From: Bacillota bacterium | Lineage (GTDB): Bacteria; Bacillota_A; Clostridia; Lachnospirales; WQUN01 | Assembly (NCBI GenBank): GCA_009786175.1 | Contig: WQTQ01000223.1 | Location: 1-35,211, forward strand | Reading direction: 5' to 3' | Length of the DNA: 35,211 bases | Part shown: positions 1 through 35,211 of the stretch, one piece after another | Numbering within the stretch: position 1 is the stretch's first letter | How the letters are laid out: the number at the start of each line of letters is the position of its first letter | Position numbers and translations under genes: made by a program | The notes under the pieces: model-generated | Database searches by the model: none | What the model saw: the letters and a program-made list of their open reading frames with translations, nothing else | What the model was told of the DNA's origin: nothing

Positions 1-396
1 GACAACTGGGGCACGGGCATACTCTTCGGCATTTTTGGCCAGGACAAAATGCGCTACCGTATAGACGTTTTCAACAACATTGTAAAACGTAACGGCCACG
101 GAGGGCCAAATTTCCCCAAGGGCGATTATTTTTGGATTACCGGCGGGCTGTGTCTGCTGTCTGCCCAAACATCCGACTGCAACATTTACAACAACATTTT
201 TGAAGATAACAAAGGCTTTGACATTGGCTATGACGGCCCGCGTTTTATGGAAAACAGCAAAGAAGGGCATGACATTACCGATGTGCTAAAGGAAAAACGA
301 ATCAAGATTTTTGACAATCTGATTCTTACAACCGGCGAACTGCCACAGTACCCTATCAAAACCAATTATGAAAACAGCACATTGTACGGGCTGTAA
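1..396 (+). CDS. Right-handed beta-helix protein, C-terminal fragment
   Basis: The frame is open from the first base, so the gene begins left of the window; about 131 residues remain. The fragment has the rhythm of parallel beta-helix proteins: short strand-forming turns rich in Asn and Asp, such as VFNNIVKRNG and IYNNIFEDN, spaced one helical coil apart. Such proteins include polysaccharide lyases and other carbohydrate-active enzymes, but no catalytic residues can be assigned from this end. It lies 17 bp before two sugar-type dehydrogenases and a sugar isomerase in the same direction, so a carbohydrate substrate is the likely theme. Whether it is exported cannot be judged because the N-terminus is missing. 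The internal ATG at position 49 is not taken as the start, since the same frame and fold continue upstream of it. Confidence 0.6.
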   Translation, partial: DNWGTGILFGIFGQDKMRYRIDVFNNIVKRNGHGGPNFPKGDYFWITGGLCLLSAQTSDCNIYNNIFEDNKGFDIGYDGPRFMENSKEGHDITDVLKEKRIKIFDNLILTTGELPQYPIKTNYENSTLYGL

Positions 397-413
397 GCCG
401 AGGTGAAACTGAC

Positions 414-1532
414 ATGACAAAAATAGGTATTGTAGGTGCGCGGGGCCTTTCGTTTATGACGGCATTCCGGGACATTGAAGGTGTGCAAGTTACGGCCCTG
501 TGCGACATCGACAACGATCTGCTTCAAAGCCAGTCAGACAAGTACAATATTCCCCACAGGTACAGGGTCTACGAAGACATGCTAATGGCAGACATCGACG
601 CGGTAATTGTGGCAACGCCAATGCAATTTCATGTGCAGCAGTCTATCCGGGCCCTACACGCGGGCAAGCACGTGCTAAGCGAGGTTACCGCCGGTGTTTC
701 CTTCGACGAACTGTTCTGGCTGGTGGAAGAAGTAGAAAAAAGCGGCAAAGTCTACATGATGGCAGAAAATTATTTGTACATCCCCAAAGTCCGGCAGGTT
801 TTGGCCATGGCCAAGGCAGGCCTTTTTGGCGACCCCTATTACGGTGAAGGAGAATATCTCCACAATTTATCAAATATCATGATTTACCCGGACGGCACAC
901 CTTCCTGGCGCAACTGGGTTCAGCTTGGTGTGCGCGGCTTATTCTACCCCACCCATTCCCTGGGGCCTATAATGAAATGGTTTGGGGACGATGCCATAGA
1001 TTTTTTAGTGGCTTTGGGCAGCGGCTGGCACACGGAAAGCAAGTTCCGCCAAGAGGACACTTCCGTTGGGCTGCTGCAAATGAAATCCGGCAAATTAATC
1101 CGCCTGCGCGTAGACTGCATTTCCCGCAGACCACACGCCATGACAAATTACACGCTGCAAGGCACTAAAGGCGCGTACGAGTCCGGTCGCCCTTCCGGCC
1201 AAGACATGGTTTATATCGGCAAAGAAGGGGATGACCCGGACAAGGCCGCATGGGAACCGTTGTCAAATTACGCCCACTACCTGCCCGACCGTTATAAAAA
1301 CGTCACCGACAGGATACTGCAGGCAGGCCACGGCGGAGGCGATTACTTTATTATCCAAGATTTCCTGGACGCAATTGACGGTAAATGCAAACCCGCCATA
1401 GACGTGTATGAGGCTTGTGAATGGACCGCCGTGGGTCTTATGTCTGCCCTAAGCGTAGCCAACAAGGGCAAGGCAATAGATATGCCAAATTTCCGTTCCG
1501 GGCAGAAGAAGGACAAATTTCTAACAATGTAA
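414..1532 (+). CDS. Gfo/Idh/MocA family oxidoreductase (EKP motif altered)
   Basis: A 372-residue NAD(P)-dependent dehydrogenase-like protein. The N-terminal Rossmann fold is clear: a KIGIVGARG nucleotide-binding loop at residues 3-11, then a VTALCDID strand with an acidic end that favours NAD. The C-terminal half has the family alpha/beta substrate domain with the HSLGPIMKWFG helix that supplies a catalytic His. The family's EKP motif, whose Lys is usually catalytic, reads Glu-Val-Thr at residues 90-92, so the chemistry may differ or be lost. The start is supported by a GAGGTGA ribosome-binding site. The gene sits in an operon with a second family member 13 bp downstream and a sugar isomerase. 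Members typically oxidise or epimerise sugars, sugar acids or inositols; the substrate here is unknown. Confidence 0.88.
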   Translation: MTKIGIVGARGLSFMTAFRDIEGVQVTALCDIDNDLLQSQSDKYNIPHRYRVYEDMLMADIDAVIVATPMQFHVQQSIRALHAGKHVLSEVTAGVSFDELFWLVEEVEKSGKVYMMAENYLYIPKVRQVLAMAKAGLFGDPYYGEGEYLHNLSNIMIYPDGTPSWRNWVQLGVRGLFYPTHSLGPIMKWFGDDAIDFLVALGSGWHTESKFRQEDTSVGLLQMKSGKLIRLRVDCISRRPHAMTNYTLQGTKGAYESGRPSGQDMVYIGKEGDDPDKAAWEPLSNYAHYLPDRYKNVTDRILQAGHGGGDYFIIQDFLDAIDGKCKPAIDVYEACEWTAVGLMSALSVANKGKAIDMPNFRSGQKKDKFLTM

Positions 1533-1545
1533 AGGAGATGACAGC

Positions 1546-2682
1546 ATGGCAACAAAAAAAATTAAAGCCGCCCTTATCGGCAGCGGCGCAATCAGCAAAA
1601 CCTATTTGAACAACCTTATCAATTCGTTCCACATAATTGACATGGTGGGCTGTTCCGACATTATCCCGGAACGTTCCGCGGCACGGGCAGCGGAATTTGG
1701 CATACGGGATATGACCAACGAAGAAATTTTGAACGACAAGGAAATTGAAATTGTTGTAAACACCACCTATCCCCTTTCCCATTACGAAGTTACAAAGGCC
1801 GCTTTGCTTGCGGGCAAACATGTTTATACAGAAAAAATGCTGGCCGTTACCTTAGAGGAAGGCAAAGAGCTGGTAGCCCTTGCAAAGTCCAAAAACCTGC
1901 ACCTTACCATCGCGCCGGACACATTTTTGGGCGGCGGCTGGCAAACAGTGCGCAATGTCATTGATACCGGCATGATAGGCAACCCAATTACAGCCTCCGG
2001 CATATGCATTAGGGCCTACCACGATACAGGCGAAACCCTTGCCGACAGAAAAGGCTTCGTATTCAGCCCCGGCGGCGGCATACCCTTTGACATGGGCGGG
2101 TATTACCTGCATGCCTTCATAAATTTATTTGGCCCCATAAAGCGAGTTTCCGGGTTTGTGCAAACAAGAAACCCGATTAGAAAATACGTAAACCCACGCC
2201 ACCCAAAGTATGGCGAGTCATACACAATCGACTCCCCCAACACAATTGTTGGCGCGCTGGAGTTTGAAAACGGCGCGTACGTAACACTTACCATCACGTC
2301 GGAAGCGTCACTGTTTACAACACCAACGTTTGTAATTCACGGTACAGAAGGCATTCTCACCTGCTTCGACCCTAACGATTTTAACGGCGAAGTACAACTG
2401 CAGAGGGATTACGGCGGGCCAAAGGCTGTTTCCCTGCTTCACGGGTACACAGATGACAAAAGGGGCATAGCCGTAGCCGATATGGCCTACGCCATAAAAA
2501 ATAACCGCAGGCCAAGGGCCCATTATGACATGGGTTACCATGCGTTTGAAGCCATTCACGGCATTATAAAAAGCTGTGACACCGGGCAGGTCTATGTAAT
2601 GGAATCTACCTGCCAAAGGCCGCGGCCAATCCCAATCGGGCAGTTAAACGGCAGCGCGCAGGAAACATTTTTGGACAACTAA
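1546..2682 (+). CDS. Gfo/Idh/MocA family oxidoreductase
   Basis: A 378-residue dehydrogenase of the Gfo/Idh/MocA family. The Rossmann loop IGSGAISKTY lies at residues 11-20. The catalytic-Lys motif is present as Glu-Lys-Met at residues 96-98 (variant of EKP). A central GGGIPFDMGGYYLHAFINLFG segment matches the region that carries the substrate-binding Asp and His of the family. An AAGGAGAT ribosome-binding site precedes the ATG, 13 bp after the previous stop. Paired, non-identical members of this family in one operon with a TIM-barrel isomerase are common in catabolism of unusual sugars or glycosides through keto intermediates. The exact substrate is not predictable from the sequence. Confidence 0.9.
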   Translation: MATKKIKAALIGSGAISKTYLNNLINSFHIIDMVGCSDIIPERSAARAAEFGIRDMTNEEILNDKEIEIVVNTTYPLSHYEVTKAALLAGKHVYTEKMLAVTLEEGKELVALAKSKNLHLTIAPDTFLGGGWQTVRNVIDTGMIGNPITASGICIRAYHDTGETLADRKGFVFSPGGGIPFDMGGYYLHAFINLFGPIKRVSGFVQTRNPIRKYVNPRHPKYGESYTIDSPNTIVGALEFENGAYVTLTITSEASLFTTPTFVIHGTEGILTCFDPNDFNGEVQLQRDYGGPKAVSLLHGYTDDKRGIAVADMAYAIKNNRRPRAHYDMGYHAFEAIHGIIKSCDTGQVYVMESTCQRPRPIPIGQLNGSAQETFLDN

Positions 2683-2694
2683 GGAGGAGAATAT

Positions 2695-3474
2695 ATGAAA
2701 GCAGGATGGATTGGGTTCCCACGTAAAGGCGACGATTTTTGGGAGTCGCTGGAACTATACGCAAAAATGGGGTACAAGGGCATGGAAGGCGGCGAAGCAC
2801 TGCTGGGCAAAGGAAACGATGACGAAAACATCGCCCGTTTTCACGACCTTGGCCTTACAGTTTTAACCGTGTCAACCTCTGTTGATGAACTTAAAAAAGG
2901 TACAGAGGCCGTAATTGAACGGGCAAAGCTTTTGCAAACAAACCGCGCCACAATTTGGGCCAGCCCCGCAATGTACAGCGACCTTCCGCCAAAAGCAGAC
3001 TTTTACGCAGAAATTGAAGCGATGGAAACTGCCGCCGCGGCAATGGCAAAGGAAAATATTCAACTTTGCTACCACAACCACGAAAAAGAATTTCAGCGGT
3101 GCTACAACAACGTAATGATACTGGACCACATGGTATTAAACACTCGGCATTTGAAAATTGAACTTGACGTAATGTGGGCCACCTGGGCAAAAATGGACCC
3201 CATCGCGCTGTTAAAACGGTACGACAACCGTATTGCGGCGGTGCATATAAAAGATTGCATCGGCACACCGTCTTACGAAGAAAAGCCCGACAACCAGCCG
3301 ACATTTACAGCCCTTGGCACAGGCCTGGTAGATATCCGCGGCGTACTGCAATGTATGCACGAACTAGAACACGAATGGGTTGTGTACGAACAGGATAACA
3401 TGCGGAACTTGTCCGCCAACCAGTCTATGGCACTAAGCTACCTGTACATGAAAGAAACAGGATTGGTGGAGTAA
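2695..3474 (+). CDS. Sugar phosphate isomerase/epimerase (AP endonuclease 2-like TIM barrel)
   Basis: A 259-residue protein of the xylose-isomerase-like TIM-barrel superfamily. The expected metal-binding positions are visible: a Glu early on, LCYHNHEKEF in the middle (His and Glu), IELDVMW (Glu/Asp), VHIKD (His, Asp) and the C-terminal EHEWVVYEQD with the last acidic ligand. An AAGGAGGAG ribosome-binding site lies just before the ATG, 12 bp from the upstream dehydrogenase gene. The stop codon overlaps the start of the next gene (3474). Relatives include inosose isomerase/dehydratase and hydroxypyruvate isomerase-like enzymes; in this operon it most likely isomerises or epimerises a keto-sugar made by the dehydrogenases. 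Confidence 0.88.
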   Translation: MKAGWIGFPRKGDDFWESLELYAKMGYKGMEGGEALLGKGNDDENIARFHDLGLTVLTVSTSVDELKKGTEAVIERAKLLQTNRATIWASPAMYSDLPPKADFYAEIEAMETAAAAMAKENIQLCYHNHEKEFQRCYNNVMILDHMVLNTRHLKIELDVMWATWAKMDPIALLKRYDNRIAAVHIKDCIGTPSYEEKPDNQPTFTALGTGLVDIRGVLQCMHELEHEWVVYEQDNMRNLSANQSMALSYLYMKETGLVE

Positions 3475-4544
3475 TGCATCAACTATACATGGTACGGAAC
3501 AACGACCCGGTGAGCGCGATAACCTTCCCGGTGGGATACTTTATGCGGTCTTACCAAGAAGGTGACGGGCCGGACTGGTGCGAATGCTGCATAGAAGGCA
3601 GCCTTGGCATTGATGAAATAAGCGAAGAGCTGTTTAATAAAAAAATGCTGAACGATGAATCCGTCAACCCGGCAAACATCTTTTTCCTAATATCCCCATG
3701 CGGCGAAATAGCCGGGACAATTACCTACGACTACGCCCCTCAGGAAGACACCGGAACCATACACATGGTAGGCATCAAAAAAAAGTATCAAGGCCGCGGG
3801 CTGGCACTGCCAATGCAGCTGTACGCCGTGCAAAAAATATTGGAAGACGGCAAGACAAAGATTGACCTTACAACGGACGACTGGCGGCTTCCGGCAATTA
3901 AGACGTATCTGAACGCCGGGTTTAAGCCTGTTTACCATCATCCGGATATGGAAGAGCGATGGCAGAAGGTAATGGAGCAGCTATACTACCCCCTGATATC
4001 AAAAGTAATATCAGGGGGTAATTTTACCGATACGATGGAGGTCGAAAATACCGAAAACGGCTGCGGCAAAGGCGGCGACAGATACATCTTAAACACCCGC
4101 TTTGCAGTAGAAGATGTTTTTGAAAAAAACTTAAGCAGCGACCGCCTGAAAAATGCACAGGCTCTGTTTGCTTTTTTTAAAGCAAATGGCATAACACCCG
4201 AAACAATTGACAGCGATTGTTGGAATTACAAAGGAAATGGCCTGTTTGTTATTCACGCATATGGGGATGATGACAACAATTGGTTTATGTACGGAAACTT
4301 GGATACATGGGAAAAGTATCCGATAACCGACGGGATGAAGGAGTTTATCTGGGAGAACATCAGATTGTGCACCGGCCAGTGCGGCTGCCCTAACTGGCCC
4401 CGGGGAGGGAACCGGATGGTTTTTGGAAAAGAGTTTAAAAGTGTTTGTTCTTCGGTGTTTTTCTTTCAAAACCCTGAAGGTGAAACTTTGGAAAACATAA
4501 AAAAGCTGGTGTTGTTGGCAAAAAACAATATTGATAACCGTTAG
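3474..4544 (+). CDS. GNAT acetyltransferase fused through a palindromic repeat to an unknown domain
   Basis: A 356-residue reading frame with two parts. Residues 1 to about 170 are a GNAT domain: strand beta-4 TIHMVGIKKKYQGRGLA contains the Q/R-x-x-G-x-G/A acetyl-CoA loop, followed by TTDDWRLPAIKTYLNAGF near its C-terminal end. Residues from about 187 onward form a separate, unrecognised domain with aromatic-rich strands and a Cys cluster (CTGQCGCPNW) that could bind metal. The junction (YYPLISKVISGG) is encoded by a 13-bp inverted repeat at 3987-4020 that recurs elsewhere in the window. A second start inside (ATG at 4035) has no good ribosome-binding site, so readthrough is the simplest reading. 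The ATG overlaps the upstream stop, so the gene ends the sugar operon. Confidence 0.7.
   Translation: MHQLYMVRNNDPVSAITFPVGYFMRSYQEGDGPDWCECCIEGSLGIDEISEELFNKKMLNDESVNPANIFFLISPCGEIAGTITYDYAPQEDTGTIHMVGIKKKYQGRGLALPMQLYAVQKILEDGKTKIDLTTDDWRLPAIKTYLNAGFKPVYHHPDMEERWQKVMEQLYYPLISKVISGGNFTDTMEVENTENGCGKGGDRYILNTRFAVEDVFEKNLSSDRLKNAQALFAFFKANGITPETIDSDCWNYKGNGLFVIHAYGDDDNNWFMYGNLDTWEKYPITDGMKEFIWENIRLCTGQCGCPNWPRGGNRMVFGKEFKSVCSSVFFFQNPEGETLENIKKLVLLAKNNIDNR
3987..4031 (+). repeat. Palindromic repeat, copy 1 (inside a gene)
   Basis: Thirteen-bp arms TACCCCCTGATAT (3987-3999) and ATATCAGGGGGTA (4008-4020) flank an 8-nt loop, followed by the tail ATTTTACCG. The same arms, nearly the same loop and the same tail occur at 28662-28704, and the arms without a loop at 32642-32661. 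Here the element is translated as part of the GNAT-fusion gene, between its two domains. Confidence 0.85.
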
Positions 4545-4566
4545 ATATTTCCAACTTCCAAACCTA

Positions 4567-4595
4567 TTGCAAAAATATTACAACAATGGTATTAT
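4567..4595 (+). promoter_or_regulatory. Sigma-A-like promoter for the TPP riboswitch operon
   Basis: TTGCAA at 4567-4572, a 17-nt spacer, and TATTAT at 4590-4595. Transcription would begin around 4602, just before the riboswitch aptamer, in the gap after the GNAT-fusion gene. Confidence 0.65.
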
Positions 4596-4607
4596 CCTTT
4601 TATAATC

Positions 4608-4700
4608 CGCTAGGGGTGCTTGTGTAGACAAACTTCGTTTGCTGCCGGGCTGAGAATAACCCTTTGTACCTGCTCCGAGTAATGTCGGCGAAGGAAAGCG
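4608..4700 (+). ncRNA. TPP riboswitch (THI element) aptamer
   Basis: All conserved blocks of the thiamine pyrophosphate riboswitch are present in order: GGGGTGC (4613-4619), GCTGAGA (from 4649), ACCCTT, ACCTG, TAAT, and GCG-AGGAAAG. The closing helix P1 pairs CGCT (4608-4611) with AGCG (4697-4700). An optional P3a arm is formed by CAAAC and GTTTG around a TTC loop. It lies 72 bp before an ABC-transporter gene and predicts repression of that operon when thiamine pyrophosphate is plentiful. Confidence 0.95.
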
Positions 4701-4724
4701 TTAAACATTCAAAAAATGTTAAAC

Positions 4725-4770
4725 CCTCCTAATGGATTTGCGAAAATAATAATTCATTAGGAGGATTTTT
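4725..4770 (+). terminator. Riboswitch expression platform: terminator-like hairpin that also hides the SD
   Basis: CCTCCTAATG (4725-4734) pairs perfectly with CATTAGGAGG (4755-4764); with one G-U pair the stem extends four more pairs inward. It is followed by ATTTTTT, as in an intrinsic terminator. The 3' arm is also the AGGAGG ribosome-binding site of the ATG at 4772, so folding would block translation as well. A smaller hairpin, AACATT/AATGTT at 4704-4720, sits between aptamer and platform and may be part of the switching structure. Confidence 0.8.
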
Positions 4771-4771
4771 T

Positions 4772-5701
4772 ATGTCATTTTCAAAATCAAAAGTTGTAAA
4801 GTTGCTTGTATTAACTGCCTTGGTAATTGCCTTGCTTGGGTTATTCGCTTGCAGCGGCAATTCCCCTGCTTCAAGTAATGAAAACGGATTACCCGCCACC
4901 CTATACATGGCTATTTTAATCGACGACGGCAACATAGAGCAGGAGCATGCATTTGAAGAATTCCGTATTGCCATGGAAAAATATATTGACATTCCCGTGG
5001 AAATGGTTACAGATTTGACCCACTTGGTTGGCATCGAAGCCATGCGCGCAGGCAACTTGCATCTTATGTGGGGTTCGCCGTTTGTGTACTTACTGGCACA
5101 ACAGACCATGGATGTAGAAAGGCTTGTTGTTACTAACAGCCCCAACGTAATAAACAAGACTGTTTTTATAACCGGTCAAGACGATATTCATAGCTTGGAC
5201 GACCTTGAAGGGCGCACATTCGGCTTTGTTACACCTGCGTCCGCATCAGGCTTTTTGTATCCTATGTACTACTTGATAAACCGATACGGCCTTAGCCGCG
5301 ACGAAGTTCTTACGCCGGGTATGCTGTTTAGCGAAGTAATATTTTCCGGCAGCAATAACGCAAGCATTGTTGGTGCCGCTCATGGGGACTTTGACGGCGC
5401 GGCAGTTGGATATATTCAATTTAACAGAGCTATAGATTCGGGGGCAATTTCTGCAGCTGCTGCCAGAATTTTAGGATATACTCCCAGCATTCCCTTCCCC
5501 GGGTATATAGCAAGAACCGATTTGCCGGAAGAATTGCGTAGGCAAATTCAAAGTTTTCTTGTAAACTGGGATAACAATGAATATTCTGTTGCCCGCTGGA
5601 ACGACGCGGATGTGCGATACGCCATACCGGACCCTGCTGAAATCGAATATTTACGGTCTATGGTAGAAATTTTGGATATTGATTTGGAAGAGCAAGGATA
5701 A
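4772..5701 (+). CDS. PhnD-type substrate-binding lipoprotein, TPP-riboswitch controlled
   Basis: A 309-residue extracytoplasmic binding protein. The N-terminus is a lipoprotein signal: basic KSKVVK, a hydrophobic stretch, then a lipobox LFAC with the Cys at about residue 27, followed by a Ser/Asn-rich linker. The remainder fits the PhnD/phosphate-phosphonate binding-protein family: YMAILIDD start, MRAGNLHLMWGSPFVYLLAQ, a LDDLEGRTFGFVTPASASGFLYP segment and a late DFDGAAVGYIQFNRA block. Family members bind phosphonates and other small ligands. The TPP riboswitch directly upstream argues instead for thiamine, a thiamine phosphate or the pyrimidine precursor. The transporter gene follows immediately. 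Start is fixed by the AGGAGG at 4760. Confidence 0.88.
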   Translation: MSFSKSKVVKLLVLTALVIALLGLFACSGNSPASSNENGLPATLYMAILIDDGNIEQEHAFEEFRIAMEKYIDIPVEMVTDLTHLVGIEAMRAGNLHLMWGSPFVYLLAQQTMDVERLVVTNSPNVINKTVFITGQDDIHSLDDLEGRTFGFVTPASASGFLYPMYYLINRYGLSRDEVLTPGMLFSEVIFSGSNNASIVGAAHGDFDGAAVGYIQFNRAIDSGAISAAAARILGYTPSIPFPGYIARTDLPEELRRQIQSFLVNWDNNEYSVARWNDADVRYAIPDPAEIEYLRSMVEILDIDLEEQG

Positions 5702-5725
5702 AAATTGCTAAAAGGATGTGCTGCC

Positions 5726-8104
5726 GTGAGTTCCCTTCTCACTATTCGTAATTTAACAAAAACCTATGACGGCAAAAATTTTGTCCTTCACGGGATAAAC
5801 ATGTCCGTACAGCAAGGGGAGCTTGTGGCGGTTGTAGGCCCTTCCGGTGCGGGTAAATCCACATTAATACGGTGCATAAACCGCATGGTAGAGCCAACAT
5901 CCGGGGAAGTTATTTTTGACCAAACAAACGTGGAAAAAGCCAGCGGGCGCGAGTTAAGAAAAATCCGCGCCCGCATTGGCATGATTTTTCAGCACTATAA
6001 CTTAATTGCCCGTACTAACGTAAAAAACAATGTGCTGCACGGCAGGCTGGGTGAAACCCCATTTTACAAAAGCATTTTGGGACTGTATTCCAAAGCGGAT
6101 AAACTGGAAGCGGAAGAGCTGCTTAAAACTGTTGGGCTTGAAGGGCATATGTATCAAAAAGCAAGGACCCTCTCCGGCGGTCAAATGCAGCGTGTGGGCA
6201 TCTGCCGCGCGCTTATGCAGCACCCAAAGCTGCTGCTTGCGGACGAACCAATCGCGTCATTAGACCCGGCGTCTGCCACAACTGTAATGGAACATATACA
6301 AACAGTAACCCGCCAACGGGGGCTTGCTTGTATTGTAAATTTGCACCAGGTAGATTTCGCAAAAAAATACGCCACACGGATTATTGGCATGAAACACGGA
6401 AATATCGTGTTTGACGGCAAGGCGGAAGACCTTACAGAAGATATGATTTCGTATATTTACGAAGGCGATGATAACAATAATGACTCCGTAAAAAACGCGC
6501 CCCCGGTTGACTCGAAAATCGAGTCAACTGAAAAAACTTCAATTTTAAAAGCAAAAATTTTTTTCACACGCCCACAGTTCCTTCTTGCCACCCTTGCGGC
6601 AATTATTTTTATGTCGTTTTTCTATCTGCAGGTAAACCCCGTAAATGTATTCGCATCATTCCCAAGCTTTTTCCGTTTTTTAAACAATAATTTCCTGCCA
6701 CCTAATTTTACCGGGATAACCGCGCAATTGCCAATTGTGCGGCGTACTTTGCTTTTTGCCGTTGTGGGCACTTACATATCCGCTTTTATAGCGTTCTTTT
6801 TTGGGCTTTTAATGGCCCGGGAAACAAACCCATTCCCGCCTATACGGGGGACGGTGCGTTTTTTTGTATCATTTCTGCGTAATGTGCCGCTGCTGGTTTG
6901 GGGAACAGTGCTGGTGTTCATATTTGGCATAGGGTCGTTGCTGGGGGTTGTGACATTAGTCTTGGCCACATTGGGCTTTTTGGCGCGCTCTTATGCAGAC
7001 TCTATTGATGAAATTGCAGGCACTAAACTGGAGGCCCTTCGGGCAAACGGCGCAGGGTACTGGCAGGTTATGTTCCACGGGCTAATCCCGGAATTTATCC
7101 CGGCCTGGATAAACTGGACACTCTTTTCATTTGAAATTAACATCCGTGCGTCAGCAATTTTAGGGATGGTTGGCGCAGGGGGTCTTGGGCTGCTTATTCA
7201 AACGAATTTAGATTTACGCAGTTTCCGCCGCGCCATGGCGTTGGTTCTAATTTTGGTTGCAATGGTGCTTGTTACAGAAATTTTGGTGAATACTATTCGC
7301 AAACTTATGGAAAAACAAAACAACGTGCAGTTGCCGCCTTTGCTGGATAAACTTTACGGCGTGTCAATAACTGCCATGCTTGTTGTAATATTTTTTGCGT
7401 CTGCCCGTTCGCTGGAGCTTAATTTTACTCTGTTCGCCACAAGGTTTATGGCCAACGTGGGTACAGTCGTGCCTCGCCTTGTGGCTTTTAACCCAAGCGC
7501 GCTGCCGGAAATTTTCCACCAATTGTTTGTCTCTATTATCATTGGCATCTGCGCCCTTACCATTGGCACTGTGGTTTCCATGGTACTTGCCTTCCTTGCG
7601 GCGGGCAACATCACACCATGGAAACCTTTAAGCTGGGCAATAAAAGGGGTAATCAGTGTTATAAGGGCTGTACCGTCACTGGTGCTTATTCTTATGGTGG
7701 TGGCAAGCCTTGGCTTTGGGTACACCACCGCCGTAGTGGGGCTGATGTTTTCGTCTGTAGGGTATTTGACAAAGGCATTTATCGCCAGCATCGAAGAGCA
7801 GGATTTTGGCATTATTGAGGCCATGCGGGCAACCGGGGCAAACCGTTTTCAAGTTATTGTTCATGGGTTACTTCCAAGCTGTACCACTGCGTTTATTTCG
7901 TGGATATCCATCCGTTTGGAGAGTAATATTTCAGACTCCATATCCATTGGTATAGTTGGCGCGGGCGGTGTCGGGATGCTTATTGCACGGGCCAATAGGC
8001 AGCTTAATTTCCCAAATTTGACTACAATAATTTTAGTAATTTTTGCGGCGATGCTTGTTATTGAGTTTGGAACGGGTAAGCTGAGAAAGAAACTTGCGGG
8101 ATAG
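5726..8104 (+). CDS. Fused ABC transporter: PhnC-like ATPase plus two PhnE-like permease domains
   Basis: About 792 residues that hold a whole ABC core on one chain. Residues 1-250 are the ATPase: Walker A GPSGAGKST near residue 38, signature LSGGQMQRVGICRAL, Walker B LLLADEPIASLDP typical of PhnC. Then come two homologous membrane domains, each with several hydrophobic spans and an EAA loop: EALRANGAGYWQVMFHGLIP with VGAGGLGLLIQ, and EAMRATGANRFQVIVHGLLP with VGAGGVGMLIA. PhnC and PhnE are usually separate proteins. The start is taken as GTG 5726 with AAAAGGA upstream; an in-frame TTG at 5705 lacks such a site. The linker between ATPase and first permease is encoded by a perfect inverted repeat. 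Together with the upstream lipoprotein it should form the complete thiamine-related importer. Confidence 0.9.
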   Translation: MSSLLTIRNLTKTYDGKNFVLHGINMSVQQGELVAVVGPSGAGKSTLIRCINRMVEPTSGEVIFDQTNVEKASGRELRKIRARIGMIFQHYNLIARTNVKNNVLHGRLGETPFYKSILGLYSKADKLEAEELLKTVGLEGHMYQKARTLSGGQMQRVGICRALMQHPKLLLADEPIASLDPASATTVMEHIQTVTRQRGLACIVNLHQVDFAKKYATRIIGMKHGNIVFDGKAEDLTEDMISYIYEGDDNNNDSVKNAPPVDSKIESTEKTSILKAKIFFTRPQFLLATLAAIIFMSFFYLQVNPVNVFASFPSFFRFLNNNFLPPNFTGITAQLPIVRRTLLFAVVGTYISAFIAFFFGLLMARETNPFPPIRGTVRFFVSFLRNVPLLVWGTVLVFIFGIGSLLGVVTLVLATLGFLARSYADSIDEIAGTKLEALRANGAGYWQVMFHGLIPEFIPAWINWTLFSFEINIRASAILGMVGAGGLGLLIQTNLDLRSFRRAMALVLILVAMVLVTEILVNTIRKLMEKQNNVQLPPLLDKLYGVSITAMLVVIFFASARSLELNFTLFATRFMANVGTVVPRLVAFNPSALPEIFHQLFVSIIIGICALTIGTVVSMVLAFLAAGNITPWKPLSWAIKGVISVIRAVPSLVLILMVVASLGFGYTTAVVGLMFSSVGYLTKAFIASIEEQDFGIIEAMRATGANRFQVIVHGLLPSCTTAFISWISIRLESNISDSISIGIVGAGGVGMLIARANRQLNFPNLTTIILVIFAAMLVIEFGTGKLRKKLAG
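6506..6528 (+). repeat. Perfect inverted repeat in the ATPase-permease linker
   Basis: GTTGACTCGA (6506-6515) and TCGAGTCAAC (6519-6528) flank a 3-nt loop, followed by an A-rich run. It codes for the hydrophilic linker between the ATPase and the first membrane domain. I see no second copy in the window. Confidence 0.75.
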
Positions 8105-8181
8105 TTGTAACTTTTACACGTATATCAAACACACATTTAGGCTAGGATAAAACCAACAGAATTTTAGCCGGGGGTGTTGCT

Positions 8182-9489
8182 ATGCGCCAGAAGCATAAAA
8201 TATGTAAATTTCTTGTATTCGTGTTTGTAGCTATTTTCATCGGCTATTGCGCCGGCAGCATCGCTTTTCTTGTCCGCTTCCCAAGCGAAATACGCCTTAC
8301 GGAATTCGCTTCTCACAAACTAACCATAGGCTTGCCCCTTCGCACCACATTCCATAGCGAGACAGCCGCCGTAGCAAAGGTAAACAACGTACCGGTAACG
8401 GAAAACTTTAGCATACGTGCAAGAAGGCCGCTAATTATACAAACCGACAGCACAGGCACGGCAGAAATGACAGTGGCTGCATTTGGTGTGCCAATCCGTC
8501 GTATTACACTGGACGTTGTGCCGGACATAAAAGTTATACCACTTGGTACAGCAATTGGCGTACGCATAAACACAGACGGTGTAATGGTGCTGGGCATGGG
8601 CAGCTTCCTGGGGGAAGACGGCAATGTACACCGCCCAAGTGACGGCATTCTTAGGGCAGGCGATTTACTTTTTAAAGCCAACGGCACAAAAATTACAAGT
8701 AAGGAAGCCCTAAGTACCATTGTAGCCAAAAGCGAAGGGGACGTAAAAATATTTTTGCGGCGTGAGGGCAACGAGGTGGAAGTCACATTATCTCCCGCAA
8801 CAGCCGCCACAGACGGCATACGGCGCATTGGTGCATGGGTGCGGGATTCTACAAAGGGCATAGGCACCCTAACTTACTTCAACCCGCGCACAGGTACTTT
8901 TGGTGCCCTTGGGCACGGGATAATGGATGTGGACACAAAAAAACTGATGTCCGTGAAAAGCGGTATAATTATGCCGTCTACGGTAACATCAGTTAAAAGA
9001 GGTTTGCGGGGCGCACCCGGCGAACTTGAAGGGGTAGTTGATACAAGCCGTGTACTTGGACAAATATCAAGCAACAACCCCAGCGGCATTTACGGCAAAT
9101 TAGACAAAGCCGCAAAAGCGGAAATAATTACACGGGAACCTATTCCCATTGCCCTGCGCACCCACATAAAAGAAGGGTCGGCGACAATATTAACAAGTGT
9201 CTCCGGCAAAAATGTAAAAGAGTACGAAATTTATATCGAAAATGTTAACCGCTTCACCACAGACGAGACAAAGGGCATGGTAATCCGCATTACAGACCCG
9301 GAGTTGCTGCAAATAACAGGCGGCATCGTACAAGGCATGAGCGGAAGCCCTATTTTACAAAATGGCAGGTTAATTGGTGCAATTACTCACGTGTTTGTAC
9401 AAGACCCCACAAAAGGGTACGGGATTTTTATCGAAAATATGATTCAGCCCGAGAATCATTCCCCATGTTTCCGTTTTACAGAATTATAA
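8182..9489 (+). CDS. spoIVB: SpoIVB serine peptidase (sporulation signalling)
   Basis: A 435-residue member of the S55 peptidase family, close to the Bacillus subtilis length. An N-terminal membrane anchor (residues 8-31) would place it in the space between forespore and mother cell. A PDZ domain follows around residues 120-205 (SDGILRAGDLLFKANG). The catalytic region has GALGHGIMD with His245 and a nearby Asp249, and GMSGSPILQNG with Ser387; these match the His and Ser positions of the family. SpoIVB cleaves SpoIVFA to trigger pro-sigma-K processing. Some clostridia have two SpoIVB paralogs, so orthology is likely but not certain. The gene stands alone on this strand and its end overlaps the convergent uppS by 34 bp. 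Confidence 0.92.
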   Translation: MRQKHKICKFLVFVFVAIFIGYCAGSIAFLVRFPSEIRLTEFASHKLTIGLPLRTTFHSETAAVAKVNNVPVTENFSIRARRPLIIQTDSTGTAEMTVAAFGVPIRRITLDVVPDIKVIPLGTAIGVRINTDGVMVLGMGSFLGEDGNVHRPSDGILRAGDLLFKANGTKITSKEALSTIVAKSEGDVKIFLRREGNEVEVTLSPATAATDGIRRIGAWVRDSTKGIGTLTYFNPRTGTFGALGHGIMDVDTKKLMSVKSGIIMPSTVTSVKRGLRGAPGELEGVVDTSRVLGQISSNNPSGIYGKLDKAAKAEIITREPIPIALRTHIKEGSATILTSVSGKNVKEYEIYIENVNRFTTDETKGMVIRITDPELLQITGGIVQGMSGSPILQNGRLIGAITHVFVQDPTKGYGIFIENMIQPENHSPCFRFTEL

Positions 9490-10154
9490 TAAGAAATGGC
9501 AAGCCCAAACTCTTCCTGAGAAAAATCCGGCCATAATAAATCCGAAAAATACCACTCGGCGTAAATCGTTTGCCATGGTAAAAAGTTGCTCGTCCTGCGG
9601 TTTTCGACCCCGCCGGTACGGATTACAAGGTCAATATCCGGGGTACCTGTGGTGTCCAAACAGCTTTCAAATCTTTCTTCTGTAATGTCATTTATGCCAA
9701 TAAAGCCGCTTTTAACCTTGGCGGCTATTTTTTTTGCGGCGCGTACAATTTCGTCACGGCCACCATAGCTTAAAGCAATTTGCACCATAAGCTTTGTACA
9801 ATGGACCGTCGCCGTTTCTATCCCCTCGATAATAGACAAAATCCGCCTGTCAAACCGGCTTCTGTCGCCAATAATAACTATTTTTATGCCCTTTTCCGCG
9901 CAATTTGCCTTTTCTTCCAAGAAATATTTTTCCATCAGGCCAAACAGGTGACGCACTTCACGTTCGTTCCGCTTCCAATTTTCCGTAGAGAAAGCGTAAA
10001 CCGTCAAATAAGGCACACCTTCTTGCAGGCACCATTCGCATAAATGCCCAAACGTTTCCGCACCGTTGTCATGGCCCCGATGCAATTCAAAGGCATGAGC
10101 GCGGGCCCAACGTCTATTTCCATCCATAATAACGCCTATGTGGTTGATTGCCAT
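9456..10154 (-). CDS. uppS: Isoprenyl transferase (undecaprenyl diphosphate synthase)
   Basis: A 232-residue cis-prenyltransferase. The pyrophosphate-binding signature is IGVIMDGNRRWA with Asp11, Asn13, Arg14, Arg15 and Trp16. Other family blocks are HRGHDNG, YAFSTENWKRN, ALSYGGRDEIV, and the C-terminal DLVIRTGG followed by SNFLPWQTIYAEWYFSDLLWPDF. It adds cis-isoprene units to an allylic diphosphate to make the C55 lipid carrier for cell-wall synthesis. It lies 17 bp after the IspH-prenyl synthase fusion on the same strand, so the operon runs from the end of the MEP pathway to the lipid carrier. An AGGAGA ribosome-binding site supports the start. The usual partner cdsA is not next to it here. 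Confidence 0.93.
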   Translation of the reverse strand: MAINHIGVIMDGNRRWARAHAFELHRGHDNGAETFGHLCEWCLQEGVPYLTVYAFSTENWKRNEREVRHLFGLMEKYFLEEKANCAEKGIKIVIIGDRSRFDRRILSIIEGIETATVHCTKLMVQIALSYGGRDEIVRAAKKIAAKVKSGFIGINDITEERFESCLDTTGTPDIDLVIRTGGVENRRTSNFLPWQTIYAEWYFSDLLWPDFSQEEFGLAISYYNSVKRKHGE

Positions 10155-10171
10155 TTTAAGTCTCCTCGCTT

Positions 10172-12085
10172 TTAATACTCGCGTGTAGTTAGGTACGACA
10201 CAAGCCCTCTTAATAGAGCTTTACATTCGTCGTTTACTTGCGAACCATTTATTAAATCCAAACTATTCCCAGATAACCGGGCTATTTCGTCTTCTGCAAA
10301 TTTTTTCGCACCGGTAACTGTGAATATCTCCCGCACAGTTTCCAAGTCTGACTGTGCTGCGTCCTGCTTGCCATAGAGCAAGTTCAATATGCTTCTTTGC
10401 TGCAAAGACGCGTGTTTGTACGCATACCCGTAAACCAGGGTCTGTTTCTTCTCAACCATGTCAGAAATGGCGGGCTTCCCCAAAGCTTCATCACTTGCGT
10501 ACATGCCCAGCAAATCGTCTTTTATTTGAAACGCAATGCCAATGGGCAACGCAATATCCCTAAGCTCGTTTATAAGGCATTCATCTGCGCCGCCACAAAT
10601 TGCACCTATCATCAGCGGTCCCGCAATAGTATACCACGCAGTTTTAGACCGATAAATTTCATATACCGCGGCCATGTAACCGTCATAATTGTCTTCCAAC
10701 GAAATTTGTTCTACAGGAAGGGTCACATCCATTATCTCGCCTTCCAAGGTTATTAGTTGAATTTCTGAAAACTGACGAAATATCCGTATTTTTGCAGTGT
10801 TATCTATGTTGTTTGCGTTTGCCAGCAAGTTGTTTGCCAGAAACAATCCGTAATCCCCCACGCATAACGCCTGCGAAATACCAAAATGCTTCGCGCTTTC
10901 CTTATCACTTCCACCTGCAAGCTGCGCATCGCGGCTTTTCGCATGGATTGTCTTTCTGCCGCGGCGGGCTTCGCTTCTGTCAATTACATCATCGTGGATA
11001 AGAATGGCAGTTTGAAACAGTTCATACGCCATAGCCGCCGGTAAAAAATTAACCGATTCATCAGATGCCGCTTTTTCACCCAAACGTATCATGGCACCGC
11101 GAATGCGCTTACCGTCACGGTTTTGCTCGTGTAACTCCCGCACAGCCTCATACACGAACGGTTTGTCTGCGCAGGCTTTAATTACGTTTTCCATTTCATT
11201 GTTTGTGTATCTGTCAATCTCCTGTTTCGATTCCGCCAAAAACGCCGCAAAATTCAGATATTCATGTATTTCATCAACAATTTCTGCCGGTGCAGACGCA
11301 CTGCCTACCAGCCCAACATATGCTGTGTGCAAGTTTTTTACCTCCATTGCCAGTAACTCTCCTAAACATGACACGAAAATCGTATTGTCACAGACTTTAC
11401 GGCATGTATTGTAAAGCTCAATTGAATTCGCACTTTTTTTATCACCGACAATAATCATTATGTCTACACATGCGGCCAATTCTGCGGATTTTTCGCACTT
11501 AACTTTTGTCGCGCTGCACAATGTATCATGAATTTCGGCCGACGGGCAAATCTTAAGAACAAGCTCTACAGCCTTGTTCCACCAATCACGCTTACAAGTA
11601 GTTTGCCCAACTACACAAACAGGCAAGCCACAGTTTATGTTTTGTAAATCCGCTTCAGTCTCCAAAATTACCGCGTTATCACACCAACCACGTATGCCAA
11701 CTACTTCCGGGTGGCTCTTCTGCCCTATGATAATCACATTTTTGTCAGTAGTCTCCACAATTTTGTGGGTCTTTTTTATTTTTACGCACGTACAGTCTTC
11801 AATAATCGCGTCTTTGGTCTGCAAACTCTCATAAACAGCACGGGGAACACCATGGGCACGGATAATTACAGTCGCTCCCGGCTCAATATCATTAATATTA
11901 TCCGTTACTAAAAATCCCTTTTCAATATATTTAGACATTACATGGCTATTGTTTACCAAATCCCCATACAGGTAAACCTTTTGGCCATTTTGGATATGTC
12001 TATATTTGCCATCCGCCCTGTTAACCGCCGTTTGAACCCCATGACAAAATCCGGATTCCTTTATTGTTAAAATAATAACCCTCAC
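10172..12085 (-). CDS. Fusion: IspH (HMB-PP reductase) plus trans-polyprenyl diphosphate synthase
   Basis: A 637-residue two-enzyme protein. Residues 1-280 are IspH, the iron-sulfur enzyme that makes IPP and DMAPP: the three cluster cysteines are Cys14 (GFCHGV), Cys100 (EDCTC) and Cys190 (TLCSAT), with the catalytic SHPEVVG (His125, Glu127) and the KKSANS substrate loop. Residues 290-637 are a trans-prenyl synthase: GKRIRG at 325-330, the first Asp-rich motif DDVID at 365-369 and the second at 523-527. The second reads DDLLG, lacking the last Asp of DDxxD. The residue five before the first motif is small (Ala), which in this family often goes with products longer than C15. Translation starts at GTG, matching the usual MRVI-like N-terminus. 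The first enzyme's product feeds the second, and uppS follows. Confidence 0.92.
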   Translation of the reverse strand: MRVIILTIKESGFCHGVQTAVNRADGKYRHIQNGQKVYLYGDLVNNSHVMSKYIEKGFLVTDNINDIEPGATVIIRAHGVPRAVYESLQTKDAIIEDCTCVKIKKTHKIVETTDKNVIIIGQKSHPEVVGIRGWCDNAVILETEADLQNINCGLPVCVVGQTTCKRDWWNKAVELVLKICPSAEIHDTLCSATKVKCEKSAELAACVDIMIIVGDKKSANSIELYNTCRKVCDNTIFVSCLGELLAMEVKNLHTAYVGLVGSASAPAEIVDEIHEYLNFAAFLAESKQEIDRYTNNEMENVIKACADKPFVYEAVRELHEQNRDGKRIRGAMIRLGEKAASDESVNFLPAAMAYELFQTAILIHDDVIDRSEARRGRKTIHAKSRDAQLAGGSDKESAKHFGISQALCVGDYGLFLANNLLANANNIDNTAKIRIFRQFSEIQLITLEGEIMDVTLPVEQISLEDNYDGYMAAVYEIYRSKTAWYTIAGPLMIGAICGGADECLINELRDIALPIGIAFQIKDDLLGMYASDEALGKPAISDMVEKKQTLVYGYAYKHASLQQRSILNLLYGKQDAAQSDLETVREIFTVTGAKKFAEDEIARLSGNSLDLINGSQVNDECKALLRGLVSYLTTREY

Positions 12086-12214
12086 CGCCTTATAAAATGT
12101 CAGGTTTTTGGTTAACTATACCATAATGACATAAAAGTGAACAGTGCAATATGTTTCGCATTGCACGAACACATTTACAAATTCTCAATTTTATGTAAAG
12201 CATATCTTTTCTCC

Positions 12215-12243
12215 TTGCTAATTTAGACAAAATATGCTATAAC
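12215..12243 (+). promoter_or_regulatory. Sigma-A-like promoter for the SLC13 permease
   Basis: TTGCTA (12215-12220), 17-nt spacer, TATAAC (12238-12243). It faces the permease gene within the 203-bp divergent gap after ispH; the gap otherwise holds AT-rich sequence and presumably the opposing ispH promoter, which I could not place firmly. Confidence 0.6.
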
Positions 12244-12288
12244 CTTGATTATATTCACAGTGACAAATATTGTTGGGGGGACAACTTT

Positions 12289-13746
12289 ATGGCACAAGAA
12301 AGTAATTCTGCCAATATAAGGTTCTACGTACACGTTGTAATTGGACTATTCATGATGTTTGCCTTTGCCCGCGTTTTTTCACCTTTAGGATCGCTTACGC
12401 CTGTTGGTATGCAAATTGTAGGTGTATTTGTGGGTGCCGTGTGGCTTTGGTGCTTTGTTGGCTTTTTATGGCCAAGCCTAATTGCTCTTGTGGCTTTCGG
12501 CTTTACGGATTATGCAAGTTTTGGACAGGTTGTAACAACAGCATTTGGTAATCAAGTTCCGGCTCTGTTGCTTTTTTCTATGATTCTATTTGGTTCGCCA
12601 CAGCATGTTGGCTCAACAGATTACATTACCAGATGGTTTTTAACAAGGAAAATATCTAACAACAGACCTTTTGTATTCAGCTTTGTGTTTATTTTTGCAA
12701 CCTACGCGCTTTCCGTAGCCGTAAATGTAACGCCATCGCTAATACTAATGTGGACTGTACTTCATTCCGTTTTAAAAGAGCTTAACTACAAACCCGGAGA
12801 CAAATACAGCACGCTTATGGTTATCGGCACATTTTTAGGTGCCATATCCGGGCAAGCGTCACTACCGTTTACAGGCTCTACCCTCGCAATTTTAAATGTT
12901 TTTGAAACAGCGTCAGGTATTGCAATGCCCATACCCGAATATATGCTCCTTGGGTTTATATTCTCCGTTACCGTTTTCGTAATTTACTGCTTATTTATGA
13001 AGTTTGTATTTAGGCCGGATGTAAGCAACATAGCAAACATTAACATCGAAATATTTAACAAAAATCCGCTGCCACCTATGAGTACGTTACAAAAAGCAAA
13101 CTTTTTTGGGATGCTTAGCTTCGTATTCCTAGTACTTTTACCCAGCTTTTTACCGGACAATTTTATTGTAACAGAGCTGCTCAACAATCTGGGGCCACTT
13201 GGAATTGCCATACTTGTAACCGGTGTTATGTGTGTACTAAAAGCTGACGGTAAGCCTGTTCTAGATTTTAGGGCTGTTGCGGCTAAAAGCATGAACTGGG
13301 AAATATACATTATGGTGGCGGCGGCAATTACACTGTCCGGTGCGCTAACACACCCATCCACCGGTGTTACAGACATGATGATCGCCGCGTTTAACCCGGT
13401 ACTGGGTGGGCATTCAGCTATTGTATTCTTCATTATTATGTTGCTAATCAGCATTGTTGCCACAAGTTTCGCCATGAATATGATAGTGGGCATTACACTT
13501 ATGCCGGTACTTGTTACATTTGGCGTAACCGCAGGGGCAAACCTTCCGGCTGTAGCGGCTTCATCCATATTGTTGCTGCATTACGCAATTATACTGCCAT
13601 CTGCATCAGCTTTTGCCGCCATGTTATGGAGTAATAAAGAGTGGCTAACCAGCAAAGATGTGGCAAAGTACGGCGGGTCGATAGTAATTTTTGCAATCAT
13701 CGTATCCATAGTAATTATAATGCCAATTTCCTTAATCTTGTTCTAG
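12289..13746 (+). CDS. SLC13/DASS-type anion or dicarboxylate permease
   Basis: A 485-residue integral membrane protein with about twelve hydrophobic spans. It fits the divalent anion:Na+ symporter (SLC13, CitMHS-like) superfamily: the two-fold repeat hairpins are suggested by GQASLPFTGSTLAIL in the first half and SFAMNMIVGITLMPVLVTFGV plus LLHYAIILPSASAFAAMLWSN in the second, which resemble the Ser-Asn-Thr type substrate and Na+ sites. The family moves succinate, malate, citrate, tartrate or sulfate; the substrate is not clear here. A GGGGGG ribosome-binding site precedes the ATG by about 10 nt. The gene stands between the isoprenoid operon and the acyl-assembly operon, with its own promoter and a 211-bp gap downstream, so a link to either is not shown. 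Confidence 0.78.
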   Translation: MAQESNSANIRFYVHVVIGLFMMFAFARVFSPLGSLTPVGMQIVGVFVGAVWLWCFVGFLWPSLIALVAFGFTDYASFGQVVTTAFGNQVPALLLFSMILFGSPQHVGSTDYITRWFLTRKISNNRPFVFSFVFIFATYALSVAVNVTPSLILMWTVLHSVLKELNYKPGDKYSTLMVIGTFLGAISGQASLPFTGSTLAILNVFETASGIAMPIPEYMLLGFIFSVTVFVIYCLFMKFVFRPDVSNIANINIEIFNKNPLPPMSTLQKANFFGMLSFVFLVLLPSFLPDNFIVTELLNNLGPLGIAILVTGVMCVLKADGKPVLDFRAVAAKSMNWEIYIMVAAAITLSGALTHPSTGVTDMMIAAFNPVLGGHSAIVFFIIMLLISIVATSFAMNMIVGITLMPVLVTFGVTAGANLPAVAASSILLLHYAIILPSASAFAAMLWSNKEWLTSKDVAKYGGSIVIFAIIVSIVIIMPISLILF

Positions 13747-13793
13747 GTCATAGTCAAACTGCGGTAAAACAAGGAATAGCAATGCAAAATTTG

Positions 13794-13822
13794 TTGACAC
13801 ACCGTATACAGCATGTTACATT
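13794..13822 (+). promoter_or_regulatory. Promoter of the acyl-assembly operon
   Basis: A consensus TTGACA at 13794-13799 is followed after 17 nt by TACATT (13817-13822), preceded by TG at 13814-13815 as an extended -10. The -10 lies inside the first copy of the repeated dyad element, a position typical of repressor sites. Confidence 0.6.
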
Positions 13823-13876
13823 TATATTCCGGTTTACTAATTAAATGTTACATTTACTAATATATTGTTACATTTC
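13813..13876 (+). promoter_or_regulatory. Three operator-like repeats upstream of accB
   Basis: The sequence TGTTACAT occurs at 13814, 13846 and 13866. The middle copy is a perfect dyad, TAAATGTTACATTTA (13842-13856); the first shares ATGTTACATTTA exactly and the third TTGTTACATTTC. Centres are 32 and 20 bp apart, close to three and two helical turns, so bound proteins would sit on one face. TTTACTAA is also repeated (13833 and 13853). The rest of the 13747-13957 gap holds no gene. The binding protein is unknown; the sequence does not resemble the FapR box. Confidence 0.6.
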
Positions 13877-13957
13877 ATACCCAAGCTTAATTAATCACAT
13901 ACATCTTCACCACAGCGCGACATAAGATCGCGTATACATAGAGGGGGATAAATACTG

Positions 13958-14422
13958 ATGAATTTTACTGAAATCAAAGAACTGACAGAATGGCTCGAGA
14001 AGTCATCGTTTACGTCTTACTCCTTATCAATCAATGGCGTTCAGTTAAGCATAAGCAAACAGCAAGCTGTTACGTACCTGCCAAAAGAACTGCCTCCGGA
14101 AATTTTATCCGCTGCCCCTTCACATAATATGGCAGAGCAGTCTAATTATGCCCTTACAAATTTACAGGTTCCGTGTGACAATACCCATATCATTTATTCA
14201 CCGATCGTAGGTATTTTTTATGAAAGCGCAAGCCCGGAAAGTTCTGCTTTTGTGCAGGTTGGTCAGTCTGTAAAAAAAGGCGATATTCTTTGTATTTTAG
14301 AGGCTATGAAGATAATGAACGAGATTGTTGCCGACGTAGACGGTGTTGTTACAGAAATTTGTGTATCAAACGGAAATATGGTAGAGGCGTGCATGCCTTT
14401 ATTTAAAATAGAAGCTGTGTAG
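13958..14422 (+). CDS. accB: Acetyl-CoA carboxylase biotin carboxyl carrier protein
   Basis: A 154-residue BCCP. The C-terminal biotinyl domain (about residues 76-154) ends in the expected hammerhead fold with the biotin-attachment motif EAMKIMNE; Lys118 is the biotinylated residue. The N-terminal part is the usual short helix plus a flexible linker, here with Pro-rich KELPPEI. It carries carboxybiotin between AccC and the AccDA carboxyltransferase. It is the first gene of the long operon, with a GAGGGGG ribosome-binding site and three operator-like repeats upstream. Biotin ligase and a biotin transporter gene lie at the far end of the same cluster. Confidence 0.96.
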   Translation: MNFTEIKELTEWLEKSSFTSYSLSINGVQLSISKQQAVTYLPKELPPEILSAAPSHNMAEQSNYALTNLQVPCDNTHIIYSPIVGIFYESASPESSAFVQVGQSVKKGDILCILEAMKIMNEIVADVDGVVTEICVSNGNMVEACMPLFKIEAV

Positions 14423-14454
14423 GTAACTTTACTAAAGGGGATGCGAAAGACATT

Positions 14455-15792
14455 ATGTTCAGCAAAATTTTAATTGCAAATAGGGGCGAAATTGCCGTAC
14501 GAATTATTAGGGCCTGTAAAGAACTTGGCATCAGTACCGTTGCAATATCTTCCAAAGCTGATAAAGATGCACTTCATGTTCAAATGGCCGACCAAGCTGT
14601 ATGTGTGGGAGATTCACCAAGTAAAGACAGCTATTTAAACATGCACAATATTTTGTCTGCAATGTTTTTAACTAAAGTCGAAGCCGTACATCCGGGCTTT
14701 GGCTTTTTGTCTGAAAACGCAACTTTTGCTACCATGTGTGAGGAATGCAAGATCAAATTTATTGGACCATCTGCCGCCACAATTGATGCCATGGGCAACA
14801 AGGCGAATGCTCGCAAAGTTATGCAAGCAGCCGGTGTGCCTGTTATCCCCGGCAGCGACGGCACTGTAGACAGTGTTGATGAAGCTATAAATTTCGCCGA
14901 AATATATGGGTATCCTATTTTACTTAAGGCCTCGGCAGGGGGCGGTGGCAAAGGCATACGCCTATGTAACAATGACGAAGAATTAATCCGAAGTTATGAA
15001 GCCGCCAGGTCGGAAGCCCGTCTGTCGTTTTCAGACGATTCTATATATATGGAAAAAGTCATAACCAACGCCAGACATATCGAGGTTCAGGTTATCGCAG
15101 ATGAACATAGCAATATTATTCACCTGGGGGAACGGGAATGCTCTATGCAAATTCGCAATCAAAAAGTATTGGAAGAAGCCCCGTCACCCATCATCACCCC
15201 GGAGCTAAGGAATAAGCTTGGCGATACGGCTATTCTGGCAGCGCAAGCTTGTAACTATGCAAACGCCGGTACAGTAGAATTTTTATTGGATGAAAACAAT
15301 AATTTTTATTTTATGGAAATGAACACTAGGATACAGGTAGAACATCCGATAACAGAAATGATAACAGGCATTGACCTTGTAAAGGAACAAATATCAATAG
15401 CCGCAGGAAATAACTTGTCTGTTAAGCAAGAAGACATACAGTTTAACGGCCATTCCATCGAGTGCCGTATAAATGCAAGCAGTACCGGTTGCATAGATTA
15501 CGTGCTTTTGCCCGCGGGTGGGCCCGGTATCCGAGTTGATTCTGGCATTTTCCCGGGGTGTACCATATCTCCGTTTTACGATTCCATGATTGCAAAAGTT
15601 ATTAGCCACGGGAGTACCCGCACCGAAGCCGTTTTAAAAATGAAAAGGGCGTTAAGCGAGTTTATGGTAACCGGCATAGAGACTAACTTAAATTTACAAA
15701 TGCAAATACTAAAAAATGAAAGTTTTCTGAAGGGCGAATACTACACTACTACGTTAACACAATTGCTAGAATCGTCGGAGGTAAGTCTGTGA
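14455..15792 (+). CDS. accC: Acetyl-CoA carboxylase, biotin carboxylase subunit
   Basis: A 445-residue ATP-grasp enzyme of normal length. The N-terminal domain starts FSKILIANRGEIAVRIIRACKELGI, the ATP-grasp glycine loop is KASAGGGGKGIRL, and the active-site block is MEMNTRIQVEHPITEMITGIDLV. It carboxylates the biotin on AccB using ATP and bicarbonate. It lies 32 bp after accB and its stop overlaps the GTG start of accDA by 4 bp, implying coupled translation. Nothing looks degenerate. Confidence 0.96.
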   Translation: MFSKILIANRGEIAVRIIRACKELGISTVAISSKADKDALHVQMADQAVCVGDSPSKDSYLNMHNILSAMFLTKVEAVHPGFGFLSENATFATMCEECKIKFIGPSAATIDAMGNKANARKVMQAAGVPVIPGSDGTVDSVDEAINFAEIYGYPILLKASAGGGGKGIRLCNNDEELIRSYEAARSEARLSFSDDSIYMEKVITNARHIEVQVIADEHSNIIHLGERECSMQIRNQKVLEEAPSPIITPELRNKLGDTAILAAQACNYANAGTVEFLLDENNNFYFMEMNTRIQVEHPITEMITGIDLVKEQISIAAGNNLSVKQEDIQFNGHSIECRINASSTGCIDYVLLPAGGPGIRVDSGIFPGCTISPFYDSMIAKVISHGSTRTEAVLKMKRALSEFMVTGIETNLNLQMQILKNESFLKGEYYTTTLTQLLESSEVSL

Positions 15793-17570
15793 GTATTTTT
15801 AAGAGAAAAAGATATAAAGCAGTCATACGCAATTTGGAAATTTTAAAGCAATCTACCACCGATCAGCTTAGGTTTAGAAAGCACGAAAACAGGGTAATGC
15901 GCAGCATAAAAAAGTTAGTAAAGCGTTTCCGGCATGATAGATGGCAAAATGTACCGGATGGTATGTGGATTAAATGTATCAAATGCCAAGGAGTAATTTA
16001 TAATAAACAATTGGGCGACCATAAAATTTGCCCAAATTGCAATATATCTTTTCGCATTACTGCCCGGGAAATGATTGGCCTAATTGCAGATATAGACAGC
16101 TTCAAAGAACGGGATGAACATCTTGTTTCTAACGATCCCATCCAATTCCCCGGATATGTACAAAAAGTTAGCGCGCTGGCAGATACATTAGATATAAAAG
16201 AAGCTGTTGTAACAGGTCGCTGCTCCATACACGGCATAGACACAATGCTTGGTGTAATGGACAGCAATTTTATTATGGGCTCTATGGGGTCGGTGGTAGG
16301 CGAAAAATTAACCAAAGCTTTTGAAGAAGCTACAAAAAACCGCTTGCCTATTATTGTATTTACGGCTTCCGGCGGTGCCCGTATGCAAGAAGGCATCGTT
16401 TCACTAATGCAAATGGCTAAAGTAAGCGGTGCCGTTAAACGCCATTCCGATGAAGGATTGTTATATGTCACCGTATTAACAGACCCTACCACAGGAGGTG
16501 TTACAGCCAGTTACGCTATGCTTGGGGACATAATCTTGGCAGAACCCGGGGCTTTAGTAGGCTTTGCAGGACGAAGGGTTATCGAGCAAACAATCAAACA
16601 AAAATTACCGGAAGATTTTCAAAGTGCAGAGTTTGTACTAAAAAACGGTTTCATTGATAAAATTGTACCCCGCGATAAAATGCGCGATACACTTGGTCAG
16701 CTCTTGAAATTGCATGATAACGGCCCAGAACCCCATATTCATAAAAATACCGATTTCCGATATTTTACAGACTGTTGCGATACAGAACCGTCAAAAGTGG
16801 TAGAAATTTCACGAAAAAAGACACGTCCCACATCAAAAGATATTATTTCTTATATGCTAACAGACTTTATTGAACTGCATGGCGATCGTAACTTCCGTGA
16901 CGACGGGGCTGTTATAGGCGGTGTGGGATACTTAAACGGTAAGCCCATTACCGTTGTAGCAACGCAGAAGGGTCGCGACTTACAAGAAAATTTAGCTACA
17001 AATTTCGGTCAGCCACACCCTGAAGGTTATCGCAAAGCATTACGCCTTATGAAACAGGCCGAAAAGTTTGGACGCCCTATCTTAGCTCTTATTAACACCA
17101 GCGGGGCATACCCCGCAGCAACCGCAGAGGAAAGAGGACAAGGCGAGGCAATAGCGCGAAATTTATTTAACATGTCAGGGCTTAAAGTACCTGTAATATC
17201 TGTTATAATAGGTGAAGGAGGCAGTGGCGGTGCGCTGGCACTTGCATTGGCAGATAAAGTATATATGTTCGAGTATTCCATATATTCCATTTTATCGCCC
17301 GAAGGTTTTGCCAGCATACTATGGAAGAACGCCGAAAGAGCAAAAGAAGCGGCAGCAGTAATGAAATTACGCCCTAAAGACTTACTAGAGTTGCAAATAA
17401 TTGAAGGTATAATTCCCGAAGCCGAAGGCGGGTTCGATAATGACATGTCATACTCACTGGATTACCTTAAACAGCTTCTAACTCATGAGTATAATGTGCT
17501 TTTACAAAAGACAACGGGAGGATTACTAGACGAGCGATATGCCAGGTTTAGAAAATTTGGGGCATATTAA
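15789..17570 (+). CDS. accDA: Acetyl-CoA carboxylase carboxyltransferase, beta-alpha fusion (AccD-AccA)
   Basis: A 593-residue single chain holding both carboxyltransferase subunits. The N-terminal AccD half carries the four-Cys zinc finger (Cys63, Cys66, Cys81, Cys84) and the crotonase-fold block TASGGARMQEG; the AccA half begins near residue 325 with SYMLTDFIELHGDRNF and contains INTSGAYPAATAEERGQGEAIA and GEGGSGGALALALAD. It moves the carboxyl group from biotin to acetyl-CoA to give malonyl-CoA, the extender for the enzymes encoded downstream. In many bacteria accD and accA are separate genes; the N-terminal helical segment of a free AccA appears shortened at the join. Start is GTG within the accC stop. 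Confidence 0.94.
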   Translation: MSIFKRKRYKAVIRNLEILKQSTTDQLRFRKHENRVMRSIKKLVKRFRHDRWQNVPDGMWIKCIKCQGVIYNKQLGDHKICPNCNISFRITAREMIGLIADIDSFKERDEHLVSNDPIQFPGYVQKVSALADTLDIKEAVVTGRCSIHGIDTMLGVMDSNFIMGSMGSVVGEKLTKAFEEATKNRLPIIVFTASGGARMQEGIVSLMQMAKVSGAVKRHSDEGLLYVTVLTDPTTGGVTASYAMLGDIILAEPGALVGFAGRRVIEQTIKQKLPEDFQSAEFVLKNGFIDKIVPRDKMRDTLGQLLKLHDNGPEPHIHKNTDFRYFTDCCDTEPSKVVEISRKKTRPTSKDIISYMLTDFIELHGDRNFRDDGAVIGGVGYLNGKPITVVATQKGRDLQENLATNFGQPHPEGYRKALRLMKQAEKFGRPILALINTSGAYPAATAEERGQGEAIARNLFNMSGLKVPVISVIIGEGGSGGALALALADKVYMFEYSIYSILSPEGFASILWKNAERAKEAAAVMKLRPKDLLELQIIEGIIPEAEGGFDNDMSYSLDYLKQLLTHEYNVLLQKTTGGLLDERYARFRKFGAY

Positions 17571-17597
17571 CAAACTTATAATGAGAGGTGCTTGATT

Positions 17598-19085
17598 ATG
17601 AAAAAACGCGTCATTATTGTTGGCGGCGGTATAGCAGGACTTTCCGCAGGTGTGTATGCACAAAAATGCGGCTTTGATGTCATCATTTTAGAAAGCCACA
17701 ACATTGCGGGGGGAAATTGTACTGCATGGAAGCGCAAGGGTTATCTTTTTGAGGGCGCAATGCACTGGTTAACGGGCTCCAGTAAAAAAGAACCGATTAA
17801 TAAAATATGGCGGCATATAGGTGCTTTGAATGATAACGTGGCTGTACACTATCCAGAGCCATATAAAGACTTTATATATAGGGGGGAATCTATCAAACTG
17901 TACCGGGATGTCAACTTAACCGAAAAGCACTTGATAGAGCTTTCCCCGTCTGACGAAAGAGAAATCAAGGTACTTTGCAATAACATCCGTAAAATCAGTA
18001 AGCTTGTAATGCCTGTTGCAGATTTACGCGGAGTAAAAGTAACAAAATGGCAGTTCCCACCCATTAAGTTACTTTTCGCATATCTATCCGGTAATCGAAT
18101 GATGAAAAAATCTTCTAAAATCCCAAAAGAAGAGTATATTAGGCGGTTTAATCACGAGGGCCTGCGCGAGTTGTTCAGGCATTTTTGTTCTGGAAAGTAC
18201 AGTGCTACCTGGTTGTATTTTTCCTTGGCTACGCAAGCACGCGGTGACGGCGGTTTCCCTGAAGGCGGTTCGCTGCCATTTGTAGGGCGTATTGTAAAAA
18301 CCCTAAAAGAACACGGCGGAAAAATTCTTTTTAATACCCGAGTTGATCGTGTAGTGGTCAAAGACGGCAAAGCCGTTGGCGTTGAAACCGGAGGGGAATT
18401 TCTCCCTGCAGATGCCGTAATTGTAGCATCAGACACTATGCAAATAGATCACTTATTCGACGCTCCGCCGCAAGCCCCATGGCTTGATGAAATGCGCAAA
18501 ACAACAGAACCAATCATGTGTACATTTGTTTCCCTGGGCATAAACGCCAACCTAAAAAGGTATCCCAAGAATTGCATGTTCAAGCTTGAGAAACCACTTA
18601 TAGTAGCAATGCAAGAATACACATATATACAAATTAATAATTATGCCAATGATCCCACCTATTCTCCCGACGGGAAAGCCGCCGTTACTATGCACCTTAT
18701 TAGCGACAGTTATGATTTTTGGAAAAAAGCAAGGGACGAAGGCAGATATGCAGAAGAGAAAGAAAAAGTTGCCGCCGATGTAATTGCCGCTTTAACAACA
18801 CAATTGCCGGAAATTGACGGCAAAGTTGAAGTTTGCGATGTTGCTACACCTCTAACGTACGAGCGTTATTGTGCTACCTGGAAAGGTTCATGGATGACAA
18901 TGATGGCACATACGATGAAAATTAAAGCATATCCCGCGATTGTATCAAATATTTCAAGCCTCTATTTTGCAGGGCACCGCATGAGAGCCCCCGGCGGCTT
19001 GCCGATTGCAGCCAGAAGTGGCCGCGCCGCAGTGCAGTATCTTTGCCGCGATACAAAGACAGTGTTTGTCAGCGAAGATAAGTGA
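17598..19085 (+). CDS. CrtI/phytoene-desaturase-like FAD-dependent oxidoreductase
   Basis: About 495 residues. The N-terminus is a classical FAD-binding fold, RVIIVGGGIAGLSAGVYAQKCG, followed by an acidic ILES and GGNCTAWKRKGYLFEGAMHWLTG. The C-terminal FAD motif is SLYFAGHRMRAPGGLPIAARSGRAA. This is the flavin amine-oxidase/phytoene-desaturase superfamily, which includes carotenoid desaturases and isomerases and also saturases such as RetSat. Inside an acyl-assembly operon with no recognisable enoyl reductase it may desaturate, isomerise or reduce a polyene chain; that is inference. I choose ATG 17598 (GAGAGGTG eight nt upstream) over the TTG two codons earlier. It begins 27 bp after accDA. 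Confidence 0.85.
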   Translation: MKKRVIIVGGGIAGLSAGVYAQKCGFDVIILESHNIAGGNCTAWKRKGYLFEGAMHWLTGSSKKEPINKIWRHIGALNDNVAVHYPEPYKDFIYRGESIKLYRDVNLTEKHLIELSPSDEREIKVLCNNIRKISKLVMPVADLRGVKVTKWQFPPIKLLFAYLSGNRMMKKSSKIPKEEYIRRFNHEGLRELFRHFCSGKYSATWLYFSLATQARGDGGFPEGGSLPFVGRIVKTLKEHGGKILFNTRVDRVVVKDGKAVGVETGGEFLPADAVIVASDTMQIDHLFDAPPQAPWLDEMRKTTEPIMCTFVSLGINANLKRYPKNCMFKLEKPLIVAMQEYTYIQINNYANDPTYSPDGKAAVTMHLISDSYDFWKKARDEGRYAEEKEKVAADVIAALTTQLPEIDGKVEVCDVATPLTYERYCATWKGSWMTMMAHTMKIKAYPAIVSNISSLYFAGHRMRAPGGLPIAARSGRAAVQYLCRDTKTVFVSEDK

Positions 19086-19088
19086 TAA

Positions 19089-19586
19089 ATGGTGGACTTA
19101 CATTTGTTTAACACTGCAAGCTTCAACTTTGTAAAAAATTTGAGTACAATTTCCACCGACTTGCCTAAAGAAAACCGTACTATTAGCAAATCTTACACAA
19201 AAGACGCGATGGCGTTGTGTGTTTCCGACGCAGCAAAAATTGGAATTGATATAGAAAAAAAGCTGAAACGTTCACCGGAAACCATTATACATTTTGTTAA
19301 AAAATATATCACGTTTCAAATAAAAAGCATACCATCCGATATGAATGAGCAATGGTTTTACAAAGCATGGACAGCAATGGAAAGCTATTTCAAATTAGCC
19401 GGTAAGGGCTTTAGCACACCAAAAAACTTCGTACTAGACATAGAGCAACAGCTTATTTTGCATGATGGCAAACAAGCTGCTTGGCTGGAATACTTTAATA
19501 TCGGTAATTTTGTAATATGCATCTGCAGTGATACAGCATTTTCAAAGCAAGATGTACAAATAAGTTTTCATGGTTGGGAGGGCTAA
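19089..19586 (+). CDS. 4'-phosphopantetheinyl transferase (short Sfp-type)
   Basis: A 165-residue protein with the Sfp-type magnesium motif KIGIDIEKK (Asp54, Glu56) and the second motif AWTAMESYFKLAGKGF (Trp94, Glu98, Lys102). In the second motif the Lys next to the Glu in the usual WxxKEAxxK is Met97. It is shorter than Sfp (about 220 residues), as its N-terminal half is reduced. Its role is to attach phosphopantetheine from CoA to the Ser of a carrier protein, most simply the ACP encoded four genes on. It begins 3 bp after the oxidoreductase stop and its ribosome-binding site is weak, so it may rely on coupled translation. Assignment rests on these motifs; activity is not certain. Confidence 0.8.
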   Translation: MVDLHLFNTASFNFVKNLSTISTDLPKENRTISKSYTKDAMALCVSDAAKIGIDIEKKLKRSPETIIHFVKKYITFQIKSIPSDMNEQWFYKAWTAMESYFKLAGKGFSTPKNFVLDIEQQLILHDGKQAAWLEYFNIGNFVICICSDTAFSKQDVQISFHGWEG

Positions 19587-19587
19587 T

Positions 19588-20508
19588 ATGAAGAAATATG
19601 CTCTGGTATTTTCGGGGCAAGGGTCCGAACGGGTGGGGATGTTTAACGACCTGCTGAAAGAACCGGTAATGCTTAATCAAGTACTGGATACATTGAAGGA
19701 GCAGCTAAATTTGGACTTTCACGATGCGGTGATAACTAAAGACGCCGGAATTGTTAATAAAAACAATCAACTGTTGTTAAGCCTTTATCACCACCTATTA
19801 ACGAAGTTGCTTACAAAAAAAATAGGCTACTCCCCGGCATACTGCATGGGACACAGCTTTGGACAGTTTTCGGCTTTAACAAATTCCGGTGCCGTCGACT
19901 TTGTTGATATGGTAGATTTTATCAATAAACGCACAGACATTATCAATTCCGGTAGCATTGAAGTAAAAGCTGTTTTCAAAAGCATACACGGCATGACTTT
20001 GGAAACATTTGAACATTTTCAAGCTAATGAAGGACTTGCGGGGCAGGTAGAACTGGCTCTGCATAATCAAAAAGAACAAGTTGTTTGCGGGACAACTAAA
20101 GCCGGAGAAGCAAAGCTTAATGAACTTTCTGCCAAGTATAACTATGTGCTTAAACATGTGCATGTGTCAAGGCCATACCATACACAATTTATGAAAGAGT
20201 ACAATCAACTTTTGCTTCCACATATAGACAACCTGGTGGTTATGGCACCCCAATATCCTGTTGTACTTAACAATTCTATAAAAGCAGCTTCGGACGCAGA
20301 ACTGTTACGGGATGAAACCAAAATACAAATGATAAAACCTGTGTTTTGGTATGACAGCGTTAAAAGTTTATCGGATAAAGTAGATGCTTTCGTAATTATT
20401 GACCCAAGCGAAACCCAGTATAAAATTTTACGACGTATTACTGATAAAAAAATCCACAATATTAATAATCTCGGTACTGTAAAAATGATAGAAAAGAAGG
20501 GAGTATAA
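19588..20508 (+). CDS. Malonyl-CoA:ACP transacylase (FabD-like)
   Basis: A 306-residue acyltransferase. The N-terminal block is VFSGQGSERVGM (GQGSQ in most relatives), the nucleophile elbow is GHSFGQFSAL with Ser90, a carboxylate-binding Arg sits at about 115 (INKRTDI), and the catalytic His is His198 in SRPYHTQF; these spacings match FabD. It should load malonyl groups from CoA to the ACP. The start ATG at 19588 has GGGAGGG just upstream; the ATG at 19570 in the same frame would overlap the preceding gene and is less likely. The gap to the upstream gene is 1 bp. It is likely the dedicated extender-loading enzyme of this operon. Confidence 0.88.
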   Translation: MKKYALVFSGQGSERVGMFNDLLKEPVMLNQVLDTLKEQLNLDFHDAVITKDAGIVNKNNQLLLSLYHHLLTKLLTKKIGYSPAYCMGHSFGQFSALTNSGAVDFVDMVDFINKRTDIINSGSIEVKAVFKSIHGMTLETFEHFQANEGLAGQVELALHNQKEQVVCGTTKAGEAKLNELSAKYNYVLKHVHVSRPYHTQFMKEYNQLLLPHIDNLVVMAPQYPVVLNNSIKAASDAELLRDETKIQMIKPVFWYDSVKSLSDKVDAFVIIDPSETQYKILRRITDKKIHNINNLGTVKMIEKKGV

Positions 20509-20510
20509 AC

Positions 20511-21257
20511 ATGGATACTAACACAGAAAAAATTGCGTTGGTAACTGGGGGGTCAAGGGGGATAGGTGCGGCAATTGCGTTGGAGTTATCCAAAAATTAT
20601 CACGTTATTATTAACTATAATAACAGTGAAGCAAAGGCACTTGAAGTTGTAAAGCAGATAACCGATGCCGGAGGCAGTGCAGAAGCTATAAAAGCGGATG
20701 TCACTAATGAAAGAGATGTAATTAAAATGTTTCGTCATATCTGGACCACTTTTAAAAACTTACATCTGCTTGTAAATAATGCGGGTATTACTGCTGACGG
20801 TTACATTATGACCATGAGTTTAGAATCATGGAACAGAGTGCTTAACACAGACCTTACTTCCGTTTTCTTATGTACCAGAGAAGCACTAAAAATCATGTAC
20901 AACGTAAAGACGAAAGGCAAAATCATTAACATTGCGTCTGTAAGCGGCATTGTAGGCCTTGAAGGACAAGCAAATTATAGCGCGGCAAAAGGGGGAGTAA
21001 TTGCGTTTACAAAAAGTGCCGCAAAAGAAATAGCCGGTTACGGAATTACTATAAACACAATCGCACCGGGCTTTATCGAAACAGACATGGTAAAAAAAGT
21101 GCCGCATGGTGTCATAAATAAAGTTATCGACAGCATACCAATCAAGCGTGTCGGTACAGCCGAGGAAGTAGCTAAACTTGCCGCCTACCTGGCCGGTGAT
21201 GATACCAGTTACATGACGGGAAAAATTTTTACTATAGACGGCGGAATGGTTATTTAA
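20511..21257 (+). CDS. 3-oxoacyl-ACP reductase (FabG-like ketoreductase)
   Basis: A 248-residue short-chain dehydrogenase. Cofactor loop VTGGSRGIGAAIA at residues 11-23, NNAG at 89-92, catalytic Ser143, Tyr156 and Lys160 (NYSAAKGG). The C-terminal GKIFTIDGG is typical of FabG. It reduces the 3-keto group made by the ketosynthase with NADPH. The start lies 2 bp after the upstream stop with a GGGAG ribosome-binding site. Length and motifs are standard; the chance of a different SDR role is lowered by its position between the malonyl transferase and the ACP. Confidence 0.92.
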   Translation: MDTNTEKIALVTGGSRGIGAAIALELSKNYHVIINYNNSEAKALEVVKQITDAGGSAEAIKADVTNERDVIKMFRHIWTTFKNLHLLVNNAGITADGYIMTMSLESWNRVLNTDLTSVFLCTREALKIMYNVKTKGKIINIASVSGIVGLEGQANYSAAKGGVIAFTKSAAKEIAGYGITINTIAPGFIETDMVKKVPHGVINKVIDSIPIKRVGTAEEVAKLAAYLAGDDTSYMTGKIFTIDGGMVI

Positions 21258-21294
21258 GTACGTATCGTTCAAATCAAGGAAGGATTATCAAGAC

Positions 21295-21585
21295 ATGACA
21301 GTAAAAGAAAAGATTGCTGAAAGAAGTCAATTGTGCCAATCTATACGGGAAATTATTGTAGACAGGCTTATGCTTGACATCTCAGCAGATTTTATTAGTA
21401 ATGACCAACCATTGGTTGGGCGCGGGTTAGAGCTTGACTCTATCGACAGCTTAGAGATATCTGTTGCTGTAAATATGGAAATGGATGTAACTATTACCGA
21501 CGAAGACAGCACTACTATTTTTAGTTCTATAAACCACCTTGCAGACTTTATAGAAAAAGCAAGGGAGAGGGCGGATGAGGAATGA
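21295..21585 (+). CDS. Acyl carrier protein
   Basis: A 96-residue ACP, slightly longer than the common 75-80. The attachment motif is GLELDSIDSLEI, with Ser49 after Asp48 as the phosphopantetheine site, followed by a helix of the usual length and the acidic stretch DEDSTTIFSSI. It is separated by 37 bp from the ketoreductase gene, and its stop overlaps the start of the dehydratase gene (ATGA). It would hold the growing chain during all steps encoded here. The extra residues are at the N-terminus and C-terminus. Confidence 0.9.
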   Translation: MTVKEKIAERSQLCQSIREIIVDRLMLDISADFISNDQPLVGRGLELDSIDSLEISVAVNMEMDVTITDEDSTTIFSSINHLADFIEKARERADEE

Positions 21586-22055
21586 GTCGGCAGTGGAATC
21601 ATCAATGGATAAAGGATAGACTGCCTCATCGTTGGCCTTTTTTGCATGTAGACCGGGTAACCAAAATAACCGGAAAAAGTATTGAAGGTTATAAAAATGT
21701 CTCTGCATCTGACAGTGTTTTTCTGGGGCATTTCCAAGAAGTATCCGTTTTGCCTGGTGTAATTGTTGTGGAAGCTTTGGCACAATTAAGCGGGTTGTTT
21801 TTACTTGCCAACGAAGAAGAAGCCGCAACCGACGATGATGTGGACATTGCCGCAAAAATTGGCCTGCTTACAAGTATACGTAATTTTAAGTTTATCAAGA
21901 TAATTGAACCGGGCGACCAACTTCTTCTTAAGTCTATACTTAAGGGAAGCAACGGAGACTGTTATGTATTTGCGGTTTCTGCCTATGTAGATAATCGCGA
22001 AGTTGCTGTAGGAGAATTACAACTCTTTTTGCAAAAACGGGAGGCGGTTATATAA
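21582..22055 (+). CDS. 3-hydroxyacyl-ACP dehydratase (FabZ-like hot-dog)
   Basis: A 157-residue hot-dog protein. The start has LPHRWPFLHVDRV, close to the FabZ signature, and the active site is GHFQEVSVLPGVIVVEALAQLSG with His50 and Glu64 as the catalytic pair; GHFP of ordinary FabZ reads GHFQ. It removes water from 3-hydroxyacyl-ACP to give a trans double bond. With no recognisable enoyl reductase in the operon, the double bonds may be kept. Translation overlaps the ACP gene at the start and the next gene at the stop (TAATG). Confidence 0.9.
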   Translation: MSRQWNHQWIKDRLPHRWPFLHVDRVTKITGKSIEGYKNVSASDSVFLGHFQEVSVLPGVIVVEALAQLSGLFLLANEEEAATDDDVDIAAKIGLLTSIRNFKFIKIIEPGDQLLLKSILKGSNGDCYVFAVSAYVDNREVAVGELQLFLQKREAVI

Positions 22056-23653
22056 TGTTTGGTGGAGTTGACTTTGAGCTATTTCAAGAAAGTGACGCGC
22101 AGCAAGTTGCAGATATGTTAAACAGAAACCGTTTTCATTCTGCCAGAAACGGCCACATAACAGCTGAACTTTATTTGTTTTTGCGGCGATGCCGCGGTTC
22201 CGCATTTACCATTTTAGCTAAGAAAAACGGTAAAGTTGTTGGCATAGCAGGAGCTTATCCAACATCTGATAACCATGTCGCCAAAAACAAACAAATATAT
22301 ATAGGTACATTTTTGGTTGATATACAGTATCGTCTTTCGTATTCAGTCATTATGGGATTGTATGACGCAATTAGCAAAGAATTTACCAGCAAAGGCTATA
22401 TGGAACTGATTTCGCTTGTCAGGCCGCAAAATGAATCCTCGTATAATCTTATGATTAAGTGCGGCTACGTTCTGATAGATAATACCCCAAATGATTTTGG
22501 GCGCATGAAATTGAACAATTTTGCACCTACGCTGTCCAATTATATCGGTGAGACTGCAGAAATAACCAATAAAACAATTTACACAATATTACCCGTAGTA
22601 GATAAAAAAGAAGCACGGAAAATGCAAGGAAAACCGCTAATACACGGCAGATATATTGAGTGCAATTATCAACTTGCAAGGAAAAATGTGGTACTGCTTT
22701 TCGACACTGTTAACTACAAGGTTGATGGCGCAATTGTTCCAATGTATTGTAAATTGTACCCGGATTTTTATACAAAAGGAAGATATATCCTTGAAAATTT
22801 AAGAAGGTTGAAGAGCATTACCCTTCCTGTCGAATTAGTTATGGAACCGGAATCCGGCGTAGAAAATATGAGATACGAAATCACACTAGAAGCCGGGCAA
22901 TCACAAGCTGTCGAATGTTCCGAAAGTGTCAGCGAATTTCGGTTTCTTTATAACAACGTATGGTACAGGCTACACCCAAACAAGTTTGAAGAAGTTATCA
23001 TTCCCAAAGAGCCTATCAGGCTTGAATGCGGTAAGCTATCTGTCAAACTAGAGCCATCTACAGGTTTCATGTCTGTAATGAGTGGTGAAACAAAATTGAC
23101 GACTCTTGTATGGCCATGCCCGGTAATCCCATATCTTGAAGGGCTTTTTGACCCTCGTATAAAGGAACTTGATGTGGTGCAAACCGAAAATTGCCTGACC
23201 ATAACAGAAGAAACCGATAGTTACAAACTGACACGTATATGTTTGCTTTCTGAAAATAAAATGGACGTAACTACAACATTCAAATGTAAAACAGACGATG
23301 TGGAAGTTCGTCCGATAACACAAATATATGCGGAAAAAGGTGTGCAAGGATATGCAGTAAAATCCGGAGACAGAACAATGGACTTTAACGCGCAGAAAAT
23401 CAAACACATTGGATATGAATTTAGCGACTACACCTATTGGGATTCCGAGCCTGAACGCTATGTAGGTTTTCCGGTAGAAATTTTATCTTTTAAGTATCCA
23501 TCATCTGCTGTTGATATTGCAATTGACAAAAAATGCAAATTTATTGATCATGCACCTGTTTTTGTGTCAACATTGGATTTTGACGGGGACAAATTATTGG
23601 ACGAGCAGGTAATCGAACAAATACAAGTTAACTACAGAACGGAGGACGTGTAA
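22055..23653 (+). CDS. GNAT-domain protein with large unknown C-terminal half
   Basis: A 532-residue protein. Residues 1 to about 165 look like a GNAT acyltransferase: LKKNGKVVGIAGAYPT-type strand, IGTFLVDIQYR near the acyl-CoA site, and a final PQNESSYNLMIKCGYVLID block. Residues 170-532 are rich in alternating beta-strands with few helices and resemble a multi-strand beta-sandwich (possibly mutarotase-like); I do not recognise a family. It overlaps both neighbours by a base, so it is firmly part of the operon. A GNAT domain in such a pathway might acylate a head group or release the chain from the carrier; that is speculative. Confidence 0.6.
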   Translation: MFGGVDFELFQESDAQQVADMLNRNRFHSARNGHITAELYLFLRRCRGSAFTILAKKNGKVVGIAGAYPTSDNHVAKNKQIYIGTFLVDIQYRLSYSVIMGLYDAISKEFTSKGYMELISLVRPQNESSYNLMIKCGYVLIDNTPNDFGRMKLNNFAPTLSNYIGETAEITNKTIYTILPVVDKKEARKMQGKPLIHGRYIECNYQLARKNVVLLFDTVNYKVDGAIVPMYCKLYPDFYTKGRYILENLRRLKSITLPVELVMEPESGVENMRYEITLEAGQSQAVECSESVSEFRFLYNNVWYRLHPNKFEEVIIPKEPIRLECGKLSVKLEPSTGFMSVMSGETKLTTLVWPCPVIPYLEGLFDPRIKELDVVQTENCLTITEETDSYKLTRICLLSENKMDVTTTFKCKTDDVEVRPITQIYAEKGVQGYAVKSGDRTMDFNAQKIKHIGYEFSDYTYWDSEPERYVGFPVEILSFKYPSSAVDIAIDKKCKFIDHAPVFVSTLDFDGDKLLDEQVIEQIQVNYRTEDV

Positions 23654-24711
23654 TGCTTACTGAAATAAACAACCTTTTTGGCGGCTTTGCAGAACTAAAA
23701 GAGGTAAAAGACAGCCAAGTTGTTGCCGTAGCAAGCGATAAGCGTGTGGAGTATGATAACATAAGACAAGATGTTGGCATTCTTCCTATGACATTTACAA
23801 CATACTACAAGATAACTGGTGACGAAGCAGAAGAGATACTTGACAACTTACTGACTAAAAGTGTGCAATACTTAAATTACGGTCAAAACCGACTTTGCTA
23901 TTTTTTGAAGGAATCCGGCGATGTTGCTGCGTTTGTTACAATATATAAAAACGATGAAAACTTCTTTATTGAGACATTTAACTGGGACACGCAAGCTGTC
24001 GAAACGATAATGCACAAAAACAGCCTCTCTTTTGAAAAGCTGAATTATAGCTGCATTTTATTGGAAGGCTTAAAAACAGTCGAGTTTATGGCAGAGGCAA
24101 TGGATATTACCGTTGACTATTTTGTATATCAAAGCCATCAGGAATTAGAATGTTTTGGCAAGGATGTTACGATTGCCCGTACCGGGTACACCGGCGAGTT
24201 TGGATACAAGCTAATAGGCAATGCAGAAGATATTTTAGCAATTTGGAAAAACCTTCTGCCTGCCCACAAAAGTAAAATTGCCGGATATAACGCATTTGAA
24301 ATGTGCCATTTTGAAATAAAGCAGCCGTTTTGGGAATTACCATATCTGTCACTAAGCAGCAATGCCTTCGAGATAGATTATCATTGGCTTGTAGACTTCA
24401 AAAAAGATATTGATTATGTGGGCAAAGATGCTTTGCTTAATACCAAATTTGCCGAAGCGTCCAAAAGAATCATCGGCAGCTTATCAGATGCAGAATCCCC
24501 TGTGGGTGATGATGTAATGCTGGAGGCCGAAGTAATAGGTAAGGTCGTAGACAGCAGGCTTTCATATGGACTAAACAAGTATATTACAATGATATTTATC
24601 AGTAAAGACTACGCCCATGTAAATGTTGATTTGCAAACAGCAAGCGGACAAATGCTTCATACAGTATCCGCGCCCTATATTTTCCCTGCCAGCTGGACTG
24701 TGAACAGATAA
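23653..24711 (+). CDS. GcvT-fold (T-protein-like) protein with altered active site
   Basis: A 352-residue relative of the glycine-cleavage T-protein family. It keeps the overall plan: an N-terminal DVGILPMTFTTYYKITGDEAEEIL block, the signature RTGYTGEFGYKLI at residues 176-188, and a C-terminal barrel-like domain with IGKVVDSRLSYGLNKYITM. The catalytic segment GGVIDD of true aminomethyltransferases reads GDVAAF at 89-94, so the catalytic Asp is missing. No gcvH, gcvP or lipoylation gene is nearby. It therefore is unlikely to be a glycine-cleavage enzyme; folate binding, methyl transfer or demethylation (as in DmdA-type relatives) or another role in tailoring remain possible. Its start overlaps the previous stop. 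Confidence 0.75.
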   Translation: MLTEINNLFGGFAELKEVKDSQVVAVASDKRVEYDNIRQDVGILPMTFTTYYKITGDEAEEILDNLLTKSVQYLNYGQNRLCYFLKESGDVAAFVTIYKNDENFFIETFNWDTQAVETIMHKNSLSFEKLNYSCILLEGLKTVEFMAEAMDITVDYFVYQSHQELECFGKDVTIARTGYTGEFGYKLIGNAEDILAIWKNLLPAHKSKIAGYNAFEMCHFEIKQPFWELPYLSLSSNAFEIDYHWLVDFKKDIDYVGKDALLNTKFAEASKRIIGSLSDAESPVGDDVMLEAEVIGKVVDSRLSYGLNKYITMIFISKDYAHVNVDLQTASGQMLHTVSAPYIFPASWTVNR

Positions 24712-24740
24712 TAGAGTTATGACGCCAACAAGGAGGATTT

Positions 24741-27146
24741 ATGAATAACGACCGCGTAGTTATTACCGGTATGGGAGTTGTGGCGTGTAACGGACATAAT
24801 CCCCAAGACCTTACCGCTAATGTTAATGCTAATATTAGCGGTATTAAAGAATGTACACGGCACGACATGACAGGGCTAAAAAGTCAGCTTGCAGGCGAGA
24901 TTGACTATGGCGAGCTGTACAAAGTCTTGCCAAACGAAGACGATGTAGAAAAAACTATTTATTTAGCGTATTACGCAACACAACAAGCCATCTCCAACGC
25001 GGGAATAGATTTTACAAGTTCCAACAAAAATGTTGCCATTGTTATAGGCAGCCTGTTTGGCGGCTTTAATACATCTGTGCATGTGCATGAAGAATTTCTG
25101 AAAGATCACACATTGCAAGATATTGACACAGGCATACTTGAATATTTCAGCCCATGTAGTATTCCCAGCTATTTGTCGAAAAAGTTTAACATCAAAGGTG
25201 CAAAAATTGTGGTTAGCAACGCCTGTGCTTCCGGTGGAAGCGCAGTTGGTATGGCTTATGACCTGATACGTTCCGGCCTTGCAGACATGGCAATCGCCGG
25301 CGGCGCAGACGAGCTTAACCGCTTATCTTTAGCCGGTTTTAACAGCCTTGGTGCGCTTTGCCCCAAAAACTGTACGCCATACACCAACAGTACGGGAATA
25401 AACATTGGTGAAGGCGCGGGCATTTTTGTTTTAGAAAAGCTTGCCGACGCGCAAGAGCGCGGCTGCGAACCTCAAGTTGAAATTGTGGGATACGAGTTAA
25501 ATTCTGACGCGTTTCATATTACGTCACCTGACCCTAACGGAGAAGGCGCATTCCGTACAATGAGGGCTGTGTTAGACCGCAACAACATCCCGCTGGAAGC
25601 TGTTTCTTATGTAAACGGACACGGAACAGGCACAATGGGCAACGACTCATCTGAAACAAAATCTGTGAAGCGTTTGTACGCAAACAGTGAAATTGTTGGC
25701 AAGCTTACAAGCAATAAAGGCGTACTTGGACATTGCATGGGGGCGGCCGGTGCCGTAGAGCTTTTTGTGGCATCTCAATCTATCATAGATGGTATAATAC
25801 CGCCCACATATCACGGCGAAAAGCAAAAAGAGTTTACGGGAATTGAGATTGTTAAAGAAGCCATAAAGGATCCATGCCCGGTTGTGCTTTCCAATTCATT
25901 CGCCTTTGGCGGTAACAATATAACCGTGGGTATATCTGCGCCGGAGTATTTCGATTTCAACCAACTGGATAATCATATGATTGATGATGAAATTATTATC
26001 ACAGGTATTGGATGCGTAGGGAACAAACACACTTCTTTTGAAGAATATCTTTCGCTGCTTGCAAATAACGATAATGAATTTGCCGCAAACCCGGAATATG
26101 AAGGCAAGTACAGCTCTGTTTACCACGGAGTAGTGCCCGAATACGACTATCGCAAATACATGTCTCCCGACTTTTTCAGAAAAACGGACTTAATCAGCAA
26201 ACTCTCTATAATTTCATCTGTGTCCGCCATAAAAGACTCTAACATAAAAATTGTCCGGGCAAATGAAGAACGCATCGGCCTAATTTACGGCACGGGAACA
26301 GGCCCTATTTCCACGATAGAGAAGCTAAACTCCGAAATTTTACAACACGGATTACCGGGAATGAATGCTTTCTTCTTCCCCAACAGCGTGTGTAATGCCG
26401 CGCCGGGCTATATAACCATGAACAGCCGTATAAAAGGCACAACCATTACCATAAATTGCGGCGGTGCTACATTTGCTTCCAACATGTTGTACGCCAAGTT
26501 GGTGCTGCTGCAAAACAAAGCAGACCACGTAATTGTTACCGTAGCAGACGATTACAACGAAGTTTATCATGCCGCACATGACCGAATCAAACATCTGTCA
26601 TGTGGCAATAAAATAGAAAGCTTTTTTGGCGATACTAACACAATATTACTATCGCCTGGCAGTGTTTCAATTATGCTGGAGCGCAAGCAAACCGCCGTTG
26701 AACGCGGTGCGAAAACGTATGCAAAATTTGTTGGCGGTACGCTGACGGGTTCTTGCTCATCTAAGAAAGACCCTGAGTCAAACAAGGCCGCAATGTACCA
26801 TGCCTATGAAAATACACTGGCTGTAACAAACCTAACTGCCGAAGATGTGGATGTGTATTTCGCTAACACAACGGGAAGACGTTCAATGGACACACTGGAG
26901 AAAAACGCAGTAATAGATAAGCTTACAAAACCTATTATTTCTTCTGCACGGCAGTTTAGCGGAACCAATGCTGCACTAATGTCCGCTTATTCAGCCCTTT
27001 CGGCGGTTGCGGCTTTTTCCGGCTTGCCCGTTTACGATGTGCTTAACGGTCAAATTATTACACAAACAGATAACATCAATAACGTAGTAATTGCATCACA
27101 TTTCTATGACGAAACATTTGGAAACTTAATTTTAAGCAGGGTCTAA
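24741..27146 (+). CDS. Fused ketosynthase plus chain-length-factor-like protein
   Basis: An 801-residue tandem of two thiolase-fold units. Residues 1-400 are an active-looking FabF-type ketosynthase: Cys162 (SNACASGGSA), His294 (NGHGTGT), Lys326 and His331 (KGVLGHCMGAAG). Residues 415-801 repeat the fold but are degenerate: the Cys position is kept (INCGGATFAS, Cys573) while the first His is Asn709 (FANTTGRR) and the second His/Lys block reads SARQFSGTNAAL. This is the arrangement of KSalpha with a chain-length factor (KSbeta), normally two genes in type II polyketide systems. It should extend ACP-bound chains with malonyl units. It is the last gene of the operon and ends 15 bp into the convergent biotin ligase. 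Confidence 0.9.
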   Translation: MNNDRVVITGMGVVACNGHNPQDLTANVNANISGIKECTRHDMTGLKSQLAGEIDYGELYKVLPNEDDVEKTIYLAYYATQQAISNAGIDFTSSNKNVAIVIGSLFGGFNTSVHVHEEFLKDHTLQDIDTGILEYFSPCSIPSYLSKKFNIKGAKIVVSNACASGGSAVGMAYDLIRSGLADMAIAGGADELNRLSLAGFNSLGALCPKNCTPYTNSTGINIGEGAGIFVLEKLADAQERGCEPQVEIVGYELNSDAFHITSPDPNGEGAFRTMRAVLDRNNIPLEAVSYVNGHGTGTMGNDSSETKSVKRLYANSEIVGKLTSNKGVLGHCMGAAGAVELFVASQSIIDGIIPPTYHGEKQKEFTGIEIVKEAIKDPCPVVLSNSFAFGGNNITVGISAPEYFDFNQLDNHMIDDEIIITGIGCVGNKHTSFEEYLSLLANNDNEFAANPEYEGKYSSVYHGVVPEYDYRKYMSPDFFRKTDLISKLSIISSVSAIKDSNIKIVRANEERIGLIYGTGTGPISTIEKLNSEILQHGLPGMNAFFFPNSVCNAAPGYITMNSRIKGTTITINCGGATFASNMLYAKLVLLQNKADHVIVTVADDYNEVYHAAHDRIKHLSCGNKIESFFGDTNTILLSPGSVSIMLERKQTAVERGAKTYAKFVGGTLTGSCSSKKDPESNKAAMYHAYENTLAVTNLTAEDVDVYFANTTGRRSMDTLEKNAVIDKLTKPIISSARQFSGTNAALMSAYSALSAVAAFSGLPVYDVLNGQIITQTDNINNVVIASHFYDETFGNLILSRV

Positions 27147-27998
27147 TCCCTGCTGTATACATATACTAATTTCACCGGCGGCAAGTGTAAGTACTTCACC
27201 GTTATCTTTTTGCACAATTAAATGCCCCGCCTCGTCAATATCGATTGCGGTAGCTTCATATGGTTCATTTTGCCCATTGATAATAACTTTTTCCCCTAAC
27301 ATCATAAGGCGTTTTCTATATTTTGATAATATTAGCTTGCTGTCGGATTGGCTTTCTTCAAAAACCAGCATTCTATTTATGATTTCGGCAATTAGTCTGT
27401 TTCTTGTTATATTTGGTATACTATCTGAAAAAACAGCATCTGCTTTGTACTTTATGTCATGCGGAAAGCCGCCTGTAGGTACAGTGAAGTTAATACCAAT
27501 ACCAACAACTATCCATTGCATGCTGCCGGTTTCAAAATTAGTAACTGCTTCCGTTAAAATACCGCATATTTTTTTCCCGTTTAAATAAATATCGTTGATC
27601 CATTTTATCTTAGGTGTTTTTTCTGTTGTGGTTTCAATCGCTTCACACACTGACACCGCCGCGTAGGATGTTATTAACGTTGAATTACTAAGCAGGTGCA
27701 ATTGTACGGGACGCAAAATAAGACTCAGATATATTCCGTGGCCGGGCGGCGAAAAAAAACTACGGTTGAATCGCCCTTTTCCGGCGACCTGATAATCCGC
27801 AATAATTATCGTACCGTGTTCTGCCCCACAGATTGCCATTTCTTTTGCCGTTTTATTTGTTGACTCTAAAGAACCGTAAATATGTATTTTACCGGCAGTC
27901 TCTTTTTTGTGCAAAAACGGAAGTATACTCTCAACCGATAAAATGTCGCTGTCACTGCAAAGGCAGTAACCCTTGTTGACACATTTTTTTGTACTCAT
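27132..27998 (-). CDS. birA: Biotin-protein ligase without the HTH domain
   Basis: A 288-residue biotin ligase. The catalytic core has STNKTAKEM, QVAGKGRFNRSFFSPPGHGIYLSLILRP (the GxGRxGR biotin loop, here GKGRFNR) and KWINDIYLNGKKICGILTE. The N-terminus (NKGYCLCSDSDILSVESI) matches the end of the winged-helix domain of bifunctional BirA, but the helix-turn-helix itself is missing: an in-frame TGA lies six codons upstream of the ATG. It should biotinylate AccB but not bind DNA. It is convergent with the last operon gene and divergent from bioY. Confidence 0.9.
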   Translation of the reverse strand: MSTKKCVNKGYCLCSDSDILSVESILPFLHKKETAGKIHIYGSLESTNKTAKEMAICGAEHGTIIIADYQVAGKGRFNRSFFSPPGHGIYLSLILRPVQLHLLSNSTLITSYAAVSVCEAIETTTEKTPKIKWINDIYLNGKKICGILTEAVTNFETGSMQWIVVGIGINFTVPTGGFPHDIKYKADAVFSDSIPNITRNRLIAEIINRMLVFEESQSDSKLILSKYRKRLMMLGEKVIINGQNEPYEATAIDIDEAGHLIVQKDNGEVLTLAAGEISICIQQGLDPA

Positions 27999-28048
27999 TA
28001 CTTGGCCGCCTCTTCATACAGTGTTGTCACCGCATAATACAGCTATAG

Positions 28049-28099
28049 TTGACAATACTGCCTTTTATTGTAATACTAACACAATTGATGATTTTGTGT
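28049..28099 (+). promoter_or_regulatory. bioY promoter with downstream dyad
   Basis: TTGACA (28049-28054) with a 17-nt spacer before AATACT (28072-28077) forms a plausible promoter. Just downstream, ACACAA (28079-28084) and TTGTGT (28094-28099) form an inverted repeat that could be an operator. It does not match the GTTAAC-type BirA box, in line with the ligase having no HTH. Confidence 0.45.
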
Positions 28100-28114
28100 A
28101 AAGGAAGATGGCTA

Positions 28115-28657
28115 ATGAGAAAAATGAGTTTATCGGTTCGTGATATATGTTTTATAAGCCTGTTTGCCGCTATAATTGCCGTTGTATCGCAGCTAAGTAT
28201 ACCTATGCCCTACGGCGTGCCTATGACGATGCAGACATTCATAATACCACTTGCCGGTGTTATTCTGGGCGCGAAAAAAGGAGCCGTTTCGGTGTTAGTG
28301 TATGTACTTGTCGGTGCAGTAGGCCTCCCGGTTTTTGCGGGGTTTTCCGGCGGTGTTGGCATTATTGTTGGCATACGGGGCGGGTTTATTATTTCTTTTC
28401 CGGTTATGGCAATAACTGCGGGAATTGGAATGGGCAAAAATAATATTTTGTGGCTGGTATCTTGGCTTGCTGCAGGGGCAGTAATAAATTTTGCATGTGG
28501 AATGCTATGGTTTAGCATTGTTATGCCTGCAGATTTAACCACCGCTTTTATAGCTTGCGTCCTGCCCTTTATACCCACATGTATAGTTAAAATAATATTG
28601 TTAACTGTTATGGCAAAACCGGTCAAACGCGCCCTCGTAAACACAGGCCGGCAATAA
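28115..28657 (+). CDS. bioY: BioY biotin transporter S component
   Basis: About 180 residues with five to six hydrophobic helices. Family landmarks are the start SVRDICFISLFAAIIAVVSQLSIPMPYGVPMTMQTF, GVILGAKKGAVSVLVYVLVGAVGLPVFAGFSGG and RGGFIISFP. BioY binds biotin and works alone or with the shared ECF energy module. The ATG at 28115 has AAGGAAG seven nt upstream; an in-frame ATG at 28049 lies in the promoter TTGACA and would add an atypical N-terminus. Together with the adjacent ligase gene it would supply biotin for the carboxylase encoded upstream. Confidence 0.92.
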   Translation: MRKMSLSVRDICFISLFAAIIAVVSQLSIPMPYGVPMTMQTFIIPLAGVILGAKKGAVSVLVYVLVGAVGLPVFAGFSGGVGIIVGIRGGFIISFPVMAITAGIGMGKNNILWLVSWLAAGAVINFACGMLWFSIVMPADLTTAFIACVLPFIPTCIVKIILLTVMAKPVKRALVNTGRQ

Positions 28658-28661
28658 GAAT

Positions 28662-28704
28662 CCCCCCTGATATCAAAATGTAATATCAGGGGGTAATTTT
28701 ACCG
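28662..28704. repeat. Palindromic repeat, copy 2, between bioY and dpaB
   Basis: Arms CCCCCTGATAT (28663-28673) and ATATCAGGGGG (28683-28693) around a 9-nt loop, then TAATTTTACCG. It is nearly identical to copy 1 (3987-4031). It lies between two convergent genes and its tail supplies the dpaB stop codon (28699-28701), so it may also act as a two-way terminator. Confidence 0.85.
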
Positions 28705-29283
28705 CGCAATTATTGCCGGTTGAATCTGCCTTCCTTCCAAGGCACATTCTACAGAGCTGATTAAACGGGATAAATCCGCAGTCATACTTGTGGGCTTTTC
28801 CACGGGATTATCTTGCCCAAACGGTACAAAAAAGATGTTTTTTGTATTGTACAACTTCATTATATTAGCACCGTTCATTCCCAAAGCGTCATTAGAAAAA
28901 AGTGCCAACAAAACAGGTTTCCCATTTCGTATCGTTGCCTTTGCAGCCAATGTAACCGGCCCGTCAGAAATGCCATTTGCAAGCTTTGCAATTGTGTTAC
29001 CGGTTGCAGGGGCAATTATTATAATATCCATTTGCCGGGATGGGCCAAATGTTTCGGCTTGGGCCATGGTGTTGATTACGTCTCTGCCGCAAATTTCGGA
29101 TATTTTTTTTATATACAAATCTCTGTCGTGAAAGCGTGAACTAAAGTTATTTACATTTTCAGACACTACCGGGTAAATGTCCGCACCCATGTCTTTTAAC
29201 TTTTGTAATGGCTCCAGAATTTCCAGGGATGTGCAGAAAGATGCCGTTATCCCAAATCCAACTTTTTTGCCCTTTAGTGTCAT
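28699..29283 (-). CDS. dpaB: Dipicolinate synthase subunit B (SpoVFB)
   Basis: A 194-residue flavoprotein-fold subunit. The start LKGKKVGFGITASFCTSLEILEPLQKL and the block DIIIIAPATGNTIAKLANGISDGPVTLAAKATIRNGKPVLLA are typical of DpaB. With DpaA it converts the lysine-pathway intermediate to dipicolinic acid, the spore-core solute, in the mother cell. It follows dpaA by 6 bp on the same strand. Its last codons and stop overlap the tail of a palindromic repeat. Presence of the pair shows a true endospore former that uses the DpaAB route. Confidence 0.95.
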   Translation of the reverse strand: MTLKGKKVGFGITASFCTSLEILEPLQKLKDMGADIYPVVSENVNNFSSRFHDRDLYIKKISEICGRDVINTMAQAETFGPSRQMDIIIIAPATGNTIAKLANGISDGPVTLAAKATIRNGKPVLLALFSNDALGMNGANIMKLYNTKNIFFVPFGQDNPVEKPTSMTADLSRLISSVECALEGRQIQPAIIAR

Positions 29284-29289
29284 TTTGAA

Positions 29290-30057
29290 TCATCTCCCTA
29301 AGATAAACTCTACATACTCGCCCAAGGTTTCCCCGGCGGTTTGCACAGCGTACTTACCGGGAATACCCGGCAGCAATGCGGAACGGCTGTTTTGCTGTTT
29401 TGCAATTTCCATATTAAACCCGTATGGCGCAGAGGCGATGTCTATCAAAAGTACGCCGCCTAAACAGTACAGTACATCATCCGGAAAGACTTGTGCCGGT
29501 ACGGTATTAATTATTGCGTCAAAGCCGGAATCGGCCAAAAATTGGTGAATATAAATTGGCGTGACAGAATCGGCCTGTGCAATACATTCCTTTTCCCGGT
29601 TTCTGACAAGTGCAAAAACGCTTGACCCAAGCGCAGAAAGACGCAGCGACAAATCCCTGCCGCATACACCGTAACCAATTACTAAAATACGGCTGTTTGC
29701 AACCGTGCGCTGTAAATTATGGATAAGGTAAGCAATTACCCCTTCCGAGGTTGGTACTGCATTCTTAACAGCAGTGCCTTTGTCTTCCATCATTACGTAG
29801 TAGCAAAAACCGTGTATCTTGCACTGCTCTGTTAGGTAACTGCTTCTGACCCCGGAGAAGATGCGCGCACTTTTTTTAAACCGCGCAAAATATTCATCGT
29901 TGTACGTAGCTTCATCCACTCTTTCTTTGAATGGGAAAATCGCAAAGTCTAAGCCACATGGATTGGTATCAAAACTATGAAAAATATGGCCCTTGCTTTG
30001 CAAATAAGCTTCCGTATGGTGGTACCGCGCGTCATCTTTAAGAATAATCCCGTCCAT
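29290..30057 (-). CDS. dpaA: Dipicolinate synthase subunit A (SpoVFA)
   Basis: About 255 residues. The nucleotide-binding fold is in the second half: TSEGVIAYLIHNLQRTVANSRILVIGYGVCGRDLSLRLSALG (GxGxxG), with NTVPAQVF and the family ending LPGIPGKYAVQTAGETLGEYV. The ATG at 30057 has AAGGAG six nt before it; an earlier in-frame ATG at 30153 would overlap the divergent gene's ribosome-binding region and adds residues unlike the family. At about 255 residues it is shorter than the B. subtilis protein (about 297), mainly in the N-terminal part. It pairs with dpaB 6 bp downstream. Confidence 0.92.
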   Translation of the reverse strand: MDGIILKDDARYHHTEAYLQSKGHIFHSFDTNPCGLDFAIFPFKERVDEATYNDEYFARFKKSARIFSGVRSSYLTEQCKIHGFCYYVMMEDKGTAVKNAVPTSEGVIAYLIHNLQRTVANSRILVIGYGVCGRDLSLRLSALGSSVFALVRNREKECIAQADSVTPIYIHQFLADSGFDAIINTVPAQVFPDDVLYCLGGVLLIDIASAPYGFNMEIAKQQNSRSALLPGIPGKYAVQTAGETLGEYVEFILGR

Positions 30058-30169
30058 CACCGGCTCCTTAAAACATGTCTGTATAGGCATTTTATGCAGT
30101 ATTGCCAAGTAACGCCACAACCTTATGATGCGTAATATAAAGCACTCATGCATTAAGGCAGGTATATTT

Positions 30170-31237
30170 ATGACGCGTCACATGTTTGCCGGGGGAATGA
30201 CCCCCATTGGTTTTGTTGACTTTTTCGACCAAGTAATGCCGCTTAAAACCGCGCAAAAACGATACTTCCTAAAAGGCGCGTCCGGAACCGGTAAAAGTAC
30301 TTTCATAAAAAAAATTGCAGCCCAATTCGAAGCTGCAAAAATAAATATTGATTTTTATCACTGCGCCAACGACGTAACCGGCATAGACGGCATGGCCGTA
30401 AAAGAACACGGTTTTTGCATAATTGACGCAACCCGGCCCCACTCCCATGACCCGGAAATACCTGCCGCCATTGACGAAATTATCGACTTTGCACAGTTCC
30501 TTGACAGGGAAAAAGTTACAAAACATCTGGATGAAATAAGGCAGCTGCTGTACTCAAAAGAAGAATCTTATGCCATGGCACAAAAATTGCTGGCATCGGC
30601 AAAAAATGTTTCATCTTCCACAATACCGACCAATGAGAAATTACGCATTAAAAAAATAGCAAGAGAGTATGTAAGTATTTTTAGAAAAAAGCACCGTGCC
30701 GGTACAAACAGGAATATGTTTCTGGCCGCAATAACACCGGACGGCATAAAAAATTTTGCAGACACAACTTTAGGCATGTATAAAGTCTACGGAGTATTTC
30801 CGCAAGCGGAAGCGGGCGTATTTTTAGCAGAAGTAAAGGAATGTGCAGTCGCAATTGGTATAAACACGGAAAGTTTTTACTGCCCACTAGAACCGGAAAA
30901 AATCATACATCTTATACTGCCGGACGAAGGCGCAGCAATGGCAACACTCGGCGGGCACTTTGGATACACCGGTAATGTTTATACGAAAGTTGACTTAATG
31001 CATATTGCCCCGCTGCAAAGCGATAAAGCCTCAGACAAAATACTGGGTGCCGTTATTGACGCAATGAAATTGGCACGTATATCACACGAAAAATTAGAGG
31101 AGATATACGTAAGCGCAATGGATTTTACTAAAGTGGATGAATTGCTTCTTTATAGGCCTACGCGAAATGTCTCAATCTCACCTAACAACCACAAAATATC
31201 AACGTTCATTGCCTTAGAAATTGCAAGAAGCTCATAA
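30170..31237 (+). CDS. P-loop ATP-binding protein, PRK06851-like
   Basis: About 355 residues. A clear Walker A, KGASGTGKSTFIKKI, is followed by DFYHCANDVTGIDGMAVKEHGFCIIDATRPHSHDPEIPAAIDEIIDF, which closely follows the pattern of the uncharacterised Firmicute PRK06851 family. In that family the second half repeats the P-loop; here the repeat region (AAITPDGIKNFADTTLGMYKVYGVFPQAE) has lost the GTGKST. The start at ATG 30170 is favoured by AAGGCAGG upstream and leaves 112 bp for promoters shared with dpaA; an ATG at 30125 is possible. Its function is not known. Neighbourhood with dpaAB could hint at sporulation, but that is weak. Its end overlaps the XRE gene on the other strand. Confidence 0.75.
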   Translation: MTRHMFAGGMTPIGFVDFFDQVMPLKTAQKRYFLKGASGTGKSTFIKKIAAQFEAAKINIDFYHCANDVTGIDGMAVKEHGFCIIDATRPHSHDPEIPAAIDEIIDFAQFLDREKVTKHLDEIRQLLYSKEESYAMAQKLLASAKNVSSSTIPTNEKLRIKKIAREYVSIFRKKHRAGTNRNMFLAAITPDGIKNFADTTLGMYKVYGVFPQAEAGVFLAEVKECAVAIGINTESFYCPLEPEKIIHLILPDEGAAMATLGGHFGYTGNVYTKVDLMHIAPLQSDKASDKILGAVIDAMKLARISHEKLEEIYVSAMDFTKVDELLLYRPTRNVSISPNNHKISTFIALEIARSS

Positions 31238-31398
31238 TCCGCGACTATACGTTCCTCCTGCTCAATTTTTGAAAGCGTTGATTGTGCAATTTCCAAACCA
31301 TTCAAGTTTATCCGTGCTAATAAGTCCATTTGTGACATCGGCGGGTTTTGCATTGCGCGATATATTCGCATTTTACGGCCTATTATGTTTTTCCCCAT
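31150..31398 (-). CDS. XRE-family HTH regulator
   Basis: An 82-residue single-domain DNA-binding protein. The Cro/CI-type helix-turn-helix is visible from MRIYRAMQNPPMSQMDLLARI through LEIAQSTLSKIEQEERIVADYELLAISKAMNVDILWLLG, with an unusual few-residue insertion (NLNGLE) before the recognition helix. The ATG at 31398 has a GGAGCG ribosome-binding site. The last 88 bp overlap the end of the P-loop protein gene on the other strand. It is divergent from the SLOG-domain gene, and a dyad in between is a likely operator. Confidence 0.85.
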   Translation of the reverse strand: MGKNIIGRKMRIYRAMQNPPMSQMDLLARINLNGLEIAQSTLSKIEQEERIVADYELLAISKAMNVDILWLLGEIETFRVGL

Positions 31399-31435
31399 GT
31401 TACACGCTCCTACAAATATTCTGTATTCCATTTTA

Positions 31436-31457
31436 TATAACAATATGTTATATTGTT
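31436..31457. promoter_or_regulatory. Operator-like dyad between XRE and SLOG genes
   Basis: Two overlapping inverted repeats: TATAAC-N5-GTTATA (31436-31452) and AACAATAT-GTT-ATATTGTT (31439-31457). They sit in the 108-bp divergent gap, where an autoregulating XRE protein would be expected to bind. Confidence 0.5.
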
Positions 31458-31506
31458 TTCTACATTAGAATATTTATTCTCATTTGAAATGAACGGAGCG
31501 AATTTA

Positions 31507-32028
31507 ATGAAAATTTCGGTTGGATCTGGCGCATTTTTACCCGAAAATGCAAATGGCATAAACCCAAATGTCTGCTGCTTTGCAGGACACCGCAATATAT
31601 CGGCGGAAAAAATACAACATATCATACAACGTTTAAACGAAGAAGTAGACAAGCTAATTAATAATGGGGTTACAGATTTTCTATCCGGCGGTGCATTAGG
31701 CTTCGACTGTATTGCCGCATCATTGATAATTGCAAAAAAGCAACAAAGCGCAAATATACGGCTTATATTTGCCCTGCCATATGACGGCTTTAATGAAAGC
31801 TGGACAAATAAGCAAAAACAATTACTCCGCTCATTGTTGAGTGAAGCAGATGAAGTCCGTTATACTTCAGAGAAGTATGCCGTTGACTGCATAACAAAGC
31901 GAAACCATTATTTAGCCGACAACTCTGCATATTGCATATGCGCATTAACAAAAAAAATAAGCGAAACCGCACAAACAGTTCGCTATGCAAAAGAGCAGGG
32001 ACTTAAAATTATAAACGTAGCTAAGTAG
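31507..32028 (+). CDS. SLOG-domain protein (DUF1273/YpsA-like)
   Basis: About 173 residues. The N-terminal core CCFAGHRNISAEKIQHIIQRLNEEV followed by FLSGGALGFDCIAASLII and RLIFALPYDGF is the DUF1273 branch of the SLOG fold, a Rossmann-like domain thought to bind nucleotides or ligands derived from them. The C-terminal NHYLADNSAYCICALTKKISETAQTVRYAKEQGLKIINV is also typical. YpsA of Bacillus is the nearest named type; the role is poorly known. ATG 31507 has GGAGCG before it; a further in-frame ATG at 31453 would lie in the operator. It is divergent from a small XRE gene. Confidence 0.82.
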   Translation: MKISVGSGAFLPENANGINPNVCCFAGHRNISAEKIQHIIQRLNEEVDKLINNGVTDFLSGGALGFDCIAASLIIAKKQQSANIRLIFALPYDGFNESWTNKQKQLLRSLLSEADEVRYTSEKYAVDCITKRNHYLADNSAYCICALTKKISETAQTVRYAKEQGLKIINVAK

Positions 32029-32042
32029 CAAACCGATTTGCC

Positions 32043-32077
32043 ATACCTTGCAAATGAATAATTTTTTTGCAAGGTAT
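32043..32077 (+). terminator. Hairpin after the SLOG gene
   Basis: ATACCTTGCAAA (32043-32054) and TTTGCAAGGTAT (32066-32077) form a perfect 12-bp stem 15 bp after the SLOG gene stop. There is no good U-run after it (the T-run lies in the loop), so it may be a processing or weak termination site. Its 3' arm contains the first possible start codon of the next gene. Confidence 0.5.
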
Positions 32078-32618
32078 TAACGAACATCACAATGAACAAG
32101 TGCGCGCAGATGCGCCCAGCCCCAAGAAAGGCTTTATCACCAACCCTGCCGATGTGATAATCTTAACAAACCCCGACATTTCTGCCGACCAAATGTGGCA
32201 CTTTTTTATCCGTAATAACACCTACGAAGTAGCTTACGGAAACAAAGAAGCCATCATTCGCCCGCTAAAAAATACGCCGCTTTACATTGGTGCATTCTAT
32301 GACCAAAAACTTGTAGGTATTTTACGCGTGCTGCATGATGGGCTGACCGCATTTATTGTGGAGTTTGGACTGGAATTAGAATTGCAAGGCGTGGACGAAA
32401 ATGAGTGCGGCTTTTTAATTAAAGGCGACCAATATGGTATTGGTAAACGCATGGATGAAATAATGCTAAAAGAATTGACTCACCTTGGCATTGATTTCAT
32501 TTCATTTAATGTGGTTGAAGGCGTTGAAGAAGATTTCTTTGGCTCGCTGGGCCTGCTTGAAAACCCAGGCCATAAGCAGTATATTTGGGACAACATGCCA
32601 CTTATAAACGATAAGTAG
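32067..32618 (+). CDS. Small GNAT acetyltransferase, 5' end uncertain
   Basis: Up to 183 residues. The body from about residue 30 looks like a small GNAT protein: PLYIGAFYDQKLVGILRVLHDG, a strand with LELQG, KGDQYGIGKRMDEIMLKELTHLGIDFISFNVVEG and a late SLGLLENPGHKQYIWDNM. The reading frame opens at a TTG inside the 3' arm of a hairpin, with no ribosome-binding site, and the first internal start (GTG 32100) also lacks one. The N-terminus may be lost or the gene inactive; the rest is intact. A palindromic repeat follows the stop by 22 bp. Substrate unknown. Confidence 0.6.
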   Translation: MQGINEHHNEQVRADAPSPKKGFITNPADVIILTNPDISADQMWHFFIRNNTYEVAYGNKEAIIRPLKNTPLYIGAFYDQKLVGILRVLHDGLTAFIVEFGLELELQGVDENECGFLIKGDQYGIGKRMDEIMLKELTHLGIDFISFNVVEGVEEDFFGSLGLLENPGHKQYIWDNMPLINDK

Positions 32619-32640
32619 GAAGTTGCTCTTTACGAAGGGC

Positions 32641-32661
32641 TACCCCCTGATATCAGGGGGT
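32641..32661. repeat. Palindromic repeat, copy 3 (loop-less)
   Basis: ACCCCCTGATATCAGGGGGT (32642-32661) is a perfect 20-bp palindrome made of the same arms as copies 1 and 2 but without the loop or the TTTTACCG tail. Flanking AAGGG/CCCTT add imperfect pairing. It lies in the gap between the small GNAT gene and mtnK. Confidence 0.8.
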
Positions 32662-32688
32662 CCCTTTATATTGTAGCAATTTTACAAC

Positions 32689-32717
32689 TTGATAATTGAC
32701 ACTAAATTACATATACT
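32689..32717 (+). promoter_or_regulatory. Sigma-A-like promoter of mtnKA
   Basis: TTGATA (32689-32694), 17-nt spacer, TATACT (32712-32717). No SAM (S-box) riboswitch is visible between it and mtnK. Confidence 0.6.
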
Positions 32718-32780
32718 GTTTTTATTCAATTCCACAATGTAACACTTTTTAGAGCAAATTACAAAAGAGGAGTGAACTAA

Positions 32781-33992
32781 GTGTCAAAATTCAACCAATA
32801 CTTCTTGATGGAAGATGAGCAAGACATTGCACAATATGTAAAAGAAAAAACCATTATCTTTGCCCCCGATGCCGTACTTACAGTAAAAGAAATTGGCGAC
32901 GGCAACTTGAACTACGTTTTCTTGGTAAAAGAAGAGGCTGCAAGTAAATCCATAATTGTAAAACAAGCCGGGGAAGAACTGCGGATTTCAAAAGAAATGC
33001 GAATCTCCACAGACAGAAACCGCATAGAAGCAGAAATATTAGAGTTACAAAACAAATTTGCCCCCGGACTTGTTCCACTAATTTATGGATACGACACTTG
33101 TATGTGCGCCATGTTAATGGAAGACTTAACTAGATTTCGGCTAATGCGTTATGCACTTATGGACTATAAAACGTTCCCTAACTTTGCCGAACATATTACA
33201 ACATATATGGTAAACACTTTGCTTGCCACAACAGATGCCATTATGGACCCGAAAGACAAAAAGGAATTGCAAAAAAAGTTTGTCAACCCGGAATTATGCG
33301 AAATTACAGAAGATTTAGTGCTGACAGAGCCATATAATAATTGTAAAAACCGCAATATTGTCGATCCGCTGATTAGCGGCTTTGTCCAGAGAGAGCTTTA
33401 TGATGATAAAGCACTACACCTAGCAGTAGCAAAACTAAAATTCGATTTTATGACAAATGCCCAGGCCCTACTGCATGGGGACTTGCACACAGGGTCAATT
33501 TTTGTAACACCTGAAGAAACAAAGATTTTTGACCCGGAATTTGCATTTTTCGGCCCTATGGGGTACGACATAGGCAACATTGTTGCAAACCTGTTTTTTG
33601 CATGGAACAGAGGGTATGCTTACGGTCAAACAGAATTTTGCAATTGGGTACTAAAAACCACAGAAGATACTGTAGATTTGTTTAACAAAAAATTCTTAGA
33701 ATATTTCAAGGAAAATGTAAACGATACAATGGCAAAAACAGAACAGTTTGCGGAATTTTATTTGGCCGATATAATGGCCGATACCGCAAGTTATGCCGGT
33801 ACAGAGCTAATCCGCAGGACTGTGGGCATGGCTCAAGTAAAAGACATCACCACCATAGAAGACGACCAAAAACGGGCAAAAGCACAAAAAATCAATATTC
33901 TTTGCGCCAAAAATATGATTATGAACAGTAAAACATTCAAAACCGGCAAAGATTTCACAAACGCTTTGCTAAAAGCAGGTGGTCAGGTATGA
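32781..33992 (+). CDS. mtnK: S-methyl-5-thioribose kinase
   Basis: A 403-residue aminoglycoside-phosphotransferase-fold kinase. The start [20 protein letters not shown] and [11 protein letters not shown], the catalytic loop [13 protein letters not shown], and the metal-binding [18 protein letters not shown] are those of MtnK. It phosphorylates methylthioribose, a by-product of SAM use, at C1. Translation begins at GTG with AGAGGAGTGA upstream. Its stop overlaps mtnA (ATGA), as expected for a two-step module. Confidence 0.95.
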
Positions 33993-35044
33993 GCAATTTT
34001 GAAACAGTAACATTGGATGACCAAAAAAGCGCAATGATTATTATTGACCAAACAAAGCTTCCCGGCCAAATTGAAATACTTTCGCTAACAAAGCAGGAGG
34101 ACATACACAAAGCAATTTACTTGCTGCAGGTGCGGGGTGCACCGGCAATTGGCGTTGCTGCCGCTATTGGACTGTACCTTGCGGCAAAAGAAATAAACGA
34201 AACTTGCTATGACAAATTCTATGAAAAGCTGAAAACCGCAAAAGACTACCTTGCATCCTCCAGACCAACTGCCGTTAATTTATTTTGGGCACTTGACCGC
34301 ATGGAAAATATCGCAATACAAAACAAGGCAAAGCCGGTAGCAGAAATTAAAGAACTTCTGCACCAAGAAACTGTAAAAATTAAAGAAGAAGATATTTGGG
34401 TATGTAAATCTATCGGCGAATATGGCTTAACACTTATAAAAGACGGTGACGGCATCCTTACCCACTGCAACGCAGGGCAATTGGCCGCCAACAAATACGG
34501 CACAGCCTTGGCACCTATCCATGTGGGCACAGAAAAAGGGTATAATTTTAAAGTATTTACAGATGAAACCCGCCCGCTTTTGCAAGGTGCAAGGCTTTCC
34601 GCTTTTGAACTGGTAGAAAACGGCGTAGATACAACACTTATATGCGACAACATGGCATCTCAAGTAATGAAGAACGGCTGGGTTAACGCTGTATTTGTGG
34701 GCTGTGACAGGGTGGCTGCCAATGGAGATGTATGTAATAAAATAGGAACATCCGGCGTGGCTATTTTAGCCAAACATTATGGTATTCCCTTTTTTGTATG
34801 CGCACCCACTTCTACTATTGATATGCAGACAAAAACAGGAGCAGATATAGTTATTGAACAACGCCCCCCGGAAGAAGTAACAGAAATGTGGTATAAAGAA
34901 AGAATGGCCCCTAAAGGTGTAAAGGTCTATAACCCCGCTTTTGACGTAACAGATAACAGCCTTGTGACAGCACTTATTACCGAACATGGGATCTTATATC
35001 CCCCATTTGATGTGAGTTTGAAGGGTGTGTTTATTGGTAGGTGA
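33989..35044 (+). CDS. mtnA: S-methyl-5-thioribose-1-phosphate isomerase
   Basis: A 351-residue member of the eIF2B-like aldose-ketose isomerase family. Landmarks are [35 protein letters not shown], the catalytic-Cys segment [11 protein letters not shown], and [19 protein letters not shown] with the catalytic Asp. It turns methylthioribose-1-phosphate into methylthioribulose-1-phosphate. Downstream methionine-salvage or DHAP-shunt genes are not in the window. The start overlaps mtnK by 4 bp. The only sequence after it is a possible RNA gene. Confidence 0.96.
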
Positions 35045-35066
35045 GTATAATCGGGTGGAAAACAAT

Positions 35067-35185
35067 AAAAAAGAGCTTGTTATGGTGTTTAAGAGAATAA
35101 GCCATAACAGCGTGAGTTCCGCAGCACGGTAGAAATGAGCACACACTGAATGCCGCAAGTAATCAAAGGTGAAGGGTTCTTTTTT
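35067..35185 (+). ncRNA. Candidate structured RNA at the right edge
   Basis: AAAAAAGAGC (35067-35076) can pair with GTTCTTTTTT (35176-35185) allowing one G-U, closing a roughly 120-nt unit that ends in a T-run like an intrinsic terminator. Inside, TGTTATGG (35078-35085) pairs with CCATAACA (35102-35109) and CGTG/CACG can form a second arm. No protein gene fits. I do not recognise the family; it could also be just a terminator with a long leader. Confidence 0.35.
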
Positions 35186-35211
35186 TTTGAAAAATAATAA
35201 ATAAATATGTA

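What the first reader, a model, noticed from the sequence alone, without database searches (positions are those of the whole stretch)
13794..27146. Self-contained type II acyl assembly operon with its own acetyl-CoA carboxylase and no enoyl reductase
Twelve genes in one direction with mostly overlapping or few-bp junctions encode malonyl-CoA supply (AccB, AccC, AccDA), carrier activation (PPTase), loading (FabD-like), ketosynthase-CLF, ketoreductase, ACP and dehydratase, plus three unusual proteins. No FabI, FabK, FabL or FabV-type enoyl reductase and no plain thioesterase is visible. The KS-CLF form and lack of reductase point to an unsaturated chain (polyene-type product) instead of housekeeping fatty acids. 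This is the best candidate for an undescribed pathway in the window.
Basis: partly seen in the sequence, partly recalled or inferred. Interest (0 to 1): 0.85.

Follow-up and report, generated by a model that had tools for sequence, protein, structure and literature searches.

The report
cyl-like polyene lipid operon
An uncultured clostridium carries a relative of the gene set with which group B streptococcus makes its orange polyene lipid, here joined to its own malonyl-CoA-making genes and an extra carotenoid-desaturase-like enzyme; it is a new version of a known pathway, not a new pathway.

Summary
In detail: twelve genes, one direction, 13958-27146: ACC (AccB, AccC, fused AccDA), a CrtI-like flavoprotein, PPTase, FabD, FabG, ACP, FabZ, a 532-aa protein, a GcvT-like protein, a fused KS-CLF; no enoyl reductase.

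The reading changes. D-G-acp-Z-E-F-I is the gene order of the cyl operon (granadaene, an ornithine-rhamnose polyene lipid). The 532-aa protein is CylE-like: among 5,869 ORFs of held loci its profile hits only 14 loci, mostly at the cylE position; its model is a GNAT plus a mutarotase-like domain. The GcvT-like protein lacks the aminomethyltransferase aspartate (kept in 4 of 24 rows), against the published ammonia role.

Unusual: (1) built-in ACC, AccC/AccDA 79%/72% identical to a related genome's fab operon; (2) a CrtI-like gene, linked by equal contig length to the KS-CLF in nine relatives; (3) no exporter or glycosyltransferase. A related MAG has the same core with an ABC exporter and a different ACC; beyond weak stretches, no other ketosynthase, FabH, FabK or AccA was found there. 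Host fatty-acid synthesis may be lost; unproven, as the window's genome is not held.

New variant of a known kind.

The parts
13794..13822 (+). sigma-70-like promoter with extended -10, overlapping the first of three exact TGTTACATTT repeats (13814, 13846, 13866), a possible operator
   Evidence: consensus match only
13958..14422 (+). accB, biotin carboxyl carrier protein
   Evidence: TIGR00531 134.5 bits, over cut-off
14455..15792 (+). accC, biotin carboxylase
   Evidence: TIGR00514 over cut-off; 79% identical to AccC of the fab operon of G870
15789..17570 (+). accDA, fused carboxyltransferase beta+alpha
   Evidence: TIGR00515 and TIGR00513 over cut-off; 72% identical to fused AccDA of G870
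17592..19085 (+). CrtI/CrtISO-like FAD oxidoreductase (likely start 17598)
   Evidence: PF01593 over cut-off; NCBIfam crtI_fam and carot_isom far below cut-off; same-contig fingerprints with KS-CLF
19089..19586 (+). phosphopantetheinyl transferase (CylK role)
   Evidence: PF01648
19570..20508 (+). malonyl-CoA:ACP transacylase (CylD role)
   Evidence: PF00698 over cut-off, TIGR00128 below cut-off
20511..21257 (+). FabG-type ketoreductase (CylG role)
   Evidence: NF009466 over cut-off, TIGR01830 best but below cut-off
21295..21585 (+). acyl carrier protein (AcpC role)
   Evidence: PF00550 over cut-off; NCBIfam PRK09184 best, below cut-off
21582..22055 (+). FabZ-type dehydratase (CylZ role)
   Evidence: NCBIfam PRK00006 over cut-off
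22055..23653 (+). CylE-like acyltransferase: GNAT domain (1-165) + beta region + galactose-mutarotase-like domain (about 317-530)
23653..24711 (+). CylF-like GcvT homologue, Asp of the GGxxDD motif replaced by Ala
   Evidence: PF01571; alignment to 1woo; column counts
24741..27146 (+). fused ketosynthase-chain length factor (CylH/I role)
   Evidence: PF00109/PF02801; 27-row alignment; tree
27132..27998 (-). BirA-type biotin-protein ligase, convergent with the operon; probably serves AccB
   Evidence: TIGR00121 over cut-off; BirA also follows acc in L103
28049..28657 (+). BioY biotin importer S component
   Evidence: PF02632; BioY next to acc in L103 too

Best explanation
This is a cyl-like operon for a polyene lipid with its malonyl-CoA supply built in. 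ACC (AccB probably biotinylated by the neighbouring BirA) makes malonyl-CoA; the PPTase activates the ACP; the FabD-like enzyme loads malonyl-ACP; the KS half of the fusion condenses and the CLF half limits length; FabG and FabZ turn each new ketone into a double bond that is never reduced, giving a conjugated polyenoyl-ACP. The CylE-like GNAT protein then moves the chain from ACP to an amine (ornithine in granadaene; unknown here). The CrtI-like flavoprotein probably isomerises or partly reduces the polyene. Shown: gene content, order, homology, folds, conserved catalytic residues of the KS. Inferred: each reaction, the chain, the acceptor, the CrtI-like and CylF-like roles.
For: Order D-G-acp-Z-E-F-I equals cylX-D-G-acpC-Z-A-B-E-F-I-J-K as listed in PMC9125021 (passage), without A and B. 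A GcvT-like gene lies just upstream of the KS-CLF in 19 of the 83 loci L001-L083. The 532-aa profile hits 16 of 5,869 ORFs, all below 1e-6 and no other up to E 10, from 14 distinct loci, 13 of which also hold a GcvT-like ORF; two rounds of re-building added only short pieces of loci already hit. A named non-streptococcal yardstick, Lactiplantibacillus plantarum pLB1-2A, shows FabG-ACP-FabZ-ABC-ABC-CylE-like-GcvT-like-KS. The same core occurs in G878 with an ABC exporter. The KS-CLF tree places the window in a starred set with L103 (CylE+GcvT). No enoyl reductase.
Against: No CylA/CylB exporter and no glycosyltransferase in the operon; CylA is called universal in cyl operons by PMC6985545. The CylE similarity to the L. 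plantarum protein rests on the GNAT domain (second domain E 23). KS-CLF identity to the CylE-bearing loci outside its own clade is about 30-34%. GcvT + KS-CLF operons without a CylE-like hit in the flanks are as many in the tree (13 rows) as those with one (13 rows), so the wider group need not make one product. The CrtI-like protein has relatives at about 60% identity in many gut bacteria that need not carry this operon. KS-CLF pairs also occur in aryl-polyene and other type II systems.
Confidence: 0.8

Rival explanations
1. Housekeeping fatty-acid synthesis: the operon is the host's only FAS and a distant or non-canonical enoyl reductase (possibly the CrtI-like protein) saturates each double bond.
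For: In G878, besides this KS-CLF, PF00109 found only a 39-position, 28.5-bit stretch on C16 (such stretches also in G842 and G870); FabH none; FabK only an 18.2-bit stretch; one AccA, on the operon's contig. The window's ACC is of the housekeeping fab-operon kind. The CrtI-like protein is present in G878 (58%) and in none of five relatives of the same family in the same call.
Against: CylE- and CylF-like genes have no known place in FAS. Relatives G870, G807, G842 and G893 each have FabH, a FabF-type KS and a FabK-type protein on one contig (the FabK of G893 is below the cut-off). G878 is of unknown completeness, so one missing contig would explain the absence; G833 also shows none of these, and G807 and G893 show only 47-bit AccA matches, so gaps are common in these assemblies. 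In G878 the CrtI-like gene is on another contig, beside a CAAX-protease-like, an epimerase and a galactokinase-type gene.
Confidence: 0.08
2. Aryl-polyene or other KS-CLF pigment system (xanthomonadin/flexirubin type) unrelated to cyl.
For: The ACP's best NCBIfam match is PRK09184 and the KS matches PRK09185, both below cut-off; I recall these as aryl-polyene cluster families. FabG also matches flexirubin FlxB below cut-off.
Against: No aryl starter enzymes (ammonia lyase, AMP ligase), second KS or outer-membrane genes among the 30 proteins scanned; CylE/CylF-like genes present.
Confidence: 0.06
3. Same cyl-like core, but the ACC and CrtI-like genes are only neighbours (for example housekeeping ACC left behind by a lost fab operon), not part of the pathway.
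For: AccC and AccDA are 79% and 72% identical to the fab operon of G870, where fabF-accB-fabZ-accC-accDA follow each other; CrtI relatives are widespread.
Confidence: 0.25

Closest known systems
cyl operon / granadaene (Streptococcus agalactiae; survey in PMC6985545, sections 6-8 and passages read)
   Same: FabD, FabG, ACP, FabZ, CylE-like acyltransferase, CylF-like GcvT homologue and KS in the same order; PPTase; no enoyl reductase
   Different: Own ACC with BirA/BioY beside it, CrtI-like flavoprotein, no CylA/B exporter, no CylJ or other glycosyltransferase; CylF-like protein without the GGxxDD Asp. No streptococcal sequence was fetched, so no direct identity or length comparison is given.
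cyl-like cluster of Lactiplantibacillus plantarum pLB1-2A (NZ_CP025992)
   Same: FabG-ACP-FabZ-CylE-like-GcvT-like-KS order; CylE-like protein of 666 aa hit by the profile at 4e-18
   Different: ABC transporter inside the operon; no CrtI-like hit and no ACC operon in the stretch (a 106-aa CDS annotated 'acetyl-CoA carboxylase' lies about 7 kb away on the other strand; not examined)
GcvT + fused KS-CLF operon of Priestia megaterium plasmid pBM500 (NC_014025)
   Same: PPTase-FabD-FabG-ACP-FabZ-GcvT-fused KS-CLF
   Different: No CylE-like hit; acyl-CoA thioesterase, SDR and MFS transporter instead
Fused KS-CLF operons of Ruminococcus, Lachnospira eligens, Treponema, Acholeplasmatales
   Same: Fused KS-CLF with FabG and FabZ; ACC genes in the flanks of 8 of the 39 tree rows of this kind
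   Different: No CylE- or CylF-like gene found; separate branch of the KS-CLF tree (support 65)

Membership tests
[quoted passage not shown]
   same order in L103
cyl operon | CylH/I ketosynthase | tested here: met
cyl operon | CylE N-acyltransferase, stated universal | tested here: met
   profile of the window family finds proteins in 14 loci, most at the cylE position; GNAT fold. Compared with non-streptococcal homologues only
cyl operon | CylF GcvT-type protein, stated universal | tested here: met
   R176, G178, E182, E221, W245 in 24 of 24 rows. GGxxDD Asp absent in the window
cyl operon | CylA (ABC ATPase), stated universal | tested here: not met
   no ABC gene in 13958-27146; present in the related L103. 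It may lie elsewhere in the genome, which is not held. So: a cyl-like operon, not filed as a strict cyl operon
cyl operon | glycosyltransferase (CylJ or equivalent) | tested here: not met
   none among the 30 proteins scanned
cyl operon | CylX (said to generate malonyl-CoA) | not tested
   no CylX sequence was fetched; the window has ACC instead
cyl operon | product an ornithine-glycosyl polyene | not testable with these tools
   needs chemistry
Housekeeping type II FAS | enoyl-ACP reductase and FabH-type initiation in the set | tested here: not met
   none in operon or scanned flanks; rest of host genome not testable
GcvT aminomethyltransferase (glycine cleavage T-protein) | Asp of the GGxxDD motif (its catalytic role recalled; motif from the 1woo alignment) | tested here: not met
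   window A93; D in 4 of 24 rows
Aryl polyene clusters | aryl starter enzymes and second KS (recalled) | tested here: not met
   none among the 30 proteins scanned

The most novel reading that the evidence does not exclude
These clostridia have lost ordinary fatty-acid synthesis and keep the whole malonyl-CoA branch (ACC, biotin ligase, biotin importer) only to make a polyene lipid, whose double bonds are then edited by the CrtI-like flavoenzyme; ACC was recruited at least twice (housekeeping type in the window, a split and divergent type in G878), and transcarboxylase-type genes fill the same place in two other clostridial cyl-like operons.
Probability: 0.2. Interest if true: 0.7.

Novelty: new variant of a known kind. 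Interest (0 to 1): 0.5.

Why it matters
It extends granadaene-type polyene lipids to a lineage of uncultured clostridia and shows that there the pathway comes with its own malonyl-CoA supply, which hints at life without de novo fatty-acid synthesis. It also questions a published role: CylF was proposed to cleave amino acids for ammonia (PMC6985545, section 8), but the aspartate of the T-protein GGxxDD motif is missing in 20 of 24 rows aligned here (window included), while R176, G178, E182, E221 and W245 are kept in all 24. Some of these lie in what I recall as the folate-binding motif, so the protein may bind a folate-like ligand without that chemistry. Both points can be tested with purified proteins and closed genomes.

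Tried and rejected
Own-genome searches: impossible, no genome held. The close relative was found only by drawing 344 genomes of an order, after 391 of the class gave three distant hits and 398 of the phylum none for the 532-aa protein at 1e-8; 245 of another order gave only the genome already known. A viral-contig scan gave no relative.

Idea rejected: CylF makes a 3-hydroxypropionyl starter from methylene-folate. From the ion C39H53N2O8 given in PMC6985545 the free acid, after removal of ornithine and rhamnose, is C28H32O3 with 13 unsaturations, which fits a C4 (3-hydroxybutyryl-like) start, so this idea lost its ground. Idea not carried further: a folate link from antifolate effects on pigment, recalled only; one search gave one paper, by its title and abstract not on the point.

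Housekeeping FAS and aryl polyene were considered and put under rivals. Structure matches of the C-terminal domain of the CylE-like protein include sugar enzymes and also the YidC periplasmic domain, so I draw no function from that fold. The first beta region (about 190-310) is barely tested by those searches.

Contig fingerprints compare 'longest_contig' lengths in the listings. Equal length is a fingerprint, not proof of one contig. Six of the 29 KS contigs are under 12.4 kb and can hardly hold all genes.

Literature: 'ACC or a CrtI-like gene not described for cyl operons' rests, on zero occurrences of 'acetyl-CoA carboxylase' in PMC6985545, of 'carboxylase' and 'phytoene' in PMC6920887 and of 'carboxylase' in PMC9125021. 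Figures and supplements were not seen, and PMC6985545 speaks of 'various redox enzymes' in actinobacterial operons.
Full report
OBSERVATION. Twelve same-strand ORFs lie at 13958-27146, with gaps of at most 37 nt or short overlaps. Domain scans give AccB, AccC, a fused AccD-AccA, a CrtI-family FAD oxidoreductase, a PPTase, a FabD-like transacylase, FabG, ACP, FabZ, a 532-aa protein with a weak GNAT match (below Pfam's cut-off), a GcvT-like protein and an 801-aa protein with two ketosynthase-like halves. A sigma-70-like promoter starts at 13794 and three exact TGTTACATTT repeats lie at 13814-13875. No enoyl reductase was found in the operon or in the flanking proteins scanned. BirA and BioY follow on the far side. 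The host is a spore former by its neighbours (SpoIVB, DpaA/B); its genome is not held.

WHAT IT IS. A tblastn of the twelve proteins against 89 held loci shows a GcvT-like gene just upstream of the KS-CLF in 19 of the 83 loci L001-L083, with FabZ in 19, FabG in 18, ACP in 18 and FabD in 10 of these; they include Paenibacillus, Bacillus, Priestia, Lachnospiraceae, Kribbella, Streptomyces, Rhodococcus and Cutibacterium. FabD-FabG-ACP-FabZ-(ABC, ABC)-acyltransferase-GcvT-KS is the order of the cyl operon (order as written in PMC9125021, passage; functions in PMC6985545, sections 6, 7 and 8 read). The test was the 532-aa protein: a profile of 19 rows, the window's included, run over 5,869 ORFs of 127 loci, hit 16 ORFs below 1e-6 and no other up to E 10; they come from 14 distinct loci (two rows are pieces of the same G878 gene), 13 of which also hold a GcvT-like ORF. 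In most it sits between FabZ and GcvT; in L006 and L012 it lies after the KS-CLF. The hit in the L. plantarum plasmid (4e-18) covers the GNAT domain; in Paenibacillus L004 both the GNAT and the C-terminal domain match. Loci with GcvT but no CylE-like hit (Priestia, Kribbella, G220, G261 and others; 13 tree rows) exist, so CylE marks a subset of a wider GcvT + KS-CLF group.

THE GcvT-LIKE PROTEIN. It aligns with T-proteins along both domains (1woo, E 3e-20). Where 1woo has NGGIIDDLVV the window has SGDVAAFVTI, so the first Asp of the pair is Ala. In 24 aligned rows (window included; some near-identical pairs among them) D is present in 4 (two Paenibacillus, one Bacillus, one spirochaete), while R176, G178, E182, E221 and W245 are present in all. 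That this Asp is catalytic is recalled, not tested. PMC6985545 proposes that CylF releases ammonia; that is unlikely for this protein. The streptococcal protein was not examined.

NEAREST GENOME. Of 344 genomes of one order, one (G878, 1.7 Mb) has the KS-CLF at 78%; its protein sits at zero branch length from P0013, a MAG protein that NCBI names 'Defluviitaleaceae bacterium'. Of 16 genomes of its family it is the only one with a match along the whole query; ten others match over the first half only at 32-36% and five had no match at 1e-40. Its contig (L103) reads PPTase 51%, FabD 62%, FabG 76%, ACP 88%, FabZ 75%, CylE-like 45%, GcvT-like 70%, KS-CLF 78%, then ABC ATPase and two ABC-2 permeases, then AccB, AccC, AccD, AccA, BioY, BirA. 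In G878 the ketosynthase matches were the two halves of this protein and one 39-position stretch of 28.5 bits, over the family's cut-off but also seen in two relatives; FabK gave only an 18.2-bit stretch; one AccA, the one on this contig; FabH none. Among the five relatives searched beside it, G870, G807, G842 and G893 have FabH, a full KS and a strong FabK-type match (three of the four over the cut-off); AccA is strong in G870 and G842 and only 47 bits in G807 and G893; G833 lacks all. Completeness of G878 is not known and the relatives keep FabH, FabK and KS on one contig, so loss of fatty-acid synthesis is a lead, not a result.

ORIGIN OF THE ACC GENES. The window's AccC and AccDA are 79% and 72% identical to those in the fab operon of G870 (fabF-accB-fabZ-accC-accDA, L142) and 72% and 69% to G842's, but only 57% (AccC) and 54-58% (AccA, AccD) to those in G878's cyl-like operon. 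Thus two related operons carry ACC genes of different kind. In L012 a carboxyltransferase (PF01039), a PYC_OADA protein and a biotin carrier lie directly before the PPTase; in L006 a PYC_OADA protein and a biotin carrier, preceded by a 510-aa protein similar to the window's AccDA, lie before two unassigned ORFs and FabD. This could be a transcarboxylase route. ACC genes also flank fused KS-CLFs without CylE and CylF hits (8 of 39 such rows: L002, L013, L021, L023, L030, L037, L040, L047; flanks end at 10 kb or the contig end in most, so this is a lower bound).

THE CrtI-LIKE PROTEIN. It lies 21 nt after accDA and 3 nt before the PPTase gene. By equal contig length, CrtI homologues (66-84%) go with the KS-CLF in nine of 29 close KS rows (eight of the 17 on contigs of 20 kb or more, plus one of 15 kb), and with the CylE-like protein on one further contig; the window itself makes one more. 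G878 has one at 58% on another contig, while five relatives of its family have none, and six other genomes with GcvT + KS-CLF (G001, G002, G004, G220, G261, G800) have none or only stretches of about 40 residues. But homologues at about 60% are common in other gut bacteria (2,532 proteins at E up to 0.001, 120 listed), so a wider function is possible. In an anaerobe, isomerisation or reduction seems likelier than desaturation; this is inference.

TREE. In a tree of 77 KS-CLF rows the window lies in a starred set with P0002, L103 and P0013 (98), inside a starred 11-row clade that joins the clostridial GcvT loci, with and without CylE, at support 89 (not starred). Rows with neither CylE nor GcvT fall on one side of a branch of support 65. 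L034 and L024 are not in the tree. Labels depend on flanks of at most 10 kb in most loci, often less.

VERDICT. It works like a cyl operon up to the amide-forming step (confidence 0.8). It is not filed as a strict cyl operon because CylA and a glycosyltransferase are missing from the operon. It is a new variant: built-in ACC, CrtI-like flavoprotein, no exporter.

PAPERS. PMC6985545: outline with abstract, passages, sections 6-8. PMC6920887, PMC7083881, PMC9125021: passages. All others: search listings only.

Noticed in passing
4602-4713 (+) and 4772-8104 (+): A TPP riboswitch stands before a PhnD-like binding protein and a fused PhnC-PhnE ABC importer, so the importer probably carries thiamin or a precursor, not phosphonate.
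   Followed up: no
10172-12085 (-): IspH fused to a polyprenyl diphosphate synthase (637 aa). In the 20 and 16 genomes searched, no single match covered both parts.
   Followed up: partly
13814-13875: Three exact TGTTACATTT repeats in 62 bp, the first over the -10 of the operon promoter; a fourth exact copy at 13512. L103 has no exact copy and one with a mismatch.
   Followed up: partly
L006:12851-14883: A PALP enzyme and an ornithine-cyclodeaminase-family protein lie together in this Lachnospiraceae cyl-like operon, as in SbnA/SbnB-type diaminopropionate synthesis (recalled), so its head group may be diaminopropionate instead of ornithine.
   Followed up: no
L006:1358-4825 and L012:1894-5255: Transcarboxylase-type genes upstream of cyl-like genes, a possible malonyl-CoA supply without ACC (the L006 carboxyltransferase was judged by similarity to AccDA only).
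   Followed up: no
L012:12765-16047: An EryCIII-like glycosyltransferase domain, an FMN-reductase-like protein and an ABC ATPase follow the KS-CLF in this cyl-like operon.
   Followed up: no
L002, L013, L021, L023, L030, L037, L040, L047: Fused KS-CLF without CylE/CylF hits but with ACC genes in Lachnospira, clostridial, Erysipelotrichaceae, Anaeroplasma and Acholeplasmatales records; product unknown.
   Followed up: no
L127 (Rahnella sikkimica plasmid): Holo-ACP synthase, SDR, FabZ-type, ACP, GcvT-like and KS genes beside an ABC transporter and a filamentous haemagglutinin pair in a gamma-proteobacterium.
   Followed up: no
   Followed up: no
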